Of a stretch of DNA of 64,000 bases, positions 1 through 64,000 are shown piece after piece. Positions within the stretch are counted from its first letter, which is position 1; the number at the start of each line of letters is the position of its first letter. Source of the stretch: a virus. The stretch is from positions 1 to 64,000 of the IMG/VR virus record IMGVR_UViG_3300042337_000070. One strand, written 5' to 3'. Position numbers and translations under genes: made by a program. Under the pieces are notes generated by a model. That model worked only from the letters and a program-made list of their open reading frames with translations. It was not told the DNA's origin and searched no databases.

Positions 1-679
1 CATAGAATTTGGTTCTGAAACCAATTCTCATTCTAAACATACCTTTTCCTTTAACAAAAGGTATGTCGTGGTGTTTGTTTTTTATGCCTAATGTATCTAG
101 GCTGCCGATCATAAAGAAGTCATTACCAGCTTGCATGTATGCAACTGGTTCGGCTTTACCTTCATTATAATGTTTCGTGACAAGCTTACCCAAGTCAACA
201 TTATCAACATCGATAAAGTATTGGGAATTGCGAGTCTTAAGAAACTCTTGCATTTGTTTGGGGGAAACTGCGGCAGGGTCTTTTAGGCCACCCTCTGTTG
301 ATGGCACTTTTATCTTATTTTTACTTTTTGCTCCGACAAACTTAGCGAGATCGTTTAGAAATTTGTCGGCTTGTGACTTGCCTCTACCGCTGTTTAGTAG
401 ATTTGACATGAAGGCTTTGAGAGGTGTTACACCGCCCTTTTCGGATGCAGCCCATTTTGTTCCATCCCAAGATACTCTAATATTACCTAGATTATCCGTA
501 TGGTTCATCTTCACTTCAACCCAAGCAGTCTTAGATGTATTTTTACCTTTTTTATATGTTAGTTTGATATCAGAATATTTAACATCACCAGGAGGTCTTT
601 CTGCTTTGAGACCACTAATATTCATTTTGTTTATGCTATCTTTGACCGATAATTCGTGGGCATCCGATGCTTTAGACAA
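1..679 (-). CDS. Unknown protein, C-terminus cut by window edge
   Basis: An open minus-strand frame runs from a TTG start at 679 to the left edge, giving 226 codons without a stop. The TTG is preceded by AGGAG with six bases of spacing, whereas the nearby ATG in another frame is quickly stopped; that decides the start. The protein is lysine-rich and hydrophilic, with repeated GK and KxK stretches and no motif I recognise. A late-type CTAAATA box lies about 30 bases upstream, so it may be a late or structural protein. The function is unknown. Confidence 0.75.
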   Translation of the reverse strand, partial: MSKASDAHELSVKDSINKMNISGLKAERPPGDVKYSDIKLTYKKGKNTSKTAWVEVKMNHTDNLGNIRVSWDGTKWAASEKGGVTPLKAFMSNLLNSGRGKSQADKFLNDLAKFVGAKSKNKIKVPSTEGGLKDPAAVSPKQMQEFLKTRNSQYFIDVDNVDLGKLVTKHYNEGKAEPVAYMQAGNDFFMIGSLDTLGIKNKHHDIPFVKGKGMFRMRIGFRTKFY

Positions 680-708
680 TTCATTCTCCTAAAGTTACCT
701 CTTAGGAG

Positions 709-715
709 TATTTAG
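709..715 (-). promoter_or_regulatory. Late-type promoter box CTAAATA
   Basis: On the minus strand this reads CTAAATACTCC, resembling the T4 late element TATAAATA. It sits just upstream of the TTG-start gene ending at the left edge. Confidence 0.45.
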
Positions 716-789
716 CCTTTTCTTGAAAAGATAAATCCACAATCTGTCAACTCATTCATCTAACCAAATCAGTTCTTTGTATTGTTCTC

Positions 790-1302
790 TCATGATTCAT
801 CCTTGATGAGATTGATCAAATCATCAGGCTTGATCATAATGAACTTTTCATTACCATACTTTTCTTGAATCTTCTCTGCAATCTTCCTAGAAACAGTTCT
901 ATGTGCATCCTTTACCTGAACTCTTAGTAACTGAGTTTCTTGTTTAGCCAATGCGATTTCGCTATGATTCGGTCTATAGATTTGAGCAAATCCTTGCCAA
1001 AACTCATACAATGCTGCTGGTCGATTCATACCAGGAGGAAACTCGACTATACCTGTATTCATATCTGCTTTGATTGTTCCTGATGATGTCCTAACTTCAA
1101 AGATGTTTGTTGGATTAGGATTACCAACACTAAGTCCACTAGTATTGTCAGAATAATTAAGTCCACTAGTATTGTCAGAATAATAAAGTGTGCCAGCCTG
1201 AACAGCATTTTTTCTATCAGTGGTAATCCATTCGTATCCATTCCAAACTTGATATGAATTTACCAGAGAATCAAAACGAAAATCACCTACATTCGGTCCC
1301 AT
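790..1302 (-). CDS. Unknown 170-aa phage protein with internal 9-residue tandem repeat
   Basis: The start ATG at 1302 has GGAAGA upstream and overlaps the end region of the preceding small gene. The protein begins with a hydrophilic 'VWNGYEW' segment typical of phage structural or display proteins. It then carries two copies of a nine-residue unit (YSDNTSGLN, then YSDNTSGLS) encoded by a 27-bp tandem DNA duplication, and ends with a charged helical region. The 'IFEVRTSSGTIKADMNTG' stretch resembles short beta segments of baseplate or fibre accessory proteins, but I cannot assign a family. Confidence 0.7.
   Translation of the reverse strand: MGPNVGDFRFDSLVNSYQVWNGYEWITTDRKNAVQAGTLYYSDNTSGLNYSDNTSGLSVGNPNPTNIFEVRTSSGTIKADMNTGIVEFPPGMNRPAALYEFWQGFAQIYRPNHSEIALAKQETQLLRVQVKDAHRTVSRKIAEKIQEKYGNEKFIMIKPDDLINLIKDES
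1131..1184. repeat. 27-bp tandem duplication inside a CDS
   Basis: Two exact adjacent 27-bp copies (1131-1157 and 1158-1184) add nine in-frame residues to the overlapping minus-strand gene. This looks like recent slippage. Confidence 0.9.
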
Positions 1303-1303
1303 G

Positions 1304-1543
1304 TTAATCTTCCTTTGCGTCTTTCGTCAAATCAAACTCATTGGTGATAGTCATACCACCAGCAAGATAAAGAGGCGCATAAGCATCTGGTCCAAATCCC
1401 ATACGGTCATAGATTAGATAGCGAAAGGAACCAGGATCATCACCATGCTCTACAATCTTAGAGAATACCCATGCTGTAACAGCCAGTTTTGTTTCATAAG
1501 GACATTCTTCCACAAGTTTATCTAGGTCAGGAAAATCACTCAT
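1304..1543 (-). CDS. Unknown 79-aa protein
   Basis: The ATG at 1543 has an AAAGGAG Shine-Dalgarno. The acidic protein carries a 'WVFSKIVEHGDDPGSFRYLIYDRMGF' type core, split here for brevity, of the kind found in many alphaproteobacterial phage proteins of unknown function. Its start overlaps the end of the longer form of the upstream gene (see 1632..1994), which suggests translational coupling. Confidence 0.7.
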   Translation of the reverse strand: MSDFPDLDKLVEECPYETKLAVTAWVFSKIVEHGDDPGSFRYLIYDRMGFGPDAYAPLYLAGGMTITNEFDLTKDAKED

Positions 1544-1631
1544 CCCCGTCTCCTTTCAGCGCAGCGTCGATGTTGGCAATGTCTTCTGGCATCAGCGCCA
1601 TCGGCACCAACTCAAACCCATTCGAGCGGAG

Positions 1632-1994
1632 TCAATCGAGAAAGGCGTCGATGCGAGCCTTGGCGGCGGACTCCTCCCAAGCGTCAATCATGTCGTCTTC
1701 GCCTACGTAGCTCAATGAGGAGTTCCATCCTTCCTGATATGCACGAAACATCATATCTCTTAGATTTTCGTTTTTGGCAGCGAGGTTGGTGCGATGTATT
1801 TCCGCTATCTTTCGGGCCACATCGTCCTTGGCAGAGCACGACCAGCGCAAACGCTCACTTTCCTCACGGGCGTCAGCAAGTTCATTACGAAGCCTCTTGA
1901 TTTCAGCAACAACATCACCAATCAAACGGCGAGACATTACAACCGTAGGATCGTCAGGATAACCTTCAAGGTCTTTTAGAATATCACTCATCAC
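1632..1994 (-). CDS. Coiled-coil protein of unknown function, apparently truncated by in-frame TGA
   Basis: The 120-residue product has a helical, charged middle (AEIKRLRNELADAREESERL) typical of a coiled coil. The TGA stop at 1632-1634 interrupts a frame that otherwise stays open for about 31 more codons to a TGA at 1537. There it would overlap the next gene's ATG as ATGAGTGA, the normal coupling arrangement. The continuation (residues such as GFELVPMALMPEDIA) looks like real protein. The 3' half is visibly more GC-rich than its neighbours, suggesting recent acquisition. Function unknown; an intact form may have been about 152 residues. Confidence 0.6.
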   Translation of the reverse strand: MMSDILKDLEGYPDDPTVVMSRRLIGDVVAEIKRLRNELADAREESERLRWSCSAKDDVARKIAEIHRTNLAAKNENLRDMMFRAYQEGWNSSLSYVGEDDMIDAWEESAAKARIDAFLD

Positions 1995-2401
1995 ATCACC
2001 TCATGTTTTCCATCGTCACAGGTATAGACGACTCTTTTTAAACCAAACTCTGCGATTGCTCTTTCACAACCAGGACACGGCTTAGCCAAACCCAAAACAT
2101 ACTTTTTGGTAAAGGGCTTTTCTTTCTTGACTCTCGCCACATAGATTTCGCATTTAGACAAGTCGTCAACATCCATCTCTCTTAGAGCATTCTTGATTGC
2201 GGCAATCTCGGAATGCAAAAAGATAGCATGTTCGTTTTTAGCATACTTGGCTTGGAGGGGATGGGACTTCATGCTATTCATTCCTATCGAAATGATTCTA
2301 TTCCGATAGACAATAGCAGAGGCCATCTTTTCCGCATTATGCGGGTTGGCCTCTGCTACCTTAGCGAGAGTATCAATTATTCCTTGATTGACTTTTTGCA
2401 T
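1991..2401 (-). CDS. Cytidine/deoxycytidylate deaminase-like protein
   Basis: This 136-residue protein has both zinc signatures of the cytidine/dCMP deaminase superfamily: an HSE motif (HSEIAAIKNAL; the family usually has HAE) and PCPGCERAI (PCxxC). Family members hydrolytically remove the exocyclic amine of cytosine nucleosides or nucleotides. In a T4-like phage the natural role would be feeding dUMP for dTTP synthesis. The substrate cannot be told from sequence, and tRNA- or riboflavin-type deaminases share the fold. The ATG at 2401 lies only about six bases after a TATAAT box, so the mRNA may be leaderless. It overlaps the following gene by four bases. Confidence 0.8.
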   Translation of the reverse strand: MQKVNQGIIDTLAKVAEANPHNAEKMASAIVYRNRIISIGMNSMKSHPLQAKYAKNEHAIFLHSEIAAIKNALREMDVDDLSKCEIYVARVKKEKPFTKKYVLGLAKPCPGCERAIAEFGLKRVVYTCDDGKHEVM

Positions 2402-2406
2402 GATAC

Positions 2407-2435
2407 ATTATATAACAGACAATCACGGAATGCAA
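2407..2435 (-). promoter_or_regulatory. Sigma70-type promoter (TTGCAT-17-TATAAT)
   Basis: The -35 TTGCAT (2430-2435) and -10 TATAAT (2407-2412) are 17 bp apart. The predicted transcription start falls on or next to the deaminase ATG at 2401, so this transcript may lack a leader. Confidence 0.65.
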
Positions 2436-2438
2436 GGG

Positions 2439-2879
2439 TTATTTCTGACCCATTGTTGCCTTAAGCATCCAACGGTGTTTGGTGTGAGAGGTAATCAAAT
2501 CCTGGACATAGTTCTGCCAACCCCATGCCTTTTCTTTTCCCGCAAGGTCAAAGCATTCATATAGGCACTTTAAGACCTGTTCGTTGGCATCATAAAGATT
2601 GCGAACCATCTTAGCAGGCTGAGGAACTTGTGTATCTTCTTTGATTTCCGATAGTTCTATCATTCGTGCAAGTGAGGGAGGTGCAAAAGAATCCATCTGT
2701 CTGATATGCTCCGCAACAATATCTATCTCGTCGTGGACACTCTCGTAAAGATTACCGAAGAAAGCATGATACTCGGTAAAGTTTCCGCCGATATAATTCC
2801 AGTGATATGCGTGTGCCTTCATGTAGAAGACAAACATATCACCTAAAAGGACCTTTGCTTTTTCTACTACTTCATCCAT
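2439..2879 (-). CDS. dps: Dps/ferritin-like protein
   Basis: This 146-residue protein has the Dps signature: HAYHWNYIGGNF, then H..FG.LY and DEIDIVAEHIR, the ferroxidase-site ligand pattern. Dps proteins form dodecamers that oxidise and store iron and protect DNA from peroxide. The lysine- and arginine-rich tails used for DNA binding are short here, so storage or detoxification may dominate. It overlaps the upstream zinc-ribbon-like gene by 8 bp. A second iron-related gene, a Bfd-like ferredoxin at 18970..19164, lies elsewhere in the window. Confidence 0.88.
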   Translation of the reverse strand: MDEVVEKAKVLLGDMFVFYMKAHAYHWNYIGGNFTEYHAFFGNLYESVHDEIDIVAEHIRQMDSFAPPSLARMIELSEIKEDTQVPQPAKMVRNLYDANEQVLKCLYECFDLAGKEKAWGWQNYVQDLITSHTKHRWMLKATMGQK

Positions 2880-3075
2880 TCTTTTTCTCGTCGTATCTGT
2901 CCCACTTACCTATAGGACATTTGGAGTTAGGGAACATCGTTTTACCTTTGAGAAAGCAACCGCACATCTTACAGACATAATACTGCTTTTCTAGATGTTC
3001 ACATTGAACGCATATGTCTAGGCGTTCTCTGGCTTTCTTAGCTCGCTCTGTGAATATTGTAACAAGTTCTACCAT
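2872..3075 (-). CDS. Small cysteine-rich (zinc-ribbon-like) protein
   Basis: The 67-residue protein carries CVQCEH, CKMCGCF and a later C, the spacing of a zinc ribbon widespread in T4-like phages of unknown role. The ATG at 3075 lies only six bases after a CTAAATA late-type box and has no obvious Shine-Dalgarno, so translation may be leaderless or the promoter may serve a different start. It overlaps Dps by 8 bp. Confidence 0.75.
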   Translation of the reverse strand: MVELVTIFTERAKKARERLDICVQCEHLEKQYYVCKMCGCFLKGKTMFPNSKCPIGKWDRYDEKKNG

Positions 3076-3080
3076 AATCG

Positions 3081-3087
3081 TATTTAG
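3081..3087 (-). promoter_or_regulatory. Late-type promoter box CTAAATA
   Basis: Minus-strand CTAAATACGATTATGG: the box is followed almost at once by the ATG of the zinc-ribbon gene, ahead of dps. Confidence 0.45.
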
Positions 3088-3092
3088 TCATT

Positions 3093-3120
3093 AAAAAAGG
3101 GCGGGAGTTACCCCGCCCTT
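3093..3120 (-). terminator. Rho-independent terminator
   Basis: The minus strand has a GGGCGGG/CCCGCCC seven-bp stem followed by six Ts. It lies five bases after the stop of the M15 peptidase gene. Confidence 0.9.
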
Positions 3121-3124
3121 CCAT

Positions 3125-3652
3125 TTACTTTTGAATATGAATGTGATCAAAATGACCCGCTACTTTCCAAAGCACGGTATATCCTGCTGCTCTGGCCCGA
3201 GCGGCCAATGCATCAAACTTGGAACACATAGATCCGTTCGATGCTTCTTTGTTACCAGTGCCAATGTTAATGTCAATGGCACGGCCAGCGTAATGTGCCC
3301 ATCCATGATGAACATGATGGACCCCTCCGAACGCTGGATGCTCGGATACCCTAAACCCCAAATTTTGTAGCATATGACCGTAAGAAACAATCGAACGGTA
3401 TACACTACCGATAATTTGGGAGGGCATATGTGTAGTGTTATTCACATTATGTGGATCATGAATATGATTCATTTTTCCACCATTACGAAGTCTATAGTGA
3501 ATATTCATTTGTGGCACTGTATGCCATCTTGAATTATTATTACCTAGAATGTGATCAAGAAGACTAGGTTCTTCTCCTGAATAGCGATTTTGCGCCTGTG
3601 CTACCGACACTGTTGCCAGCATGATTGCAACGGCTAGAAAAATCTTCTTCAT
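3125..3652 (-). CDS. Exported M15-type murein peptidase, lysis enzyme candidate
   Basis: The chosen start at 3652 follows AGAAAGGT and gives a clean Sec signal peptide (MKKIFLAVAIMLATVSVAQA). An upstream in-frame start would bury the signal. The mature domain ends with HYAGRAIDINIG and HFDHIHIQ, the H-x6-D and HxH zinc-ligand pattern of VanY/M15 D,D- or L,D-peptidases. It is likely a periplasmic peptidoglycan peptidase, either a signal-dependent endolysin or a host-wall remodeller. A late-type box stands about 180 bp upstream and a strong terminator directly follows. Spanins and a holin candidate lie at 19-20 kb. Confidence 0.75.
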   Translation of the reverse strand: MKKIFLAVAIMLATVSVAQAQNRYSGEEPSLLDHILGNNNSRWHTVPQMNIHYRLRNGGKMNHIHDPHNVNNTTHMPSQIIGSVYRSIVSYGHMLQNLGFRVSEHPAFGGVHHVHHGWAHYAGRAIDINIGTGNKEASNGSMCSKFDALAARARAAGYTVLWKVAGHFDHIHIQK

Positions 3653-3833
3653 AATTTTACCTTTCTGTTTATTACAACTCCACGCACAATACCCCACGGT
3701 AACGAAAGATGAATGAAAGTGAGGATTGTTTTAGGCGTCTTGCCTGACGAGGAGAGGGGTTGATCGTCGGTGCCAGTTCATCCGTGGTCACCGACTTGTT
3801 CTAAGAGACAATATGACCATCTCTTAGAAATAG
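3653..3833 (-). other. Leader region with small hairpins, no gene seen
   Basis: This stretch lies between the late-type box and the peptidase start. On the minus strand it contains GTCGGTG...CACCGAC (7 bp) and AGGC-AAGAC-GCCT hairpins. No convincing ORF is present. Confidence 0.4.
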
Positions 3834-3840
3834 TATTTAG
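3834..3840 (-). promoter_or_regulatory. Late-type promoter box CTAAATACTATT
   Basis: Minus strand CTAAATACTATTTC is nearly identical to the T4 late consensus TATAAATACTATT. It is positioned to drive the M15 peptidase. Confidence 0.6.
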
Positions 3841-3846
3841 CAGAAA

Positions 3847-4311
3847 CTATAAGCTAGGAAATTTATCTGCTGCAATAGAAGCTGCCCATGCTTCTGGCTT
3901 GACTCTTGGAGTTACACCAGTCATACCACGAATATAACCAACAGCCTCCTGAATAACACAGGATGATCCGTGCTTTTCATTTGGATTGATATCGATATGA
4001 ACCTCACATTCACGATCACCAATTGCTTCGGATAGAGCAAGATACATATCGGCAGCCTTATATACTTCTTGCATCAAACGCATACGAGGACGAGCCTTGT
4101 TCTGATCCCAGTCACGCTCTGTTGTGACTTCACCAAACACCTTAGCACCATGCTTACCATCATAGTGAATAACGACAACAACCGCAGTGTCAGAAAACCA
4201 GACCCCACCACGTCTATGACGTTCCGAATCTGCTCCAATGTAAATCTTGGTTGCTTCGCTGGTGTTAGAGATGAAATCTTTTACTTCCTCTAGGTCTAGT
4301 TTCTTAGACAT
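3847..4311 (-). CDS. RNase H-like fold protein (DUF458/YkuK-like)
   Basis: With the ATG at 4311 (GAGG six bases upstream) the protein is 154 residues. The IYIGADSERHRRGG start, a VVVVIHYDGK strand and HIDINPNEKHGSS match the DUF458 family, which adopts an RNase H-like fold with acidic residues. The biochemical function of that family is not established. An upstream in-frame ATG at 4326 overlaps the previous gene and is less likely. It stops with TAG, worth noting because the window encodes a CTA-anticodon tRNA; readthrough would add about 22 residues. Confidence 0.7.
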   Translation of the reverse strand: MSKKLDLEEVKDFISNTSEATKIYIGADSERHRRGGVWFSDTAVVVVIHYDGKHGAKVFGEVTTERDWDQNKARPRMRLMQEVYKAADMYLALSEAIGDRECEVHIDINPNEKHGSSCVIQEAVGYIRGMTGVTPRVKPEAWAASIAADKFPSL

Positions 4312-4312
4312 G

Positions 4313-4660
4313 TTATCCTCTTTCAATAAATTTAGTCGTCATTCGCTCTGGTTTGAAAAACTGATTGACACACTTGATCACTTCATCCTGGTCATAAGGT
4401 TTACAAGAGAACACATCAAGATAAAAGTTGCCAGTCTCTTCGGAGAAGTGAGCAACAATGTTTGATGTTTCGATCAACTGAACAAGTGTGTAACCTAACT
4501 TGTCGTCTTCACCAAAATGAATAACCTGGGGATCACCGTAAGCCTTCATATCAATACGCTTTACAAGCGTTTTGGCAAACTGTTCAATATTAGGAGCACT
4601 CGAAATAAGTTCGATTGGTGCTTCAAAAGCGTCAACGATTAGGTGATAACCCCAAGCCAT
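4313..4660 (-). CDS. speD: S-adenosylmethionine decarboxylase-like protein
   Basis: The 115-residue protein has the small bacterial AdoMetDC architecture. An N-terminal GYHLIVDAFEAP strand-helix precedes the region around the self-cleavage site, where Ser66 (IETSN) would become the pyruvoyl group. His71 and Cys86 (DVFSCK) align with the catalytic His and Cys. The usual SH pair is SN here, so processing should be tested. AdoMetDC makes decarboxylated AdoMet for spermidine synthesis, and homologues occur in T4-like cyanophages. No spermidine synthase is visible in this window. Confidence 0.7.
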   Translation of the reverse strand: MAWGYHLIVDAFEAPIELISSAPNIEQFAKTLVKRIDMKAYGDPQVIHFGEDDKLGYTLVQLIETSNIVAHFSEETGNFYLDVFSCKPYDQDEVIKCVNQFFKPERMTTKFIERG

Positions 4661-4661
4661 T

Positions 4662-4994
4662 TTATAGATCCTTCTGTGACTTCTTATAAACTTCGATAAT
4701 CTTTTCCAAAGTGTAAGGATTATATCTTACATCACTAGCCTGCGATACAAGGCAAATCTGCTTATCTTTGGATGCAGTGATAACCATAGACTGACCACCA
4801 GTCCATAGCTGCTGCGTCACACCATTTTCATTCTTCATATCTAGTAAGTGGAAATAACCCTTCTCAGATAAAATCTCTTCCATCTTAGAAGGTTCACCAC
4901 AAACAGTCTTAGTCTCTTCTGCTTCCAGTCTTCGCACATGAGAAACAAAGAAACTTAGAGTGAACAGAGACCCATATAGCAAAATCTTTTTCAT
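4662..4994 (-). CDS. Small exported protein, unknown function
   Basis: The 110 residues begin with MKKILLYGSLFTLSFFVSHV, a likely signal peptide or membrane anchor. The mature part has two cysteines (TVCGEP and ICLVSQ) that could form a disulfide in the periplasm. No family recognised. It lies in a run of small secreted proteins spanning 3-6.6 kb. Confidence 0.65.
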   Translation of the reverse strand: MKKILLYGSLFTLSFFVSHVRRLEAEETKTVCGEPSKMEEILSEKGYFHLLDMKNENGVTQQLWTGGQSMVITASKDKQICLVSQASDVRYNPYTLEKIIEVYKKSQKDL

Positions 4995-5003
4995 AATGTA
5001 ACC

Positions 5004-5291
5004 TTACGCATGATTGAGACGAATCATATTCTGATACGATACGAGAGGAGCGTCGCCTTTTCCACTCTTGGCTTTGAGTATATACTTTCTTGAATGTTCT
5101 GTCAAGAGCCTATCGAAACCCTGAGGAATATGAATTCCCTCAGAGGCATTTACATTTACAATATACTTAGAACCGAATGAATCAACGAATCTAGATTTTG
5201 CCATGTCTTCGTCTTTTTCATCGATTATCATGATTGCACGGACATGTCCGTCAGTGTCATTATGGTCGAGAGTTAGAGTGTAGTAGCACAT
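5004..5291 (-). CDS. Unknown 95-aa protein
   Basis: The start ATG at 5291 has GAGGATTAGATA upstream. A soluble, mixed alpha/beta-looking protein (MCYYTLTLDHNDTDGHVRAI) without a recognised motif. It is placed between two exported-protein genes. Confidence 0.65.
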   Translation of the reverse strand: MCYYTLTLDHNDTDGHVRAIMIIDEKDEDMAKSRFVDSFGSKYIVNVNASEGIHIPQGFDRLLTEHSRKYILKAKSGKGDAPLVSYQNMIRLNHA

Positions 5292-5301
5292 TATCTAATC
5301 C

Positions 5302-5577
5302 TCACCATCCGTAAGGATAGTATCCTGGGTTGTAGTATTGTGGTGCGTAGTATCCGTATCCATATGCTGGATAACCATATCCATAATAAGGACGAGAACC
5401 GGCGACAATAGCGCCGCCAATAATAGCACCAGCAATCCCAGCACCGATAGCAGCACCAGGGCCCCAACCACCACGATAATATCCACCATAATATCCACCA
5501 CGATACCAAGCATTAGCAGGAGCGATAGTAGCGAGAGAAATGCCGATAACGGCGAGAAGTGTGATAATCTTTTTCAT
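5302..5577 (-). CDS. Exported glycine/tyrosine-rich protein
   Basis: The ATG at 5577 (GGAG six bases upstream) gives MKKIITLLAVIGISLATIAPANA, a textbook Sec signal with an ANA cleavage site. A glycine-rich hydrophobic segment (GAAIGAGIAGAIIGGAIVAG, glycine-zipper-like) is flanked by GY-rich tracts. Very similar small secreted GY-rich proteins are common in Rhizobiales. The zipper suggests outer-membrane association. The leader contains an 8-bp hairpin and a late-type box. Confidence 0.75.
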   Translation of the reverse strand: MKKIITLLAVIGISLATIAPANAWYRGGYYGGYYRGGWGPGAAIGAGIAGAIIGGAIVAGSRPYYGYGYPAYGYGYYAPQYYNPGYYPYGW

Positions 5578-5592
5578 GAGAGACTCCATGTT

Positions 5593-5614
5593 GGAGACCC
5601 AATAAAGGGTCTCC
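5593..5614 (-). other. Leader hairpin
   Basis: Perfect 8-bp stem (GGAGACCC/GGGTCTCC) with a six-base loop, between the late-type box and the Gly/Tyr-rich exported protein gene. There is no T run, so it is more likely a mRNA-stabilising or regulatory hairpin than a terminator. Confidence 0.6.
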
Positions 5615-5623
5615 TTGTGAGGT

Positions 5624-5631
5624 TATTTATC
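5624..5631 (-). promoter_or_regulatory. Late-type promoter box GATAAATA
   Basis: Minus strand GATAAATAACC, one base from the T4 late core TATAAATA. It is about 45 bp upstream of the Gly/Tyr-rich exported gene. Confidence 0.55.
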
Positions 5632-5818
5632 ACTTTTTGTTTGTGACTTCCTGAACCTTCTGTGCTACCTTCTGAAAATCGGTCTTGCCGAAGTTAGTAG
5701 GACGCTTTGGAGGTAGTGGGACATCAACATACTTTGAGATTGGCGGAGCGATAACATCGCCTGCCATTGCGCTGCCACCCATAAGCATGACAGCAAGAGC
5801 AATTGTAAAATACTTCAT
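5630..5818 (-). CDS. Small exported protein, unknown function
   Basis: 62 residues with a signal peptide (MKYFTIALAVMLMGGSAMAG) and a short proline- and lysine-rich mature part (DVPLPPKRPTNFGK). Shine-Dalgarno GGAAGG. A sigma70-type promoter with an overlapping perfect palindrome lies directly upstream. Confidence 0.7.
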   Translation of the reverse strand: MKYFTIALAVMLMGGSAMAGDVIAPPISKYVDVPLPPKRPTNFGKTDFQKVAQKVQEVTNKK

Positions 5819-5848
5819 TTGTTTTCCTTCCTAAAGTTAGCGAAGTAG

Positions 5849-5873
5849 GTGTATGTTGCAATGCAACATACAC
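5849..5873. promoter_or_regulatory. 25-bp perfect palindrome over a transcription start
   Basis: Two 12-base arms (GTGTATGTTGCA and its complement) around one central base, abutting the -10 box at 5875-5880. The predicted transcription start lies inside it. This is the geometry of a repressor operator, or of a hairpin at the mRNA 5' end. Confidence 0.7.
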
Positions 5874-5874
5874 A

Positions 5875-5902
5875 AGTATATAGCGTTTTGATGGAATGTC
5901 AA
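5875..5902 (-). promoter_or_regulatory. Sigma70-type promoter (TTGACA-16-TATACT)
   Basis: The -35 TTGACA (5897-5902) and -10 TATACT (5875-5880) drive the 62-aa exported protein. The start region is occupied by the palindrome 5849-5873. Confidence 0.7.
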
Positions 5903-6138
5903 GCGATATATTCGTCGATGGTATCTTTGAAAAACTGCTTCATCACCTTTTCGAAGTTCTCATTCTTCATTCCGAACTGATACCAGTTGATAAAGTCGTC
6001 CTTTAAGTCATGTATCTGCTTCTCAAAGGTCTTTATATCGCCTTTTTCATAAACATCATAACCTCTAACATCTAATTCATCGACTAGATCGTCAGTATCC
6101 ATCGAATCCAAATCAATCTCTACGCTAACATAAGGCAT
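5899..6138 (-). CDS. Unknown 79-aa acidic protein
   Basis: Begins MPYVSVEIDLDSMDTDDLVDEL with AGGAG upstream; predicted helical and strongly acidic. Similar short proteins occur in tailed phages and prophages without known role. Its stop overlaps the next promoter's -35 box. Confidence 0.65.
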   Translation of the reverse strand: MPYVSVEIDLDSMDTDDLVDELDVRGYDVYEKGDIKTFEKQIHDLKDDFINWYQFGMKNENFEKVMKQFFKDTIDEYIA

Positions 6139-6148
6139 GACATTTCTC

Positions 6149-6640
6149 CTAGTTTAGTCGCTCTACATGAACAGAAGATGTGCTACCCATTCCAATAGCC
6201 CTAGCAGCGCCGTAAGATAAATCCAAACTACGGCCACGCACAAAAGGGCCTCTATCATTGATCGTAACATTTACGCAACCTCTATGACAAACTCGAAGAA
6301 CGGTTCCGAATGGAAAACTACGATGGGCAGCAGTCATCGCATGTGGATTGAATAATGCACCCGACGCAGTGTGCCTGCTCAGGTGCTCACCGTGACCATA
6401 GAATGAAGCGACCAAAGAATTGCCTCGCCGATCAGACTGCCGATCGCTCCAGCTAGAATACCAATCGCCAGCATTACTATTATGAGTTTGAATGCCTCTG
6501 CGGTGGTCATTTCTTTTCCTTGTCTGTTGTGGAGGTGAGTGACCTCCAAAGATACCATCGAAAAAATCGGTAACGGGGTCGGCTACTGCCGATGTTGTTA
6601 GTGTAACAAAGATTGCGGCAGTTGTCAAGAATTTATTCAT
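6149..6640 (-). CDS. rlpA: RlpA-like double-psi beta-barrel protein, exported
   Basis: 163 residues: signal peptide (MNKFLTTAAIFVTLTTSAVA), a low-complexity linker, then a C-terminal RlpA domain with SLVASFYGHGEH, LFNPHAMTAAHRSFPFGT and INDRGPFVRGRSLDLS. The His in AAHR and the Asp in NDRGPF, needed for glycan cleavage in lytic RlpA, are both kept. The host family acts on denuded peptidoglycan at septa. A phage copy could help lysis or wall remodelling. No SPOR domain follows, so septal targeting is not expected. The gene ends with TAG. Confidence 0.85.
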   Translation of the reverse strand: MNKFLTTAAIFVTLTTSAVADPVTDFFDGIFGGHSPPQQTRKRNDHRRGIQTHNSNAGDWYSSWSDRQSDRRGNSLVASFYGHGEHLSRHTASGALFNPHAMTAAHRSFPFGTVLRVCHRGCVNVTINDRGPFVRGRSLDLSYGAARAIGMGSTSSVHVERLN

Positions 6641-6657
6641 GATGTAATCCTTTTGAT

Positions 6658-6732
6658 TGGCTCAGGGTCAAAGATTCGAACTTCGAATGCCGGAGTCAGA
6701 ATCCGGAGTTTTACCAGTTAAACTAACCCTGA
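6658..6732 (-). tRNA. tRNA-Gln (CTG)
   Basis: Full cloverleaf, acceptor TCAGGGT/ACCCTGA, anticodon loop TTCTGAC, G73 and encoded CCA. The preceding CDS (6668..6871) has no stop before it and ends inside this tRNA. Confidence 0.92.
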
Positions 6733-6871
6733 TCAATTCGTCATGTAACTTTGGATTTTGTTTCTTCACGACAGGTGCGAGCAATGGAATCAACTCATCA
6801 ACCCATTTCTGCATAAGTGGATGATTGTCATCTTCCATGATTTCTCTTAGAGAGACTTTCACTTTGTTCAT
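6668..6871 (-). CDS. Unknown small protein whose 3' end lies inside tRNA-Gln
   Basis: ATG at 6871 with GAGG upstream; about 47 residues of convincing coding sequence (NKVKVSLREIMEDDNHPL...). The reading frame then enters tRNA-Gln(CTG) without a stop, so about the last 20 residues are translated from tRNA sequence. Either the gene lost its stop when the tRNA inserted, or the overlap is tolerated because tRNA processing destroys the mRNA end. Function unknown. Confidence 0.55.
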   Translation of the reverse strand: MNKVKVSLREIMEDDNHPLMQKWVDELIPLLAPVVKKQNPKLHDELIRVSLTGKTPDSDSGIRSSNL

Positions 6872-6886
6872 AATTTCCTCATGAAT

Positions 6887-6961
6887 TGGATCGGGGACTA
6901 GGACTCGAACCTAGAAAGTCGGAACCAAAATCCGACGTTATGCCAATTTAACTATCCCCGA
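6887..6961 (-). tRNA. tRNA-Gln (TTG)
   Basis: Acceptor TCGGGGA/TCCCCGA, anticodon loop TTTTGGT, T73 and encoded CCA. Confidence 0.9.
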
Positions 6962-6966
6962 ATATT

Positions 6967-7413
6967 CTATTCTACGATTGCCTGGACAACATGAATGTCA
7001 TCAAGACTTTCAAAGTAACCCAACCAAGGACGACAGTAAGATATTTCTATACCACTATCGTTCTTGAACTTTACAGTCCAATTTTTGTATTCTTCACCTA
7101 CTGGACTTCCAAGAATACGATAAGCATTCCATGCAAGGTCTTGGTCTTTGAAGATGTAAATAATATCAGTGTAATTACGATCACCACTACCGAAAGAGTT
7201 ACCACCGCTGTATTCAGCCCAAACGACATAAACAATATCGCCCTTAGCAACTTCAAAGTCAGTAGGAACAGACTCAGGATAGTAGAAGCGATCCTTATCT
7301 AAGGAAACACCATCTAAATGATTCTCCCACGTTTCTTCCCAAGAACCCCACTCACGTTCCTCATAAAAGGAGTGAATGCAATTGGAGATTATCTTTACAT
7401 ACAAGTGAGTCAT
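6967..7413 (-). CDS. Unknown 148-aa protein
   Basis: ATG at 7413 chosen over an upstream GTG because GGAG lies five bases before it. A soluble protein with an aromatic-rich core (VVWAEYSGGNSFGSGDRNYT) that recurs in phage and Bacillus proteins of unknown role. It stops with TAG six bases before tRNA-Gln(TTG). Confidence 0.7.
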   Translation of the reverse strand: MTHLYVKIISNCIHSFYEEREWGSWEETWENHLDGVSLDKDRFYYPESVPTDFEVAKGDIVYVVWAEYSGGNSFGSGDRNYTDIIYIFKDQDLAWNAYRILGSPVGEEYKNWTVKFKNDSGIEISYCRPWLGYFESLDDIHVVQAIVE

Positions 7414-7510
7414 TTTCACTCCATGATATTAATATCAAAAATGGTGGAGTTTACGAGTTACTCCCTTACCAAACAAGTTCTTCTCGTCAAAACTTGTGAC
7501 CATTTCTAAC

Positions 7511-7594
7511 TGGTGCCGAGAGTAGGGTTCGAACCTACCGTGCTATAAGCGTCCGATTTACAGTCGGGTGCCCGTCCACTCAGGCGGTCTCGGC
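7511..7594 (-). tRNA. tRNA-Tyr (GTA)
   Basis: Class II tRNA with a long variable arm, anticodon loop CTGTAAA, A73 and encoded CCA. Confidence 0.92.
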
Positions 7595-7597
7595 AAT

Positions 7598-7671
7598 TGG
7601 TTGTTCCGACTGGTAACGATCCAGTGTCTATGTGTTATCAGCACATTGCTCTACCTTTGAGCTACGGAACA
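7598..7671 (-). tRNA. tRNA-Ile (GAT)
   Basis: Acceptor TGTTCCG/CGGAACA, loop CTGATAA, unusual T-loop ATCGTTA, encoded CCA. Confidence 0.88.
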
Positions 7672-7677
7672 GTAAAC

Positions 7678-8154
7678 TCAATACTCTAGACGCTCCTGAT
7701 TGCACTCGAAAGTATACCAACCTTCAGCACGAAAAGCATCGATGATACGGTGACGATCATCAAAGATGGCACCGACTTTGTATCCAGGATTAGCAGCAAG
7801 CCAGTCCTTAATGATACGAACCTTCAACTTATCATCATCTTCACGATTCTTCGAAGGACGCATATGCAAGTCTTCGTCTAGAAACTCAAAATCAATATGA
7901 CGACGAAGCCACTCTAGCGATACTTCACGAAAACGCTCGTCACGACCAGTTACAACAATGATCTTATCACCGAGCATCTTACCACGGTCATATGCAAGAG
8001 CATGAAGAACGTCTAGCACTGCCTGATAAGGCTCGTCCTTATCCTGTCCTGCAAAGAACTCATCCCAGTTCTTCTTACCGTTCCGCAAATGATGCCACCG
8101 ATGATGCACATTAGCAAGAGTGTTATCAATGTCGAATACCCAAAGTTTCTTCAA
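7678..8154 (-). CDS. HAD-family phosphatase (polynucleotide 3'-phosphatase-like)
   Basis: Starts with TTG at 8154 (AAAGGAAACGGAA upstream). Motif I FDIDNTLA near the N-terminus, motif II VVTGRD, and later IFDDRHR supply the HAD nucleophile, Thr and acidic cluster. The closest phage theme is the 3'-phosphatase half of T4 polynucleotide kinase; no P-loop kinase half is present here. Its position inside the tRNA cluster would suit an RNA end-repair role, but other HAD substrates are possible. Confidence 0.8.
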   Translation of the reverse strand: MKKLWVFDIDNTLANVHHRWHHLRNGKKNWDEFFAGQDKDEPYQAVLDVLHALAYDRGKMLGDKIIVVTGRDERFREVSLEWLRRHIDFEFLDEDLHMRPSKNREDDDKLKVRIIKDWLAANPGYKVGAIFDDRHRIIDAFRAEGWYTFECNQERLEY

Positions 8155-8181
8155 TTCCGTTTCCTTTCTCGATTATGTCTC

Positions 8182-8210
8182 ATTATAGCAAATAGAAAAC
8201 GGAATGTCAA
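8182..8210 (-). promoter_or_regulatory. Consensus sigma70 promoter (TTGACA-17-TATAAT)
   Basis: Perfect -35 (8205-8210) and -10 (8182-8187) with 17-bp spacing, in front of the HAD phosphatase gene and downstream tRNAs. Confidence 0.85.
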
Positions 8211-8215
8211 GTCCG

Positions 8216-8289
8216 TGGTGCTTCTGCCCGGTAACGATCCGAGGTCTGAGTCTTACCAAGACCCTGTTCTACCTTTGAACTACAGAAGC
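8216..8289 (-). tRNA. tRNA-Thr (GGT)
   Basis: Acceptor GCTTCTG/CAGAAGC, loop TTGGTAA, A73, encoded CCA. Its T-loop ATCGTTA matches that of tRNA-Ile(GAT). Confidence 0.9.
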
Positions 8290-8293
8290 GAAA

Positions 8294-8367
8294 TGGCACT
8301 GATGCCAGGTATCGATCCTAGTCTAACTGCTCCACAAACAGTTGTGCTACCTTTACACTACATCAGC
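8294..8367 (-). tRNA. tRNA-His (GTG)
   Basis: Loop TTGTGGA in a stem with one G-T pair; acceptor GCTGATG/CATCAGT with a G-T first pair; G73 then CCA. I could not see a clear G-1:C73 pair, the usual HisRS determinant. Confidence 0.8.
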
Positions 8368-8368
8368 A

Positions 8369-8449
8369 TGGACTCCACGACAGGATTCGAACCTGCATTT
8401 GCATCCAGTTACCTTACTCTTGATTCGTATTCAAGGTGGATACGTGGAG
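8369..8449 (-). tRNA. Atypical tRNA-like gene, possible D-armless Arg (ACG)
   Basis: The acceptor CTCCACG/CGTGGAG, T-arm GCAGG-TTCGAAT-CCTGT and encoded CCA are perfect, but no normal D-arm can be drawn. The only good anticodon-type hairpin is CTTGA-ATACGAA-TCAAG (anticodon ACG, loop close to E. coli tRNA-Arg ACG). It is preceded by just seven bases and followed by a 22-base linker whose TGGAT could pair with ATCCA before the hairpin. It is either a decayed tRNA or a rearranged, possibly functional one. Confidence 0.45.
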
Positions 8450-8452
8450 ATA

Positions 8453-8529
8453 TGGTACCCTCGGTCGGATTCGAACCGACAACAGCACGGGTTTGAGCCG
8501 ATTGCCTCTTCCAATTGGGCTACGAGGGC
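8453..8529 (-). tRNA. tRNA, anticodon CAA (Leu by code, class I body)
   Basis: Cloverleaf with acceptor GCCCTCG/CGAGGGT, T-loop TTCGAAT, A73 and CCA. The anticodon loop CTCAAAC implies CAA (Leu UUG), but the anticodon stem has only three clear pairs and the variable region is short, unlike normal class II tRNA-Leu. The body resembles the TAG-anticodon tRNA at 9166..9242. Confidence 0.65.
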
Positions 8530-8693
8530 ATTTTCTCTTTTACAACAATCAACATGCGTTCACAGATCAAACTCTCGTATATGTAAACGCCAGGATCAAG
8601 ATTGATCCAGTTGTCTCTCGGTTTCACGGGCATATCGCAGTATATCGATACAGTCTTATCTTTTCCTACAATACCCGCTCTCAATCTAAACAT
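8520..8693 (-). CDS. Tiny protein gene embedded between two tRNAs
   Basis: 57 residues starting MFRLRAGIVGKDKTVSIYCD. The A of the ATG is the last base of the encoded CCA of tRNA-Phe, and an AGGGGA Shine-Dalgarno lies in that tRNA's T-arm/acceptor. The TAG stop lies in the 5' end of the CAA tRNA. Codon choice and amino-acid make-up look genuinely coding. tRNA 5' and 3' processing would cut this mRNA, so translation and tRNA maturation should compete. Function unknown. Confidence 0.5.
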   Translation of the reverse strand: MFRLRAGIVGKDKTVSIYCDMPVKPRDNWINLDPGVYIYESLICERMLIVVKEKMPS

Positions 8694-8768
8694 GGTGCGT
8701 CCCCTAAGAATCAAACTCAGTCCTATTGTGCTTCAAACAATCGTGCAGATCACTTACACCAGAGACGC
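8693..8768 (-). tRNA. tRNA-Phe (GAA)
   Basis: Acceptor GCGTCTC/GGGACGC, loop TTGAAGC, A73, CCA. The T-loop TTTGATT is non-standard, and the D-stem has only three pairs. Confidence 0.85.
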
Positions 8769-8772
8769 ATAT

Positions 8773-8847
8773 TGGTCACCCATAGGGGTTTCGATCCCCT
8801 TTCTCTTGCTTGAAAGGCAAGCGTCCTAGCCACTAGACGAATGGGCG
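8773..8847 (-). tRNA. tRNA-Glu (TTC)
   Basis: Loop CTTTCAA, acceptor CGCCCAT/ATGGGTG, A73, CCA. Confidence 0.92.
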
Positions 8848-8851
8848 TTAT

Positions 8852-8928
8852 TGGTAGACTGTCTCGGATTCGAACCGAGGACCCATCGCTTAAGAGGCGA
8901 TTGCTCTAACCAACTGAGCTAACAGTCC
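8852..8928 (-). tRNA. tRNA-Lys (CTT)
   Basis: Loop CTCTTAA, acceptor GGACTGT/ACAGTCT (terminal G-T), A73, CCA. Confidence 0.92.
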
Positions 8929-8933
8929 ATAAA

Positions 8934-9009
8934 TGGTGGAGGATACCGGGATCGAACCGATGACCTTCTGAATGCAAATCAGACGCTCTCCCAACTGAGC
9001 TAATCCCCC
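8934..9009 (-). tRNA. tRNA-Ala (TGC)
   Basis: Loop TTTGCAT, acceptor GGGGGAT/ATCCTCC with the G3-T70 wobble that AlaRS reads, A73, CCA. Confidence 0.93.
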
Positions 9010-9017
9010 CTTCATGC

Positions 9018-9080
9018 GACGGCCAGAAAGATCATATCTCCCTCTGATTACTCAGCCCGGTAATATCGGTGCTGACCGTC
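9018..9080 (-). ncRNA. 63-nt cloverleaf-like structured element without CCA
   Basis: A 9-bp closing stem (GACGGTCAG/CTGGCCGTC) encloses three small hairpins: CCG-ATATTAC-CGG, CTGA-GTAA-TCAG with a GNRA tetraloop, and GGGAG-ATATGAT-CTTTC. It is shorter than a tRNA and lacks CCA and a plausible anticodon arm. It may be a decayed tRNA or a small stable RNA. Confidence 0.4.
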
Positions 9081-9083
9081 TAA

Positions 9084-9158
9084 TGGCGCATCGTAGGGGT
9101 ATCGATCCCCTCTATTCCGTTCGACAGACGGATGTCCACACCTGCTGACTCACGATGC
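9084..9158 (-). tRNA. tRNA-Asp (GTC)
   Basis: Loop CTGTCGA, acceptor GCATCGT/ACGATGC, G73, CCA. Confidence 0.92.
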
Positions 9159-9165
9159 ATAAAAC

Positions 9166-9242
9166 TGGTGCCCCTCCTCCGATTCGAACGGAGAACCTTC
9201 TGATTCTAAGTCAGACACCTCTACCAGTTGGGCTAGAGGGGC
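9166..9242 (-). tRNA. tRNA, anticodon TAG (Leu CUA by code, class I body)
   Basis: Acceptor GCCCCTC/GAGGGGC, perfect anticodon stem TCTGA/TCAGA with loop CTTAGAA, A73, CCA. The variable loop is only AGGTT, so this is a class I body although bacterial tRNA-Leu is class II. Confidence 0.8.
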
Positions 9243-9246
9243 AAAC

Positions 9247-9321
9247 TGGTGCGTCCTGATGGAATCGAACCACCGACACTCGGTATGTAACACCGATGTT
9301 CTACCTCTGAACTAAGGACGC
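9247..9321 (-). tRNA. tRNA-Val (TAC)
   Basis: Loop GTTACAT, acceptor GCGTCCT/AGGACGC, A73, CCA. Confidence 0.92.
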
Positions 9322-9475
9322 ATAAACTCTAATGATACAGTAGCCCCACCCCAGGTGAACCATGTCGCTCTGTATCTGAATGATTACTCTCGTTTCGTCA
9401 TTCCCCGATGTTCGTTGGGCTCTGTCTTGCCCCAACATCTGTTGTGCTCCTAGTGACAGTTCACACAACCGGCTC
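9322..9475 (-). ncRNA. 154-nt structured gap between tRNAs, stable RNA candidate
   Basis: No tRNA or ORF with a ribosome site is seen. The minus strand can form GTTGGG...CCCAAC nested in GATGTT...AACATC, and GATACAG...CTGTATC closing a loop with GGGGTGGGGC. T4 also has non-tRNA stable RNAs inside its tRNA cluster, so a processed small RNA is plausible. Confidence 0.4.
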
Positions 9476-9559
9476 TGGCGGAGGATGAAGGAATCGAACC
9501 ATCAACCTTTCGGTGGCGCAGTTTTCAAGACTGTGTGTCCTCCATGGACGCCATCCTCC
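9476..9559 (-). tRNA. tRNA-Ser (TGA)
   Basis: Class II, acceptor GGAGGAT/ATCCTCC, loop CTTGAAA, G73, CCA. Confidence 0.92.
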
Positions 9560-9564
9560 AATTC

Positions 9565-9654
9565 TGGCGGAGAGTATAGGATTCGAACCTATGGAAGCAT
9601 TTCTGCCTCAATCATTTAGCAAACGACCGCTTTCGACCGCTCAGCCAACTCTCC
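9565..9654 (-). tRNA. tRNA-Ser (GCT)
   Basis: Class II, acceptor GGAGAGT/ACTCTCC, loop TTGCTAA, long variable arm, G73, CCA. Confidence 0.92.
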
Positions 9655-9662
9655 GTATATTC

Positions 9663-9806
9663 TTACATTCCAAACTGACGCTTGACACAAATGACAGCGG
9701 CATCAAACGCCTTGCCGATATCTTCATCATCTTCCATTGTGAGATTTAGAATCTCTCGCATTTCTGCGATGGCAGCGTTTCGTGTTTCCTCAGTAATCTG
9801 AAACAT
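9663..9806 (-). CDS. 47-aa protein gene inside the tRNA cluster
   Basis: ATG at 9806 preceded by GAGGAGAGTGAAT; the product (MFQITEETRNAAIAEMREIL...) is helical and acidic and ends at a TAA at 9663. The strong Shine-Dalgarno and phage-like composition support it. It fits between tRNA-Pro and tRNA-Ser. Function unknown. Confidence 0.65.
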   Translation of the reverse strand: MFQITEETRNAAIAEMREILNLTMEDDEDIGKAFDAAVICVKRQFGM

Positions 9807-9829
9807 ATTCACTCTCCTCACGATAAAAA

Positions 9830-9907
9830 TGGTCGGGGTAGCAGGATTCGAACCTGCGACCTACTGACTCCAAATCAGCCACGCTAACCAGACTGCGCTA
9901 CACCCCG
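9830..9907 (-). tRNA. tRNA-Pro (TGG)
   Basis: Acceptor CGGGGTG/TACCCCG, loop TTTGGAG, A73, CCA. Confidence 0.93.
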
Positions 9908-9923
9908 TTATTTCAGTTTCAAC

Positions 9924-9952
9924 ATAATATCAAATCTTACTAGGACTGTCAA
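9924..9952 (-). promoter_or_regulatory. Sigma70-type promoter (TTGACA-17-TATTAT)
   Basis: Internal tRNA-cluster promoter directly ahead of tRNA-Pro: -35 at 9947-9952, -10 at 9924-9929. Confidence 0.7.
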
Positions 9953-9974
9953 GCACTTTTTGCATTCCCGAAAC

Positions 9975-10052
9975 TGGCATGGGAGGTAGGATTCGAACCC
10001 ACGATCACGGTTTTGGAGACCGATGCTTTAGACCAGACTAAGCTACACCCAT
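9975..10052 (-). tRNA. tRNA-Trp (CCA)
   Basis: Loop CTCCAAA, G73, CCA. The acceptor ATGGGTG/CTCCCAT has one T-T mismatch. The loop differs by one base from that of the CTA suppressor-type tRNA at 20724..20797. Confidence 0.88.
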
Positions 10053-10057
10053 AAAAC

Positions 10058-10132
10058 TGGAAGCAGGTGTGGGAACTGCCCCCACTTCTATCGGCGTATG
10101 AAACCGATGAGATTCTAAACCTCCCACCTGCA
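10058..10132 (-). tRNA. tRNA-Met (CAT), initiator-like first-pair mismatch
   Basis: Loop TTCATAC, T-arm GTGGG-GGCAGTT-CCCAC. The acceptor has six good pairs but the first position is T-T unpaired. An unpaired 1-72 position is the hallmark of formyl-Met initiator tRNA, although the three G-C pairs of the initiator anticodon stem are not complete. T73, CCA. Confidence 0.78.
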
Positions 10133-10139
10133 ATAACTC

Positions 10140-10214
10140 TGGTGCTGATAGTTGGAAACGAACCAACCTTAGAGGCCTTATGAGAGCCTTTCGACACCTT
10201 GCCGACCTACCAGC
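10140..10214 (-). tRNA. tRNA with CAT anticodon (elongator Met or Ile2)
   Basis: Acceptor GCTGGTA/TATCAGC, anticodon stem AGGCT/GGCCT, loop CTCATAA, T-loop TTCGTTT, A73, CCA. Whether C34 becomes lysidine (reading AUA as Ile) cannot be decided by eye. Confidence 0.82.
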
Positions 10215-10555
10215 GAAAATTTGTTACTTCGTCAACGGACTATCACGACCGTTAGAGTTGGGCAGTTCCCTTCTACCACTTTACGCCCTAAACGTCACGC
10301 CCAGGAATCGAACCCGGTCAGGAACTGTTACACTCGTATCGCTTTCTACGTTTCGAACCGTTTGGACAGTCCGTTGACGAAGTAACAAACGGGAGTTACT
10401 ACCATCTCCCAAGCCCCTATTTCGTTGAGGCAGGTTACCTGGATAAGACGATGTGCTAAGACGAACATTTAGGTTGTCGCCACCTATATCCATACAGTAT
10501 AGCACACACATACTATATGGCAGACCAAGAGTATCCATCTCTCTTAGTCGTGTCT
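10215..10555 (-). ncRNA. About 340-nt highly structured region, candidate ornate ncRNA
   Basis: There is no tRNA or convincing gene here. A perfect 22-bp inverted repeat (10220-10241 and 10368-10389) closes a 126-nt loop. That loop holds a tRNA-like T-arm (CCGGG-TTCGATT-CCTGG) and crossing helices (CAGTTCC with GGAACTG; GACCG with CGGTC) that would form a pseudoknot. Upstream on the same strand are hairpins at 10490-10520 (11 bp) and ACTAAGAG/CTCTTGGT, plus GGGAG/CTCCC. Large structured RNAs next to phage tRNAs are known (GOLLD class), but I cannot match this to a family. Confidence 0.5.
10220..10389. repeat. Perfect 22-bp inverted repeat, 126-bp spacer
   Basis: Arms 10220-10241 and 10368-10389 are exact reverse complements. 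No other copy was noticed in the window. Confidence 0.95.
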
Positions 10556-10630
10556 TGGAGCGGGCGATCGGGATCGAACCGACGACCAACAGTTTGGAAG
10601 ACTGTGACTCTACCACTGAGTTACACCCGC
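10556..10630 (-). tRNA. tRNA-Gly (TCC)
   Basis: Acceptor GCGGGTG/CGCCCGC, loop CTTCCAA, T73, CCA. Confidence 0.93.
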
Positions 10631-10638
10631 ATTATATA

Positions 10639-10714
10639 TGGTGCCGGTAGCAGGAGTCGAACCCACGACCTGATGATTACGAATCAACTGCTCTACCAAC
10701 TGAGCTATACCGGC
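10639..10714 (-). tRNA. tRNA-Thr (CGT)
   Basis: Acceptor GCCGGTA/TACCGGC, loop TTCGTAA, one T-T mismatch in the anticodon stem, A73, CCA. Confidence 0.88.
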
Positions 10715-10718
10715 GTAT

Positions 10719-10794
10719 TGGAGGATCCAGTCGGCCACGATCCGACAACCTTGGGATTAAAAGTCCCTTGCTCTGCCAATTGAGCTATGGATCC
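10719..10794 (-). tRNA. tRNA-Lys (TTT)
   Basis: Acceptor GGATCCA/TGGATCC, loop CTTTTAA, unusual T-loop ATCGTGG, T73 rather than the A73 of the CTT isoacceptor, CCA. Confidence 0.86.
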
Positions 10795-10798
10795 ATAT

Positions 10799-10876
10799 TG
10801 GCTCCCAGTGCTGGATTCGAACCAACCTTCATACTCGTTAACAGCGAGTCGCCCTCACCTAGATGGCTCACTGGGA
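10799..10876 (-). tRNA. tRNA-Asn (GTT)
   Basis: Acceptor TCCCAGT/ACTGGGA, loop CTGTTAA, G73, CCA. Confidence 0.92.
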
Positions 10877-10884
10877 ATAAACTT

Positions 10885-10962
10885 TGGAGTTGCTGATGGG
10901 ACTCGAACCCACATTCAAAGGTTTTGCAGACCTTGTCGTATCCAATTCCGACACACAGCAAC
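10885..10962 (-). tRNA. tRNA-Cys (GCA)
   Basis: Acceptor GTTGCTG/CAGCAAC, loop CTGCAAA, T73 (CysRS determinant U73), CCA. Confidence 0.92.
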
Positions 10963-10969
10963 AGTTATC

Positions 10970-11164
10970 TTATGCTATCTTATACTCCTTATAACGTCTC
11001 TGCAACATTACTGATGCCTTGCCGTTATACTTCTGTTCCTTGAACGACTCATACTTGTCCCAAGCAGGACTAAAGGTGTTGAAAGTTCCCTTATACAGGA
11101 CCTTGTTGCCCTGAGACAACTCAACTACCCAGTATGATTCTCTCTTTACCATTTCTTCCTTCAT
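10970..11164 (-). CDS. Unknown 64-aa basic protein
   Basis: ATG at 11164 with GGAGAG eight bases upstream; a further in-frame ATG four codons later is possible. Lysine- and aromatic-rich (YWVVELSQGNKVLYKGTFNT), reminiscent of small beta-barrel phage proteins but not assigned. It sits in the tRNA cluster under its own sigma70 promoter. Confidence 0.65.
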   Translation of the reverse strand: MKEEMVKRESYWVVELSQGNKVLYKGTFNTFSPAWDKYESFKEQKYNGKASVMLQRRYKEYKIA

Positions 11165-11194
11165 TGCTCGCACTCTCCGAAGTTGATGTTGAGT

Positions 11195-11223
11195 ATTATA
11201 TAGTTCACAGAAACGAAAGTCAA
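11195..11223 (-). promoter_or_regulatory. Sigma70-type promoter (TTGACT-17-TATAAT)
   Basis: -35 at 11218-11223 and -10 at 11195-11200, driving the 64-aa gene and the tRNAs beyond it. Confidence 0.8.
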
Positions 11224-11254
11224 GCAGTTTTTTTACATTTTTTCAACTTTTTTT

Positions 11255-11346
11255 TGGTAGGGATGCTCGGAATCGAACCGAGTCGAGAACGGTAATCTGC
11301 CGCTAGAAGGTTTATAAGACCTCCCTGTGTACCAACACCCACCCCT
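11255..11346 (-). tRNA. Class II tRNA with anticodon TAT (Ile AUA by code, Leu-like body)
   Basis: Acceptor AGGGGTG/CATCCCT, D-arm TGTTGGTACACA, anticodon stem GAGGT/ACCTT, loop CTTATAA, a 20-plus base variable arm, T-arm CTCGG-TTCGATT-CCGAG, A73, CCA. The body is that of tRNA-Leu, whose usual loop would be CTTAAAA, but the anticodon reads TAT. Confidence 0.75.
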
Positions 11347-11351
11347 GTAAC

Positions 11352-11428
<77 letters not shown>

Positions 11429-11446
11429 AAATCTCATCATGCATAC

Positions 11447-11475
11447 ATTATACGATGTGTATATCGGAATGTCAA
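11447..11475 (-). promoter_or_regulatory. Consensus sigma70 promoter for tRNA cluster (TTGACA-17-TATAAT)
   Basis: -35 at 11470-11475, -10 at 11447-11452. The predicted start is about 12 bp before tRNA-Arg. Confidence 0.85.
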
Positions 11476-11502
11476 GGACTTTTTTCATCTATTCCGGACT
11501 AA

Positions 11503-11739
11503 CTATTCCACAAACTCTGCGGCGAACGCTTCATTGATATCATAGGAATATGTCTTTTTCAAGACAAAGGATGGAGTAAATCCAGCAAATCCACCACCTC
11601 TTTCTAGGAATGTAGCAAACTCTGCCGCATCTTCCTCAAACCAAAACTCTCCTACAACTTGGTCTGTTGTTTTCTCATCAACAAGCCACTTTACATCTTC
11701 GTTTTCATCAAACTCTGGATAATATGTATATAGCTTCAT
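11503..11739 (-). CDS. Unknown 78-aa protein
   Basis: Acidic, aromatic-rich (MKLYTYYPEFDENEDVKWLV). ATG at 11739 overlaps the stop of the upstream gene by four bases, indicating coupling in the gp41 operon. No family recognised. Confidence 0.65.
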   Translation of the reverse strand: MKLYTYYPEFDENEDVKWLVDEKTTDQVVGEFWFEEDAAEFATFLERGGGFAGFTPSFVLKKTYSYDINEAFAAEFVE

Positions 11740-12122
11740 TTTGTGACTACCTTTATTGATCCTAGAAAAACATGTTCATCAAGTCTAGCGTCATAGAAGT
11801 TATCATATTTTATATAATTTCCCTTTTCGATCTCATACATTATCTTACTATTGATCGTTTGTCTTGTCAGACGTTCATAATCTTGTCGAACTTTATAGTC
11901 AACCACGCCTATCTGATACAACCTCGAAGAACCAATGGTCTCCCTACATGTTAGTAATGTAGTGTTTGGAAGTGTGAACACAGGAGTTTCTTTCGACATA
12001 ACGAGAGGACGATACTTCTTTAGAGCCTTTTCGCATAGATCAAGGATCTCCTCTTTGTTATTACACTTATTGACTAATGATTTAAATCTTAGTTTTGAAA
12101 TATGATCTTCTGAAATACTCAT
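11736..12122 (-). CDS. Unknown 128-aa protein of the helicase operon
   Basis: Starts with an ATGA overlap on the gp41 stop. Has a helical N-terminus (KCNNKEEILDLCEKALKKY) followed by a beta-rich part. Not recognised. Confidence 0.65.
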   Translation of the reverse strand: MSISEDHISKLRFKSLVNKCNNKEEILDLCEKALKKYRPLVMSKETPVFTLPNTTLLTCRETIGSSRLYQIGVVDYKVRQDYERLTRQTINSKIMYEIEKGNYIKYDNFYDARLDEHVFLGSIKVVTK

Positions 12123-13510
12123 ACCTTCAATCCTTTGAACTTGTTTCCGTTACCAGTGTTATTCCCAAACTTAGGTTTTGGTAATACTACCTCTTCCTCT
12201 TGTCCTGTATCTGATAAATCTTGTGCCGATGTTTCAACATCATACAGCGTCATCTTAGACTTGTCAACCCCAATAACGAAACGTTTCATATTATCTAGGT
12301 TATCATAACGGTTTTTTAATTGCTTCACCATAATCTGATTGAGCGCCTTCATCTGTTCGGAAGCCACAAGCACCCATTGAAGATCGAGCGTTGCGGGTAG
12401 ACCGAACGATTCAGCGGTATCAGTCATGTCGGGATCGGAACTGTTATATCCAGCACGATTCAACTGAGTTGCAGACCAGATAGGTAGTGCGGATTGTTGC
12501 GCCAAACCACGAACCTCTTCGGCGATCGACTTAACGTAAGTGTATGTATCTTGTGCGCCAGATGCACGAATACGAGACGATGCCATCAGATTGAGATAGT
12601 CAATCATAATCACATCAGGGACAAAGTTCTTTTTAAGTCTCAACTCGTTCAACAGCGCCTTGATATGCACAACCGTTGCAGAGGTCGCAGGAAACTCTTT
12701 GATGATGAGTTTGCCCTGTGTCTTCTGCTTCAATCTCTCAACCTTCTTATCATACATGTCTTTCGACAAAACGAGAAGGACGTCAATGGCAATGTTGAGT
12801 GTGTTTGCCTCGATACGCTTTGCAATCTCTTCCTCTGCCATTTCAAGAGTGATATACAAAACACTCTTACCCATCACCAGATACCCGGCTGATAGGTGAC
12901 AAAGAAACAACGTTTTACCAGTATGAACACCACCCATGATAAGGTTGAGTGTTTTCTTGGACACACCATTCTTGGTTGCCTTGTTAAACACATCAATGTC
13001 AAACGGCATCTTTTCAACATGCCGATGATAATACTCAAAGCGTTCGTTTGTCTGTTCTAGAAAGTCATGGCCAACGTTAGGATCAAACGTGATAGCAAGA
13101 GCATCGGACAACAGTTCTGGAATAGCGCCTTTGTCATGCTTGCCCTTGCCATTCATAATCTCCAGTGCTTCTGTCATTGCATTGAAGATAGCACGTTCCT
13201 GACAGAACTTCTCGGTTGACTCTACAAGCCAATCGATGTTTGTCTGGTTCGTATCCTTTTCGATTTCACCGATAGTTTTAATAACACTCTTGATAGTATC
13301 GTCGGTGGACCCTTTTAAGGAGTCCACCTCGATCATCAAAGCATCATATGTTGGTTGAGTATTATATTTGAGAACAAAACCAGCAATCTCTTTAAATAGA
13401 ATCCTATCCTCTGAATTAGAAAAATACTCAGGTTTCAGAAACGGAAGGACTTTCTGTGTGTAGTCCTCCCTCTGAATCAGATTCTTCAAGATTGTTGTTT
13501 CGAGTCTCAT
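12119..13510 (-). CDS. 41: DnaB-type replicative helicase (gp41)
   Basis: 463 residues. The N-terminal helical domain is followed by a RecA-like core with Walker A GGVHTGKT (about 193-200), Walker B DVIMIDYLNLM and the Q-loop/arginine-finger region WSATQLNRAG. This is the T4 gp41 family: a hexameric 5'-3' helicase that opens the fork and stimulates primase. It overlaps the C-terminus of the 124-aa upstream gene by 83 bp and follows uvsX, a T4-like arrangement. No primase (gp61) lies in the window. Confidence 0.93.
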   Translation of the reverse strand: MRLETTILKNLIQREDYTQKVLPFLKPEYFSNSEDRILFKEIAGFVLKYNTQPTYDALMIEVDSLKGSTDDTIKSVIKTIGEIEKDTNQTNIDWLVESTEKFCQERAIFNAMTEALEIMNGKGKHDKGAIPELLSDALAITFDPNVGHDFLEQTNERFEYYHRHVEKMPFDIDVFNKATKNGVSKKTLNLIMGGVHTGKTLFLCHLSAGYLVMGKSVLYITLEMAEEEIAKRIEANTLNIAIDVLLVLSKDMYDKKVERLKQKTQGKLIIKEFPATSATVVHIKALLNELRLKKNFVPDVIMIDYLNLMASSRIRASGAQDTYTYVKSIAEEVRGLAQQSALPIWSATQLNRAGYNSSDPDMTDTAESFGLPATLDLQWVLVASEQMKALNQIMVKQLKNRYDNLDNMKRFVIGVDKSKMTLYDVETSAQDLSDTGQEEEVVLPKPKFGNNTGNGNKFKGLKV

Positions 13511-13802
13511 TCGCTTCTACGTCTCCCAAATCAAGCAGCAAGGAATTTAAAATCAGTCCAAGAATGTCATTGAACTTTTGGTTCTTCCTTAGTGTGACCA
13601 TCGATAGGTCATTCGTCTTTACAATTTCGTAATCATACTGAAGGCGAGGTATGTCATCCTCTCCTAACTTGAAACGAACAGTAGTATAACGATACACTAC
13701 TCCAGCGTATGGGTCAAGTAGTAATTCGATAGGACACGTCGATCCATCTTCCTTATCGTTGAAAAGATCGTCTCGGAAGTTATAATCAATCCCCACTTGC
13801 AT
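13428..13802 (-). CDS. Unknown 124-aa protein between uvsX and gp41
   Basis: ATG at 13802 with GGAGATAGAAG upstream, overlapping the uvsX stop by 17 bp. The acidic, serine-rich tail (NNLEESDSEGGLHTESPS) is encoded over the start of gp41. A homologous small gene sits here in T4-like phages, but I cannot name it with confidence. Confidence 0.7.
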   Translation of the reverse strand: MQVGIDYNFRDDLFNDKEDGSTCPIELLLDPYAGVVYRYTTVRFKLGEDDIPRLQYDYEIVKTNDLSMVTLRKNQKFNDILGLILNSLLLDLGDVEANETRNNNLEESDSEGGLHTESPSVSET

Positions 13803-14850
13803 CTTCTATCTCCTCTGTCACTTCCTCATTATACTTACCATATAGAAAGTCTGCTTGACAACCCTCATTTATAGCATCAAGAATTTCTTTTGTAAAGAAC
13901 TTTTCTGGGTCTTTCTTGATTTGACTTTCAAATGCCTTAGAACCATCAGGAAACTCATAGCGAGTGGAAACCTTCTTGACGATTCCATACTTCTCAGCTA
14001 GTTCAAGCAATCCATAATATCTATCCAAACCATGCTGGTAGTTGAGCCAGGTTTCTACCTTACGATCCTCAACCGTCATACGAGACTTCTTGGTGTGTGC
14101 TGTAATGACAGCGCCAGTGCGGCCATCAGCATCGTCAAGTGCCTTATCTTTCTTCTTTGATAGGAAGATGATGGTAGAAGCAGCATACTCTAGTCCAGAG
14201 CCACCGCCCATCTTCTTCATAGGAACATATGAACCGACAACATCATACACATGATTTGTAACGATAAGTGGAACTTGTGCTTTACCTAACTTCAATGTTA
14301 GAACACGAAACGCACCACGAACCAACTGGGCACGGGTCATATCTCTTGTGTCCTTACCATCAGCAATGTCCTGCATTTCCTTCTCGGTCGACAAGTTACC
14401 GAGAGAGTCGAGAACAAACATCATCGGAGGCTTGTCTTTTCCTTCAATATACTTATCGAGAATCTTGACTGCCTGTGTTCTAAACTGCTGCACTGTAGCA
14501 ACAGGAACAATGGCAACTCTCTTAGAATCGATACCACGATCAGTAATGAATTGTTTAGAAATAGCAGACTCAGATTCGAAGTAGAAGACAAACCCATCTG
14601 TGTTATCTTCTAGAAACTGCTTCACAACATTTAGAGCATAGAATGTCTTACCAACAGAAGGCTCGCCAGCAAATGCTGTAACCTTGTTCTGTGGTAGACC
14701 TCCATAGATTGAGCCTGAAAGTAGTGCATTCATAGCATACGAACCTGTGCCAATGAAACCTGACACATCGCCTGCCGCCACACCGTCGTCAACAACGGAT
14801 GCGTATTCGTTATCTGTCTCCGCAAGGAGTTGATTGAAAATATTAGACAT
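13786..14850 (-). CDS. uvsX: UvsX recombinase (RecA/Rad51 family)
   Basis: 354 residues with Walker A GEPSVGKT (62-69), a conserved catalytic-Glu strand (YFESESAIS) and Walker B MMFVLDSLGNLS, as in T4 UvsX. It forms filaments on ssDNA and drives strand invasion for recombination-dependent replication. The acidic C-terminal tail (EEVTEEIEDASGD) matches the regulatory tail of the family. The downstream operon supplies gp41. Confidence 0.93.
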   Translation of the reverse strand: MSNIFNQLLAETDNEYASVVDDGVAAGDVSGFIGTGSYAMNALLSGSIYGGLPQNKVTAFAGEPSVGKTFYALNVVKQFLEDNTDGFVFYFESESAISKQFITDRGIDSKRVAIVPVATVQQFRTQAVKILDKYIEGKDKPPMMFVLDSLGNLSTEKEMQDIADGKDTRDMTRAQLVRGAFRVLTLKLGKAQVPLIVTNHVYDVVGSYVPMKKMGGGSGLEYAASTIIFLSKKKDKALDDADGRTGAVITAHTKKSRMTVEDRKVETWLNYQHGLDRYYGLLELAEKYGIVKKVSTRYEFPDGSKAFESQIKKDPEKFFTKEILDAINEGCQADFLYGKYNEEVTEEIEDASGD

Positions 14851-14934
14851 AAGGATCTCCTTATTATGGTGAGTGGAGGAATCTCCCTCCTATTAGTATA
14901 TAGTATCGTTTAGATGAAAATGATTATAGATCAC

Positions 14935-15120
14935 TCATGCTACTTCCTTGAAATGCTTCTGCAACTCAGGTGATAGTTTCTTTAGTAGATCACCAGGGAT
15001 GCCAACCCGAACGATCTTTGCCAGTTCAATAACATTGTTACTATCAATAGTCATATCAGGATCAAACTCATACAGTCGTGCTGGCGAGTGCTTAAGTGAT
15101 TCGTCTTTTTTCTTACTCAT
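14935..15120 (-). CDS. Unknown 61-aa protein coupled to DNA polymerase
   Basis: The start at 15120 overlaps the polymerase stop as ATGA with GGAGGA upstream; the longer in-frame version would lie inside gp43. Lysine-rich N-terminus (MSKKKDESLKHSPARLYEFD) and a helical C-terminus. Function unknown. Confidence 0.7.
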   Translation of the reverse strand: MSKKKDESLKHSPARLYEFDPDMTIDSNNVIELAKIVRVGIPGDLLKKLSPELQKHFKEVA

Positions 15121-17672
15121 GAAAAGAAGTCCTCCAGGCTTGCGGTTCTTTCTGCTTTCCAATTGATTGCTTCCAGAATGATCTTCAAAGGTTCCAGAAA
15201 CGACTTATCGAATTGCATATTGTAATCGATATACTTGTCCAAGTCAAACTCTTTTGGTATACCACCTTGTGGGAATGCAATCACGTTTGACTGCACAGTG
15301 TTTGGTTCTTTGAGGAAGATAAACTTGATCTTCTCTCCGCCTTGAATCAGCGGATACTTACCAGAAAGTTTATGCTCAGATAGAAAGTGATTATATACCA
15401 GAGAGCCACGCACATGTATAGGGGTGCCGGACCCATAGATAGTTTTCTTATCCGCATACTTACCGAGACCATTAACGCCCCGAGGGAACGCAATGTCGGC
15501 AAGAGGTAGTGTTTCAAACTCTTTACGAAACTCTTGAACGAACTCTTGAACAGCGGTTTCACCTGAGTCAAAGATAACATCAATTACCTCTTTTAATTTC
15601 TCTCTACATGCTGATGGTGTCGAACTCTTGACCATTTCAAGACCCATAACTTTCTTCTTAGGTTTTGCATACTGCACACCTTCGGAGTTATGGACATTGA
15701 GAATGTAACGTTTCTTAGCGGTCCAGATAGCCTTATCAGCTAGGACCTCACGCTTCATTACAATCTTTTGCTGATATACGTTAGTGTAGTCACCAAGTTC
15801 TGCACAAGCCTTATCAATAACAGGTTGGATTCCAGTCTCACAAACCTTATCCAGGAATGAGATACCTCTTGCTGCTCCAATAGATTGTGAGTCCTTGCCC
15901 AAAGTTTGTAGAACAAGGTCGTTAAGATTGAGATACACCGAGTCAGTATCGACCGCAATGACATAATCTTTCTCCGTCTTCAATAGTTTATTCAGATAAT
16001 TGTTTAGTGTAGTTTCGATCCATCTGATGGATAACTGTCCTGTAGTCGTAACAGCAATCGCATTCCTTAGATCAAAGAAACGAAAGAACTGTGAACCCAT
16101 AGCGCCATAGAGAGAGTTGAGCGATACCTTTTTCGAGAGCTGTAGGTTCTTGAACTTGGATATTTTATTCTTGATCTCTTTTTTCTTTTGAGAATCTGTT
16201 TCTCGTTCATACTCTTGCTCCGCTTCAAGCATTGCCTTCTTATAGACTTTGCGATCATTGAACATCTTCTCAACCATTTCAGGCATGAATCCTTGCTTGT
16301 CACGGCGATAGAACTGACCATTTGCCGTGAGACAAACATTCTCATCCTTCAATGCTGATAAGTCTATAGACTTGTCGAGAAGTTTATCAACAGTGACACC
16401 AGCGGCAGTAATAGACCGCATAGCAGGGCTATAAGAATCAGATTCGATAATCGTCTCGGGAGAGATATTTGACCCCATAATAACAGACGGATACTCTGAG
16501 TTAACGTCGAAAGAAGCCACCCAATCATGAAAACCAATAATAGGATCTTTAACGTAGGCTCCGACATATGCTGCCTCCTTTTCATGTCTTTCAATTGGAG
16601 GAACAACCACGTTCTTTGCTTTTAGATGATGAAAACAAATGATGTCCCACATACGAACTTGTGCAAATACATCTTCGTAATTGCACTTGTTATCATATGA
16701 AAGAGTTAGAGCCAATTCAATGAACTTACCCTTTTCATCGATACGGTCTACCAGTTCAACGTCTTTGATATTATACTCAATAAACTTTTGGTAATCCTCT
16801 TTGAAAAGGTTGTGAAGAGAACCGTATTCCTCATATGAAAGTTTACGCTCACCCAATTCAATGTGAGCAATGTTGTCTAGACGATATGATTCCTGTGAGT
16901 TACCTCCAGGAGCATATCTTCTATATAGATCAATCATATCTAGAGTTGCAATACCGAGCAGACTATAGATATTTGTCTTCTTACCAAATCCAGTTTCAAC
17001 AGTCCTTGGATTTACAACGCCCCAAGGAGAAAGGCGCCGAGACTCTTTCTCACCTAATATCTTAGCGATACGATTGACAAGATATGGAATATCGAACTTC
17101 TCTACGTTCCATCCAGTCACAATATCAGGACATTTATGTTCCCAGAAAGATAGGAACTGTTTGATTAGATCAATCTCATCCTGACAACGCTTATAGTCAA
17201 TATCATGACGATGCGGTTTATAGTGTCCACATCCCCATGTGTAAAAGATATTCTTTATCTTTACAGTGATAGCCGTCAGCGGTTCTTGTGCTAGTTCCGG
17301 ATCAGGGAACCCACTCTCAGAACCGACTTCGATATCGATGTTAGCAATACAAATGTTGTCAATGTTCCACTCTACAACACCAGGATGCTCATCGGCGATG
17401 AAGCAATACTGATAACGCTGATTACCATAAATCTTGAAGTTGTCAACGTCTTCATACTGTTTGATAAAGTCACGGGTCTCCCTAATGCTGCCGGGCTTAA
17501 TCGGACTAACATGTTCACCATAGATCGTTGTGAACTTGGTGGGAGTCTGAGAAGGAACAAAAAGCGTAGGGTAATAATCTACCCTACGCTTGTAACTGTT
17601 TCCATCCTCAATGCCACGATACAGGATTTTACCACCCCATACTTCAACATTGGTATAGAATCTATTTGTCAT
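15117..17672 (-). CDS. 43: Family B DNA polymerase (gp43)
   Basis: 851 residues, slightly shorter than T4 gp43. The exonuclease motif I (NIDIEVGSES, Asp113/Glu115) is present, as are polymerase motif A SFDVNSEYPSV, motif B KKVSLNSLYGAMG and motif C VDTDSVYL. It is the replicative polymerase with proofreading. It is followed by an ATGA-coupled small gene and preceded by an Sm-like gene, as in several T4-like phages. Confidence 0.96.
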   Translation of the reverse strand: MTNRFYTNVEVWGGKILYRGIEDGNSYKRRVDYYPTLFVPSQTPTKFTTIYGEHVSPIKPGSIRETRDFIKQYEDVDNFKIYGNQRYQYCFIADEHPGVVEWNIDNICIANIDIEVGSESGFPDPELAQEPLTAITVKIKNIFYTWGCGHYKPHRHDIDYKRCQDEIDLIKQFLSFWEHKCPDIVTGWNVEKFDIPYLVNRIAKILGEKESRRLSPWGVVNPRTVETGFGKKTNIYSLLGIATLDMIDLYRRYAPGGNSQESYRLDNIAHIELGERKLSYEEYGSLHNLFKEDYQKFIEYNIKDVELVDRIDEKGKFIELALTLSYDNKCNYEDVFAQVRMWDIICFHHLKAKNVVVPPIERHEKEAAYVGAYVKDPIIGFHDWVASFDVNSEYPSVIMGSNISPETIIESDSYSPAMRSITAAGVTVDKLLDKSIDLSALKDENVCLTANGQFYRRDKQGFMPEMVEKMFNDRKVYKKAMLEAEQEYERETDSQKKKEIKNKISKFKNLQLSKKVSLNSLYGAMGSQFFRFFDLRNAIAVTTTGQLSIRWIETTLNNYLNKLLKTEKDYVIAVDTDSVYLNLNDLVLQTLGKDSQSIGAARGISFLDKVCETGIQPVIDKACAELGDYTNVYQQKIVMKREVLADKAIWTAKKRYILNVHNSEGVQYAKPKKKVMGLEMVKSSTPSACREKLKEVIDVIFDSGETAVQEFVQEFRKEFETLPLADIAFPRGVNGLGKYADKKTIYGSGTPIHVRGSLVYNHFLSEHKLSGKYPLIQGGEKIKFIFLKEPNTVQSNVIAFPQGGIPKEFDLDKYIDYNMQFDKSFLEPLKIILEAINWKAERTASLEDFFS

Positions 17673-17983
17673 TAAGTGATAATCTTCGATGCTGGAGGAA
17701 GAACCAGCCCGCCGAACATAGCGGAATACTGATTCAGGAACTCGTTAATAGGAGTACCAGTAAATGTAACATGATATGAGTTAAGTGTCAACTCTTTATC
17801 TTCTGTCCACTGAGTAAATGGACCGAATCCTACCTTAGGGTTGGCCTGATCTGCCGTTGGGATAACGACGATACGCACAGGGTTCTTTACAACCAACTTA
17901 GATGCTGTTTCCTCGATAACTTCGCCGATTAGTTCCTCTCCTGTTGAGAGACGAATCACTTTAATATTGTCTGTCTTTGCCAT
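17672..17983 (-). CDS. Sm/LSM-like small beta-barrel protein
   Basis: 103 residues beginning with KVIRLSTGEELIGEVIEE, the strand pattern of an Sm1-like barrel seen in T4-like phages next to polymerase. Its stop and start overlap its neighbours by one base each. RNA or protein binding is possible but untested. Confidence 0.6.
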   Translation of the reverse strand: MAKTDNIKVIRLSTGEELIGEVIEETASKLVVKNPVRIVVIPTADQANPKVGFGPFTQWTEDKELTLNSYHVTFTGTPINEFLNQYSAMFGGLVLPPASKIIT

Positions 17984-18192
17984 TAGTTTACAATCTCCAT
18001 TAGATAGTCATATACCCCAACCGTGACCCACTTCTCAGGAATTAGAGTAGTGCGGTTGCCATTCTCATTCACGAATGAATAAGAGTTATCAAGATCCATA
18101 ATCTTGACAATTCGTTCCCACTTGCCATCAAAGGCACGCTGCTTGAATGCAGTCTCTAGAACCTGCATGTTCTTCTCACTTGATGGAATCAT
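17983..18192 (-). CDS. Unknown 69-aa protein
   Basis: Start at 18192 chosen by AAGGAG; the longer upstream frame encodes a hydrophobic stretch antisense to nothing obvious and overlaps the previous gene. Product MIPSSEKNMQVLETAFKQRA..., no motif. Confidence 0.65.
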   Translation of the reverse strand: MIPSSEKNMQVLETAFKQRAFDGKWERIVKIMDLDNSYSFVNENGNRTTLIPEKWVTVGVYDYLMEIVN

Positions 18193-18202
18193 TGTTTTCT
18201 CC

Positions 18203-18748
18203 TTAGTCCCATAGTCCACGATAATACTTACCGAATAGGCGAGTACCATTCTCAATACGATTATTATATACGTCAAAACCCTGTTTGTCAAATCCATTCT
18301 TATGAAACTGTTCTTCCCACGAATCATCAACAATCTGTTCGAATGCCCAAATCATTTCGTTCAACACCCATTCCCACTTGTAATGGACCCAATTATCATT
18401 GCCGTAGTTACCGTTATGATCAGGCTCAGGAAAATTATGACGCATATGCTCAGGAACATCTTCCTCATCAACATAACAAGAACCGTGCTTGGTTGCCTGT
18501 AGCTGCTTTAGCATAGGAAGAATGATAAGAGCAAGTGTATGATCCATATTCCAAGTATCCCACCGATCAATATGAATCTTTATCTTGCGATTTCTTTTTT
18601 CATAAATCCAGTTGAGAAACTTGTTCACCCAAGTATCCGCAAGCCAGTCTCCAACCTTGTCGGCAGTATCTTCGCTAATGTATGGAATCATTTTCGCTAG
18701 CTGATACGGTCCTACGAAATTGCAATATTGCCCGATCTTAATCTTCAT
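18203..18748 (-). CDS. Conserved phage protein, unknown function (181 aa)
   Basis: Histidine-, tryptophan- and aspartate-rich (IHIDRWDTWNMDHTLALI). This type is found across T4-like phages of cyanobacteria and alphaproteobacteria without an assigned role. It overlaps the upstream gene by 11 bp. Confidence 0.7.
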   Translation of the reverse strand: MKIKIGQYCNFVGPYQLAKMIPYISEDTADKVGDWLADTWVNKFLNWIYEKRNRKIKIHIDRWDTWNMDHTLALIILPMLKQLQATKHGSCYVDEEDVPEHMRHNFPEPDHNGNYGNDNWVHYKWEWVLNEMIWAFEQIVDDSWEEQFHKNGFDKQGFDVYNNRIENGTRLFGKYYRGLWD

Positions 18749-18995
18749 TCTTCATACTCTCTTTTAGTTTACGAAATAGACCAACAGGCCCTTTAGCGTC
18801 TTCGCTCATTGTCATGGCATTACGAACCTCTAGAAGAGGCTCAATGCTTGTGGGAATTTCAATTAGATAGTTGAGAAATGTATAACCATGCTCGGACAGA
18901 TCAAACACCTCTAACACTTTACCTTTTGAAAGTTTACCTGGTGCAGTTCCAAGATGGATCCAAACATCATCACCCTTGGCGTAGGTCGTTTTCAT
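18738..18995 (-). CDS. Unknown 85-aa protein
   Basis: Begins MKTTYAKGDDVWIHLGTAPG, resembling a small SH3-like/KOW-type beta barrel (GKLSKGKVLEVFDL). AAGGAA upstream. Function unknown. Confidence 0.65.
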   Translation of the reverse strand: MKTTYAKGDDVWIHLGTAPGKLSKGKVLEVFDLSEHGYTFLNYLIEIPTSIEPLLEVRNAMTMSEDAKGPVGLFRKLKESMKNED

Positions 18996-19164
18996 AGTGT
19001 TTCCTTATTTCAACTTTGATGGTATGAGCGCAGGACGCACATACAACTGAGCAACCATGTTTCTCCATGATTTCTTGAACAGAAGGAACATCGTTTTCAA
19101 AATGATGTTCCAGGATTTGCTTGACGGTATTGGAAGAGATTGTGTTACAGGAACATAGAATCAT
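18970..19164 (-). CDS. Bfd-like [2Fe-2S] protein
   Basis: 64 residues with CSC near the N-terminus and CASC later (CSCNTI...VVCASCAH), the four-cysteine pattern of bacterioferritin-associated ferredoxin/BFD domains. Bfd delivers electrons to release iron from bacterioferritin. Together with the Dps gene at 2.4 kb the phage may influence host iron pools, important for a methanotroph rich in iron and copper enzymes. The iron role is inference. Confidence 0.75.
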   Translation of the reverse strand: MILCSCNTISSNTVKQILEHHFENDVPSVQEIMEKHGCSVVCASCAHTIKVEIRKHYENDLRQG

Positions 19165-19216
19165 TTTTACCTCTACTTACATATATATTGTAGCAGATAT
19201 TTTCTCGGAGGTCAAG

Positions 19217-19597
19217 ATGCCATTCGTTCTTTCACTCATTTCCTCAGGCGCTATCAAATGGATTGCCATTCTGATCATTGTAGCCTTACTGGGCGGAAGT
19301 CTTTATATGAAACATAGAGAGATCGTGAATCTGGAAAAGGAAACGGCACTTCAAGCCTATAACATCAATCAACTCAAACAAGACCTCAAAGACAAGTTGC
19401 GCCATCTTGAACAAATGGCAGAGATAAACAGACACAAGAGCGAGATTGTCGCTAACTTATACATTGAAAGAGATAACTTGGAATCTCAACTAAGAGACAT
19501 TGATGCTAAGATCAATCAACACGTTGGTGCAGGTCGTGACAAACAGTCTTCCCAAATTCTCAAAGATACATTCAAATCCCTAGGAGAAATGAAATGA
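19217..19597 (+). CDS. Inner-membrane spanin (Rz-like)
   Basis: The ATG at 19217 follows CGGAGG. 126 residues: one N-terminal transmembrane segment (IAILIIVALLGGSLYM) then a long coiled coil (LKQDLKDKLRHLEQMAEINR). This is the i-spanin design, bridging to an outer-membrane lipoprotein to fuse the membranes at lysis. It overlaps the following lipoprotein by four bases. It and its partner are the only plus-strand genes here. Confidence 0.8.
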   Translation: MPFVLSLISSGAIKWIAILIIVALLGGSLYMKHREIVNLEKETALQAYNINQLKQDLKDKLRHLEQMAEINRHKSEIVANLYIERDNLESQLRDIDAKINQHVGAGRDKQSSQILKDTFKSLGEMK

Positions 19598-19872
19598 AGT
19601 GGTTCATATTAGTTGCGGCATTGTTTCTTGCGAGTTGCAATGAACCTCAACAAATTGTTACATCATACAGATATATGGTAGTTCACCCAGATGAAGCAAT
19701 GTATTATTGCCCAGTTTTGAAGAAGTTTCCTGACTGGAAGACACTGACGGATGCACAGGTTGCAAAGACAGTAATCGAGTTACATAGAAACAATCTTACT
19801 TGTAAAAGTTCCATCGAATCGATTAGAAAGTTTTTGAATGACGCTGATATGAGGTTGAAAAAGGGGAGCTGA
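19594..19872 (+). CDS. Outer-membrane lipoprotein spanin (Rz1-like)
   Basis: 92 residues with a lipoprotein signal (MKWFILVAALFLASC) and lipobox LASC, coupled by an ATGA overlap to the i-spanin gene. It is larger than lambda Rz1 and contains two further cysteines. Gene order and coupling support the o-spanin assignment. Confidence 0.8.
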   Translation: MKWFILVAALFLASCNEPQQIVTSYRYMVVHPDEAMYYCPVLKKFPDWKTLTDAQVAKTVIELHRNNLTCKSSIESIRKFLNDADMRLKKGS

Positions 19873-19880
19873 TGCTCCCC
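19858..19880 (-). terminator. Terminator at convergent gene ends
   Basis: GGGGAGC/GCTCCCC seven-bp stem with the o-spanin TGA stop in the loop. On the minus strand it is followed by five Ts, ending the holin-candidate transcript; on plus it closes the spanin transcript. Confidence 0.85.
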
Positions 19881-19886
19881 TCAATC

Positions 19887-20120
19887 TTACTTAGGTGGTT
19901 CTGTTTCTAGAGCCGTCTTCACTGTTGTTGCTTCTGTAACCTTACGCATTACTGCCATAACAGCAGCAGCAACTAGGCCAGCGACAGGAACAACCATTGC
20001 TTGTGGAACACCCCATCCAGTTAGAACAGTGACCCAATCAATGCCAGCGACAGATTCGGTGACAACTGGTAGAACAGCCATTAGAACTGCAACCAGATAT
20101 GTTTTATAACCTTCTAGCAT
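19887..20120 (-). CDS. Holin candidate
   Basis: 77 residues with two hydrophobic helices (TYLVAVLMAVLPVVT and MVVPVAGLVAAAVMAV) and a charged C-terminus, the size and topology of a class II holin. It sits convergent to the spanins behind a late-type box. Holins form the lesion that releases or activates the endolysin. The assignment rests on topology and position only. Confidence 0.6.
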   Translation of the reverse strand: MLEGYKTYLVAVLMAVLPVVTESVAGIDWVTVLTGWGVPQAMVVPVAGLVAAAVMAVMRKVTEATTVKTALETEPPK

Positions 20121-20138
20121 AATAATCTCCTTTCGAAA

Positions 20139-20156
20139 GAGGACCCGTAGGTCCTC
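20139..20156 (-). other. Hairpin between late-type box and holin candidate
   Basis: GAGGACC/GGTCCTC, seven bp with a four-base loop; on the minus strand followed by CTTTC. Either a weak terminator of the upstream gene or a leader hairpin. Confidence 0.55.
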
Positions 20157-20159
20157 ATC

Positions 20160-20166
20160 TATTTAG
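20160..20166 (-). promoter_or_regulatory. Late-type promoter box CTAAATA
   Basis: Minus strand CTAAATAGATG overlapping the stop of the 147-aa gene, about 40 bp before the holin candidate. Confidence 0.5.
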
Positions 20167-20606
20167 ATTTCTATCCACTTTCGGATACGATCGATATATG
20201 CTTCCTTCTCGTCAGCAACATAATCTTTTCCTAAGAAGTTGCCTTTACTATCTCTTTTAGGATACTTATAGATACGATCCTTGACAGGACCATACTTGTT
20301 CAACATTTCAAACACTCTTGGTAGAATGTAGAAGTTTAGCACAACAGGATCGTGAATCTTGTTTTCAACCGACTTGTATGGCTTGCCTGCGAGATATGCC
20401 CGAGCAAGAAACGTTGCACGGTTCTCGTTACGAACGTCCCACTTACGGTGATTGCTGATTGATCGATACTTCTCGATTAGTTTGCGATCAGGTGTTCCTT
20501 GATCGCATTGCCATCTGATTTGCTTTTTGAGTTTGTGCTCCTCATGACGAATGACTTTTGATTCTAGACCGAGGTGCTTTGATTTGATTTTTAGTTCAAT
20601 ACTCAT
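20163..20606 (-). CDS. Unknown 147-aa basic protein
   Basis: Start at 20606 with AAGGAAACACAA upstream. Strongly basic N-terminal helices (KSKHLGLESKVIRHEEHKLK, RHEEH motif) suggest nucleic-acid or ribosome contact. Not recognised. The C-terminal stop overlaps the late-type box. Confidence 0.65.
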   Translation of the reverse strand: MSIELKIKSKHLGLESKVIRHEEHKLKKQIRWQCDQGTPDRKLIEKYRSISNHRKWDVRNENRATFLARAYLAGKPYKSVENKIHDPVVLNFYILPRVFEMLNKYGPVKDRIYKYPKRDSKGNFLGKDYVADEKEAYIDRIRKWIEI

Positions 20607-20723
20607 TTGTGTTTCCTTTTGTTTGACTGGTTCATAAAATAAAGACAAAAGGAATTTTGGTGGTGATCTAGAAACCTAACGAAAAAAATTCTTGAACATT
20701 GTTATAACCTTTCATAAAGTAAT

Positions 20724-20797
20724 TGGCGCCCCTAGTGGGAATTGAACTCACATTGGTCGTTTTAGAGACGACTGCATTGCCATTATGCTATAGGGGC
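20724..20797 (-). tRNA. Suppressor-type tRNA, anticodon CTA (reads UAG)
   Basis: Complete 72-nt cloverleaf plus CCA: acceptor GCCCCTA/TAGGGGC, D-stem GCAT/ATGC, anticodon stem GTCGT/ACGAC with loop CTCTAAA, T-arm GTGAG-TTCAATT-CCCAC (one A-C mismatch), G73. The perfect five-bp stem fixes the anticodon as CTA, which pairs with amber UAG. G73 and the anticodon are one base from Gln(CTG) and one base from Trp(CCA), so Gln or Trp charging is most likely. It stands alone, about 9 kb from the main cluster, with a late-type box directly upstream. Confidence 0.85.
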
Positions 20798-20803
20798 GCA
20801 AAC

Positions 20804-20810
20804 TATTTAG
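20804..20810 (-). promoter_or_regulatory. Late-type box just before the suppressor tRNA
   Basis: Minus strand CTAAATAG ends seven bases before the tRNA 5' end and overlaps the stop of the upstream exported-protein gene. Confidence 0.45.
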
Positions 20811-21046
20811 TTGATTTGATAGATAGCAGTTCCACAAGATGGCTTGATAACCACGCTTCCTTCCCACGGACGAAGCCATCCCCGATGCCAAGTTCCCTGC
20901 ACACAATACATACCACGATGAACTGGAACAGACCAGTCACCTGTGAACGGTGGATCCTCTACAGGATTGTAATATGTGCCATAGGGTGCTTGTGCAAAAG
21001 CAGAAGTGCTAACTAGCAGAGCAAGTGCGAGTAGCAGCGTTCTCAT
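20807..21046 (-). CDS. Small exported protein
   Basis: Signal peptide MRTLLLALALLVSTSAFAQA, then a 59-residue Trp/Pro-rich mature part with two cysteines (MYCVQGT, KPSCGT) likely disulfide-bonded. Unknown function. Overlaps the upstream gene by four bases. Confidence 0.7.
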   Translation of the reverse strand: MRTLLLALALLVSTSAFAQAPYGTYYNPVEDPPFTGDWSVPVHRGMYCVQGTWHRGWLRPWEGSVVIKPSCGTAIYQIN

Positions 21047-21348
21047 AGTCCTAGAAATCCAATTCCAAGAAGACCACGCTTGTTACCGAAAAGACCTGGC
21101 TTGCGTGGCTCAATATCAACTGATAGACCATTCTCATCATTTAGAACATCAACATCGGCGCCTGGAGGTGCGGTAACAACAACACCATGAGGAGTTACCT
21201 GAACGGCTGGAGCAAAGAAACCCTTACTATGCTGTGCACCAGGAACAGCAGCAACCTTACCGTTGTGTGTTTCATCCTGAGTTGTTAGTGCAAATGCGGA
21301 ACCTGTTAGAGCCATGACGAAAGCAGTAGCGATAAAAAACTTATTCAT
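21043..21348 (-). CDS. Small exported protein
   Basis: Start at 21348 (AAAGGTGA upstream) gives signal peptide MNKFFIATAFVMALTGSAFA; about 81 mature residues with a valine-rich VVVTAPPGADVDV segment and a Gly/Leu tail. Alphaproteobacterial-looking, function unknown. Confidence 0.7.
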   Translation of the reverse strand: MNKFFIATAFVMALTGSAFALTTQDETHNGKVAAVPGAQHSKGFFAPAVQVTPHGVVVTAPPGADVDVLNDENGLSVDIEPRKPGLFGNKRGLLGIGFLGL

Positions 21349-21370
21349 TGTATAGTTCACCTTTCTCTTG

Positions 21371-21565
21371 TTAGACAGAACCACTCTGGTCTGTATTAGT
21401 AAAATTCTCTGGATGCTTTAGAATCTCAGATAGAAACTGGACGAAGTGTGTCAAACGGTCTCTATCATAGTTGGCGACAATCTTACCGTCTTCACGAAGG
21501 TAAGAACCAATCAAGCAGTATGCTTCATTTACAGCATCATAACTTACTTTATCTCCAACACGCAT
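21371..21565 (-). CDS. Unknown 64-aa protein
   Basis: Begins MRVGDKVSYDAVNEAYCLIG; soluble, no motif. A GATAAATATA late-type box lies about 30 bp upstream. Confidence 0.65.
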   Translation of the reverse strand: MRVGDKVSYDAVNEAYCLIGSYLREDGKIVANYDRDRLTHFVQFLSEILKHPENFTNTDQSGSV

Positions 21566-21592
21566 GTTTATCTCCTTTGTCGGAATATCTTA

Positions 21593-21600
21593 TATTTATC
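21593..21600 (-). promoter_or_regulatory. Late-type promoter box GATAAATA
   Basis: Minus strand GATAAATATAAG, close to the T4 late core, ahead of the 64-aa gene and the exported pair. Confidence 0.55.
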
Positions 21601-21850
21601 ATTCGCCCTGTGACTTAGCGACAGCACGATGGTAGTAGCGTTCGAAGATTGATAATCGATCTTCTTCCGAATAGCAGTCAGGAATGTCGATGCCTTTACA
21701 TTTCTGCCACACTTCATTTGCCATATCTAGCATGAACTTTCGTTCTCGTTCCTTGCGTTCACTCTCGGCGAGTTGTGTGAGAGTATCATGATGTAATCCA
21801 ATAACTACTTTTGATATTTCATCAATTCTATCGGATCTATTCTCGTCCAT
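21599..21850 (-). CDS. Unknown 83-aa charged protein
   Basis: Helical and acidic/basic (ESERKERERKFMLDMANEVW). Overlaps the 39-aa membrane-protein gene by 14 bp. Function unknown. Confidence 0.65.
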   Translation of the reverse strand: MDENRSDRIDEISKVVIGLHHDTLTQLAESERKERERKFMLDMANEVWQKCKGIDIPDCYSEEDRLSIFERYYHRAVAKSQGE

Positions 21851-21956
21851 AGAAATACTCCATCAAACTGAAAAGGAGATACGCTGCAAATGTGCCAAAC
21901 ACAAACCAAATTAGCCAGTCAAAGAATAGTTCATACATGTCAGCATATTCATTCAT
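21837..21956 (-). CDS. 39-aa single-pass membrane protein
   Basis: MNEYADMYELFFDW then a hydrophobic helix (LIWFVFGTFAAYLLFSL). ATG at 21956 overlaps the upstream stop as ATGA; ends with TAG. Too short for routine gene calling, but the coupling on both sides supports it. Confidence 0.6.
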   Translation of the reverse strand: MNEYADMYELFFDWLIWFVFGTFAAYLLFSLMEYFYGRE

Positions 21957-22111
21957 TTCGTCTCTTTCTTTATATATATCCAGTCCTGTGTGTCGCTGTT
22001 TTTATATCGTTTGGGAATGAACCAACGTGCATCAGCAACGTCAAGCACACCATACACAATCATGAAGACAAGTCCGAATCTAAACGGATACTTTTCATGC
22101 CAGCGTTTCAC
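21953..22111 (-). CDS. Small membrane protein
   Basis: Best start is GTG at 22111, overlapping the upstream stop as GTGA; a TTG at 22144 lacks a ribosome site. About 52 residues with a hydrophobic stretch (FGLVFMIVYGVLDVA). Part of a run of coupled tiny membrane proteins. Confidence 0.55.
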   Translation of the reverse strand: MKRWHEKYPFRFGLVFMIVYGVLDVADARWFIPKRYKNSDTQDWIYIKKETK

Positions 22112-22290
22112 AACTCTACGTCCATAGTTGCTTTCTTGGGACAAAGACCACAGTCGATATACACACCACCTCTATTCTCACAATCTTTTGCTGCCTCTAG
22201 TTTTTGCTCATGTGTATCAAATACTGAACTGACGGCAGCAATAATGAATAACAAAACTGCTACTGCTCCTGCAAAGTTTATTGTATCCAT
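22108..22290 (-). CDS. 60-aa membrane protein with cysteines
   Basis: N-terminal transmembrane helix (AGAVAVLLFIIAAVSSVF) followed by CENRGGVYIDCGLCPKK, with three cysteines in the outer or cytosolic tail. ATG at 22290 overlaps the upstream stop. Function unknown. Confidence 0.6.
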   Translation of the reverse strand: MDTINFAGAVAVLLFIIAAVSSVFDTHEQKLEAAKDCENRGGVYIDCGLCPKKATMDVEL

Positions 22291-22694
22291 TATACCCTCA
22301 CATTCTTATTGAGATGTTTTAGATCGTTAGAGTCTGTCAGAACTTGAAGTCCACCCTTGTTATAGAGAGGCATGACACGGGCCGCTTTCTCAAGGATTGC
22401 TGCCCGTGTCTCTTCTGATTCTTTGTGTAGATTTGCCATGACGGAACGATTAGCCGCAGCCGACGCAGGACCAGCAATGACACTGTGGGAATCGTGTTCC
22501 TTAGTGGAACGATCTACCTTCAAAGACTCAGAATATTCTTTAGTCCAAGAAGTATTCGCTGACTTCTTTTCTTTGATTTGCTTGGGTGACAGACCCATAC
22601 TACTAAGCCACTTATCATGTTCGGAAGTCTTAGTCTTCTTTTGCTTACGCTTTCGAAGATTGGTGGTAGTATAATAAGCAGGTAGTAGCGGCAT
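22290..22694 (-). CDS. Conserved 134-aa phage protein
   Basis: ATG at 22694 with GGAGGA; the upstream extension lies in the promoter. N-terminus MPLLPAYYTTTNLRKRKQ is a recurring start in alphaproteobacterial phage proteins of unknown function. The middle is basic and the C-terminus has a VMPLYNKGGLQ motif. Confidence 0.7.
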   Translation of the reverse strand: MPLLPAYYTTTNLRKRKQKKTKTSEHDKWLSSMGLSPKQIKEKKSANTSWTKEYSESLKVDRSTKEHDSHSVIAGPASAAANRSVMANLHKESEETRAAILEKAARVMPLYNKGGLQVLTDSNDLKHLNKNVRV

Positions 22695-22716
22695 GTATCC
22701 TCCGACGATTTCAAAC

Positions 22717-22745
22717 AGTATAGCAAAGGTGGAGGGCAAAGTCAA
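22717..22745 (-). promoter_or_regulatory. Sigma70-type promoter (TTGACT-17-TATACT)
   Basis: -35 at 22740-22745, -10 at 22717-22722, drives the 134-aa gene and the coupled small membrane genes. Confidence 0.75.
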
Positions 22746-22781
22746 GGGTTATTTTATTTGAGGAATACTTTGATGTGGAAG

Positions 22782-22809
22782 AAAAGGGGTGCCCCGTTTA
22801 GGACACCCC
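22782..22809 (-). terminator. Terminator after pmoC
   Basis: Minus strand GGGGTGTCC/GGGCACCCC stem (one wobble) followed by TTTTC, eight bases after the pmoC stop. It separates pmoC from the next sigma70 unit. Confidence 0.8.
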
Positions 22810-22816
22810 GTAGTTT

Positions 22817-23587
22817 TTATTCGGCTAGAAGGGCAACACCCTCTCTACCGAGAAGCGAGCGAATACGCATTAGGATCTGAAGAACAACACCAAAAACACC
22901 CAGTGCCATCCAGCCGAAGAACACGAAGCCCCAATGTAGTGGTGCAACAAATAGTTCTTCCATGAACCAGAACGTATGACCCCATTCGTTTAGACCAACG
23001 TTTGGAATAATCATAAATGGACCAATCGCTACAATCAAGAATGCTAGAGAGAAACCCTTAGCAAAGTATGGAATGCGTGTCTTAGCATAGAAGAATGCAC
23101 CAACAGCAATGATTGAATAGATTGGATAGCTCATGTAGAACTCGATAATATGACTTGGAGTAAAGTCAGTATCACGAATAACTGTCATGTGCCAGGTGCC
23201 GTCCTGTTCTGTAAAGAAAGAAGCACCCCAGTAGATTGCCACTGCATATACAACAAGCCACTGGACTAGAACAACAAGACGACGCATTTCTTCACGGGCA
23301 GTCAAGCCAGCAAAGTCACGGGTTCTTGTCTTCCAAAGATAACCTGCAAGAGCAAGTCCTGATACTAGTTCTAGTGGGATTTCTGTCCAGAGAATGCTCA
23401 TCCAATATGTCTGAAACTCTGGTGCAAACGAATCAAGGCCAGCACGCCAGCCATACACTTGTTCATAAATGCGAACGATTAGATAGAAAACATTTAGAAG
23501 GCCTAAGCCAATCCACATGCCTCGAAGGTCTACGACCTCATTTACGTCGGTTGCCACGGCCTTAGCCGATTGATTTACAACGCTCAT
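22817..23587 (-). CDS. pmoC: Particulate methane monooxygenase subunit C (PmoC)
   Basis: 256 residues, full length. Hydrophobic segments match the PmoC helices. Asp129-x3-His133 (EQDGTWH) and His146 (FTPSH) reproduce the conserved Asp/His/His copper site; Asn200-x3-His204 (NEWGH) and His218 (APLHW) reproduce the second Asn/His/His site proposed for PmoC. The sequence is closer in style to alphaproteobacterial PmoC than to AmoC. pMMO oxidises methane to methanol in intracytoplasmic membranes; subunit C exchanges within the trimer. Start supported by TAGGAGTGAGTAT. It stands as a monocistronic unit: late-type box, leader hairpin, gene, terminator. No pmoA or pmoB is near, so it must act with host subunits. 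Codon use is AT-rich like the phage, implying a long stay in phage genomes. Confidence 0.95.
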   Translation of the reverse strand: MSVVNQSAKAVATDVNEVVDLRGMWIGLGLLNVFYLIVRIYEQVYGWRAGLDSFAPEFQTYWMSILWTEIPLELVSGLALAGYLWKTRTRDFAGLTAREEMRRLVVLVQWLVVYAVAIYWGASFFTEQDGTWHMTVIRDTDFTPSHIIEFYMSYPIYSIIAVGAFFYAKTRIPYFAKGFSLAFLIVAIGPFMIIPNVGLNEWGHTFWFMEELFVAPLHWGFVFFGWMALGVFGVVLQILMRIRSLLGREGVALLAE

Positions 23588-23612
23588 ATACTCACTCCTA
23601 TTTGAGATTATT

Positions 23613-23641
23613 GACCGGTCTCCGGGATAGGATACCCGGTC
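23613..23641 (-). other. pmoC leader hairpin
   Basis: GACCGG/CCGGTC outer stem, with an alternative inner CCGGG/CCCGG stem, between the late-type box and the pmoC ribosome site. Confidence 0.5.
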
Positions 23642-23644
23642 ATT

Positions 23645-23651
23645 TATTTAG
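23645..23651 (-). promoter_or_regulatory. Late-type promoter box for pmoC (CTAAATA)
   Basis: Minus strand CTAAATAAATG, about 60 bp upstream of the pmoC ATG. No TTGACA/TATAAT pair of equal quality is seen in the 140-bp gap. Confidence 0.55.
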
Positions 23652-23727
23652 TAGTCACCATCGACTACTTGACGCTATAATGACACAAATTCTGTTGTGA
23701 GAACAGTCATTTTTAGACAATCTGCAT

Positions 23728-23988
23728 TCATTTTTTGACAGTGTTCATTTTTCTTTTTAGGAGATACCAGTTTAGTCTAATTAATCCTATTCCTCGATTG
23801 ATGTAGTCGGACAAGTCCATGTCACGCTTGTTTAGTCTCAAACGCATCTGGTAGTTCTCTTCCTCTAGTTTAGCAATGGTATACGCTGCCCTACGAGGAA
23901 GAGAGTCTGCATGGACGTTGTTAGATTTCTCTATCCAGTCAGCAAGGGCATTGAGTTGCCCTTGCATTTCTTTATATTCGTTTCTCAT
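23728..23988 (-). CDS. Unknown 86-aa protein
   Basis: Helical, charged (LNALADWIEKSNNVHADSLP; AKLEEENYQMRLRLNKRD), coiled-coil-like. Overlaps the 59-aa upstream gene as ATGA. No function assigned. Confidence 0.65.
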   Translation of the reverse strand: MRNEYKEMQGQLNALADWIEKSNNVHADSLPRRAAYTIAKLEEENYQMRLRLNKRDMDLSDYINRGIGLIRLNWYLLKRKMNTVKK

Positions 23989-24164
23989 AGTTCATCAGTT
24001 ATCTTATAAAGAGCGTGTGGATACCACTCCATATCCCGCCAGTAATATCCATGACATGATTTATCTTCTTCATTCCAGTAACCTTCGATCCATCCATGTT
24101 TCATTTTAGTGAGGTATTTTTCGCCATCAACTGCTTCTTCAAAAGGCACCATTATAAGTTTCAT
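23985..24164 (-). CDS. 59-aa protein gene
   Basis: ATG at 24164 lies one base after the acyl-CoA dehydrogenase stop (TGATATG), and the stop overlaps the next ATG. The product is aromatic-rich (KHGWIEGYWNEEDKSCHGYY). Both couplings support it. Function unknown. Confidence 0.65.
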   Translation of the reverse strand: MKLIMVPFEEAVDGEKYLTKMKHGWIEGYWNEEDKSCHGYYWRDMEWYPHALYKITDEL

Positions 24165-24165
24165 A

Positions 24166-25875
24166 TCAAAACTCTGCTCCCATCATTACACCAGAACCAT
24201 TACGAATGCGTTCTAGTAAGAATCGTGTTTCTGAAATTATACGCTCCATGAAGTAAAGAGCATTGTCACGGCGATCCTTGTCGTCAGACTTTGATACAAT
24301 TCTAACATGAGCCATTCCAAGCAATACAAGTCCAAACATCTTCATGTAGTCATAAGATGCAGAACCAGCATTGTTAGGATTTGCCATAGCATTACCAACA
24401 AGCCATTCTGTTGCCAATCTTAGGTCATTCAATGCAGCAGTTACAGGTTGAACAATGATATTGATTTCTGCCTCGCCATAAACACCGTTTATAAACTCTT
24501 TGCTATCATCCATGAACTTACGAATAGCACGACCCATGTCCTTTGGCAACTTACGACCAACAAGATCAAGAGCCTGAACGCCATTAGTTCCTTCATAGAT
24601 TTGAGCAATACGAGCATCACGAACAATCTGTTCCATACCCCATTCTCTAATATAACCATGACCACCAAAGACTTGCTGCGCCTTTACAGCGTTTTCAAAT
24701 CCATAGTCAGTAAGCACACCCTTTAGAACTGGAGTTAGTAGCCCGAGACGATCTTGTGCATCCTGACTTTCATCATCGCAAAGCATCGCCGCTTCCAATA
24801 CTAATAGACGGGCAGCTTCATTGATACAACGAATATCCATAAGCATACGGCGAACATCAGGGTGATGTATAATACTACACGGAGAGCGAACAACATTCTT
24901 GTCCAATCCAGTTGGATTGAGAACAGTACCTTGATGTCTTTCTTTAGCATATTCCAAAGCATTTTGATAAGCCAACTCCGATTGTGATAGTCCTTGAATA
25001 GCAACACCGAGTCTTGCCTCATTCATCATAACGAACATGGCATTTAGACCCTTGCCACGTTCACCAACAAGAAATCCAGTAGCACCGTCATAGTTCATAA
25101 CACAAGTTGGCGAACCATGAATACCCATCTTTTCTTCAATAGAACCACAAGTTACTTTATTACGAATACCAGAAAACATCTTAGGAACAATGAAAAGACT
25201 GATACCCTTTGTTCCTTCTGGATCGCCTTCAATACGAGCAAGCACAAGATGGATAATGTTATCTGCTAGATCATGTTCACCACATGAAATGAAAATCTTC
25301 TGACCTGTGATATAAAATTTATGAGAATAATCGTTATCATCTTGAGGAACAGCCTTTGTCTTGATCAGACCAAGGTCAGTACCACAATGAGGCTCTGTTA
25401 GATTCATTGTGCCTGTCCATTCACCAGATGCCATTCTAGGAATGAAGAATTGCTTTTGTTCTTCTGTTGCTACTTTGAGGAGTGCCTGAATAGCTCCACG
25501 AGTAAGCCCAGGGCAAAGAGAAAAAGCCATGTTAGACGAGGATACAAACTCGTTGACGCTAGACGCAAGTGCGTATGGTAAACCTTGTCCACCATACTGT
25601 TCAGGAACCGATAAACCAAGCCAACCTCCTTCTGTAAACTTTTGCCAAGGCTCGTAAAAGCAAGTAGGAACCTGAACAGTGTCAGTCTTCTCATCAGGTC
25701 CAATTTGGAAATGTCTAAAACATCCTTGCTTATCACCCTTTTGATTAGTTGGCGCAATGACTTCCTCACAGAGTTTTGCTGCCTCTGTAAGGATTGCTTC
25801 TGTGTTCTCGTTTTCAAAACCTAGAACATCTCGTAATAGAAAGATTGTTGATTCAGTTGGTGCGGTATATCTCAT
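24166..25875 (-). CDS. Acyl-CoA dehydrogenase
   Basis: 569 residues with all ACAD parts: helical N-terminal domain, middle beta domain (MNLTEPHCGTDLG, FISCGEHDLADN), C-terminal helical domain with QQVFGGHGYIREWGMEQ and the QIYEGTNGVQ segment carrying the likely catalytic Glu (about 428), plus the C-terminal extension of the long (~590 aa) subclass that includes 3-methylmercaptopropionyl-CoA dehydrogenases. It oxidises acyl-CoA to enoyl-CoA with FAD. It is intact, with GAGGACTATC before its ATG, and coupled to a small upstream gene. Very unusual cargo for a phage; substrate unknown. Confidence 0.92.
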   Translation of the reverse strand: MRYTAPTESTIFLLRDVLGFENENTEAILTEAAKLCEEVIAPTNQKGDKQGCFRHFQIGPDEKTDTVQVPTCFYEPWQKFTEGGWLGLSVPEQYGGQGLPYALASSVNEFVSSSNMAFSLCPGLTRGAIQALLKVATEEQKQFFIPRMASGEWTGTMNLTEPHCGTDLGLIKTKAVPQDDNDYSHKFYITGQKIFISCGEHDLADNIIHLVLARIEGDPEGTKGISLFIVPKMFSGIRNKVTCGSIEEKMGIHGSPTCVMNYDGATGFLVGERGKGLNAMFVMMNEARLGVAIQGLSQSELAYQNALEYAKERHQGTVLNPTGLDKNVVRSPCSIIHHPDVRRMLMDIRCINEAARLLVLEAAMLCDDESQDAQDRLGLLTPVLKGVLTDYGFENAVKAQQVFGGHGYIREWGMEQIVRDARIAQIYEGTNGVQALDLVGRKLPKDMGRAIRKFMDDSKEFINGVYGEAEINIIVQPVTAALNDLRLATEWLVGNAMANPNNAGSASYDYMKMFGLVLLGMAHVRIVSKSDDKDRRDNALYFMERIISETRFLLERIRNGSGVMMGAEF

Positions 25876-26063
25876 GATAGTCCTCTATGATCAAACTCAT
25901 CAGTGTGTTCAAGATTAGTCTTCTCTTTCTTGTCTAGATAGTCCATCCATTCTAAGACAGACTTATAAGAATGACTCTCAACATTCTTGTCGTAAGAATA
26001 CTGGACATTGTGTGATATTGTTGCTTCAATGAGCAATCTTAGTTCTTCCCACTTGTTTGTCAT
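25872..26063 (-). CDS. Unknown 63-aa protein
   Basis: Acidic, aromatic (MTNKWEELRLLIEATISHN). Overlaps both the methyltransferase stop and the dehydrogenase start by four bases, tying the dehydrogenase to the glycan-cassette transcript. Confidence 0.65.
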   Translation of the reverse strand: MTNKWEELRLLIEATISHNVQYSYDKNVESHSYKSVLEWMDYLDKKEKTNLEHTDEFDHRGLS

Positions 26064-26608
26064 TTCGTAGCCTCAATTTTTAAAACAGCATCTCTTGCAG
26101 GATACGGATTTCTTTCATCATCAACTCTAACAATTTTCTGAAATCCTGCTTCACTTAGCATCTTACTTAGAGACTTTTCACTAAACCCATTGATATGTCC
26201 CATGCCAGGAATCTTATGTTCTTCTGGGTGACGCCAACCACCAAAGAGATAATCCATAGCATTGTCCCAGGGGTCTTCGTTCTGTCTTAGCCAATCGACA
26301 TTGGCATTCTCGTTCCACGTTCCTTCAACAATCTGTGTCATGATCCATAGAACATCAGGACATGTAATCTCAAAGCGACCACCCGGCTTTAGAATGCGAT
26401 ATATCTCAGCAAGAACCTTTGGTGCATCAAACTTAGTAAGATGCTCGATAACGTCACCAAGATAAATCTTGTCTGCGCTATTGCTCTTGTAAGGATACGG
26501 GAAATGGCGCAGGTCGTGAACCTTGGTCACGCCTGCCCACTGATGCATATCCATTCTATCTGTTGAGTCCGGTTTAGGATGAGGACCCGAACCAATATCA
26601 AGAATCAT
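26060..26608 (-). CDS. Class I SAM-dependent methyltransferase
   Basis: Start at 26608 inside TAATG overlap with the epimerase stop. 182 residues with motif I MILDIGSGPHPK, acidic motif II, YLGDVIEHL and RILKPGGRFEITCPD, a methyltransferase-11-like Rossmann fold. In this cassette it probably methylates a sugar or glycan intermediate. Confidence 0.8.
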   Translation of the reverse strand: MILDIGSGPHPKPDSTDRMDMHQWAGVTKVHDLRHFPYPYKSNSADKIYLGDVIEHLTKFDAPKVLAEIYRILKPGGRFEITCPDVLWIMTQIVEGTWNENANVDWLRQNEDPWDNAMDYLFGGWRHPEEHKIPGMGHINGFSEKSLSKMLSEAGFQKIVRVDDERNPYPARDAVLKIEATK

Positions 26609-27603
26609 TACTTTTTCTCCAATACAAACTTTAGACACATGCGAATAGAATCATCTACCTTCATATTTGCCTTCCAACCAAGGTCTCTCTCAGCCTTCTC
26701 GACATCAGGAATACGAACCCTAACATCGTTTTCATATTCTCCAATTGTATTAAACAAAGGATAATAGTTAGGAAACAAACGATACTCATTAGCAGCAATG
26801 TCAATGATCTTTTCCGCTAGAAGACGCATGGAAATAGGTTCAGCATTACCTAGATTGTATATCTGATTATCTGTTTTGTCAATAAAAGAATAATCAGCAA
26901 TGGCCTGTGCAACCTCATCAATCCAGGTAAAGCAACGAATCTGCATACCGTCGCCGATGATCGGAAGAGGATGCTTTCTATCTACTACAATATTCTTGAT
27001 ATAGTCTGCAAAGACATGAGAGATTCCAACTTCTTCTGTTTCACTCTTTTCAAATGGTGTGATAATGTTGAATGGGCGCCAGATAGTAAACTTTAGACCA
27101 TGCTGCTTTAGATATGCCTTAGAAACACGCTCGCCGACAAACTTAGATAGACCATAGTCTGTGTATGGTGCTGGATAACTATCCACGATAAACTCTTCTA
27201 CAGGGAGACCTACCTTCTGTGGACAATTCTCATAGACCATTGATGAAGAGATATAAACAACCTTCTTTACATCATTAGCAACAGCAGCACGAAGCACATT
27301 GTCATGTAGTGTAATATCTTTATACATTTCACCACAATACTTATTGAATCCACCGACACCATAGATCGTTGCGGCAGCCTGAATGATATAATCAGGCTTT
27401 GTATTTTCCATTAGAGAATTTACTGACAACTTGTCAGTCAAGTCACACTTGATAAACTGATAGTCTGTTCCTGCGTGACCAAGACGCTCACCATATCGTG
27501 CTAGATTGTCCACACCAATAACAACATGACCTTTAGCAAGCAGCTTTGGAATCACTGCCTGCATTAGCGAACCCTCTGAACCCGTAACCAAAATCTTACT
27601 CAT
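26608..27603 (-). CDS. NAD-dependent sugar epimerase/dehydratase (extended SDR)
   Basis: 331 residues. N-terminal Rossmann ILVTGSEGSLMQ, the catalytic YxxxK (YTDYGLSKF) preceded by SSS, and the IWRPFNIITP substrate loop place it with UDP-/GDP-sugar epimerases or dehydratases. It likely makes an activated sugar for the adjacent glycosyltransferases. Confidence 0.85.
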   Translation of the reverse strand: MSKILVTGSEGSLMQAVIPKLLAKGHVVIGVDNLARYGERLGHAGTDYQFIKCDLTDKLSVNSLMENTKPDYIIQAAATIYGVGGFNKYCGEMYKDITLHDNVLRAAVANDVKKVVYISSSMVYENCPQKVGLPVEEFIVDSYPAPYTDYGLSKFVGERVSKAYLKQHGLKFTIWRPFNIITPFEKSETEEVGISHVFADYIKNIVVDRKHPLPIIGDGMQIRCFTWIDEVAQAIADYSFIDKTDNQIYNLGNAEPISMRLLAEKIIDIAANEYRLFPNYYPLFNTIGEYENDVRVRIPDVEKAERDLGWKANMKVDDSIRMCLKFVLEKK

Positions 27604-28838
27604 AGATCGTCTCCCAACTTATAAATTCCATTCTTTGTTTTCTTACTCAATTCCCACATCTTCCATACATCAGCGATTACACAATTAGGTCCAAACATAC
27701 CGGGTGTATAATGCTCTACGAAAAATGTATGTGGAGTCATAACGACAACTGCATCATATTCGCTAAAGTCGGGCATTAATGTCTCTGGCATAACATACGG
27801 ATCAATAATGAATGCTGCTGCACCGTGCTTGTTACAAACCTTTCGCATCTTATATGAAAGGCTATTTCTTGTGTCGTCACAATCTTTCTTGAACGCTGCG
27901 CCTAGAATAAGAACCTTATTCAGCTTCGGTGAAAGTTTCGAGATAGACTGCCAAATATAGTCTGGCATGCCTTCATTGATAAGAAAACTAACTTGAATAA
28001 GGTCAGCAAAAGGTACACTATCAAGCAGAAAGCGACCATCTTTGAAGAGACAAGGACCACCGACATTTGGTCCTGGAAGCGGGACATCCATTCTCTCATA
28101 TCCATAGTTCGCAGACTTGATAACCTTTTCAATATTGACTCCATGCTTATCTCCAATCATATACATCTCATTAGCAAATGCAAACGAGACATAACGCCAC
28201 ATGTTTGTCATCAGCTTGGCAATCTCTGCTTCTCTTGGTGTAAGAAAGAGAGAAGATTCATTCATGAATGTTTGTAGAAAATCTACAGTCTGATTATATG
28301 ACCAAGAAGAGAATGCGCCAACAAGTGCAGGAAGATTCTTTGTTTCTTCGATACCCTTTGTCTGTAATACACGCTCAGGACAGAACACAAGAAAGAAGTC
28401 TTCACTTTCTTTTAGACCTGTATTCTTTTCAATTCTATCTCTAATAACTTCTGTAGTGCCGGGAGAAACAGTTGATCTAAGAATGATTAGAACACCTTTT
28501 TTCATTGAATGTATAAGGATATTATCAATAAAGTCAAACAGACTATCCAAACGAGGATTGTTCTCTTCATCAACCGGTGTGCCAAGCATGATCGCCACAA
28601 CATCGCTTTCTGCGATATGTCTTGGACTCGTTGTAAAAGAAAGACGCTTTGTTTCAAACAAATGCTTTCTTAGCAATGCTTCTGCACCGTGTTCAACATA
28701 AGGCACAGTGCCTTCATTCAATATAAACACAATCTCATCATTTAGGTCATAACCACATACATCATGACCTGCCTCTGCAACCACAAGAGAGAAAGGTAGT
28801 CCAACATGTCCACCTGCACCAACAACTGTCACTTTCAT
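27600..28838 (-). CDS. Nucleotide-sugar 6-dehydrogenase (UDP-Glc/ManNAc DH family)
   Basis: 412 residues: NAD-binding VVGAGGHVGLPFS, central MTNMWRYVSFAFANE, catalytic Cys in NVGGPCLFKDG and C-terminal LGAAFKKDCDDTRNS. These enzymes oxidise the sugar C6 alcohol to a uronic acid in two steps. Starts with a four-base overlap on the glycosyltransferase stop. A phage copy suggests synthesis of an acidic surface glycan or modification of virion glycans. Confidence 0.88.
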   Translation of the reverse strand: MKVTVVGAGGHVGLPFSLVVAEAGHDVCGYDLNDEIVFILNEGTVPYVEHGAEALLRKHLFETKRLSFTTSPRHIAESDVVAIMLGTPVDEENNPRLDSLFDFIDNILIHSMKKGVLIILRSTVSPGTTEVIRDRIEKNTGLKESEDFFLVFCPERVLQTKGIEETKNLPALVGAFSSWSYNQTVDFLQTFMNESSLFLTPREAEIAKLMTNMWRYVSFAFANEMYMIGDKHGVNIEKVIKSANYGYERMDVPLPGPNVGGPCLFKDGRFLLDSVPFADLIQVSFLINEGMPDYIWQSISKLSPKLNKVLILGAAFKKDCDDTRNSLSYKMRKVCNKHGAAAFIIDPYVMPETLMPDFSEYDAVVVMTPHTFFVEHYTPGMFGPNCVIADVWKMWELSKKTKNGIYKLGDDL

Positions 28839-29791
28839 CTTAGAGTCTCCAGTAAAACATCTTCTATATCATTACAGGTATCTTGAATGGTATGATTGCA
28901 CATAACATAGTTGTATGCGTCTTCTACCTGACAATCGTTATACTCATAGTTTCTCAAAAGTTCCATGAGTTCCTGTTCATTTTGATATGTAGTACCATAA
29001 TAGCACATATCTTTCGCTCCTGCAATAGCTCTTGCATACCAAGGCGTCCTATTCATCATTGCTTCCAAGAGGACTAGACCGAAACCTTCCTCGTAGGAAT
29101 TTAGAATGTAGGCATCCGCCTCGCCTATAGCAAACAATATATCCGTCTTACTTTTCCCAAAGAAGCATTTGACATTGTGAGTATCGGTAGGCATCAGATG
29201 TTGCTCGCCGTATCCGTATAGATGCAACTCAGCATTAGGAATGTTTGCTTTTGTAAATGCTTCTGCGAGAGGTGTCATGGCCTTGTGCTCCCAGAAACCA
29301 CCGGCTGAAACAAACGTTAGTTTATCATAGTCTTTCTTTGCTCTCATATACTGTAGAGGTGGAATGCCATGACGAATGCGGCGGCCTTTTTCCTCAACAT
29401 CATACTTTCTTAGATGTTCTACGTCCATAGAAGTAGAGTATCCGAGAAAACGATGCTGTCTTAGACCATTCACACAGATTGGACTATCGCTTGGTTTGAC
29501 GATTAGATATAGAACATTCTGTTTATTCTCTAGAAGTGGACCAGCGTTTGCATGAATGATGTTTTGTGAAATACAATCCCCACCATGAACTACAATCAAG
29601 TCCCATCTTTGATTGAGGACTTGTTGATAGTCATTAGAGACTTTTACACCATTATATTCACCCTGATGCTCATGAGCCAATACAAAAACTTCATGTTGAC
29701 GTTTGAGCATTTCCTCAGCCATGTTTTGCACATAGTATTCGCTACCACCAGGAAATGGCGCATATCTGTGAACTACAAACAATACTTTCAT
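28835..29791 (-). CDS. GT4-like glycosyltransferase
   Basis: 318 residues. N-terminal FVVHRYAPFPGGSEYYV and the C-terminal EEGFGLVLLEAM E-x7-E motif mark the GT-B family 4. ATG at 29791 overlaps the upstream stop as ATGA. Confidence 0.85.
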   Translation of the reverse strand: MKVLFVVHRYAPFPGGSEYYVQNMAEEMLKRQHEVFVLAHEHQGEYNGVKVSNDYQQVLNQRWDLIVVHGGDCISQNIIHANAGPLLENKQNVLYLIVKPSDSPICVNGLRQHRFLGYSTSMDVEHLRKYDVEEKGRRIRHGIPPLQYMRAKKDYDKLTFVSAGGFWEHKAMTPLAEAFTKANIPNAELHLYGYGEQHLMPTDTHNVKCFFGKSKTDILFAIGEADAYILNSYEEGFGLVLLEAMMNRTPWYARAIAGAKDMCYYGTTYQNEQELMELLRNYEYNDCQVEDAYNYVMCNHTIQDTCNDIEDVLLETLR

Positions 29792-30669
29792 CAATCACCT
29801 ATCACAAATGTTTCCCACCAGTCACACAGATTGTTCATGTCTGTAAACTCGTTAGGAATATTATTCTTGAACGCCGGTTGTTCTATAATATCTAGATACT
29901 CTCTTTTACCGGCTGGTGAGTCTAGATGAATAATATAGTCTACCAATTTGTTAAATGTACCATGATCTGATGCATTGATGAATGCTTTTGGATTGAAATC
30001 TCTACCTACAGTAGGCGAACCCCAATAGATTGGCATTGTCTTTACCTGAAACGCATTGAGAATCTTTTCTGTCACATAACCAGGATAAGAACCATTCTCA
30101 AAGCAAATATTGAAACGATAGTTGTTCAAGAATGCCAGTTTGTATTCTAACTTATCTCTAGGAAGAACATGACCGATATTGTTTAGATGCGGTCCACCTG
30201 ATGCTACTCTCTTATACTCATTGACAAAATGAAAGGCTTTGTTTCTCATATCTTGATTAGGATTAGAAACTACGAAAGAACAAAAGTCACGATTGTTATA
30301 AAGTTCTTCATAGTCTATTATCTCAGGACACAACCAATGATAGTCGTCGGTCCATCCCTCTACAACTGCTCCCCACATGTCAATAACATAGAGGGGCAGA
30401 CGATAATGCCTTGGACTATTCTCATGATCAAATGTCATAGCATATTGACATTCATCCCAACGTGGACGAACATTTTCACCAGTATAGAAAACTTTCTTGA
30501 CTTCTGGGCCGAACCTGCGGTGAGATTGTCCATAGACTCCCTCACCGTAAATTAGATAGTCTGGATTAGTATCGTCACGAATTATGTGGAAACGTTTACC
30601 TAGAGCATAGGTAAAGAAGTTGATTGCTGTTGAGAATGTATCAGCAAAACCTAATTTCACGATTTTCAT
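29791..30669 (-). CDS. GT10-like (fucosyltransferase-type) glycosyltransferase
   Basis: 292 residues ending with the family-10 donor-site motif FENGSYPGYVTEKILNAF and IYWGSP, as in bacterial alpha-1,3/4-fucosyltransferases. It likely transfers fucose or a related 6-deoxysugar from a GDP donor. Confidence 0.83.
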   Translation of the reverse strand: MKIVKLGFADTFSTAINFFTYALGKRFHIIRDDTNPDYLIYGEGVYGQSHRRFGPEVKKVFYTGENVRPRWDECQYAMTFDHENSPRHYRLPLYVIDMWGAVVEGWTDDYHWLCPEIIDYEELYNNRDFCSFVVSNPNQDMRNKAFHFVNEYKRVASGGPHLNNIGHVLPRDKLEYKLAFLNNYRFNICFENGSYPGYVTEKILNAFQVKTMPIYWGSPTVGRDFNPKAFINASDHGTFNKLVDYIIHLDSPAGKREYLDIIEQPAFKNNIPNEFTDMNNLCDWWETFVIGD

Positions 30670-31274
30670 TACTTATACCAGAAGAATGCGGAGTTAAGTG
30701 ATAGGTTGATTGGTGCAGTAATCTTATTCTTCACTCTAAAGTCATCAACAGCTCGCTTCACAGATTCTAAAGCAGTGTAATCGTGACCACAGAAGAAACC
30801 ACCCTTCTTCAAGAAAGGATAATACAGTTCACAGTCTGCTATGGTCGCCTCATATGAATGATCGCCATCGACAAAGATAAAGTCAAAAGGTTCCTCGACA
30901 CCATAATCAATGATAGACTTCATCTTTTCAGCAGCAATAACAGAACGTTCACGAATCATCTGCACCCTCTCACCATATGGCTTTAGGTTCTCTTGTGCAA
31001 TCATCATAAACTTGTCAACTACTTCCTGTGTAATCTCACCATTCCAGTCACCGTATGCCTTGTAAGGGTCGACTGTATATATTTTAAGAATGTTAGGGCA
31101 TCTGTCTAACAGAAATGCAGTAGACTCAGCACGACAGGTACCAATCTCTAAACCAACTAGATCAGTTCCTAGACGCTTGATATAAGGAGCAAGTCCTCTT
31201 GTTGATACCCAATCATAAGGCCACTTGTCTCCAAGTTCCTTGATTGTCATAAAGTCTTCATCAGTTAGTGCCAT
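30669..31274 (-). CDS. Class I methyltransferase (Methyltransf_24-like)
   Basis: 201 residues with GLEIGTCRAESTAF (SAM site), FDFIFVDGDHSYEAT and KKGGFFCGHDY, typical of methyltransferases found in surface-polysaccharide loci. Overlaps the upstream gene by 14 bp. Confidence 0.8.
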   Translation of the reverse strand: MALTDEDFMTIKELGDKWPYDWVSTRGLAPYIKRLGTDLVGLEIGTCRAESTAFLLDRCPNILKIYTVDPYKAYGDWNGEITQEVVDKFMMIAQENLKPYGERVQMIRERSVIAAEKMKSIIDYGVEEPFDFIFVDGDHSYEATIADCELYYPFLKKGGFFCGHDYTALESVKRAVDDFRVKNKITAPINLSLNSAFFWYK

Positions 31275-32172
31275 ATTTCACCTCAATCATTTGCTTCCAT
31301 GCTGGAACACGATCCCATTGGTGAAGAACCGTAACCACATCATCATTAATATATATCTTGCTGTCCTTGACGCTGTATTGAACGTCATTGATAAACTCAA
31401 CCTTCATGTTAGGATTCTGACGATACGCTTCACCAATACCACCTGATCCTGCTTCGATAGCAGGCATTGAAGTACCTGCATGAAGCACCCAACCGTGTGC
31501 AGGATGAGCAAACAGAGTTGAATACTTATAGACTGTCATATCAAGCATGATGTTCATAGCTGCCTGATCCGGTCCTCCGCCACCTTCGACATGAGGATTA
31601 AGACCCTGACAAATCAGATACAGGTTGAGGCAAAAGTCTTTGACGCTTTCCATATCACCAGCGATAACACCGGCACAGAAGATCGGATCATCCTTCTTAA
31701 TATCATAGAAGTATTCACCAAAAGACTTGCGAAGGTTATTATTTCCCCATGGTTCATTAGCGTATGTGAGGTTCTCTGTACCTACAATTAGGTCGAAACC
31801 CTGTGCAAAATACTTATTGAGCCACTGAGTTGGATCTTCCTGAAACACAACGTCTCTAACATCAGTGATAATAACACGATCCACCATCTGTGGATCATCA
31901 AGCATCTTTAAAAAATGATGAATGTGAATGAAGCGATTGACCATGATGCTACCAGGAACATCATATGTAAACCCTGTAGTCTGATCAAATCCTGATGCAC
32001 CAATTAGCATGAATCCTTTTTGTGTAAGAATGTCTGCCGTATCTTTATTCATGTTGTAAACGATAAGAGCCTTGTATCCATCGAAACCTGATTGCTCAAT
32101 CGAGTTTGCCCAATACTTAATCTTATCCCAGTCGTAATGATCTACGACACCTACAATCAGGTCCTTAGCCAT
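31261..32172 (-). CDS. GT-A-type glycosyltransferase-like protein
   Basis: 303 residues; a DVRD acidic motif (IITDVRDVVFQ) in the position of a GT-A DxD, and a GGGGPDQAAMNIM segment typical of nucleotide-diphospho-sugar transferases. The exact family is uncertain. GGAGG precedes the start. Confidence 0.65.
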   Translation of the reverse strand: MAKDLIVGVVDHYDWDKIKYWANSIEQSGFDGYKALIVYNMNKDTADILTQKGFMLIGASGFDQTTGFTYDVPGSIMVNRFIHIHHFLKMLDDPQMVDRVIITDVRDVVFQEDPTQWLNKYFAQGFDLIVGTENLTYANEPWGNNNLRKSFGEYFYDIKKDDPIFCAGVIAGDMESVKDFCLNLYLICQGLNPHVEGGGGPDQAAMNIMLDMTVYKYSTLFAHPAHGWVLHAGTSMPAIEAGSGGIGEAYRQNPNMKVEFINDVQYSVKDSKIYINDDVVTVLHQWDRVPAWKQMIEVKYGTN

Positions 32173-32912
32173 GGGAACTTACCTCCATAATATGCCTCTT
32201 GTGTTTTGTTACCTTCAATAAAGAACTCTTCGGTAACTGAATTAGGATTACCATCTAGACGATAGCAAAGAGTATGCTTGCCGTTCGTATCATAGTTAGC
32301 ATGGTCTTTGACTGAATATAAAAACTGTCTATCACCACCCCATCCAGAGTGCCAGAAATGACATGTTCTTTGAATGAACTCTCTCTTGAAACAGAAAGAA
32401 GATGTATCGATTAGATAATGCTTACCATGAGGAGAGTGGCGAGATAGAAAGATTTCCCACTTGCCAAGACTCTCACAGTTATCGTCACAAAGATACTCTT
32501 TATCAGGTGAAAAAATCTTGCGAAGTGAATAAGAAAAGTCTAGGTTCTTTGCTTCGATAGTCTTGACTAGTGTTTCAACATGGTCGGGTTCATACCAGTT
32601 GTCTTCGTCTAGAAAAAGAATGTAATCTGAGTTGATTAGATGTGGATAGGCAGCATAGATACGATGACCATAAAAGTTGCCACCTGTCTTGCCCGTATTT
32701 TCTGGCGCTGCAACGAATGTGATTCCATCACTATATGCTACACCTATACCACATGCATCAACAGCATTTTGCCATTTTTCAGGTCCATCTACCACAACAA
32801 CATGCTTACACTTGTAAGTCTGTTTCTTTACAGATTCAATAGCGTCTAATAGTTTAGGAGAACCGATTGTAGGTGTGATAACTGTAACTGGTTTTTCAAT
32901 CACTAGATTCAT
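32157..32912 (-). CDS. GT2-family glycosyltransferase
   Basis: 251 residues with VTVITPTIGSPKLLDAI, VVVDG and the DxD-like FLDEDNWYEPDH. The first gene of the glycan cassette in transcription order, behind a late-type box and two leader hairpins. Confidence 0.85.
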   Translation of the reverse strand: MNLVIEKPVTVITPTIGSPKLLDAIESVKKQTYKCKHVVVVDGPEKWQNAVDACGIGVAYSDGITFVAAPENTGKTGGNFYGHRIYAAYPHLINSDYILFLDEDNWYEPDHVETLVKTIEAKNLDFSYSLRKIFSPDKEYLCDDNCESLGKWEIFLSRHSPHGKHYLIDTSSFCFKREFIQRTCHFWHSGWGGDRQFLYSVKDHANYDTNGKHTLCYRLDGNPNSVTEEFFIEGNKTQEAYYGGKFPWLRT

Positions 32913-32931
32913 AATAACCTCATTTGTAAAT

Positions 32932-32985
32932 GGGGAGGGTTACCCCTCCCCGATAAACCTTCTGGTGCGCCTAAGCGTGAAGGTT
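32932..32985 (-). other. Two leader hairpins ahead of the glycan cassette
   Basis: An 8-bp GGGGAGGG/CCCTCCCC stem with a GTAA tetraloop on the minus strand (32932-32951) and a 7-bp AACCTTC/GAAGGTT stem (32956-32985). Neither has a T run; they may end the sHSP transcript or stabilise the cassette mRNA. Confidence 0.6.
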
Positions 32986-32995
32986 CTGATTATTC

Positions 32996-33544
32996 TTATT
33001 TAGGTGACATACTATCTGCGATCTTCTGTGCCATTGAACCCCAGTTCTTAGCACTTTCGTTCAATAGTTGCTTTGTCGTTTCCTGAACACCAAATGGATC
33101 TAAGATATCAATCTTCTTAGTTTTCTTCTCCTCAGGAACAAAGCGTTCAAGGAAGATTTTGAGCATACCGTTGGCGAGTTCAGCATTCTTCACTTCCACT
33201 GTATCTGCAATGGTGAACTTCCGAGTGAATGCTCGATTGGCAATACCCTTATGAAGGTAGTCGCCTTCTTCGGTTTCGGTACTGCCTGTGATTGTTAGAA
33301 CATCGCTCTTTAGTTCAATATCAAGATTATGCTTGCCGAAACCAGCAACAGCCATCTCGATCACATAATGTTCATCATCAATCTTCTTTACATTGTAAGG
33401 AGGGTATGCTGGAATCTTTGGTAGGTAATCATTTGCTTCTGCGATGCGTTGGAGCACCTGTTCAAATCCAATAGCACCCTTTGAGATATCATTAGCAAAG
33501 GTGAATGGATCAAACCAGAACTTATCTGTATTCTTGTTAGTCAT
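32996..33544 (-). CDS. Small heat-shock protein (Hsp20/alpha-crystallin)
   Basis: Start at 33544 (AGGAG upstream) gives 182 residues. The alpha-crystallin domain is visible: VIEMAVAGFGKHNLDIEL, DVLTITGSTE, and LANGMLKIFLERFVPEE with the final strand, IbpA-like. It acts as an ATP-independent holdase. sHSPs are frequent in T4-like cyanophages and may aid virion protein folding. It has a sigma70 promoter and a structured leader. Confidence 0.9.
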   Translation of the reverse strand: MTNKNTDKFWFDPFTFANDISKGAIGFEQVLQRIAEANDYLPKIPAYPPYNVKKIDDEHYVIEMAVAGFGKHNLDIELKSDVLTITGSTETEEGDYLHKGIANRAFTRKFTIADTVEVKNAELANGMLKIFLERFVPEEKKTKKIDILDPFGVQETTKQLLNESAKNWGSMAQKIADSMSPK

Positions 33545-33549
33545 ATGTT

Positions 33550-33604
33550 TTCTCCTATAGTTAGCGAGAAGTAAAGAGAATGGTACCGTCGTGGCACCAT
33601 TCTC
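33550..33604 (-). promoter_or_regulatory. Structured sHSP leader, possible RNA thermometer
   Basis: The minus-strand leader forms a 9-bp stem GAGAATGGT/ACCATTCTC at its 5' end (33576-33604) and a weak 5-bp stem TTCTC/GAGAA (33550-33570) that covers part of the AGGAG ribosome site. Rhizobial sHSP genes are known for ROSE thermometers, but this sequence is not an obvious ROSE match. Confidence 0.4.
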
Positions 33605-33608
33605 AAAC

Positions 33609-33638
33609 ATTATATAGTAAACTTCACAGGTTTGTCAA
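33609..33638 (-). promoter_or_regulatory. Sigma70-type promoter (TTGACA-18-TATAAT)
   Basis: -35 at 33633-33638 and -10 at 33609-33614, ahead of the sHSP gene. Confidence 0.8.
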
Positions 33639-33641
33639 GCG

Positions 33642-35840
33642 TTAATAATTTGTTCCGCCTGTGTTAAGAGTTGTGTCCGTTAAAGTACCTTTTGTCATTC
33701 GTGTGATACCTGTGTTATTTCTCGAATAGTAATCAGCTATTACGGTTGTATAACCCGCACGACCATCCATATTCTGTATGTTTCCTACGAAACCGTTGTT
33801 GTTGCCACCATACAGATAAACACAATTGAACATTTCTTGATTACTGGATCCTTTTGCACAAGCAGTATTTGTTATCGAAAAGTTTTTAACGCTTCCTGCC
33901 ACAATTCCATAATTTCCGCCAATAAAACTGTTATCATGTATATTAATTCCCATAGAAACACTATAAAAACCAGGATTTAGATAAAATGGCGGGCCTTGCA
34001 AAAAATCAATATAATTTTTAGCATCATAATTCCTTAATATAATACCAACAGTAAACAGGTTAAGACTGTTGGAATCAGACCAAGACACTGCTTGAAAATT
34101 TGCACATACGTTATCATGTATAAAGGTCATATAATAGTATCCTGTCGGATTAGTTATATCCATACATGAAGTTACACGAAAATTTTGATGTTTTGGATTT
34201 ATTGGTTCTACCTGTCCACCAGTAGGAACATTGTTAAAGATATTATCATGTATAAAAACCAAATATGTTCTATCTACCTTAACGCTTGTGGTCCAGGCGT
34301 TAGCATGACTATGAGCAAGAGTAAATAACATTCCTTGATCGTCACTAGGAGCATAGTTGTAACAAATATCACAATCGATCACAACAGAACTATCCACAAC
34401 AAACCCCTGGAATAGTTTACCAGTCAAATACATTCCTTGTTCAATATGCTCCATATTCATACCAGAGAAAATTCCCGTAGTAGTAACGCTGCCGTTTGTA
34501 CCTCTGAGAACTAGTCCTTTGATTCCTGTGCTTGTTGTATTTCTTCCAAGACCACCATATCCCCACGCACCGTTACACTTCGAGTCTTTGAACTGAAAAT
34601 AGTTCATGTTCTCAAAATTCCAGCATATTAGTGATCCCATGGCCTGTGTAACAGGTTGAACGTTTACGTTACTACCATAAAAATCAGGGTCGCTAGAAAG
34701 ATATCCAGAACCGTAAACAGGAGTAACAACGCTCAAAGCAGGATAGTTCATTATCAGTTTAAGAGGTACGATGTTAAAGTCTTTCAACACCGTTATGCCT
34801 TGTGGTTGCACCTTTGTAGTAGTATCTACACCATTTTTATAAACTGGTACTGCCATCAATACTTTAATGCCCGCAGGCGCAGTTTTTCCAGAAGAAAAAG
34901 TGATATTAAAAGTTGCACCTGAACCGCTTGACCCTCTTAGAGATGTGCCATGAGTCATCGGATTAGTTGGGGCAACAGTATATGCACCTCTATTCCAAAG
35001 TTCTGCGGCGCCGATTGGTCCTTTTGCCGGAGGGTCAATATAAACGCTAGGTGCAGCGGTGCATCCTGTTCCTGCGTATTCTAAAGTAATACTACTAACT
35101 GCGGTGGTAGTGGAATTGACCACCGCACGAGCTTTAATATTTTTACATCCGTTACTAGCAGCAACATAAACACCGGGAGGTTCAATAGAAGAATAACCGG
35201 ATCCTCCGTTCACTATAGTAAACCCAGATATACCTGGTTGTCCGGTGGTATAATTGGCAGTAGCAGTTGCATTGTTCGACAGTCTTGTAACATGAATTAC
35301 GCAACCCACATTGTCAGAAGTTAATGTTCCTCCTGCACAAGGCAATTCATCATTCATCGTGTAATTTGAACCGCCATTGACAACAGTTACAGTATTATCA
35401 GCACTTATTACGTTATTGGGAGGGTTCAATCTAAAGACACAACGGTTGCTGTTTCCATCCAACTTAAATCCAGTTGTAGAAACGTTGACTGTAATAACTC
35501 TAGTGATCGTATATACGTTGGTACATACTAATTGGCGGCCAGAATTAAGCCAGTTTTCAATAGCAGTCGAACTATCGGTACCAGTTCCATTTACAGAAGT
35601 ATCAGCAACAGCTCCATAATCTTCTGGTGATGCCAAGTTAGCAACTTTTGATGTTGGTATGTTCCAAATACCACCTGATGTGATTGTACCTAGATTGTAT
35701 TGACTACCTCCGATAACAACACCGAAAGCAGGAGGGTTTACTGTTTTATCAAGACCCCATGGTAGAGGACTATAAGCTCCTGCTTGAACTTGTGCTATTG
35801 AACTTAACAATAGCAGTAATGCAATTAATAATTTTTTCAT
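33642..35840 (-). CDS. Tailspike-like beta-helix protein with signal peptide
   Basis: 732 residues. The N-terminus is a clear Sec signal (MKKLLIALLLLLSSIAQVQA), then GVVIGGSQYNLGTITSGGIW and a pectate-lyase-type entry motif (EDYGAVAD...GTDSSTAIENWL), followed by a long beta-helix-like region rich in N, G, T and V. This is the fold of tailspike depolymerases and receptor-binding proteins. A secretion signal on such a protein is odd: it may be exported to the host envelope rather than assembled on virions. It directly follows the tail-fibre gene. Confidence 0.75.
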   Translation of the reverse strand: MKKLLIALLLLLSSIAQVQAGAYSPLPWGLDKTVNPPAFGVVIGGSQYNLGTITSGGIWNIPTSKVANLASPEDYGAVADTSVNGTGTDSSTAIENWLNSGRQLVCTNVYTITRVITVNVSTTGFKLDGNSNRCVFRLNPPNNVISADNTVTVVNGGSNYTMNDELPCAGGTLTSDNVGCVIHVTRLSNNATATANYTTGQPGISGFTIVNGGSGYSSIEPPGVYVAASNGCKNIKARAVVNSTTTAVSSITLEYAGTGCTAAPSVYIDPPAKGPIGAAELWNRGAYTVAPTNPMTHGTSLRGSSGSGATFNITFSSGKTAPAGIKVLMAVPVYKNGVDTTTKVQPQGITVLKDFNIVPLKLIMNYPALSVVTPVYGSGYLSSDPDFYGSNVNVQPVTQAMGSLICWNFENMNYFQFKDSKCNGAWGYGGLGRNTTSTGIKGLVLRGTNGSVTTTGIFSGMNMEHIEQGMYLTGKLFQGFVVDSSVVIDCDICYNYAPSDDQGMLFTLAHSHANAWTTSVKVDRTYLVFIHDNIFNNVPTGGQVEPINPKHQNFRVTSCMDITNPTGYYYMTFIHDNVCANFQAVSWSDSNSLNLFTVGIILRNYDAKNYIDFLQGPPFYLNPGFYSVSMGINIHDNSFIGGNYGIVAGSVKNFSITNTACAKGSSNQEMFNCVYLYGGNNNGFVGNIQNMDGRAGYTTVIADYYSRNNTGITRMTKGTLTDTTLNTGGTNY

Positions 35841-35851
35841 AGTTACCCCTT

Positions 35852-38800
35852 TTAATAACTATATATAGCGGTGACCACGTCACCAGGATTCACACTCCAA
35901 ACAGATGCGCCATTCCAAGTTATTGTCGTTCCCGACACTGAGAAAGGTGATGGCGAATCTGCCGGAGTGAAACACGTACCATTGACAATGAGCATGAACA
36001 TTTGTCCAGAATAGGTACTAGTCAAAGCAGGGAAAGTATTGATTACTGAAATTGTCATTGACTGCATTCTGATTCTGCTAACAAATGAATTGATGTTTCC
36101 TGAATGAATAAGAGTAGACGGGGATCCACAAGCAGATATATCAAGAGTAACACCACGGAACGGGGATGCTCCTTCGAATATACGAAGAGAGTTTGTGATA
36201 TTATCAATGATGATATTACCAGCCAACGTTGAGTTGGTGGCCTTTTCAACATAAAACTCACCACCTTCATTTGCATTGTCTTGCTTACGAACTGTGAAAC
36301 CTGAAGGAACACTTACTGTTCCTGCGAAAGTTGCAGAATTTAAATTCGATGCTCCTGCCGGATCTAGATAATATGCAGTGGTGATACTATCTACGAAAGA
36401 TGGTGCTCGGAAATCTGTAGAAGCGTGTCCGATACCAGAAATGTCTAGTCGATATGTTGCTCCAGGAACAGTTGTATCACCTTCTCCATAACCAGCACGA
36501 ATACTATGGGCAACGGTTAGTTTACCATCTGTAGAAAGAGACATGGCGCCCTGGGCACTAGTATGAACTTCATCACCCCACCAGAAACCTCTGGTGCTTG
36601 CATTGTTCATTTGGAAAGTCATAGCATAGTCATTAGCTATAGCACCAAATGTGAATGGAGAAGTCATACCAATAGTGTAAGAAGACGAGCTCCACACACG
36701 AACTTTATCTCTAGTGTTTACGTTCTGTCCACTTAATAGAGCATAATTAACCTGATTGACAATAGATGTGGCAGCAGGATCAATATAATATGCAGCATCA
36801 TCATTATCGTAATATCTTGATGCATATACATTAGGTGCGGTGATATTACCAACAGTGTTAAGAGTGCCACCTGCTGTCATACCATTGGTATTCAAGTTAA
36901 TGACAAGAGGCCACTGACCGTTTACTTGCGACCATGTTTCTGTATCACCTGTTCCTCTAAGAACATAGAATGTATTACCATTAACATGAATCATTGCAGA
37001 ATTGGATGATCCGTCATTATCACGCAAGTAGATTGTTGGTGATATGCCTCTTAGAACAAAATCATTTCCTGTCCAACGGACCGCAACGTCATCTGACTTA
37101 TAGAAGATAGGCGATCTACAAGAACCAGTAACAGTTGTATAACCTCCGGTACCACCTGCTAGAGTTAGTGTTACACCTGTGTCATTGTAAATTCCACCTC
37201 TTGCTTGTATTTGATTCTGGAAGTATGGTGTACCGCCAGATACATATAGACCATTTGGAATTGTGATATAGGATGATCCTGATGTAATAGTTGGATTAGC
37301 AGGTGATAGAGTTAAATTGCCAGGTATCGTAGTATTACCACTACCATCTAGTAGTGTTAATGTTCTAGTAACAGTAGCAAATGCCCCTGTGTATTGTCTG
37401 AAATAGATTGGTTCGGTTCCATTGTCGGCCGTCGCTATTTCTAACCATCCTGCGTCAGTAGCATCTGCTCCTATTCTAATTCTACAAGAATCATTATCTG
37501 CCATAAATCCAGAAACTAAATTAGTTCCGGTGGTTCCCGTTACTGTTGCTGTAACAGACCCGGCAGAACCAGTTGTGTTCTGATTAAGAGTTGGGAAGGT
37601 ACAGTTTGATAGGTTGCCACTTGTAGGTGTTCCTAGAATTGGTGTAACCAATGTAGGACTATTAGAAAGAACAACGCTACCAGAACCAGTGCTTGTTGAG
37701 ACACCGGTACCACCTCTTATGACTGCCAGTGTTCCTGCGTTCATATTTCCGACGTTTAGATAATATGAACCTTGTTGACCGTCAAGTAAGTCAGCATCTA
37801 GTCCTGATGCAGCACCATCGTTACCGGCATGCCAAATTTTATTCCATGCTGTAGTTCCTGAACCATTTGTTGCTCTATAATACAATGCATTAGAATCAAA
37901 GAAACTACCAGCGAACTGCATAGAGAAATAGTTTGAAAGATTACTATGTGTAGATGCTAGTAGATGATACCATGTGGATGTTGTTTCTGGCCATCCATTT
38001 GCAGTTGTAGCATATGCTGTTTCCCAGAAACCAGAATCTACTCTATTGTTAATAGTGTCATCATACGCAACACCAAATCCAGAAGCAGACTGAATAACAC
38101 GCCCTGTTAGAGTTCCTCCAGACAGTGGCAGATAGTTGGCTGATCCAGTTACACCTGTTACTCTACCATAAGCATCAACTGTGATTGCAGAGATACCAGA
38201 AGAATAAGTGGCCTGGCCGGCGCCGACAGTAGATAAAGCTAGTGTTAATGAACCTGTAGTGCCACCTCCAGTCAATCCTGTTCCAGCAGCGACACCAGTA
38301 GTTGCATAAGATCCAATACTTCCTGAATGAATATATGTTTGTGATGTATCTGTATAAAGTCTTCCTCCATACACATAAACATTCTTACCATTCTCAACTA
38401 GACGTAAATGATCGTTGTAGTTGGTACGCATCCAAAAGTTAGATGATCCTGTATCCCAAACACCCCACTGGCCGCCTGTTCCAACGTCGAATGATGATTC
38501 ACCAGAAATACCAATATTGATATTATTGTTCCATGTGATATTACCACTCCACACCTGTCCGGCTAATGTTAGTGTTCCGGTCATTGTTCCACCGGATAGT
38601 GGTAGATATCCGGATCCAGTTGTATAACCGGCAGATCCTGTTACAGATGTTACACGACCATAAGTATCAACTGTAATGGAGGAGATACCACCGGTTCTTG
38701 GGTTTGTGTCAGCAATAACGCCAGAAGCAAGATCAATAACAGGTGTTGTTCCACCGGTTGATGTTATTCTTCCTGATGAACCTGTAACTGTGGCAACTTT

Positions 38801-41800
38801 TGTATCAGCACGGCTGTTGGCACTATTTGCCATAACTCCTGCATAGTTATTTGCTGCTGTGGTAGATGTGTTAGTATATGCTCTAGAGGTTACTAGATTA
38901 GATGCTACAATCGATTCGGCATATCCATTGGCAGAGTTAGCCATAAATCCTGCACGGTTATTTGCTGCTGTGGTTGATGTATCAGTATATGATCTAGCTG
39001 TAGTCAAATTAGCTGCTACAATCGTGCTTGCTATACTATTAGATGCATTTGCCATAACTCCTGCATAGTTATTGGCTGCTGTGGTAGATGTGTTAGTGTA
39101 TGCTCTTGATGTAACAAGATTGGATGCTACAATCGATTCGGCATATCCATTGGCACTATTGGACATAAAACCAGAATAGTTATTGGCTGCTGTGGTGGAT
39201 GTATTGGTATAATCTCTGGATATTACTAAGTTGGATGCTACAATAGATGCGGCAATACCATTAGCAGAATTTGCCATCACACCAGCATAGTTATTAGATG
39301 CCGCAGTAGATGTGTTAGTATATGCTCTAGAGGTTACTAAGTTAGCAGCAACAATGGATGCGGCAATACCATTAGCAGCATTTGCCATCACACCAGCATA
39401 TCCATTGGCAGAGTTAGCCATAGCACCGGCATAGTTATTTGCAGCCGTCAAGTCTGGGCTTAGTGATGAAGCATAGGCATTAGCAGAATTTGCCATAACA
39501 CCCGCATAGTTATTTGCGGATATACCTACTGTTGCTGCATAAGCATTAGCAGCATTTGCCATTACACCGGCATAATTGTTTGCTGATATTACACTTGCAC
39601 CCCCTCCAAGAGAAAGAGCATAGGCATTAGCAGCATTTGCCATGGCACCAGCATAGTTGTTGGCTGATGTTAGTCCTGTTGCTAACGTTGTTTGAGTAGC
39701 AAATGTAGCAGATACCCAGGAATTACCTGAGTTAGCCATAAATCCGGAATAGTTGTTAGCTGATGTTAGTCCTGTTGATACCAAAGACTGTGTAGCATAT
39801 GTAGCGGCCGCATAACCATTGGATGAGTTAGCCATAACACCTGCATAGTTATTTGCAGAAGTGGCGTTGAAAGCAACAGTAGTGATTGTAGCAAATGTGG
39901 CAGACGCCCAAGAATTACCTGAGTTAGCCATAAATCCAGAATAGTTGTTGGCTGCTATTACCGATGTATTAACGTATCCTCTAACACCAGAGTCGGCAGT
40001 AGCAAATGCACCATTAACAGAATTTGCCATTACACCAGCATAGTTATTGGATGCTATTACCGAGACGTTAGTGTATTCTCTAGCAATAACTAGATTGGCA
40101 GCCACTATAGTAGCAGCAATACCGTTGGCACTATTAGCCATAAATCCAGAATAGTTATTTGCTGCTTCGGTAGATGTGTTAACATACAATCTTGCGGCCG
40201 CAACCGTGGATTCTATATTAGCATTAGCAGCATTTGCCATTACACCGGCATAATTGTTCGCTGCTACTGTAGCACTATTGGTGTATGCTCTAGCAGTTAT
40301 TAAGTTGGCTGCAACAATAGATGCGGCGATGGCGTTTGCACTATTCGCCATGAAACCTGCACGATTATTGGCCGCCGCCGTAGATGTATTAGTATATTCT
40401 CTAGAAATAACTAAATTAGCTGCTACAATCGATTCAGCATATCCGTTGCTACTGTTAGACATAACACCGGCATATACGTTAGCAGATATAGTAGCACTAT
40501 TGGTGTATGCTCTAGAGGTTACTAGATTAGATGCTACAATCGATTCAGCATATCCATTAGCACTATTCACCATTACACCTGCACGGTTATTAGCAGATAT
40601 AGTAGCACTATTAGTATATGCTCTAGCAGTTGTTAGGTTTGATGCTACAATGGATTCAGCATATCCATTGGCAGAGTTAGCCATCACACCAGCATATCCG
40701 TTGCTGCTATTGGCCATAACACCAGCATATGCGTTTGCAGAAATTTCTAAAGTGTTTGCTTTTTCAAATGCTGCAATCGTTTTGATATCTGTGTTAAAAG
40801 CAAATACGTTCGCTGAGTTTGCTTTGTTAAAGGCAGCGTTAGTTACGTCATATACAGCATTGATGAGACTCAAATTGTTTTGTAGATTGGCGATGTTTGC
40901 TGATGAGTTACCGCTTAGAATCTGAACCAATGAATAAGCATCATTTGCTTTATCAAATGCCGCTTCGGTAAATGTTATGGTTGAATATGTCGCAACAGTA
41001 TATGAGTTTACTGCATTAGACATAAATCCGGAGTATGCATTTGCCGCTACTGTAGATGTATTAACATACTGTCTTAGAGTTGTTATTGATGATGTTAAAC
41101 TAACATTCACAGCATTAGCCATAGCACCGGCATAGTTATTGGCTGCCACTGTAGCACTATTAGTATATGCTCTGGCAGTTGTTAGATTAGATGCAACAAT
41201 GGACTCGGTATACAAGTTACCGCTATTAGCCATGAAACCAGCATAGTTATTCGCTGATATGGTAGCACTATTGGTGTATGCTCTAGCAGTTATTAAGTTG
41301 GCTGCAACAATAGATGAAGCAAATCCATTAGCAGCATTTGCCATGGCACCAGCATAGTTATTGGCTGCTATACCTGTTTCATGAGCAAGAGAATTTGCTG
41401 CATTGGCTTTTGCAAATGCTGCTGTTGTGTTAGTAGCGGTACCAGCGTAGAATGCCAAATCATAAGCACTGGCTGCTAATGTGTATCCTGAGTTGGCTTT
41501 ATCAAATGCGGCATTTGCCGTATTAAATACAGGTGAAAAATCGACAGAGATAACAACATTATTTGCTTTGTTAAAGGCGGCGTTAGCAATGACACCGGCG
41601 GCATTTGCACTGTTATGAACATTATTAGAAGAGTTGAAAGAAGCAACTGCTAAATCATAAGCAACATTCGCTTTTGAAAAAGATGCAGTTATGATTGTCG
41701 TTAACCCATTAGCAAATCCGAATGATGCGTTAGCAACACCAAAAGATGCATTAGTAACAGTGTATGAGGAGTTAGTAACTGTATAGACTACGTTTACTAC

Positions 41801-42103
41801 GTCATATACAGCATTCGTATTGTTTGCTGCCGAATTAGCCACAAGATATGCAGCATTTGCTTTGTTAAACGGTGCTGATATATCAACGATAGCATTTGCA
41901 ACAGAGATAGCAGGTGCAGTTAGTGTTCCTGCCGCATCGACACTGAATATGGTATTACCATTGACCATAAGTTTGAAAACTTTTGAGGCCGGGTCATAAT
42001 TTGTAGCGGTGACACTCAAACCTAATCCAGTGTAAACTCTAGTATCTTCGGTCCATGTTGAAGTTAGATTAGCAATACTTACGTTGCTTATGACATTACT
42101 CAT
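35852..42103 (-). CDS. Very long repeat-rich tail fibre
   Basis: 2083 residues. The N-terminal third has AFDKANxA heptad-like repeats common in marine T4-like fibres. The middle (38.8-41.9 kb) is built of units such as AANNYAGVMANSANGYAESI / VASNLVTSRAYTNT. The C-terminal half resembles distal fibre domains (LPLSGGTMTGTLTLAGQV, WKNI-type) ending with a small beta domain. It is expected to be a long trimeric adhesion fibre. It starts four bases inside the PAAR-like gene's end and precedes the signal-peptide tailspike. Confidence 0.88.
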   Translation of the reverse strand: MSNVISNVSIANLTSTWTEDTRVYTGLGLSVTATNYDPASKVFKLMVNGNTIFSVDAAGTLTAPAISVANAIVDISAPFNKANAAYLVANSAANNTNAVYDVVNVVYTVTNSSYTVTNASFGVANASFGFANGLTTIITASFSKANVAYDLAVASFNSSNNVHNSANAAGVIANAAFNKANNVVISVDFSPVFNTANAAFDKANSGYTLAASAYDLAFYAGTATNTTAAFAKANAANSLAHETGIAANNYAGAMANAANGFASSIVAANLITARAYTNSATISANNYAGFMANSGNLYTESIVASNLTTARAYTNSATVAANNYAGAMANAVNVSLTSSITTLRQYVNTSTVAANAYSGFMSNAVNSYTVATYSTITFTEAAFDKANDAYSLVQILSGNSSANIANLQNNLSLINAVYDVTNAAFNKANSANVFAFNTDIKTIAAFEKANTLEISANAYAGVMANSSNGYAGVMANSANGYAESIVASNLTTARAYTNSATISANNRAGVMVNSANGYAESIVASNLVTSRAYTNSATISANVYAGVMSNSSNGYAESIVAANLVISREYTNTSTAAANNRAGFMANSANAIAASIVAANLITARAYTNSATVAANNYAGVMANAANANIESTVAAARLYVNTSTEAANNYSGFMANSANGIAATIVAANLVIAREYTNVSVIASNNYAGVMANSVNGAFATADSGVRGYVNTSVIAANNYSGFMANSGNSWASATFATITTVAFNATSANNYAGVMANSSNGYAAATYATQSLVSTGLTSANNYSGFMANSGNSWVSATFATQTTLATGLTSANNYAGAMANAANAYALSLGGGASVISANNYAGVMANAANAYAATVGISANNYAGVMANSANAYASSLSPDLTAANNYAGAMANSANGYAGVMANAANGIAASIVAANLVTSRAYTNTSTAASNNYAGVMANSANGIAASIVASNLVISRDYTNTSTTAANNYSGFMSNSANGYAESIVASNLVTSRAYTNTSTTAANNYAGVMANASNSIASTIVAANLTTARSYTDTSTTAANNRAGFMANSANGYAESIVASNLVTSRAYTNTSTTAANNYAGVMANSANSRADTKVATVTGSSGRITSTGGTTPVIDLASGVIADTNPRTGGISSITVDTYGRVTSVTGSAGYTTGSGYLPLSGGTMTGTLTLAGQVWSGNITWNNNINIGISGESSFDVGTGGQWGVWDTGSSNFWMRTNYNDHLRLVENGKNVYVYGGRLYTDTSQTYIHSGSIGSYATTGVAAGTGLTGGGTTGSLTLALSTVGAGQATYSSGISAITVDAYGRVTGVTGSANYLPLSGGTLTGRVIQSASGFGVAYDDTINNRVDSGFWETAYATTANGWPETTSTWYHLLASTHSNLSNYFSMQFAGSFFDSNALYYRATNGSGTTAWNKIWHAGNDGAASGLDADLLDGQQGSYYLNVGNMNAGTLAVIRGGTGVSTSTGSGSVVLSNSPTLVTPILGTPTSGNLSNCTFPTLNQNTTGSAGSVTATVTGTTGTNLVSGFMADNDSCRIRIGADATDAGWLEIATADNGTEPIYFRQYTGAFATVTRTLTLLDGSGNTTIPGNLTLSPANPTITSGSSYITIPNGLYVSGGTPYFQNQIQARGGIYNDTGVTLTLAGGTGGYTTVTGSCRSPIFYKSDDVAVRWTGNDFVLRGISPTIYLRDNDGSSNSAMIHVNGNTFYVLRGTGDTETWSQVNGQWPLVINLNTNGMTAGGTLNTVGNITAPNVYASRYYDNDDAAYYIDPAATSIVNQVNYALLSGQNVNTRDKVRVWSSSSYTIGMTSPFTFGAIANDYAMTFQMNNASTRGFWWGDEVHTSAQGAMSLSTDGKLTVAHSIRAGYGEGDTTVPGATYRLDISGIGHASTDFRAPSFVDSITTAYYLDPAGASNLNSATFAGTVSVPSGFTVRKQDNANEGGEFYVEKATNSTLAGNIIIDNITNSLRIFEGASPFRGVTLDISACGSPSTLIHSGNINSFVSRIRMQSMTISVINTFPALTSTYSGQMFMLIVNGTCFTPADSPSPFSVSGTTITWNGASVWSVNPGDVVTAIYSY
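38800..41900. repeat. DNA repeats encoding fibre shaft units
   Basis: Dozens of imperfect in-frame copies of about 90-100 bp encode the NNYAGVMANS/AYTNTST module. Copies differ mainly at third positions, but blocks such as the Ala-Asn-Asn-Tyr codons recur nearly identically, giving substrate for recombination and length change. Confidence 0.8.
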
Positions 42104-42741
42104 AGCGTTACTCTATCTCCTGATTCTTCAACAACAGGATTACCATTTTCGTCGTAAACATAAATCAAGTTTGATGGATCTAAGGTTGTTGTGTAATTGG
42201 ACATAATAAATTTATTGTTTGATGTCTGACCAGTCAATACTTGTCCAGACAGGGATCCTAAACCAGCACCTTGTATATTCTTTAAAATAAGAAGACCGTT
42301 GTTTCCACCTACGTTTGTGAAGTTGTGAATCTGTCCTACAACCTGGCCAGCTACACTTACAATCTCACCTATGCTCAGATTACCAAAACCTTGTAGAATA
42401 GAACCCAGGCCGCCACCAAAACCACCGAGCATTCCATATGCCTGGACTTTAGTTGCGCCTGTCATTGGTGTGGGAAAATTTTGAACGTGGGGAATCATAC
42501 CCATAACGTCGGGCGCAGACTGATCAATCATAGCGACGATCATAGGAATGCCTTGCACCATAATCTGTTTGCCTGCCATACCGGAAGCAACAGAAACCAA
42601 TTGACCAAGCATGTTGTGACTATTAACGTCACCTTGAACAGCGGCCAATTGGTTTTCTATCATAACTTTTGTATTTAAACCAGTGCCTACAGTTACAGCA
42701 CCGCAGGCTCTTTTATCTCCTACCCTATGAGGTGGTGCCAT
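42100..42741 (-). CDS. PAAR-like baseplate spike-tip protein
   Basis: 213 residues. The N-terminus (HRVGDKRACGAVTVGTG, then AAVQGDVNSH) matches the PAAR pattern of paired glycines and HxxGD-like turns that cap the T4 gp5 spike as gp5.4. The rest is glycine-rich and may be an extension linking to the fibre or baseplate. A late-type box lies inside the upstream dUTPase gene. Confidence 0.65.
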   Translation of the reverse strand: MAPPHRVGDKRACGAVTVGTGLNTKVMIENQLAAVQGDVNSHNMLGQLVSVASGMAGKQIMVQGIPMIVAMIDQSAPDVMGMIPHVQNFPTPMTGATKVQAYGMLGGFGGGLGSILQGFGNLSIGEIVSVAGQVVGQIHNFTNVGGNNGLLILKNIQGAGLGSLSGQVLTGQTSNNKFIMSNYTTTLDPSNLIYVYDENGNPVVEESGDRVTL

Positions 42742-43345
42742 TCTTTTTCGGTCTTCCTCTTCCTCGCTTTGGAGGTTCTTGTTTTACAAAATCTGGAATT
42801 TTAGGTTCTGTAATATTTAGGGTGATAGTTCCGTCTACTATTTCAGACACTCCAGTAGAACCCATACCACCGATACGACTTGTCTTAGGCAGAGGTCGCC
42901 ATACAGTCTCATTGATTTCATACTCGGCATCTTTGATTAGTTCTGCCTGAGCAATTCGATCACCATTGGTGATCTTGATAGCATTATCTGAAATATTCCA
43001 GATAAGCACCATCAGTTCTTCAACATAATCCGAATCGATAACACCCTCGGCGTTAGCGAGAACAAGACCCTGCTTTAATGATAGTCCTGACCGTGCATGA
43101 ACACGAACTGAATAACCCTGGGGAATGTCCATGATTAGACCTGTTGGAACCATGATACGATCACCAGGCTGAATAACAATCATACCATTCAGAGGACGAG
43201 TAAATGATTTATTCATACGAGAGAAACCTTTATATTCTCTCTTACCATGAGACTGAAACTGTAAATCAAAGCAAGCTGAACCTACGGTTGCTTTTCTAGG
43301 AACTTGATTTGCAGGATGTGTTTTCCAAACTTTCAATGTTGTCAT
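42725..43345 (-). CDS. dut: dUTPase with C-terminal AT-hook-like tail
   Basis: 206 residues with dUTPase motifs 1-5: GSACFDL, ARSGLSLKQG, NAEGVIDSDYVEEL, GDRIAQAEL and RIGGMGSTGV. It hydrolyses dUTP to dUMP. About 45 extra residues follow motif 5 and end PPKRGRGRPKKNG, a canonical AT-hook core (RGRP) for minor-groove binding. The fifth motif is followed by this extension rather than ending the protein, as in normal ~150-aa trimeric enzymes. Confidence 0.9.
   Translation of the reverse strand: MTTLKVWKTHPANQVPRKATVGSACFDLQFQSHGKREYKGFSRMNKSFTRPLNGMIVIQPGDRIMVPTGLIMDIPQGYSVRVHARSGLSLKQGLVLANAEGVIDSDYVEELMVLIWNISDNAIKITNGDRIAQAELIKDAEYEINETVWRPLPKTSRIGGMGSTGVSEIVDGTITLNITEPKIPDFVKQEPPKRGRGRPKKNGTTS
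42814..42820 (-). promoter_or_regulatory. Internal late-type box CTAAATA
   Basis: Minus strand CTAAATATTAC inside the dUTPase gene, about 75 bp before the PAAR/tail-fibre genes. Its position suits late expression of the structural genes. Confidence 0.4.
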
Positions 43346-43360
43346 AACAAACTCACTTTC

Positions 43361-43774
43361 TTAATCGTCTTCTGTGTGTCTCTTCTTGCCTAGTGAATAC
43401 TTAGCAACCAAGTTCCACTCTGGTTTTTCTGTATATGAAATGATCTTGATTCTGTTTAGAGGAGTTAATGGTTCGTTACTCTTGTTTGAATCGACTAGAG
43501 TAACAAGTTCCCATTCTGCTAATAGATTAGCAATTGTGTTTCTACGTCCACGATCTTCTTCTGAGAAGTCTGTTGCTTTACCATCAAGCATGAACATCTC
43601 TTTGAAGTGAACAAGATAATAACGACCTTGCTTATGTAATATATGACAAGACTGATATAGTGTTTTATCTTTCTTAGATGCAACACCGATTCTCGTTAAT
43701 GTCTCTTTCACTTTTAAGAAGGCTTGAGGATCAGGAAGTTTTACTTCCACGAAGTCTTCTAGGTTTGCTGTCAT
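43361..43774 (-). CDS. regA: RegA translational repressor
   Basis: ATG at 43774 (AGGTGG upstream). 137 residues; FLKVKETLTRIGVASKKDKT, LYQSCHILHKQGRYYLVHFK and the EEDRGRRNTIANLL region follow T4 RegA closely, with a short insertion before the last strand. RegA binds the start regions of early mRNAs and blocks ribosomes. Gene order gp44-gp62-regA is as in T4 apart from the inserted DUF262 gene. Confidence 0.93.
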   Translation of the reverse strand: MTANLEDFVEVKLPDPQAFLKVKETLTRIGVASKKDKTLYQSCHILHKQGRYYLVHFKEMFMLDGKATDFSEEDRGRRNTIANLLAEWELVTLVDSNKSNEPLTPLNRIKIISYTEKPEWNLVAKYSLGKKRHTEDD

Positions 43775-44147
43775 TTGTGCCACCTTTATCTAATCTTTTT
43801 CTTATTTCTTCCAACTGGGTAGCAGTCAACAAAACCAAAGCCTCTTTTGCCTTTTCGTTAGAGTATTTGTAATACTCTTTCACAGCATCCAGGTTTTCAA
43901 TGGTTTCACGCTTCTCCCATTTTCTAAAAGGGCGTTTATAGCCTCTGATGCTATTTAGTAGATAATGGTATTGCATGGTACCAGGTAGATTAGGAAACCT
44001 ATTCATTTCATTAGCTTGCAAAATGCAATCATAGTGAAACGAGATTGCCCGGTTCACTATGAAAGCATTATACTGTTTGTCCTCCTCCAGCACAGGAGTT
44101 TTGTGCTGGAGGATGCTTGGTATTATATCTTTAAAAAGATCAACCAT
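43731..44147 (-). CDS. 62: Clamp-loader small subunit (gp62)
   Basis: 138 residues resembling the shortened gp62 of T4-like cyanophages: YNAFIVNRAISFHYDCILQA, NEMNRFPNLPGTMQYHYLLN and KEYYKYSNEKAKEALVLL. It completes the gp44/62 clamp loader. Overlaps regA by about 44 bp. Confidence 0.85.
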   Translation of the reverse strand: MVDLFKDIIPSILQHKTPVLEEDKQYNAFIVNRAISFHYDCILQANEMNRFPNLPGTMQYHYLLNSIRGYKRPFRKWEKRETIENLDAVKEYYKYSNEKAKEALVLLTATQLEEIRKRLDKGGTNDSKPRRLRGSKTS

Positions 44148-45672
44148 TCACTACCTCTTTAGGATTAGGACGGGCACTTTGCATACGATTCTTTCCCGTC
44201 TCAATAACTTCATAGTTGCCCTTAATACGATGTCCGCCACGGGCAACAGGGACGATTTCATTCACTTCATACTTGTGTGACTCTGAAAGTGGAACACCAG
44301 CTTCAACAAGAGCCTCATCCCTTGACACACCTGAGCGGCTACCAACTTTAGCAATGATAGCGGCATTCTCTAGATTCGTCAAGTCTTCCTTGAGGTCTGC
44401 AAGGATATAACGAACACGTGCCCAATCAGTGAATGTATAACGTGAACCACCTTCACCTGTTACAGACTCCTTAGAAGAATGCTTCTGGTCACCGTTATGC
44501 TTATTGAATGACCATTCATGAGCAGACTTCTTTTGCTTCTTAGAAGAGGGAGAAGTGAAGAAAGAGTAGGTACCCGTAGCATTCAGGCGAGCATGTTCTT
44601 TATCAAGGAACCACTTTGCAAATGCACTAGCATTCTTGATAGTATATTGACCATCAATACCAATAGGCTTACTCCAGTTATTACCCTTCTGTAGCAAGAA
44701 GGAGATAGTATAGAACATGTTGTATAGGGAAGAACGACTAAACTTTTTTAGCTTGCTCTCGCCGTAGGCAACGCAACCATCTGCCATAATACGAAGAATC
44801 TTTGCGGTTAGTTCCTTATCTTTAGAAGAGATAACGATATTCATCTGAGGATCAGGATACGAACCCATGAACGCATTAAGATCACGTTCATTATATCCTT
44901 CGTAGGTGTTGCAGTTGATATAGCGAAGCATTTCGGCAACGAACAGAGTATCACCCTTATGATCCAAACTATACTCTCCGGACATCTGCTTAACTTTTGA
45001 TAGAGTCCAACGAAGGTTCATATCATCACGGCAAAGATCGATGATCCATCGATTGATTGGATTGTAATTGAGAATACGGCGCTCATGATTGGTCATAGGC
45101 ATCATGTCATTAGACGTAATGAACACCTGTGCCAACTCACGAAGATCACCAGTCCGATAGGTTGTAACAACCACAGGAATATCACGAAGATATTCCTGTG
45201 CCTCTTCTGGCATCTTAGAGAAAAGACCCTTAACGTAAATGCTACCGGACTCTTCTGGGTTCTTTAGTTCGATAAGGGAGAGAGGCTTGAAGTTAATACG
45301 GTCTTCAAAGTACCGAGCAATCGTATCAATACGATGCTGACCGTCAAGGACAAGATACTTAAAACCCTGATTTGAAATGTTCTCAAAGTATTCGAGATTG
45401 TCCTTGATAAACTCGTAGTTTGGTTCGTTACGAGTCAAACGACTGCGGAGACTTTCAATGATAGGATCAATTTCTGCAATCTGAAATAGATCCTTACATG
45501 ATCCGCCATTGAAAAGAAACGTCAAATAGGACGCCTTCTTCCAATCAATCCATTCAATTAGAAGTCGCTGAAGCTTTTCCCGATCATAGAAAAACTCCTT
45601 ATTGTGGTGCATTGCATAGATTTCACCAACGGTGAAAGCACGAACATTAGACTCAATCTGTTGGGATACATT
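44140..45672 (-). CDS. DUF262/DGQHR-like protein with HNH-type C-terminus
   Basis: The likely GTG start at 45672 follows AGAGGAAG; about 510 residues. YLVLDGQHRIDTIARYF is the ParB-like/DUF262 nucleotide-binding motif of GmrSD-type enzymes. The C-terminus has HKYEVNEIVPVARGGH and a downstream N/K/R pattern of a degenerate HNH nuclease. Known DUF262-HNH proteins are modification-dependent nucleases or defence components. It interrupts the otherwise conserved gp44-gp62 order and has its own promoter and double-hairpin leader. Confidence 0.7.
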   Translation of the reverse strand, partial: NVSQQIESNVRAFTVGEIYAMHHNKEFFYDREKLQRLLIEWIDWKKASYLTFLFNGGSCKDLFQIAEIDPIIESLRSRLTRNEPNYEFIKDNLEYFENISNQGFKYLVLDGQHRIDTIARYFEDRINFKPLSLIELKNPEESGSIYVKGLFSKMPEEAQEYLRDIPVVVTTYRTGDLRELAQVFITSNDMMPMTNHERRILNYNPINRWIIDLCRDDMNLRWTLSKVKQMSGEYSLDHKGDTLFVAEMLRYINCNTYEGYNERDLNAFMGSYPDPQMNIVISSKDKELTAKILRIMADGCVAYGESKLKKFSRSSLYNMFYTISFLLQKGNNWSKPIGIDGQYTIKNASAFAKWFLDKEHARLNATGTYSFFTSPSSKKQKKSAHEWSFNKHNGDQKHSSKESVTGEGGSRYTFTDWARVRYILADLKEDLTNLENAAIIAKVGSRSGVSRDEALVEAGVPLSESHKYEVNEIVPVARGGHRIKGNYEVIETGKNRMQSARPNPKEVVNG

Positions 45673-45711
45673 CTGTAGCACGGTATTTCTTCCTCTTCGG
45701 TTACAAGAAAT

Positions 45712-45755
45712 GGGAAGGAAGCACTTCACTTCCTTCCCACTGTCGAAATCGACAG
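45712..45755 (-). other. Two tandem leader hairpins
   Basis: A 10-bp GGGAAGGAAG/CTTCCTTCCC stem (45712-45738) and a 6-bp CTGTCG/CGACAG stem (45740-45755) fill the leader between the promoter and the GTG start of the DUF262 gene. Confidence 0.75.
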
Positions 45756-45762
45756 TATGTAT

Positions 45763-45791
45763 ATACTACTATATTGACTTAGGAATGTCAA
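45763..45791 (-). promoter_or_regulatory. Sigma70-type promoter (TTGACA-17-TAGTAT)
   Basis: -35 at 45786-45791; -10 TAGTAT at 45763-45768. Lies just after the gp44 stop. Confidence 0.6.
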
Positions 45792-45794
45792 GCA

Positions 45795-46733
45795 TTATTT
45801 CACTTCACATTCGATCATAATCTCAGTGAGGCAAGCAACAAGATTCAATTCTTGATCGGCAACAAATGCCGACTGATACTGATACTTTGCCAGTGTAACA
45901 ACCGCAACAGGGATTGTCTCTGGTTTCAGATACTCATACAGGTTATCATAAACAGAACGATAGATGCGAGTAGGATCGATGTCAGAATTTAACACAACCC
46001 ATTTACGCATGGCAGTGAAGTCTTTATCTTTGATAGACTTGATTAGTTCATTGAGGCTGCGAACGCTATCAAGTTGAGAAACAAGACCAGAATCAATGCC
46101 TCCAGAAACAGAATACCGTTGTAACTCATTAAGAGTTCTGCGATAATCCGGAAAATACTTTTCAACGACCTTTGCGAGGACTTGCTTGTCATATTCCACA
46201 CCCTCTTTTGAAACGATCTGTTCCAGACGCTTGAACATTCTGCCAGCCATTTGAGGCTTCTCGTTGTTCTTGAGCGTAAAGTCCACAACAGAACAACGAG
46301 AATGAATAGCGTCTTTGATCTTCGCTTTGAAATTACAAGTGAAGATGAATGAACAGTTAGAAGAAAACTTTTCGATAACACCTCTTAAGGCATCTTGAGT
46401 GTCAGGTGTTAGACCGTCGGCCTCGTCTAGAATGATAACCTTACGTCCGCCAGTCAGAGATACAGTTGACGCATATCCAACGACCTTCGTTCTTAGAACA
46501 TCGATACCACGTTCCTCAGATGAATTGATAAAGAGGTAGTTACAACCAATCTCGTCACACATGGCCATGGCTGCGGTCGTCTTACCGCAGCCAGCAGGAC
46601 CTGACAATAGAAGATTTGGAATCTCACCATTGTTCACATACTCTTGAAACGCTTTCTTTATCCGATCGGGGAGAATACAGTCCTCAATCTTATGAGGTCT
46701 GTAGCGTTCGACCCAGAGGAAGTCTTCACTCAT
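45795..46733 (-). CDS. 44: Clamp-loader ATPase (gp44)
   Basis: Start at 46733 (MSEDFLWVERYRPHK). 312 residues; Walker A GPAGCGKT (45-52), Walker B ILDEADGLT and sensor FTCNFKAKI, arginine finger SRC. AAA+ subunit that opens and loads the gp45 clamp with gp62. Confidence 0.94.
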   Translation of the reverse strand: MSEDFLWVERYRPHKIEDCILPDRIKKAFQEYVNNGEIPNLLLSGPAGCGKTTAAMAMCDEIGCNYLFINSSEERGIDVLRTKVVGYASTVSLTGGRKVIILDEADGLTPDTQDALRGVIEKFSSNCSFIFTCNFKAKIKDAIHSRCSVVDFTLKNNEKPQMAGRMFKRLEQIVSKEGVEYDKQVLAKVVEKYFPDYRRTLNELQRYSVSGGIDSGLVSQLDSVRSLNELIKSIKDKDFTAMRKWVVLNSDIDPTRIYRSVYDNLYEYLKPETIPVAVVTLAKYQYQSAFVADQELNLVACLTEIMIECEVK

Positions 46734-46890
46734 TGTCATCCTTTCCATAACGAATTGCATTCATATACATTATAACAGACACTAGCAGGAAAAACAACCA
46801 GTGCATAATGTCGTCATGGTCTAATGACCAGAAAACGAGAGCAGCCATAAGATTGGCTGCCCCTACAATTTCAAATGCTAGTTCAATCAT
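46726..46890 (-). CDS. 54-aa two-helix membrane protein
   Basis: MIELAFEIVGAANLMAALVF, then IMHWLFFLLVSVIMYMNA: two hydrophobic helices. ATG at 46890 overlaps the DsbA-like gene stop as ATGA and its stop overlaps the gp44 start, so it is embedded in the operon. Function unknown. Confidence 0.65.
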   Translation of the reverse strand: MIELAFEIVGAANLMAALVFWSLDHDDIMHWLFFLLVSVIMYMNAIRYGKDDNE

Positions 46891-47183
46891 GGTGCGGTCT
46901 TTCTTAGAACCTCATCATAGAAAGTTTCAAACTGATTGTTCTCTTCGACCTCATCATTGTAGTTTGCCTTGAAGTAAACCTTAGCGAGACGACGAATCAT
47001 TCGCTTATCCACACCCAACTTATCGAATGTCTCACCGATAATCTCTTTCTGTAAATCTCGCTCTGCACCAACACGAGTCATGGAGTCATTTAGTTCCATG
47101 ATTGCCTTACGAAGAACCTTTTTATCTTCTGGTGATAGAGCCTCGACAGAAGTGGTTGCGCTATTGTGACCGATCATACCCAT
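46887..47183 (-). CDS. DsbA-like dsDNA-binding protein (T4 late transcription type)
   Basis: 98 residues; ELNDSMTRVGAERDLQKEII and RRLAKVYFKANYNDEVEENN resemble the T4 DsbA family of small helical DNA-binding proteins that assist late transcription. The N-terminal MGMIGHNSA is common in alphaproteobacterial phage proteins. Confidence 0.6.
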   Translation of the reverse strand: MGMIGHNSATTSVEALSPEDKKVLRKAIMELNDSMTRVGAERDLQKEIIGETFDKLGVDKRMIRRLAKVYFKANYNDEVEENNQFETFYDEVLRKTAP

Positions 47184-47184
47184 T

Positions 47185-47454
47185 TCACTTTACTCCATCT
47201 TTTAGTTGAATGATTGCAGAAGGATTGATGCAAAGAAATCCATCACCATGTCCTTTCACATAGTCGAAAGGTTCGACAGCATATCCACCAGCATCAATGC
47301 ACGATTCTTTGAATGCTTTACGATGGGCCATCCATTCGTTTGAATCTGTGATAGCCCAGTAAAGAAACACTATCACAAAAAGTATAGTGCTGACAATGTA
47401 AGCGGCAAATGAGACTTCCGCCCACAGAATGTTTCCCTCATAATCTCTAAACAT
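47185..47454 (-). CDS. Single-pass membrane protein
   Basis: Start at 47454 inside TGATG with the clamp stop. 89 residues; transmembrane helix FAAYIVSTILFVIVFLYW and a soluble tail with two cysteines. Function unknown. Confidence 0.65.
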   Translation of the reverse strand: MFRDYEGNILWAEVSFAAYIVSTILFVIVFLYWAITDSNEWMAHRKAFKESCIDAGGYAVEPFDYVKGHGDGFLCINPSAIIQLKDGVK

Positions 47455-48107
47455 CACTTCGACTCCAAAGCGATCCAATACTTTAGATTACCTGATGTGT
47501 TTTCAAACTTGGCAAATGCACCCGCCTGAACCTCTACGGTATAATCATCAGGAAGAAGCTTGAGATTATCAGTCTTAAACGTGGCAGTGAAGTCCTTGCC
47601 AGCATAATCACCGATCTTCTGCACACCGTCATTAGACGTATCATTAGACTTCTCATGAATCTTAAGAAGCAACTCGCCGTCCTTGCCAATGACAGATAGA
47701 TTTGGTAGGTTAATCATTGATGCGACCTTGATTAGCTTTGCTGAGGTTGCATTAGGTAGAGAGAAACTTGTGGTGATATCCTTGAGAACAAGTTCCTTAT
47801 CTGGAGGGGTGATGATAAGGTTTGGTGAACATGCACGATAACTAATGACGAGTTCGCCGTCATTTAGTGTTACGGTCTCGCCATTGAATGAGATTTCTGG
47901 GTTCTTTAGAGTCGTCAGAATACCTAGAAACTGATTCAGATCATAGATGCCGAACTGAGTTGGAATATCGTCACCCAGAGTTGCTTCGACCAGAATGGAC
48001 TTTTCAGGAGAAATAGTTCGCTGTATTCTTCCTTTATTGAGGACTGCGCCGCTGTTGATAGAGGCAAAATTCTTAAGTACCGATAGAGTTTTTTCACTAA
48101 GTTGCAT
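47454..48107 (-). CDS. 45: Sliding clamp (gp45)
   Basis: 217 residues; MQLSEKTLSVLKNFASINSG, GIYDLNQFLGIL and the repeated beta-alpha clamp pattern match T4 gp45. It tethers gp43 and, in T4, activates late promoters with gp55. AAGGAG precedes the start. Confidence 0.93.
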   Translation of the reverse strand: MQLSEKTLSVLKNFASINSGAVLNKGRIQRTISPEKSILVEATLGDDIPTQFGIYDLNQFLGILTTLKNPEISFNGETVTLNDGELVISYRACSPNLIITPPDKELVLKDITTSFSLPNATSAKLIKVASMINLPNLSVIGKDGELLLKIHEKSNDTSNDGVQKIGDYAGKDFTATFKTDNLKLLPDDYTVEVQAGAFAKFENTSGNLKYWIALESK

Positions 48108-48120
48108 CCTATACTCCTTT

Positions 48121-48711
48121 TCAAGATTGTTTCATTATATGCGATTTATGTTCGACAGTCAAGAATATTTCGACTGACTTCTTTAGGTCCTCAATTGTTC
48201 CTTCGTTATGAATGATGAAGTCAACTGGCTCTTTCCTCCATGCAGTTTCCGACACATGCATCTTAGAAAGTTCTTCCTCAGTGGGTGAAGGGTCTCGACG
48301 CACCCAAACTATCTTACCGCCGACACTCCGGATAAACTCGATCTCATTCGGGAATCTACAATCAGAGATAACAACATCTTCATATCCCATCATGCGTTTC
48401 TCTAATGCAGCAATCCAGATGTTATCTGCGATGCCATGGCGACATGCCTCTGTTCCCATACGCTGTAGAATAAGACGAGGGGTTACCTCGTATCCCATCT
48501 TATTTGACCACCAAGGATCAACCTTCTCACGAAAGGTCCTTGAGGCATTCGAGTCACCTTCTAGAAGACCCCGAGGCCACATAAAGATTGTGGCAACGGC
48601 ATCTTTCAAAGCATCGGCAAATGCAAACTTGTGATACTGATGTTCCCTTACGAGAACATCAGCCACGGTGCTTTTGCCGGACCCAATGTATCCGACAATC
48701 CCAATAATCAT
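48121..48711 (-). CDS. Deoxynucleoside monophosphate kinase (T4 gp1-like)
   Basis: Start at 48711 (AGGAAACTTAAG upstream); 196 residues. P-loop GYIGSGKST (7-15), then FADALKDAV, QRMGTEACR and VISDCRFPNEIEFI, characteristic of phage dNMP kinases that raise dNDP supply. Confidence 0.85.
   Translation of the reverse strand: MIIGIVGYIGSGKSTVADVLVREHQYHKFAFADALKDAVATIFMWPRGLLEGDSNASRTFREKVDPWWSNKMGYEVTPRLILQRMGTEACRHGIADNIWIAALEKRMMGYEDVVISDCRFPNEIEFIRSVGGKIVWVRRDPSPTEEELSKMHVSETAWRKEPVDFIIHNEGTIEDLKKSVEIFLTVEHKSHIMKQS
48134..48162 (-). promoter_or_regulatory. Sigma70-type promoter for gp45 (TTGACT-17-TATAAT)
   Basis: -35 at 48157-48162, -10 at 48134-48139, within the end of the dNMP kinase gene. 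Confidence 0.8.
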
Positions 48712-49538
48712 CTTAAGTTTCCTGACAAACTTGCAACTGCGGGGAGGTCTCCTTGGAACCCGTAGGTTCCAACGTGAGTGGTTTTCATCCAAGGACACAA
48801 CCAAACCTTAAGTCCAATTGCTCGTGCATTCTGACAGAACATATAATCTTCTGACAGATAACGATGTGACTGTGGGTCGATCACGGTATCAAAGTAAGCA
48901 TGAATGTATCGTGAACCATCAAAGTTTGCCTGACCAACATGGTCTGGCTTATAATGAAGGTGTGGAAACTCTTCGGCATACTTATCAAACACTTCACGCT
49001 TGACCATCATGAAACCTGTGCCGATTTCCATAACCTCTACAGGTTCGCTGATCTTGAATGATGTTGTGCCTGGGACTGGGTTGAATACAAAGTCACCTGT
49101 TACTCCATCTAGTTCACCAGGATTAAAACCTTCCTTCAACTTGATACCTTCATTTGTCTTGATGGAGTTACGAGTAACTGCGTTACAGATGTTGCTCCAG
49201 TTAATAGACTTCTTTGGATATGGTCCACCAGCAATGTCAAGATCAAGAGCTAGGAGAGCAAGGATGTCCTGAGGGTTGTATTGAATGTCTGAGTCAATGA
49301 ATAGAAGATGTGTGCATCCCGAACGAAGAAACTCATCAACAAGGTAGTTTCTAGCACGGGTGATTAGAGATTCATTAAAGATAAATGAGAAGCGGCATTC
49401 GATACCATACTGAATACAGGTTGCCTGTAGATCGAGGCAAGCCTTTGCATAAAGGCCGAAGCACTGTCCACCGTAACATGGTGTAGCGACAAAGATTTTC
49501 TTTTGTCTCAATTCATCACTTGAAATTTTTATTTCCAT
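48708..49538 (-). CDS. GT-A-like glycosyltransferase of T4-like phages
   Basis: Start at 49538 (GGAG upstream). 276 residues; KIFVATPCYGGQCF, ITRARNYLVDEFL and the DxD-type FIDSDIQYNPQDI place it in a GT-A-like family frequent in T4-like cyanophages. The acceptor is unknown; modified DNA or protein are possible. Overlaps the dNMP kinase by four bases and has a long hairpin leader. Confidence 0.7.
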   Translation of the reverse strand: MEIKISSDELRQKKIFVATPCYGGQCFGLYAKACLDLQATCIQYGIECRFSFIFNESLITRARNYLVDEFLRSGCTHLLFIDSDIQYNPQDILALLALDLDIAGGPYPKKSINWSNICNAVTRNSIKTNEGIKLKEGFNPGELDGVTGDFVFNPVPGTTSFKISEPVEVMEIGTGFMMVKREVFDKYAEEFPHLHYKPDHVGQANFDGSRYIHAYFDTVIDPQSHRYLSEDYMFCQNARAIGLKVWLCPWMKTTHVGTYGFQGDLPAVASLSGNLR

Positions 49539-49555
49539 ATTGTTCTCCATAAGCG

Positions 49556-49587
49556 AATAGCGCAGGGACAAAAGTCCCCACGCTATT
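49556..49587 (-). other. Leader hairpin, 14-bp stem
   Basis: AATAGCG-TGGGGAC / GTCCCTG-CGCTATT with two G-T pairs and a TTTT loop, between the HTH gene stop and the ribosome site of the GT-A-like gene. It could be a terminator with its T run missing, or a mRNA-protecting hairpin. Confidence 0.65.
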
Positions 49588-49608
49588 ATATAGTAAAGTT
49601 TTTAGAAA

Positions 49609-49836
49609 TTATCCGTCAGCAAGGCGATAGAATGCGGTGCGCTTACCCTTTACATTGCGATAATTAGTGTAGATCGTATAACCCCACTCACGAAGGTCGT
49701 AAACTCGCTTTGCAACATTATCACGAGGAACACGGGCCATCGAAGCAATCTTGTCGGCGGTAACGCCGGCGCCAGTGTTATAACGGGCGAGAACAGTTTC
49801 AATCTTCTCAATCTGAGACTTGCGAGGTGTAGCCAT
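49609..49836 (-). CDS. Small winged-helix DNA-binding protein
   Basis: Start at 49836 (GGAG upstream) gives 75 residues. VTADKIASMARVPRDNVAKR is a helix-turn-helix, followed by YDLREWGYTIYT and a basic wing (YRNVKGKRTAFYRL). Likely a transcription regulator. Its own leader contains nested inverted repeats (49864-49929) that could be its operator or an RNA switch. Confidence 0.75.
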   Translation of the reverse strand: MATPRKSQIEKIETVLARYNTGAGVTADKIASMARVPRDNVAKRVYDLREWGYTIYTNYRNVKGKRTAFYRLADG

Positions 49837-49863
49837 TATATAATTCTCCATTCGTGTTTTATT

Positions 49864-49929
49864 GATGCTGCTGGTCGTGAAAGGAAAGGCCCGTGTATAA
49901 CCAGCAGCATCAAAGTTATTATACACGGG
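49864..49929 (-). promoter_or_regulatory. Nested interlocked inverted repeats (pseudoknot-capable leader)
   Basis: Arms A (49919-49929) and A' (49890-49900), CCCGTGTATAA, pair perfectly; arms B (49900-49911) and B' (49864-49875), GATGCTGCTGGT, also pair perfectly. The order A-B-A'-B' means the helices cross: either a pseudoknot or two mutually exclusive hairpins. A TATAAT lies in the A arm, so the DNA repeats may also be operators. Confidence 0.7.
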
Positions 49930-50035
49930 TATTCATTTAGACTTTGGACCAATCGATTAGAGGAAAGATTGGATACCCAAACTTATCGAGTATCCAATCT
50001 TCACCGTTGATCCTTTTGACTGTATAATCTTTATT

Positions 50036-51295
50036 TCAGAAAGCGATCTCTTCTCCAACAACCTTCTGCTCTTCGGTAGCAGGAGCGACAGTCGGATCGA
50101 TTGTTTCGTCAACCTTCTTATACAGTTCCATAAAAGCGTTCTTAGTATCGATATCAAAGCGATTCAGACACAGCTCAATCGACTTGGCACGATTCTGATT
50201 GAAAATGGCATATGCCTCGCAGATATGAACCAGACGACGAGTGGAGATGATTTCGGACAAAGCACCTTCATAAAAGGACTTGCGAATAACATCAGCCCAG
50301 GTCACCAGCTTATCAACAAAGTCACCAGCATCAATACCAGAAGCACCGAGAACATTCTTTAGAATCTTAGTCTCGGTCTTGACCGGCGGATACTCCTGCT
50401 CCATTGTAATAGAGAAACGCTCCAGAAAGGCTTCGTTCATAACATTGGTGCCGATGAAGCGACCGTCGTCAGAACCCTTACCCTTAGTGTTAGCGGTCGC
50501 AATGACATTGAAACCAGACTCAGGAGTAACCAGTCGATTGATCTTTTTGAGAAACACCGACTTGCCCTCAAGGACAGGCTGCAAACACATCAGCTTGTTA
50601 GAACCGAGGTCAACCTCGTCAAGCAGAAGAATTGCACCACGCTGCATAGCGATAATAACAGGACCGTCCTGCCAGACAGTATGACCATCAACAAGGCGGA
50701 AACCACCGATCAAATCGTCTTCGTCAGTCTCAATAGTAACATTGACACGAACACACTCACGCTTTTCCGCAGCGCAAACCTGTTCAATCATCATCGTCTT
50801 ACCGTTACCAGAAAGACCAGTGATATAAGCCGGATAAAACTTCTTGGACTTGATAATAGCACGAACGTCGGCAAAGTTACCGAACGGAACGTAGCCAGAA
50901 GCCTTAGAAGGAACCAGCGACACTTCACTTGAAGTAGAAGTGGAAGGAGCAGACATAGCAACGGTCGGAGCCATAGCCACTACGCTATCGACAACAGGAA
51001 TATCCGACTGAATATTCGCAGGAGCGACCTTATTGGTAGCAGTCTTCTTAGGAGCCTTGACCTTAGTGACAGCGGGTGCCATAGCAACATTAACGGCAGC
51101 ACCATGCTCGGGAATAGCATACAGACCACGACCCACACGGCGGGAAGCGTCGTTCAAGAACCAGTGAGGCCAGGACAAATTATATTTTTCGACAACACTC
51201 TTGATTTGGGCACGGGACACTTCACGGACAGCACCAAATTCAAAACGCACCTTGTCAAGGAACTCGGTGCGGTTAACGGAAGAAGACTTAGCCAT
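50036..51295 (-). CDS. MoxR/CobS-like AAA+ ATPase
   Basis: Start at 51295 (AAGGAAAAC upstream); 419 residues. An N-terminal small domain (about 1-65) looks like a winged-helix. An Ala/Pro/Val-rich linker follows, then the AAA+ core with Walker A GLSGNGKT (160-167), Walker B ILLLDEVDLG and sensor NVIATANTKG. MoxR-family ATPases work with VWA proteins, and such a partner is the next operon upstream. Often labelled CobS in T4-like phages, but no cobalamin pathway is seen here. Confidence 0.85.
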   Translation of the reverse strand: MAKSSSVNRTEFLDKVRFEFGAVREVSRAQIKSVVEKYNLSWPHWFLNDASRRVGRGLYAIPEHGAAVNVAMAPAVTKVKAPKKTATNKVAPANIQSDIPVVDSVVAMAPTVAMSAPSTSTSSEVSLVPSKASGYVPFGNFADVRAIIKSKKFYPAYITGLSGNGKTMMIEQVCAAEKRECVRVNVTIETDEDDLIGGFRLVDGHTVWQDGPVIIAMQRGAILLLDEVDLGSNKLMCLQPVLEGKSVFLKKINRLVTPESGFNVIATANTKGKGSDDGRFIGTNVMNEAFLERFSITMEQEYPPVKTETKILKNVLGASGIDAGDFVDKLVTWADVIRKSFYEGALSEIISTRRLVHICEAYAIFNQNRAKSIELCLNRFDIDTKNAFMELYKKVDETIDPTVAPATEEQKVVGEEIAF

Positions 51296-51331
51296 ACGAT
51301 GTTTTCCTTTCACGATTTCAAATTATGACAT

Positions 51332-51360
51332 ATTATAGCAGAGGAAACGGGGGTTGTCAA
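51332..51360 (-). promoter_or_regulatory. Consensus sigma70 promoter (TTGACA-17-TATAAT)
   Basis: Both boxes perfect: -35 at 51355-51360, -10 at 51332-51337, for the MoxR-like gene. Confidence 0.88.
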
Positions 51361-51384
51361 GACCCCCGTAACCTATTGTTTTTT

Positions 51385-53616
51385 CTACGCTACCTTCTTT
51401 GCTTTCCCAGTGACGTGGTCAATGAAATTGCGAAGAAGGACACGGTTGACAGCCTTTCTAGCGGCGAACTTGGAGAACGCTTTGGCCATATGCTTGGTAG
51501 ACTTGTTGGTATCGATTTCCAGATTATTATCTTCGAATCTAAGAGCCCTAGAATCGATCACATAATAATCATCGTATCCTTCACTCTTGACAGGATAGAA
51601 CTTGTTCTCCTTCCAGAACTTGGAGACCTTCTGGAGATAATCATAGTTGCCTTCAACACCAAAACGACGGGTGAAAGTTCCCCAAGATTCAGCGAAAAGA
51701 AAGAAACCGATTAGATTACAGTTCGTCTTCTCCTTGAGCAAACGAAGATACTGGACAGTGTTGGTAGCACGATTAGACGGACCCCAACCACGAGGATCGA
51801 TCTCATAAGTTTTACCAGTCTCCTTGTCATTGTAATAAAACTGCTTTTTACGAAGCGAATTTTTCGTCGTATCATGCACAAGACCAGAACAAACATTCGA
51901 CTCACCGTCAGTGAGAATAATGGTATTGACAACCTCCAGCTTATACTTTGCACGGAAATCATTGATGATCTTAGGTGCAACATAAATTGCCTCATTCAAA
52001 GGCGTGCCAGAGAGACCTTCACAGTTGAGACGATGACCATTACCCATAGCCCAGAGAAAAGCCATAGCGTCATTCAATTCAGTAAGATTCATCTTAGATG
52101 AAAGGAACTGACGCATAGTGAGATAACCAAATGCCATGCTATTTTCGACACTGCTGTGATCCCACGGAGACTTAGGATCATAATCATCGTCGGAATCCTT
52201 GAACGCATACACTTCAAACGGCACTTGAATCTGCTTGCAGAAGAGAACCAGAGTAAAGAGCTGCGACATGGTGTGTCGAAGATTATAGTCCATTGATCCT
52301 GACCAATCAAGAAACATGACAAAGCCATGGTTCTTACCCTCAGGGATAACAGACAGACGACGGAAGATATCATCGCTGTGCTTATAAGCATGGAGTTTGT
52401 TGGTATCGATCATACCAGTCTTAGCAGTTTGAATGCGAGAATAAATCTCGGCACTCTTACGCTGCTCAAACTCCTTGACGAGGAAAGAGATAGTCTCCTT
52501 TTCTTTCTGACGCCATTCGGTAAACTCACGACGGGCGTTTTCGAAAACCTCAACAGTCAGGCTGCGACTATAACGAGGATTAACATTCGTTATTTCTTTA
52601 CGCCAGTCATTCAGGACTCTTTTATAATCATGGACATGCTTGGCATAATTGAACTGAGGCATATTGACATAAACATAATCAACATTGGCATTCTGCACCA
52701 GTTCTTCACGCTTTTCTTCCCAAGCACGATCGGTCTGTGACTCGGGAACATTGTCCGTTACCTTACCCTGGGCACCAGCGCCAGAGCCAGACGAATTACC
52801 ATTTGAACCAAGATCACCCTGACCACGGGTTACACCACCCTCCGAATCGTCGTCGTTACCCTCGCCTTCACCCTCATCGGAGTCGGACTTGGAACCTTCA
52901 TTAGAATCGAAATCATCGGCAGAGTCGCCATCGCTATCCCAATCAAAACCATCATCACCTTCACCCTCCTCAGAATCACCGACACCAATATCGATATGCA
53001 TATCATTTTCAATCTGAGACTTGCAGAAACGATAAATCTGTTCGACAACATCGACAGTTTCATCGAACTTTTCAAGATTCTCAACCTTTTTGAGAAAGGA
53101 CCGCTCTTCGGGAGTAAACTCAATAGATAGATTGACATTACCGCCCTTGAAATAGATATTCAAGCGGTCGATGAAATTCATCGAATTGATATCACGACCC
53201 TTCGTGCCGAAAAAGTCACGTTCAATCAATTCCTGATAACCAAGAAGATAGTTTTTACGAAGACCAGGATAACGGCGCTTCTGGCGCTTATCGATACGGG
53301 CATCTTCGATAACATTCAAAAAGCCAGCGACGGTTCGCATAAGACGAGAATCAACATCGTCACCAAAGATACGCTTCGCAATACCCTGATAAGCAGTCTT
53401 ATACTCTTCGGCAGAAGGAGTATCGATAGCATGACCAGTCTCATGACCGATAAGCAAATGCTCCAGATCAGTAGAGATGTTCTGCCATACGGGAAGCATG
53501 AGAACACGATTCTTTAGGTCGAACATAGCGGTCTTGATACCAGACTGGTGCTGAACCGTAATGTTTTCAGTAGCAAGCAGTTTAGCAAGCAGAGAATTAG
53601 AGTTTACCGTTTGCAT
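51385..53616 (-). CDS. VWA-domain protein with HExxH motif (CobT-like MoxR partner)
   Basis: 743 residues. An N-terminal zincin-like signature HETGH (58-62) and NVIEDARID (about 102-110) are followed by a very acidic Asp/Glu/Ser linker (about 210-260). A C-terminal VWA domain carries the MIDAS motif DWSGS (437-441). The layout matches CobT/VWA partners of MoxR ATPases, with an added putative metalloprotease centre. It likely forms a chaperone or protease machine with the neighbouring ATPase. Confidence 0.82.
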   Translation of the reverse strand: MQTVNSNSLLAKLLATENITVQHQSGIKTAMFDLKNRVLMLPVWQNISTDLEHLLIGHETGHAIDTPSAEEYKTAYQGIAKRIFGDDVDSRLMRTVAGFLNVIEDARIDKRQKRRYPGLRKNYLLGYQELIERDFFGTKGRDINSMNFIDRLNIYFKGGNVNLSIEFTPEERSFLKKVENLEKFDETVDVVEQIYRFCKSQIENDMHIDIGVGDSEEGEGDDGFDWDSDGDSADDFDSNEGSKSDSDEGEGEGNDDDSEGGVTRGQGDLGSNGNSSGSGAGAQGKVTDNVPESQTDRAWEEKREELVQNANVDYVYVNMPQFNYAKHVHDYKRVLNDWRKEITNVNPRYSRSLTVEVFENARREFTEWRQKEKETISFLVKEFEQRKSAEIYSRIQTAKTGMIDTNKLHAYKHSDDIFRRLSVIPEGKNHGFVMFLDWSGSMDYNLRHTMSQLFTLVLFCKQIQVPFEVYAFKDSDDDYDPKSPWDHSSVENSMAFGYLTMRQFLSSKMNLTELNDAMAFLWAMGNGHRLNCEGLSGTPLNEAIYVAPKIINDFRAKYKLEVVNTIILTDGESNVCSGLVHDTTKNSLRKKQFYYNDKETGKTYEIDPRGWGPSNRATNTVQYLRLLKEKTNCNLIGFFLFAESWGTFTRRFGVEGNYDYLQKVSKFWKENKFYPVKSEGYDDYYVIDSRALRFEDNNLEIDTNKSTKHMAKAFSKFAARKAVNRVLLRNFIDHVTGKAKKVA

Positions 53617-53647
53617 ATGTTTACCTTTGTTTCACGAGTATGTAAAG

Positions 53648-53676
53648 ATTATAAGGGAAAGATTTAGGAATTGCAA
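53648..53676 (-). promoter_or_regulatory. Sigma70-type promoter (TTGCAA-17-TATAAT)
   Basis: -35 at 53671-53676, -10 at 53648-53653, for the VWA gene, directly after a terminator. Confidence 0.78.
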
Positions 53677-53678
53677 GC

Positions 53679-53706
53679 AAAAAAAGAGGGGTAGTTAACC
53701 CCTCTT
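53679..53706 (-). terminator. Rho-independent terminator
   Basis: Minus strand AAGAGGGG/CCCCTCTT stem followed by a run of Ts, after the 80-aa gene stop and before the VWA promoter. Confidence 0.9.
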
Positions 53707-53718
53707 GAAATCAAGAAG

Positions 53719-53961
53719 TTACTGTTTAGTAGCAAGGAGAGACTTGTTCTTTTCAAGAAAAGACTTAATCTTTTCCGCTTCCGAGAGAATCTGTTCCCAC
53801 TGGGAACCATAAAGAGTCACAGGAAAGCGACCCATACCATAGAGAGATACAGCACCCTTCTGGGAGACCTTAAGAGTAAGAGGCTTCTTGGACTTGGCCT
53901 TAGTGACTTCGGCCTCAAGCTCAGCAATACGGGCGAGGAGGGCAGCATTCGTATCCGACAT
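53719..53961 (-). CDS. Unknown 80-aa protein
   Basis: N-terminal heptad coiled coil (LLARIAELEAEVTKAKSKK) and a conserved core SLYGMGRFPVTLYGSQWEQI that recurs in T4-like phages. A weak -10 TATACT lies about 35 bp upstream. Function unknown. Confidence 0.75.
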   Translation of the reverse strand: MSDTNAALLARIAELEAEVTKAKSKKPLTLKVSQKGAVSLYGMGRFPVTLYGSQWEQILSEAEKIKSFLEKNKSLLATKQ

Positions 53962-54027
53962 TTGAGTTCCTTTCGTTTCAGCGACTATGGAAAGAGTATA
54001 GCGCAGGTGGAACGAAATGTCTTTGAC

Positions 54028-54204
54028 TTAAATCAAATCCTTGTCGTTTTTTGGTGCGACAACATGTCGCAGCCTGAGATCCTTAGTAGTCCAATAGTAT
54101 AGTGAAGCAAGTGTCCAGACTACACTGAAAACCGCAAGAGAAATCCAAGTAGCCTCAAACATATAATAATAGTCCCAAAGTTTATTGAAATTGAAATACT
54201 GCAC
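54028..54204 (-). CDS. 58-aa single-pass membrane protein
   Basis: Likely GTG start at 54204, two bases after the methyltransferase stop with AAAGGT upstream; an internal ATG 14 codons on is the alternative. Transmembrane helix ISLAVFSVVWTLASLYYW and a basic tail. Function unknown. Confidence 0.6.
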   Translation of the reverse strand: MQYFNFNKLWDYYYMFEATWISLAVFSVVWTLASLYYWTTKDLRLRHVVAPKNDKDLI

Positions 54205-54206
54205 TT

Positions 54207-55829
54207 TTACTTAACCTTTCTGAAAACGAAAACCGGTTCATATTTGAGCATGATCTTTTTACCATTATTCTCAATCTGACAAAAGTTTTTCATTTTACCT
54301 TCTAGGATTGTTTCTCTCTCTTCCTCACCGGTTAGTGGGTTGATTGTAACTGTCTCGCCTGTTTCGACCATTCGATTACCACCAGGCATCTGAGCAAGTG
54401 CCATCTTTAGAGTTGTAACATACTCCATACCTAGTTCTTTTAAAATGTTACAAGAATCTTCTTCTAGAGGCAGAAGATTGTTATCAAATGCAGCATCAGC
54501 AATATTCCAGAGAAGATAACGATCCTTTCTCAAATATCTAACGGCAGTCTCTAGAGTAGGTCTTAGAAATCCATCAACCCAATCTGCATACTGAGAAAAC
54601 TTATGACAAGATTGTTCGGGATCATCAGAGTAAACTTCCTTAGCAAAATAAGGAGGTGAGGTAAACACTAGATCGAGTTTACCTTCATATTTCTGAAATC
54701 CTGGTTGAAACTGTGCCATTTCAGATCCACACTGAAAAATTTCATATGTGTGTGACTTCGGGAACAGACTTCCAGATTCTCTAACCTGTTCATTGAAGAA
54801 ATCGGCCACTTCATGATATTTGGTTCGACCCGAATGGGTGTTATGATCGGTGTTAGGATCTGTACCTATGTAATGTATGTTGCGTTTATCATCCACTGAC
54901 ATAGCACCAACGATGCGGCCTGCCCATCCTGAGGAAGGATCCCATATATTGATCTGGTCCTGATCCCTGATGTGATCGGTAAAACGCTCATAAAGATAAC
55001 GAGCGGTGAGAGGTGGAAAGTTGACCGCATACTGACAGAAGGACACACGGAATGATTTGAGACCCATAGGGAACACTTTCTGTCCACGCTTAAAGAGCCG
55101 AATGTTGTATTTCATCGATCTATTAGGATTGACATTTGTGATGGTTCTTTCTGCTTGCTTGATAGCAAAGGTGTAGTCAACAATAACGTTCTGTTTTTTA
55201 CCCAAGGTGGCAGAGTACCCAGTGTATTGCTTGTCCTCTTTGACAGGACAAAACCAATAGTCCCACTCATCAGATTTCAATTCTTCCATTTTAGCAACAA
55301 ACTGTTCGGATGATTCGACAGAGAATGTTGAGTTACCAATCTTAACAACATCTCCGAATGAGATTGGTGTTGAGTGATGATAGAATGAGTCTCTTTTGAA
55401 ATGCCTTGAAGCATATGTAATAAAGGTTTCTAGATATGCGTCATCGGCGAAATAGTCATAGATCGACTTAGACTTACCCTTTGTCGAATATGAAATGCCT
55501 GTCTTCATCATGGTCGGGAACCACTGATTGACAGCATTACCTACTATAGAGGTATTACGAATAACATCTTTCTCACCCGTGCGAAGATCGACTGTCTCAA
55601 ACTCATGCACAGGGAAGCCAACCATCTTTTGAAAGTTATCAATGATACCTTCTTTATTAAATCCTACTCTTGGAGGAATGCCTTTGTTATCCCATAGATT
55701 GACTACGGTTTTTCGTAGGTCGATCACCCATTGACGAAATTCAACCTCATTCATCCATAACAGTTCCTCAAATGTCTTATTGACATGCGAGTTTAGGAGT
55801 TCATCGTTTCTTTCATAGAACCATTGCAT
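54207..55829 (-). CDS. DNA methyltransferase (SPPY type)
   Basis: 540 residues. The catalytic FTSPPYFAKE (N6-adenine/N4-cytosine type) lies about residue 400, and a SAM-site-like IWDPSSGWAGRIVG lies about residue 290. The order is motif I before motif IV, with about 280 extra N-terminal residues that may hold target recognition or a second activity. No restriction partner is adjacent. It probably protects phage DNA or forms part of a modification pathway with the PLP-type gene. Confidence 0.8.
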   Translation of the reverse strand: MQWFYERNDELLNSHVNKTFEELLWMNEVEFRQWVIDLRKTVVNLWDNKGIPPRVGFNKEGIIDNFQKMVGFPVHEFETVDLRTGEKDVIRNTSIVGNAVNQWFPTMMKTGISYSTKGKSKSIYDYFADDAYLETFITYASRHFKRDSFYHHSTPISFGDVVKIGNSTFSVESSEQFVAKMEELKSDEWDYWFCPVKEDKQYTGYSATLGKKQNVIVDYTFAIKQAERTITNVNPNRSMKYNIRLFKRGQKVFPMGLKSFRVSFCQYAVNFPPLTARYLYERFTDHIRDQDQINIWDPSSGWAGRIVGAMSVDDKRNIHYIGTDPNTDHNTHSGRTKYHEVADFFNEQVRESGSLFPKSHTYEIFQCGSEMAQFQPGFQKYEGKLDLVFTSPPYFAKEVYSDDPEQSCHKFSQYADWVDGFLRPTLETAVRYLRKDRYLLWNIADAAFDNNLLPLEEDSCNILKELGMEYVTTLKMALAQMPGGNRMVETGETVTINPLTGEEERETILEGKMKNFCQIENNGKKIMLKYEPVFVFRKVK

Positions 55830-56799
55830 TCAACATTCCTTCAAACTGTTCGTAATACTGATTAGGTGTTTTGATACGTTCAAACAATTTTTCTTTAACA
55901 GCATCAAACTTAGAGTTACTACTATCATACTTCAATTCATTAAATTTGTCAACATATTCTTGATACGATCCTATCCGTTGCCAATTACTGGCAACGAAGT
56001 TATCAGAAGAGTCATAATCTTGCCAGACAAACGGATAAACACCACATGATACCGCTTCAATATACCTAGCCGTTGTTGCTTTGTTGTCCATCCAGTTAAA
56101 GCAAAGAGTCGATTTAGCGGATAGTAGATAAGGAATAAGATCAATCATCTTCATCCACTTCTCATCTCTCTTAAAACCGTGAAAGCGTCCAATGAAAATG
56201 GCATTCATATTATTCTTATAAATCTCTTTTAGAATAGTGTGTCGTTGGTCACCTGATAGTTTACCATCAACGGTCTTACGCTTGTCTGATCCCCAATAGA
56301 TAAAGTCAACGAAACGGTCAGTCTCAAACAACCGTGTCTGATCCTTGATAAAGTGATACTTCATACCGTGAATGTTGCCGTCAAAGTCACATTCATCAAT
56401 CGTTTGATATGAGATATCGAGTCCAGGAAACACTTTTGTGCGATACAGTTCCTCATCATCTCGTCTATCGGAACGTAGAATGATAACTTTTTTACCATTT
56501 ATGAAAGGCTTGATCAGGTCTAAATGTTCATTTGATCTTTTAAGATCAAGTGTATGAATTGCCCCAGGGATCCAATATGTAAACTCTGCCTCAGAAGGAA
56601 TGATGATAATGTCCGCATTCTTGATAGCATCTATATCACGCTTGGGTTTCATGTTAAAACCAAAGTTGTAGTAATACCATTCATGCTCAGAATGCCTATT
56701 AACATACATTCTAAGCAATTCGAAGAACGAATCCATAATGTGGTGTAAAGGTTCGACATAGTTTGCCGAACTTCGAAGTCGAGCTATACAAATCTTCAT
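55813..56799 (-). CDS. Unknown 328-aa protein, glycosyltransferase-like layout
   Basis: Start at 56799 overlaps the PLP-type gene stop as ATGA. An N-terminal MKICIARLRSSANYVEP strand, a central FIYWGSDKR and AIFIGRFHGFKR, and a C-terminal RYIEAVSCGVYPFVWQDYDS resemble GT-B glycosyltransferases (donor-site region), but no strict motif is present. Could glycosylate modified DNA bases; this is inference from its neighbours. Confidence 0.55.
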   Translation of the reverse strand: MKICIARLRSSANYVEPLHHIMDSFFELLRMYVNRHSEHEWYYYNFGFNMKPKRDIDAIKNADIIIIPSEAEFTYWIPGAIHTLDLKRSNEHLDLIKPFINGKKVIILRSDRRDDEELYRTKVFPGLDISYQTIDECDFDGNIHGMKYHFIKDQTRLFETDRFVDFIYWGSDKRKTVDGKLSGDQRHTILKEIYKNNMNAIFIGRFHGFKRDEKWMKMIDLIPYLLSAKSTLCFNWMDNKATTARYIEAVSCGVYPFVWQDYDSSDNFVASNWQRIGSYQEYVDKFNELKYDSSNSKFDAVKEKLFERIKTPNQYYEQFEGMLNAMVL

Positions 56800-57602
56800 C
56801 CTGCTACATTCCATACTAAACACGGGTCTTTTCGGGAGTGTCCTCCGTGATATTCTTTCATCACATGCCACACTTTTGCGTCATAGGTAGGTGCAGAAGG
56901 GTATGGCGTCACATGTTCTTTCTTCACTGGCTTATCAAACTTGTAAGGCGAACGGTGATAGATTGCTCGCCCAATTTCTCTGGGTGTCATTGTATGACCT
57001 ACAGAGACGACATGAACCTCTGCATCAGGCCAGGCTAGCTGCAATGCTCTTGTGAGAGTGCCGCTTGATCCTACGGACCATACTTCTCGGGGAGAAATGG
57101 GTAGAGAACGAGCAACACGAATGAGACAAGCAATAGAAGTAGGATGTTCAACACCAATCGGCAAGAGGGATCTTGTGTCAGGTGATTCTGCAACATAGTC
57201 TTTTGCACGCTTTTGGGTAACAGGAAGCATTCCATTAGGTACCCAATGATAAGTTGCTCCAAGTTCAATGCCTCGTTGTTGGTATTCATGCAGTTTATCC
57301 ATTGATCTTTCTGCCATGAAGATCACGGCTTTTTTGTTATAGCGATTACAAATAAAGGGGAGAGAGATTTGTGCATATCCGGTAGCAGGTGATGATCCAT
57401 ACACCCACTCTTGTATGTTTGCATACTCAGGTGCATGACCAATCAGATAGTCACCTGCTCTTGCTTTAGACCCAACAGAAAGAAGGTCATCCCGAACAAC
57501 GTGATAACCTTCATGCTCTGTTATTACTGGTGGGGGATTGGGGTCAACCCAATTGCCGATAAGGCTTAGATAGTCTTCTGCTGTTTCATTGAATAATGTC
57601 AT
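56796..57602 (-). CDS. PLP-dependent enzyme-like protein (fold type II)
   Basis: ATG at 57602 overlaps the upstream stop as ATGA; a GTG two codons earlier is possible. 268 residues with a Lys in VGSKARAGDYL, the position of the PLP Schiff-base lysine in tryptophan-synthase-beta/ACC-deaminase relatives, and a phosphate-cup-like SVGSSGTLTRAL. PLP enzymes of this type occur in phage DNA hypermodification loci. Substrate unknown. Confidence 0.6.
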   Translation of the reverse strand: MTLFNETAEDYLSLIGNWVDPNPPPVITEHEGYHVVRDDLLSVGSKARAGDYLIGHAPEYANIQEWVYGSSPATGYAQISLPFICNRYNKKAVIFMAERSMDKLHEYQQRGIELGATYHWVPNGMLPVTQKRAKDYVAESPDTRSLLPIGVEHPTSIACLIRVARSLPISPREVWSVGSSGTLTRALQLAWPDAEVHVVSVGHTMTPREIGRAIYHRSPYKFDKPVKKEHVTPYPSAPTYDAKVWHVMKEYHGGHSRKDPCLVWNVAG

Positions 57603-57775
57603 TTCCACCGTTCTTTAATTTCATTAACACGATCAACCATAAAGGATTCTAGAATCTCACGGACGTTATCATATTTAGGATTCGTTTTAACGTTATGCAA
57701 ATCTAGAGTGTATGCTGTCAGGATAATCTGTTCATGTGAATAATGATGCGTCTTGTGTGGATTAGTTTTTTCCAT
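57599..57775 (-). CDS. 58-aa protein gene
   Basis: MEKTNPHKTHHYSHEQIILT..., GGAGAAAGCAGT before the ATG, stop overlapping the PLP-type gene start. Histidine-rich N-terminus. Function unknown. Confidence 0.65.
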   Translation of the reverse strand: MEKTNPHKTHHYSHEQIILTAYTLDLHNVKTNPKYDNVREILESFMVDRVNEIKERWK

Positions 57776-57872
57776 ACTGCTTTCTCCAGAGATAATTGTT
57801 AAGGTATACGACTACTCCCACAATACCATCAACAAATCTACTATTCCAAAACCAGTGGTTATATCTTGTCAT
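57762..57872 (-). CDS. 36-aa hydrophobic peptide gene
   Basis: MTRYNHWFWNSRFVDGIVGV... with an AGGAG six bases before the ATG, which begins two bases after the upstream stop. Aromatic and hydrophobic, likely membrane-associated. Confidence 0.5.
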   Translation of the reverse strand: MTRYNHWFWNSRFVDGIVGVVVYLNNYLWRKQYGKN

Positions 57873-57873
57873 G

Positions 57874-58137
57874 TTACACTCCTGCTAATGTTTTGCTAAT
57901 CATACCAACAAGGTATATCATAACAACAACAACCTGAACTGTGATGATTGACCACTTTCTCCACATAAGAGCAACGACCAACCATCCCAGATTACCGATT
58001 ATAGACACATACACATTTAGTGGATGCACATTCCATGCGGTTAGTGCTACACCTACTATCAATACTGTGGTAGATGCCCATTCAATATAAAATTCAACTT
58101 GCTTCGTCACTTTCGTTTCCCATCTGATATAAACCAT
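57874..58137 (-). CDS. Multi-pass small membrane protein
   Basis: 87 residues with three hydrophobic helices (TTVLIVGVALTAW; IIGNLGWLVVALMW; VQVVVVMIYLVGMI). Topology resembles a half-SWEET or PQ-loop protein, but no motif proves it. Confidence 0.65.
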   Translation of the reverse strand: MVYIRWETKVTKQVEFYIEWASTTVLIVGVALTAWNVHPLNVYVSIIGNLGWLVVALMWRKWSIITVQVVVVMIYLVGMISKTLAGV

Positions 58138-58181
58138 TCCAAAGAATGTCTAGGTTATAGACGAAGTAACCAAAAGGAGTA

Positions 58182-58475
58182 TTAAGTATTGTCATCATCA
58201 TTGTCCTCCATCATTTTTCTAAAGTCAAAGTTAGGATCGAGTCCAATATCTGATAGACGATCTAGCATGTTATTTATGTTGAAATCGATAATGGCTTCAC
58301 GAATCATGGAGTTGACTCTCTGACCACTTACCAGATCAAACTCTACCATAATCTCGCTGGTGCAAGCCAAACGCTCCATAATTCCTTTTGCGCTCGGTGC
58401 CCAAACAAAAGGAATCTCACCACTATCCATCATTCGCTCCGCTCTAGCCATTGCTCGGATGATTTCTCTATTCAT
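58182..58475 (-). CDS. Unknown 97-aa protein
   Basis: Helical (AMARAERMMDSGEIPFVWAP) with an acidic tail (MMEDNDDDNT). Under a sigma70 promoter overlapping the end of gp46. Confidence 0.65.
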   Translation of the reverse strand: MNREIIRAMARAERMMDSGEIPFVWAPSAKGIMERLACTSEIMVEFDLVSGQRVNSMIREAIIDFNINNMLDRLSDIGLDPNFDFRKMMEDNDDDNT

Positions 58476-58500
58476 TTGTTTTCTCCTATTAACGGTGACC

Positions 58501-58529
58501 AGTATAGAGCATCATTCATCTTTTGTCAA
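58501..58529 (-). promoter_or_regulatory. Sigma70-type promoter (TTGACA-17-TATACT)
   Basis: -35 at 58524-58529, -10 at 58501-58506. Confidence 0.82.
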
Positions 58530-60233
58530 GACAGAAAAGTTTTTTACCTTTTCAAACTTAAGGATTCTTTGAAAACGATCTAACATGGTATCCTTGTGAG
58601 AGATAACGAAGATATTGGTTCCTTTGTCTCCCATCTCCCACATAATTTTAATGAACTCGTCAATACCAGTTGTATCCATTGCTCTATCCAAGATTTCATC
58701 AAACACTAAGATGTTGACGTTTACCGAGTTTTTAAGTTTAGCAATCTGACGCCATGTTAGGAGAATCGCAAGGTCAATTCGCAGTTTCTCGCCTTCACTG
58801 AAATTGTGGTAACTAAACTCGTCTCTGTAACGTGACTTGATACTTTCCTCGAAAGATTCGTTGATATTGAAATTGACGAAGAAACCAAGTTTCGCCAGAT
58901 ACTTGTTAATGTGCTTGTTGATAATAGGAAGATACTGCTTGATGATCTTCGTTTTAATGCCACCGTCTTTAAGGAGTGTGCTGGCCAGGTCGATGTATTG
59001 ACGCTCATCTAAAAAGGTCTTCTTCTCTTCTTCGAGGGTGGAAAGATCATGTTCGACCTCGGAGAGTTGTCGTTCTGACTCTTGGATAGTTTTGTCTGAT
59101 GTTGCGAAGTTTTCAATCTGCTCCACAACTTGTGAAAGATTATGACGCAGATTGTTATAGGAAGACTTAGAAGACGAAACTTCCAACCGAAGTTTGTTGA
59201 TTTGGACGACGATTTTTTCAATGGCATCAATCTCTAATAAGACAGAATCAATTTGTTGTTCAACCTTATTTAGTCCTTCACTAAGTTCATGAATTTTAGC
59301 ATGACCATCATCAACCATGCTCTTAGCAAACTCTGGGTTGATTTCTTGACGACAGGTTGGACAATTACCACTTTCCGCAAAGAAGTCAATATCTTTAACA
59401 TGCTTGTCACGATTGGCTTCCATCTTAGCACGAAAACCTAGTAGTTTTGAATGCTTGGACTTTAGAGGTGACAAATCGATGTTCTGATCTAACACAGTTT
59501 CGAGAGCGGATTCATGTTGTAGAACGATGCTCTTTTGTGTGTTTAGTTGATCTAATAAAGATGCTTCCTTACTTTTCAATTCAGCCAACTTCTCTTCGCT
59601 ATTTGCTCTAAGAGAGGCAAGCGTTCTTTCAATGTAAGACTTATTGTCAACCTTACTAGAAAGTTGAACACGATTACGTTCCAAGTTCTCACGATTGACC
59701 TGTAGTTTGTTTTTTACAACAGTTGACATAGCAGTGAAGATTTGAATGTCCAACAAATCTTCAATCACAGATCGTCTATCGTTTGCAGATAGCTGCATGA
59801 ATGGAACAAACGATGCTGAACCAAGAATGACAACCTGCGTAAAAGATTTGTAGTTCATACGAAGAATGTTCTTCTCCAAATGCTCTTGATAATCTTTAGC
59901 CGCAGCATCTTGATTGATCATAACACCATCGATATAGATTTGAAAGACATTAGGCTTGACACCACGAATGACTTTATATCGATGGTTGTTAATGGTAAAC
60001 TCTATTTCGGTCACACAGTTCTTACCGTTAATTGAGTTAACTACGTTACCTTTGTTCACCTTACGAAATGGCTTACCAAAAAGCACAAAGCACAGGGCGT
60101 CAAGCACTGTTGACTTCCCTGCGCCGTTGTGACCCATAATCAACGTGTTCTTATGGGAGTCTAGTTCAATTTCAGTAAACACATTTCCAGATGATAGGAA
60201 GTTTTTATATCTTATCACATGGAATGTAATCAT
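58512..60233 (-). CDS. 46: Recombination endonuclease ATPase subunit (gp46, Rad50/SbcC)
   Basis: 573 residues: Walker A GHNGAGKST (34-42), long coiled-coil arms around the zinc hook NCPTCRQE, and the C-terminal signature FSEGEKLRID with Walker B NILVFDEILD. With gp47 it resects DNA ends for recombination-dependent replication. In T4 gp46 and gp47 are adjacent; here FtsH separates them. Confidence 0.94.
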   Translation of the reverse strand: MITFHVIRYKNFLSSGNVFTEIELDSHKNTLIMGHNGAGKSTVLDALCFVLFGKPFRKVNKGNVVNSINGKNCVTEIEFTINNHRYKVIRGVKPNVFQIYIDGVMINQDAAAKDYQEHLEKNILRMNYKSFTQVVILGSASFVPFMQLSANDRRSVIEDLLDIQIFTAMSTVVKNKLQVNRENLERNRVQLSSKVDNKSYIERTLASLRANSEEKLAELKSKEASLLDQLNTQKSIVLQHESALETVLDQNIDLSPLKSKHSKLLGFRAKMEANRDKHVKDIDFFAESGNCPTCRQEINPEFAKSMVDDGHAKIHELSEGLNKVEQQIDSVLLEIDAIEKIVVQINKLRLEVSSSKSSYNNLRHNLSQVVEQIENFATSDKTIQESERQLSEVEHDLSTLEEEKKTFLDERQYIDLASTLLKDGGIKTKIIKQYLPIINKHINKYLAKLGFFVNFNINESFEESIKSRYRDEFSYHNFSEGEKLRIDLAILLTWRQIAKLKNSVNVNILVFDEILDRAMDTTGIDEFIKIMWEMGDKGTNIFVISHKDTMLDRFQRILKFEKVKNFSVLTKDE

Positions 60234-60234
60234 A

Positions 60235-62022
60235 TCAATATTCTCTTGTTGGCTTCTTCCCTACTAATAGATCCTTGATTTCTTGACCTGTTAGAGTTTC
60301 ATATTCTAGCAGACCTTGTGCTAGTGTGTCAAGGTCTTTTCTCTTTTCGGTTAGAATCTTCTTTGCCATGGTATATCCTTCCTCGACGAGGCGCTTGATT
60401 TCCATATCGACAATCTTTTGTGTCTCTTCGGCAATCTTAGCAGAATGAAATACATCAGCATTTGGTTCTGTATAAGCCATACGTCCTAGAAGTGGTGAGA
60501 AACCTAGCTGAGTAACCATTGCTCTTGCGAGTTTAGTTGCTTGCTGAATATCTCCTGCGGCGCCAGATGTAACTCTATGTTCACCAAAAATGATTTCTTC
60601 TGCTACACGTCCACCCATAGCCATAGCAAGTTGAGCAATCATTTCTTCGTAAGACTGTGAGATTTGGTCACGATCTGGAATTGATTGAACCATACCCAAT
60701 GCTCGTCCACGTGGTATGATAGTTGCCTTATGAATTGGGATCGAGCCAGTCATGTTGATAGAAACGAGAGCATGACCACCTTCATGATATGCTGTCATCT
60801 TCTTTTCATCATCAGTCATAAGAAGCGTTCTGTGTTCGGCGCCCATCATGATCTTATCACGGGCATCTTCAAATTCTTGAAGTGTAACAATCCGCTTTGA
60901 ACGGCGAGCGGCAAGCAATGCTGCCTCATTAACAAGATTTGCTAGATCGGCGCCAGAAAAGCCAGGTGTTCCCTTTGCGACAGTTCTAATATCAACATCA
61001 GGTCCAATTGGAACTTTGCGTGTGTGAACTTTTAGAATCTTCTCACGACCAACAAAGTCTGGATTAGGAACTTGAACCTGTCTATCGAAACGACCTGGAC
61101 GAGTTAGGGCTTTATCTAGAACATCTACACGATTGGTAGCAGCAATGACGATAACACCTTCGTTATCATTGAATCCGTCCATTTCTACTAGCATTGCGTT
61201 TAGAGTTTGATCACGTTCGTCATTACCACCCATACCTGTAGCTCTTGATCGACCAACGGCGTCAATCTCATCAATGAAGACAATGCAAGGTGCATTCTTC
61301 TTTGCTTGATCAAACATATCTCTAACTCTAGATGCACCAACACCAACAAACATTTCTACGAAGTCTGATCCAGAAATACTAAAGAAAGGAACACCTGCTT
61401 CACCAGCAACTGCCCTAGCTAGAAGAGTTTTACCTGTGCCAGGAGGACCAACGAGCAATACACCCTTTGGAATTTTACCACCAAGACGTTCAAACTTTTG
61501 TGGATTTTGTAAAAACTCTACAACTTCCTGCAAGTCTTCTTTTGCTTGATCAACACCAGCAACATCTTCAAATGTCTTTAGTGTAGAAGACTCAGTAAGC
61601 AGTTTTGCTTTTGACTTACCCATACCCATCATTCCACCAGGACCACCGGCCGAACGGCGAGATAGCCACACCCATAGACCAAAGAATAGAAATACTGGTA
61701 GAAGATTAATAAGTAGATTTGTCCAGAATGATGCTTCTGTGTTATCAGCCTTAACAGTAATATTAACCTTGTGTTCTTCTAACTTAGGTAGAAGAGAAGA
61801 AAGGCCAGCAACGGTAGTTCTAAACTCTCTGTTGTCTGCGTTAAAGTGTCCTGTTAGCTGATTTCCTGCTACATAAACATCATGAACGTTGTTGCGTTCA
61901 ACCTGACCGAGAAAGTCGGAATAACTAATTTCATTTGTTAGTTTGTGTTCGCCTGGCATAGCCATCCAATACAGGGCTACGGCCACAGCGAAAAAGATTA
62001 TAATAGGTAACGTTTTCTTCAT
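60235..62022 (-). CDS. ftsH: FtsH ATP-dependent membrane protease
   Basis: 595 residues: N-terminal transmembrane helix ([16 protein letters not shown]), a periplasmic region, a second helix ([14 protein letters not shown]), AAA+ core with Walker A GPPGTGKT (192-199), Walker [15 protein letters not shown], and the zinc site HEGGH (413-417). All catalytic elements look intact. Shorter than bacterial FtsH only at the C-terminus. It sits between gp46 and gp47 with AAGGAT before its ATG. It could remove damaged membrane enzymes, such as pMMO, or host defence or regulator proteins. Confidence 0.95.
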
Positions 62023-62033
62023 AATACAGATCC

Positions 62034-63110
62034 TTATACTGTTTCAACTTGAAGGGCTTCATTATACACATCGATCATGAATTTTTTCATCTTAGCATTT
62101 TCTAATGGCAATGTCAACCCATCAATATACTTTTTAAGAATGGTAACGGTATCTTCCGCTTCATCAATTTCCGAATCTTCCTCATTGTCTATCATGATGG
62201 TCGGATCTTCGACTATCTGAATATCTAAAGGTCCTGTTTTGTAAATTGAATCGAAAAGAAGATCGAAAGCATAAGGGTTGCTTTTGTTTATGACAACAAT
62301 TTTTACATAGCAATTTTTATACTTACTGAAATCCGTTTGTTGAATCTTCTCTACAATGTTAGGGTTAGCAACATCATCATACTTTGCTATCTTAAACATT
62401 TTAGATGGATTCTGAATAAACTCTAGTCTTCTATTTTCAGTATCCAGGACACTAAACCCTCTAGGGTCTCCATAATCGTGCCAAGTATATTCACCAAGGG
62501 CGCCAATATAAGTGATATTACCAATTGTAGAACGATGGTGATAGTGGCCAGAATAAACAGCCTCAAAATTTTCAAAAAGTTTACGATCAAGTCCATGGTC
62601 TGATATCAATCCTCTATGCATTGTAAAACCGTTCAATTCAAGATGTCCCATGCAAATAGGTGCTTTAGGATTCTTGATTGCTTCATAGGCTTCCTGACGA
62701 TTAGAGTCAGTGATCCAAGGCATTAGTTGGATATCAAGCCCATCAATATTGATAAGAGTAGGTGTGCTATAAGTTCTAATGTGCTTATAACGCCCCACGA
62801 TAATCTCGTCTAGGGCGTTGACCTCGTGGGTGTCTTTATAATAAGAATCATGATTTCCTTGAATGATGTGAGTTTCAACACCTCGTCTCTCCAATGGTTC
62901 AAGGAAATCTTCCCGAAGTCGTTTGGCAGACATGAAGTTGATATACTTGCGGCGGTCATAGATATCACCAAGATGAATAACATTCTTGATATTGTTAGCA
63001 TCAATGTAATCAATGAACCATTGCCAACACTTCTTTTGATACTGCTGAAATGCAGGATTGTCATTCCTAACACCAGCATGTGTATCTGTAGGCATTGCGA
63101 TCAGCGCCAT
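62034..63110 (-). CDS. 47: Recombination nuclease subunit (gp47, Mre11/SbcD)
   Basis: 358 residues with metallophosphoesterase motifs [29 protein letters not shown] and SGHYHHR. Partner of gp46. Confidence 0.94.
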
Positions 63111-63148
63111 AACTTTTCCTTCATATCCATGTAAAGATTCATACTCAC

Positions 63149-63177
63149 AGTATATACTAGAAAAATGATCTCGTCAA
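63149..63177 (-). promoter_or_regulatory. Sigma70-type promoter (TTGACG-17-TATACT)
   Basis: -35 at 63172-63177, -10 at 63149-63154; drives gp47-ftsH-gp46. Confidence 0.75.
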
Positions 63178-63356
63178 TCTTTTTTGGTAGCCACTTTATA
63201 GGTTTCAAGTTCTGACTCTCTAAGCCATCCGAGACTAATCATCCTTCTCATGATCTTCTCTTTATCATTAGGATTAATAGGAACTGGCTCTACAACTTTA
63301 TCACAGAACCATTCTATATTTCTATCTACCTCAGCTACGAAATCATCAATGTCCAT
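63174..63356 (-). CDS. Unknown 60-aa protein
   Basis: MDIDDFVAEVDRNIEWFCDK..., acidic helix then a small helical tail. Starts on the stop of the upstream gene with GGAAAGG before the ATG. Function unknown. Confidence 0.65.
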   Translation of the reverse strand: MDIDDFVAEVDRNIEWFCDKVVEPVPINPNDKEKIMRRMISLGWLRESELETYKVATKKD

Positions 63357-63568
63357 TATCGTTTACCTTTTGGAAAGTGTAACCTTGGTGGAGCATCACC
63401 CATTTCTCTATCATAGTCGATAAGTGCTTCATCAATAACTTGCTTGATACTTGCTAGCCTCCTACGATAGTTACCACGAATATGAACTCTTTCTTGCTTG
63501 TTCTTCAATGTTTCAATCAATGTTTGAACCTGAAATGGTACCTCAAATTGATTCTGTTCCTTGCTCAT
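63356..63568 (-). CDS. Unknown 70-aa protein
   Basis: Start at 63568 (GGAG upstream) inside the end of gp55. Helical, with VQTLIETLKNKQERVHIRGN; a basic C-terminus (PPRLHFPKGKR). Adjacent to the late sigma factor, so it could act in transcription, but there is no direct evidence. Confidence 0.6.
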   Translation of the reverse strand: MSKEQNQFEVPFQVQTLIETLKNKQERVHIRGNYRRRLASIKQVIDEALIDYDREMGDAPPRLHFPKGKR

Positions 63569-64000
63569 CTTCATTCTCCACGAATTTTTCAAGTCCTTCT
63601 TTCGCCTGCTTACGCTTCTCTTTTTTAAGACGTTCTTTGTTCTCAAAGTTCTTAATGAACTCATTCAAGTTATCATACATAGTAGACGTAATCATATGAT
63701 TGTCGTCACCATCTACCATAAGAGAAGCATCAGCGGTATCTAGAACAGACTCTTGAAACTTTTTATACATTATATAGCGATTCTTTTCTTCCTTAGCAAT
63801 ACGTCTATGGAAAGCAAAGTTTGTGATTTGAGTGAAGTATGCAAAGGGATTCTGACTGATGGCAGGGTTGAAATTATCAAAGTAAAGAAAACAGTTTTCT
63901 AGTGCATCCGACTTCATTTCGTCGATGAAAGAATAATTCATGAAGCGAGGCTTACGAGCGAGGTTCTCGGTGATAAGCCAAATACACTTACCACAATACT
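63543..64000 (-). CDS. 55: Late-promoter sigma factor (gp55), N-terminus cut by window edge
   Basis: The frame is open past the internal ATG to the right edge: about 151 residues visible. WLITENLARKPRFMNYSF and then QNPFAYFTQITNFAFHRRI match the gp55 core (NPHAYITQ in T4), a sigma-region-2 relative, followed by a charged tail. With gp45 it directs RNA polymerase to TATAAATA-like promoters; matching boxes occur across the window. The true start lies beyond 64000. Confidence 0.88.
   Translation of the reverse strand, partial: YCGKCIWLITENLARKPRFMNYSFIDEMKSDALENCFLYFDNFNPAISQNPFAYFTQITNFAFHRRIAKEEKNRYIMYKKFQESVLDTADASLMVDGDDNHMITSTMYDNLNEFIKNFENKERLKKEKRKQAKEGLEKFVENEDEQGTESI

Follow-up and report, generated by a model that had tools for sequence, protein, structure and literature searches.

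Bacteriophage T4 carries two small RNAs that are not tRNAs, species 1 and species 2 RNA, which have been known since the 1970s. Their genes, rnaC and rnaD, measure 139 and 119 nt as annotated and lie within the tRNA cluster, on the strand of the tRNAs and with a tRNA adjoining. Species 1 RNA is reportedly cut by RNase III in vitro. GOLLD is likewise located near phage tRNAs, and both GOLLD and ROOL are several times larger than either of the RNAs considered here. In RNase P, the T-box and the L1 stalk, two head-to-tail T-loop pentaloops bind the tRNA elbow. The passages of two papers that treat the T4 RNAs state that their function is unknown (PMC9697503, PMC3014915), and one of these papers describes their late expression (PMC9697503).

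Here we describe a spacer in a phage tRNA cluster that very probably encodes two structured non-coding RNAs, A and B, each about 165-170 nt in length. In place and size, T4 rnaC and rnaD are the nearest known RNAs, being small non-tRNA RNAs with the same setting in the cluster of a T4-like phage, and rnaC shares with B a T-arm-like hairpin (CCGGG-TTCGAAT-CCCGG). However, the predicted folds of the T4 RNAs differ from those of A and B, and nhmmer profiles of A and B gave no match to the T4 locus that holds rnaC and rnaD (L196). Neither T4 RNA matched an Rfam family at threshold.

Locus and source phage

The window, meaning the whole 64-kb stretch of DNA analysed (64,000 nt), is part of a 107,942-base IMG/VR virus record. 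The DNA polymerase, UvsX recombinase and DnaB helicase of this record gave phage family matches, and the polymerase shares no more than about 50% identity with those of named phages, the top matches being cyanophages. By these matches the source is an uncultured T4-like phage. Positions 10215-10555 are exactly the spacer from tRNA-Gly(TCC) to tRNA-Met(CAT), and the surrounding run comprises 27 tRNA genes, every one on the minus strand (Table 1). Upstream on that strand there are promoter-like sites at 11223 and 11475, recognized by consensus match only. A small open frame (10970-11173, minus strand) lies between tRNA-Ile and tRNA-Cys, behind the strong promoter-like site, and its DNA is conserved among relatives, at 76% across 289 bases in L258.

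Table 1. Features of the spacer and its flanks, in the predicted order of transcription (window positions).
Feature	Position	Strand	Evidence
Closest strong promoter-like site ahead of the tRNA run with A and B, TTGACT-17-TATAAT	11195..11223	-	consensus match alone
tRNA-Gly(TCC), upstream of A	10556..10630	-	tRNA call and Rfam
RNA A, whole: five hairpins and two pseudoknots (predicted)	10390..10555	-	aligned by hand in 10 distinct copies
A hairpin H1, 7 bp, loop AGATGGATA	10525..10547	-	every pair present is formed
A hairpin H2, 11 bp in the window, of which 7 bp constant	10490..10520	-	alignment and RNAalifold
A pseudoknot strand K1a, in the H2 loop	10501-10506	-	
A hairpin H3, 4 bp	10471..10485	-	hand alignment
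A pseudoknot strand K2a, in the H3 loop	10477-10480	-	
A pseudoknot strand K2b, pairs with the H3 loop	10461..10464	-	paired in 10/10 copies
A pseudoknot strand K1b, pairs with the H2 loop	10452..10457	-	10/10 copies
A hairpin H5, 4 bp, near-constant loop AACGAAATA	10414..10430	-	alignment and RNAalifold
A hairpin H6, 5 bp, near-constant loop ATGGTAGTAA	10391..10410	-	alignment and RNAalifold
RNA B, whole, inside the inverted repeat (predicted)	10219..10389	-	8 distinct copies
B terminal helix P1, 5' strand, 22 bp here, 22-25 bp in relatives	10368..10389	-	
B constant hairpin ACG-GTTCGAAA-CGT	10348..10361	-	paired in 8/8, loop identical in 8/8
B helix P2, 5' strand	10338..10342	-	40/40 cells paired
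B core, of type I both here and in L100	10250..10337	-	between-type identity at near-shuffled level
B T-arm-like hairpin in the core	10301..10317	-	TNCGA-loop hairpin readable in 6/8 copies
B helix P2, 3' strand	10245..10249	-	40/40 cells paired
B helix P1, 3' strand, ends 5 nt before tRNA-Met	10220..10241	-	
tRNA-Met(CAT), downstream of B	10140..10214	-	ARAGORN; absent from Rfam gathering matches

A preliminary description had read this spacer as a structured RNA in a phage tRNA cluster, and predicted folding on the tRNA strand bears this out: the minus-strand spacer has a folding energy of -124.3 kcal/mol, compared with -95.6 +/- 5.3 in 100 dinucleotide shuffles (z -5.4, with 0 of 100 shuffles reaching it), and the plus strand folds more weakly (z -3.2). 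The perfect 22-bp inverted repeat that had been reported is present without mismatch over 22 nt, its arms being the two P1 strands, and a repeat tool extends it to 37 nt at 84%. Also as reported, the repeat encloses a T-arm-like hairpin (CCGGG-TTCGATT-CCTGG), and the adjacent 170 nt contains an 11-bp hairpin of CCATATAGTAT with ATACTGTATGG (10510-10520 with 10490-10500). The absence of a coding signal agrees with a reading-frame test of 17 copies of A and B (the L180 copy of A was left out), in which 15 have stops in all three forward frames and the remaining two, A of the window and A of L094, have one stop-free frame each. The crossing helices that had been placed inside the repeat did not hold up. 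The window sequence allows TGGGCG (10298-10303) to pair with TGCCCA (10259-10264) across CAGTTCC/GGAACTG, but L100, the sole copy of the same type, has no more than a weak alternative. The two crossing helices that do find support sit in the adjacent 170 nt, which is RNA A.

Homologues and their neighbours

A blastn search of the spacer against 50,697 named phage records returned nothing past tRNA or chance matches. Relatives of the polymerase in IMG/VR, many at 70-80% identity, carry tRNA clusters of like kind, and against these the first half of the spacer matched the spacer that follows tRNA-Gly in L094, L090, L087, L092 and L134, and the second half matched the tRNA-Cys/tRNA-Asn spacer in L100 and a place in the L128 record. 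Relatives of the helicase (about 55% identity, with tRNA clusters) gave short chance-like matches alone. The relatives found through DNA polymerase and UvsX were near enough for comparison. Further copies of A and B came from pattern scans. Leave-one-out nhmmer recovered all A copies, with E-values of 5.2e-22 or better in nine of ten and 5.6e-18 for L180, and all eight B copies at 2.6e-16 or better; the window copies scored 5.6e-28 (A) and 1.3e-19 (B). All copies come from related uncultured phages, and the changes counted below are not fully independent.

Several candidates were rejected. Loci found with a looser B pattern (L181, L186, L189, L190, L193 and L194) were judged false, having coding-like or G+C-rich surroundings, no inverted repeat that could be seen and profile scores of 7-21 bits. 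L261, L262 and L265, found with the A pattern, are likewise false (7.8 bits), and two loci with the B motif from a scan of genome contigs (L266 and L267) are chance matches that lack a tRNA and any match beyond the motif. The exact pattern of the T-arm part had no match in viral contigs. L188, in which the contig ends after the tRNA, could be a distant B and was left out (11.9 bits).

Profiles run over 22.5-kb loci found A without B in L134 and B without A in L128, a split that blastn over the whole 169- and 174-kb records reproduced. In L180 both are present but apart: B follows a tRNA-Cys-like gene, and A comes about 600 nt later, before tRNA-Arg. Since relatives have one alone or both at a distance, A and B are, on this distribution, separate genes. 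In our neighbour table, every listed copy of A or B shares the strand of its flanking tRNAs. The A match starts 2-5 nt past the upstream tRNA in seven of the ten distinct copies and 14 nt past it in L259; the tabled distances of 620 nt in L134 and 83 nt in L180 span, in our reading of the sequence, a tRNA-Gly missed by ARAGORN. In six of eight copies (window, L100, L128, L172, L182 and L183), 0-6 nt separate the end of the B match from the following tRNA; in L100 and L182 the match starts 1 nt after the preceding tRNA. For B of L180 and of L198-L200 (the L140 type), the next ARAGORN tRNA is 83-119 nt off, so that packing from tRNA to tRNA is either not universal or a tRNA has been missed. Beside A, L094 (16337-16868) and L134 (19321-19850) have insertions with open frames that read as homing-endonuclease-like.

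Structure of RNA A

From 5' to 3', the predicted layout of RNA A is H1, H2, H3, K2b, K1b, a linker with a CGTC motif, H5 and H6. We divided the ten distinct copies into segments by hand and verified every letter. Each pair of the seven helices is formed in 9-10 of the 10 copies, except for the outer pair of H1, which is absent in two. In a set of eight sequences, from which L205 and L212 were dropped as near copies of L092 and L094, 100% of cells are paired in H1, H2, K1, K2, H5 and H6, and 94% in H3. Two-sided changes in this set affect 6 of 7 pairs in H1, 3 of 7 in H2, all 6 in K1, 3 of 4 in H3, 3 of 4 in K2, 1 of 4 in H5 and 4 of 5 in H6, where the values for H1, H3 and K2 in part reflect fitting, because we aligned the copies to the structure by hand. 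H6 provides a compensatory switch, from GGGAG/CTCCC to GCCGG/CCGGC, in the L180 copy, which came from the profile search.

Because the strands of K1 were first placed by eye, we retested this pseudoknot with its strands at fixed distances from H2 and from the CGTC motif. At this register 45 of 48 cells pair, compared with 9-25 of 48 when the strands are slid by 1 to 4, and 3 of 2000 partner permutations matched 45 cells. A free search for K1 gave lengths just modestly over those of shuffled sequences (8.1 vs. 6.4), so that K1 draws its support from the fixed register. The corresponding search for K2 in the A copies gave lengths no greater than chance, so K2 is defined by its aligned positions alone. 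H5 and H6 are nearly invariant, and 252 and 40 of 2000 permutations, respectively, equalled their observed pairing. Unaided, RNAalifold on a MAFFT alignment found H2, H5, H6 and four pairs of H1. As judged by these comparisons, RNA A folds as described and is conserved as an RNA.

Structure of RNA B

Related phages yielded eight distinct copies of B, and the covariation check that the preliminary description had suggested found clear compensatory changes in both RNAs. P1 is perfect over 22-25 bp in all eight copies, with many two-sided changes. L198-L200 were dropped as near copies of L140, and repeat loci of the same sequence were dropped from the counts. Over 20 aligned positions of P1, 160 of 160 cells are paired, compared with 41-71 of about 150 when the strands are slid, and none of 2000 permutations matched 160. 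For P2, the slid strands pair in 8-27 of 40 cells, and 2 of 2000 permutations reach the 40 observed. RNAalifold, again unaided, recovered P1, the constant hairpin and P2, with two-sided changes in 19 of 38 pairs. The frame of RNA B thus folded, by the pairing of its copies, is conserved as an RNA.

The core inside this frame is more variable. By eye, we assigned the cores to type I (window and L100), type II (L128, L172, L180 and L140) and type III (L182 and L183). Cores of different types share 53-65% identity, which is near the values for one shuffled pair (mean 53%, maximum 60%), and cores of one type 62-78%; frame parts are 60-100% identical. L172 (type II) and L183 (type III) occupy the same locus, with tRNA-Ser before and tRNA-Ala after. 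Their flanks are 81% and 77% identical, the 5' strand of P1 83% and the stretch from the hairpin to P2 100%, whereas their cores are 57% identical, which is the shuffled level. Similarly, L100 (type I) and L140 (type II) agree at 88% and 90% on the two sides of P1 and at 62% in the core. Because similar frames enclose unlike cores in both pairs, it appears that the frame of B stayed while the core was replaced or diverged beyond recognition. The type II pairs L128-L172, L128-L140 and L172-L140 are just 62-65% identical, so that a swap and fast divergence are not cleanly separable there. Two T-loop-like pentaloops can be read from the sequence in six of the eight copies, and no TNCGA-loop hairpin is readable in either type III core. 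Upstream of B, L172 and L183 have a promoter-like sequence (TTGACT-17-TAAGAT in L172), from which B would be the first RNA of the transcript.

Comparison with known RNA families

As the preliminary description had anticipated, Rfam gave no match at threshold for A or B, either in the window or in the homologous copies examined. GOLLD and ROOL models gave none at gathering in the window and none at E<=5 in 10130-10640, and A and B, at about 170 nt each, are far smaller than these RNAs. RAGATH-36 (RF03104) aligned weakly with the 3' half of B, over the T-loop-like hairpin, but we rejected it as the identity of B: the score is 18.0 bits against a threshold of 70 (E 0.23), and the B copies of L128 and L182 gave no match. 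The T-arm-like hairpin and the place of B in a tRNA operon recall tRNA and tmRNA; however, there is no acceptor stem or CCA around this hairpin, and neither ARAGORN nor Rfam at gathering called a tRNA or tmRNA within 10215-10555. A match to the tRNA-like mascRNA model was at chance level (14.4 bits vs. 42.5). In a limited search of open papers we recognized no description of such RNAs. To judge from these searches, A and B are two new families of structured RNA of the phage tRNA-cluster kind.

Other elements of the tRNA clusters

It seems that an assortment of small RNAs is present in these clusters. Structured-looking, recurrent spacers that are not tRNAs were seen in L115 (10613-10740), L116 (13564-13660 and 13738-13810), L128 (18045-18165), L100 (11570-11683) and L180 (3857-3970). 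A short recurrent hairpin, GGGG-CCGACGTTAAATGT-CCCC followed by ACCA, occurs in L134 (20109-20148), L090 (near 18235) and L092 (near 9375) and resembles a bare acceptor minihelix with CCA. In the window, ARAGORN and Rfam both missed a tRNA-like gene at 8369-8452 (minus strand) that has a 7-bp acceptor stem, CCA, a T-arm and an anticodon-like arm with the loop ATACGAA, with the strands of a D-stem (TATCC and GGAT) flanking the anticodon arm, one on each side. Counting copies in relatives, this gene has ten distinct sequences. It follows A in several relatives, in a place where L180 has an ordinary tRNA-Arg(ACG), and is possibly a tRNA-Arg with a rearranged D-arm. ARAGORN also called a tRNA-Pyl with anticodon CTA in the window (20724-20797, minus strand) and in L127, L130, L158 and L159, which is probably an amber-reading suppressor tRNA of these phages.

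Discussion

We read A and B, with a probability of roughly 0.8, as two genes for small, structured non-coding RNAs in a T4-like phage, carried within a polycistronic tRNA precursor. Transcription from the promoter-like sites upstream on the minus strand would give one precursor containing the tRNAs, A and B. The 5' end of each released RNA would then be made by 3' processing of the preceding tRNA, and its 3' end by RNase P acting at the following tRNA. We consider such excision by the processing of flanking tRNAs to be probable, though by no means assured; in some relatives B takes up nearly every base between one tRNA and the next. At the A/B junction of the window an extra cut would be needed, for which the perfect helix of B is a candidate double-strand-nuclease site. 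This 22-25 bp end helix would also clamp the ends of B against exonucleases, and may itself be an RNase III-type cut site. Once released, A and B may, like T4 species 1 and 2 RNA, remain as stable RNAs that act in trans, a role suggested by the conservation of their folds. The exchange of the core suggests a role in recognition, in which the constant frame of B would serve as a scaffold and the recognition part would be altered by host selection; tRNA, the ribosome or a defence protein are possible partners. That the RNAs act in trans on the host is a guess, and we hold it as a tentative one.

Alternatively, A and B might act only in cis, folding and cutting the tRNA precursor, stopping tRNAs from misfolding and marking the cut sites, with the released RNA having no job of its own. 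A long perfect helix is a classic substrate for double-strand cutting, and the helix of B, together with the location of both elements in spacers where they abut tRNA ends, would fit such a device. A spacer device, however, would not need two conserved pseudoknots, nor near-constant loops such as AACGAAATA and ATGGTAGTAA in A or GTTCGAAA in B, and both elements are absent from many other spacers of these clusters. We therefore regard a purely cis-acting function as unlikely. The double-pseudoknot layout and constant loops of A also recall small ribozymes, but no Rfam ribozyme family matches A or B even weakly, which makes a self-cleaving catalytic A improbable.

The preliminary description favoured a single ornate RNA of about 340 nt, comparable to GOLLD. 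In the window A and B do adjoin without a gap, and its claim of a structured, unmatched RNA stands; its claim of one RNA does not, as two independent RNAs are found apart in relatives, each of them also without the other, and GOLLD gave no match. One large RNA is accordingly a very remote prospect. Equally far-fetched is the proposal that B is a small piece of mobile DNA, bounded by its perfect repeats as terminal inverted repeats rather than closed by an RNA helix. Covariation in P1 alone could come from a DNA palindrome, and B does occupy several different tRNA spacers (Gly/Met, Cys/Asn, Ser/Ala and Met/Lys). However, the constant hairpin and P2 covary too, the orientation of B to the tRNAs is always the same, the arms vary between loci with no constant end sequence, and the flanks inspected have no target duplications or direct repeats at the edges of B. 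Two non-coding RNA genes within a tRNA precursor remains our preferred reading.

Within this reading, B might be a phage-made tRNA-elbow binder, in which the loop GTTCGAAA and the T-arm-like loop of the core interdigitate. The UUCGA-type pentaloops of six of the eight copies would do so as in RNase P, the T-box and the L1 stalk, and the core would tune the choice of partner, be it a tRNA of host or phage, a site on the ribosome or a defence enzyme that cuts tRNA. We think this doubtful, and decidedly less likely than a trans-acting role in general.

T4 species 1 and 2 RNA have so far stood almost alone, and A and B would be two further families of tRNA-cluster RNA. The diversity of their copies supports the folds by covariation and offers a comparative handle on the job of such RNAs, since they have conserved loops that can be mutated, cores that can be exchanged and a pattern suggesting selection on recognition. 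If B should prove to be an elbow binder, it would be a fourth independent RNA class with the T-loop motif and would point to an arms race within the tRNA operon.

Follow-up and report, generated by a model that had tools for sequence, protein, structure and literature searches.

In the present study, an intact pmoC gene, encoding subunit C of particulate methane monooxygenase (pMMO), was found in the DNA of a T4-like phage. We consider it a host-derived auxiliary metabolic gene, whose late-made product probably replenishes or replaces the host subunit C in pMMO. The window analyzed here is a stretch of 64,000 nucleotides that forms part of an IMG/VR virus record (IMGVR_UViG_3300042337_000070) of 107,942 bases. 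The initial annotation had given the exact coordinates of the gene, to which it must be added that pmoC sits on the minus strand. The gene and its immediate neighbors are the following:

22817..23587, minus strand: pmoC, particulate methane monooxygenase subunit C, intact, 256 aa
22290..22745, minus strand: conserved phage gene downstream of pmoC
23728..23988, minus strand: 86-aa conserved protein of unassigned function, between the acyl-CoA dehydrogenase and pmoC
24166..25875, minus strand: acyl-CoA dehydrogenase with a PF12806 C-terminus; best solved relative 6ijc

The gene starts with the ATG at 23587, stops with the TAA at 22819-22817 and has 256 codons. It is the only pmoC in the whole record and the genes that flank it in the window are phage genes, although the record may be incomplete; the description of pmoC as phage-encoded, a stand-alone gene among phage genes in a virus record, was therefore borne out. 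A search of IMG/VR gave 117 pmoC stretches, of which 80 were kept, and none of the 80 phage loci showed a pmoA close to pmoC. The INPHARED phage collection gave no pmoC match.

The product is a full-length, intact PmoC, as had been read from the letters. In Pfam, PF04896 (AmoC) matches it over its full length (residues 6-248, model positions 2-244 of 245, E 9e-109) with 362.9 bits against a cut-off of 26.7, and two NCBIfam models, TIGR03078 (333.4 against 280.6) and the subunit C model NF041641, also scored above cut-off. The best solved relatives are the PmoC proteins of Methylocystis sp. Rockwell, Methylocystis sp. M and Methylosinus trichosporium OB3b, and the nearest of the searched contigs reached at most 93% identity. 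In a tree of 122 sequences, built without AmoC sequences, the window PmoC fell in a phage-only clade nested in Methylocystaceae PmoC. This phylogeny had been proposed by the initial annotation, which had also named AmoC or an unrelated family as the alternative; AmoC membership is ruled out by the placement in the tree and by the far lower scores of solved AmoC structures (208-218 bits, versus 493-503 for PmoC, with the phage protein as query against the PDB). That the 34 phage sequences of alphaproteobacterial type form a single clade was not rejected (p-AU 0.92), and pmoC may have been captured once from Methylocystaceae. Among the contigs, one binned as Elusimicrobia (L106) carried a Methylosinus-like pmoC with pmoA, which is probably a binning error.

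The phage gene has been under strong purifying selection: for the 290 phage pairs whose dS lay between 0.05 and 1.5, the median dN/dS was 0.067; in the comparison with hosts, synonymous sites were saturated. Its GC3 is 0.40, against 0.38 in the other genes of the window and 0.75-0.82 in hosts. Phage pmoC is thus codon-ameliorated, and it is an old gene that the phages have maintained. These data bear on the possibility that pmoC is a recent capture of host DNA or a functionless chimera of assembly. Such a chimera could be imagined, since pmoC is known to act as a repeat, shared by phage and host, at which assemblies break (PMC7674155), but the same neighborhood of pmoC recurs in independent contigs, and the phage-like GC3, the dN/dS of 0.07, the phage-only clade and the phage-type signals of the gene itself all speak against it. 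Its probability is practically negligible, and the comparative data refute chimera or passenger DNA, unless the reads themselves were to reveal a mis-assembly.

Both metal-site triads noted initially are present and equal the CuC and CuD ligands of Methylococcus capsulatus Bath. The phage PmoC keeps Asp129/His133/His146 at CuC and Asn200/His204/His218 at CuD; the equivalents in M. capsulatus Bath are Asp156/His160/His173 and Asn227/His231/His245 (PMC12576850), an offset of 27 in numbering. All six ligands were retained across every aligned phage PmoC. The fold was examined with an AlphaFold2 model of the isolated chain, built from 42 sequences (mean pLDDT 72), which matches chain C of 7s4m with TM 0.82/0.87. 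The model is weak in its N tail and in the two loops of the metal sites (129-142 and 194-218); because these loops are of low confidence in the isolated chain, the model alone does not demonstrate a competent site. The retention of the ligands also bears on a very different role, in which the phage protein would compete with the host subunit C and lower or stop methane oxidation, or tie up copper, and so divert reductant or oxygen. Interference, too, would be expected to keep the assembly contacts, but an inhibitor would have no need of both metal sites, and high replication estimates were obtained for the Lake Rotsee methanotroph predicted as host of active pmoC-phages (PMC7674155); we regard interference as very unlikely.

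A divergent PmoC-like paralogue was observed in Methylocystis and other alphaproteobacterial genomes (L148, L151, L152, L153, L154 and L160), with no pmoA nearby. In this protein T/H/N replaces D/H/H at CuC, and N/H/H is kept at CuD. It is thus a natural CuC-less subunit and bears on the question of which copper site is catalytic.

Compared with the PmoC of Methylocystis sp. Rockwell, whose structure is known, the phage protein is 87% identical, with 33 differences over 254 positions. Twenty-five of the 33 sit in the N tail (12 of 19 positions), loop 87-97 (7 of 11) or the C tail (6 of 16), and residues 214-240 show none. This concentration, together with the stand-alone PmoC copies that hosts carry, is what would be expected if the phage PmoC were a specialized isoform, comparable to the stand-alone copies of Methylocystis, that, instead of making good losses, alters the stability, metal use or regulation of pMMO through its divergent tails and loop 87-97, a role proposed by Chen et al. 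2020 (PMC7674155). The tails are, however, the most variable regions among phage PmoC proteins and among bacterial copies likewise, so that the divergence of the phage tails may reflect relaxed constraint. We consider a specialized isoform possible but unlikely.

The signals that frame pmoC were consistent with late expression. The late-type box, the leader hairpin and the terminator that the initial annotation had described were all found:

23651..23668, minus strand: inverted repeat GTAGTC-N6-GACTAC, abutting the late box; its arms co-vary in relatives
23645..23652, minus strand: T4-late-type promoter box ACTAAATA, 58 nt upstream of the pmoC ATG
23613..23641, minus strand: 5' leader hairpin GACCGG...CCGGTC, with an alternative inner hairpin CCGGG-TATCCTAT-CCCGG
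23595..23599, minus strand: Shine-Dalgarno AGGAG of pmoC
22776..22809, minus strand: intrinsic terminator after pmoC, a 10-bp stem (22786-22809) followed by a T tract

The ACTAAATA box also precedes pmoC in L004, L007, L011, L012 and L027, and GCTAAATA stands in its place in L001. The inverted repeat lies upstream of the expected start of the pmoC transcript. Folding was stronger than background for both the leader hairpin (z -2.4) and the terminator (z -4.1). In seven distinct related leaders, two-sided changes preserve the pairing of the hairpins at 5 pairs, and the covariation score was reached by 0 of 500 shuffles; the pairing of the alternative inner hairpin is likewise preserved across relatives. 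A pseudoknot between the loop UCCUAU of the leader and the Shine-Dalgarno AUAGGA was also considered. This pairing is possible in the related leaders but received no support from covariation, because both partners hardly vary. Rfam holds no family for the pmoC leader. A search for further leaders with a loose DNA pattern gave chance matches, and a tighter pattern returned pmoC leaders and unrelated sequences, nothing else. The portal gene is also preceded by a leader of box, hairpin and Shine-Dalgarno, which makes a general late leader the simpler explanation. In a second phage lineage, pmoC is preceded by a canonical TATAAATA box and a different leader; late-type control thus recurs from different parts.

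The distribution of the box in the record was then compared with the gene content. On the coding strand CTAAATA is present 22 times, and the other strand has none; for [AC]TAAATA, which combines CTAAATA and ATAAATA, the numbers are 33 versus 3. Of the 33 coding-strand boxes, 17 are found within 80 nt of a start codon (background 8.5%), and the genes so marked include those for scaffold, maturation protease, portal, tail tube, sheath and head-tail adaptor. The upstream box that pmoC has in common with these structural genes is evidence for its belonging to the putative T4-type late promoter class of the phage. The expected reader of the box and the DNA polymerase of the phage were located as follows:

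63543..64000, minus strand, running on to 64118 in the record: gp55-like late sigma factor, expected reader of the late box
15117..17672, minus strand: T4-type DNA polymerase gp43; its closest matches, at about 50%, are from marine T4-like cyanophages

The T4-like core that had been claimed for this DNA was borne out. In the window it comprises gp43, gp41, UvsX, gp44, gp62, RegA, gp45, gp46 and gp47, and the rest of the record adds UvsY, gp55, the major head protein, scaffold, protease, portal, sheath and tube.

Comparison of the loci showed that the block around pmoC is conserved and also mobile. In the lineage of the window the order is acyl-CoA dehydrogenase, (86-aa gene), pmoC and gene 22290, and two contigs, L003 (174,499) and L007 (172,364), share this locus. 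In the second lineage, whose gp43 is about 45% identical to that of the window, the order is (dehydrogenase, 86-aa gene), pmoC, HSP20, (FtsH) and gp43. The 86-aa gene is found near pmoC in several phage lineages, and neither Pfam nor PHROG gave a match for its protein. The acyl-CoA dehydrogenases of the phages group together as a single clade next to the enzyme of Methylocystaceae; in L011 this gene has been relocated away from pmoC. In a close relative of 169 kb (L176), in whose record no pmoC was found, the homologue of gene 22290 stands directly behind the dehydrogenase and the site is closed up. In the G078 record just the two ends of pmoC remain. Since related phages lack pmoC or hold fragments of it, the gene is dispensable, and the close pmoC-less relatives provide natural with/without pairs for measuring its effect.

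A member of the second lineage, L009, shares 92.8% DNA identity with the window across 2,041 bases of the dehydrogenase and the 86-aa gene and 87.4% across most of pmoC, yet its gp43 protein is just 46% identical to that of the window and its pmoC is preceded by the other type of leader. The matching stretches lie at 1-3863 of L009 and 22814-25883 of the window, and the pmoC leader and N terminus are outside the match. Such a near-match despite a distant gp43 indicates a recent exchange of the block of dehydrogenase, 86-aa gene and pmoC between distant phages. Recombination of this kind between phages was suspected by Chen et al. (PMC7674155). As a separate observation, a cassette of sugar genes at 26060-32912 (minus strand), with an NAD-dependent epimerase, a UDP-glucose dehydrogenase-like protein, glycosyltransferases, a fucosyltransferase-like protein and methyltransferases, is conserved upstream of pmoC in several relatives.

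Two further genes of the window were considered in relation to pmoC:

32996..33610, minus strand: HSP20; in the second phage lineage the homologous gene comes immediately after pmoC
60235..62022, minus strand: FtsH membrane protease with Walker motif

Phage FtsH falls into a single clade, nested within the FtsH proteins of Methylocystis and its relatives. The setting of pmoC with FtsH and acyl-CoA dehydrogenase had been put forward as worth comparing; the genes are real, but FtsH lies 37 kb from pmoC in the window. The setting was overstated: acyl-CoA dehydrogenase and HSP20 in the vicinity of phage pmoC had been described by Chen et al. 2020, and FtsH is not linked to pmoC in this phage and occurs also in a phage that has no pmoC. 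The order pmoC, HSP20, FtsH was seen in twelve second-lineage loci, of which some are near-identical; in the window these genes are dispersed. By analogy with the FtsH-driven replacement of D1 in photosystem II, PmoC, HSP20 and a Methylocystis-derived FtsH might act jointly, late in infection, to remove worn or host subunit C from pMMO and to supply it anew, which we consider rather unlikely. FtsH does not serve as a marker of pmoC-phages: in the comparison, which included a narrow scan of IMG/VR with specific seed peptides, two pmoC-phage records of 162-169 kb were without FtsH and the pmoC-less 169-kb relative had it, so that any functional linkage of pmoC and FtsH is putative.

A parallel is offered by the T4-like cyanophages, which carry psbA (D1), a subunit of a host membrane enzyme that is thought to sustain energy metabolism. 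As in the window, whose gp43 is closest to that of T4-like cyanophages, a T4-like phage carries a subunit of a membrane enzyme of its host. The enzyme is different, and a need of PmoC for D1-like turnover would be hypothetical. By description, the viruses of ammonia-oxidising archaea that carry amoC (cited in PMC7674155) are also alike in having subunit C only of a copper membrane monooxygenase; they differ in host domain and enzyme.

PmoC, FtsH and the acyl-CoA dehydrogenase all point to Methylocystaceae, so that a type II methanotroph is the most likely host as judged from these genes. In such a host, phage PmoC would be made late in infection, enter the membrane and pair with the PmoA and PmoB of the host, where it would replenish or replace the subunit C already present. 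Methane oxidation and its supply of reductant would then persist while host gene expression declines. Replenishment or replacement is favored by the intact gene, the ligands, the fold, the phage clade, the purifying selection, the late-type signals and the lack of pmoA nearby. Against it stand the dispensability of the gene and the late timing, which gives a new membrane enzyme little time to pay off. We infer that the gene is expressed in the phage, that a hybrid pMMO is assembled and that the phage benefits. If the hybrid enzyme forms, methane oxidation in type II methanotrophs would be sustained by their lysing phages until late infection, with a bearing on the amount of methane that escapes from lakes.

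It had been stated correctly from the outset that pmoC is known in phages of methanotrophs. The pmoC-phages were described by Chen et al. 2020 (PMC7674155), with LM_1 and LM_3 of Lake Mendota among the Methylocystis-type examples, and pmoC-carrying viruses have been found again since. Like the phage studied here, they are large T4-like myophages with tRNA arrays and a stand-alone pmoC, about 90% like host PmoC, with no pmoA/B and with HSP20 and acyl-CoA dehydrogenase near pmoC. Late-like expression was reported in the same work, and in Lake Rotsee the pmoC of other such phages was co-expressed with structural genes; the single-subunit cargo and the terminal divergence of phage pmoC were also already published (PMC7674155). 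The late-box class, the covariation of the leader, the FtsH phage clade, the closed-up pmoC-less site and the block exchange with L009 are absent from the main text of Chen et al., FtsH is not mentioned in the main text of three pmoC-phage papers, and no literature on FtsH in methanotroph phages was found. To the published pmoC-phages we therefore add the evidence for a late promoter class, the leader covariation, the closed-up site, the block exchange and a phage-specific FtsH that is sometimes near pmoC.

Several minor features of the window were also observed. An array of 27 tRNA genes at 6658-11428 (minus strand) covers most amino acids. Outside this main array, at 20724-20797 (minus strand), lies a tRNA with the anticodon CUA, an amber suppressor type that scores 64 bits with the tRNA model, and a tRNA with this anticodon is found near the same place in L027 and L034. 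Recoding of TAG was unsupported, as TAG remains in use as a stop. At 50036-53616 (minus strand), an AAA protein of PHROG 249 ('porphyrin biosynthesis') lies beside a large PHROG 459 'peptidase', a pair to be compared with cyanophages.
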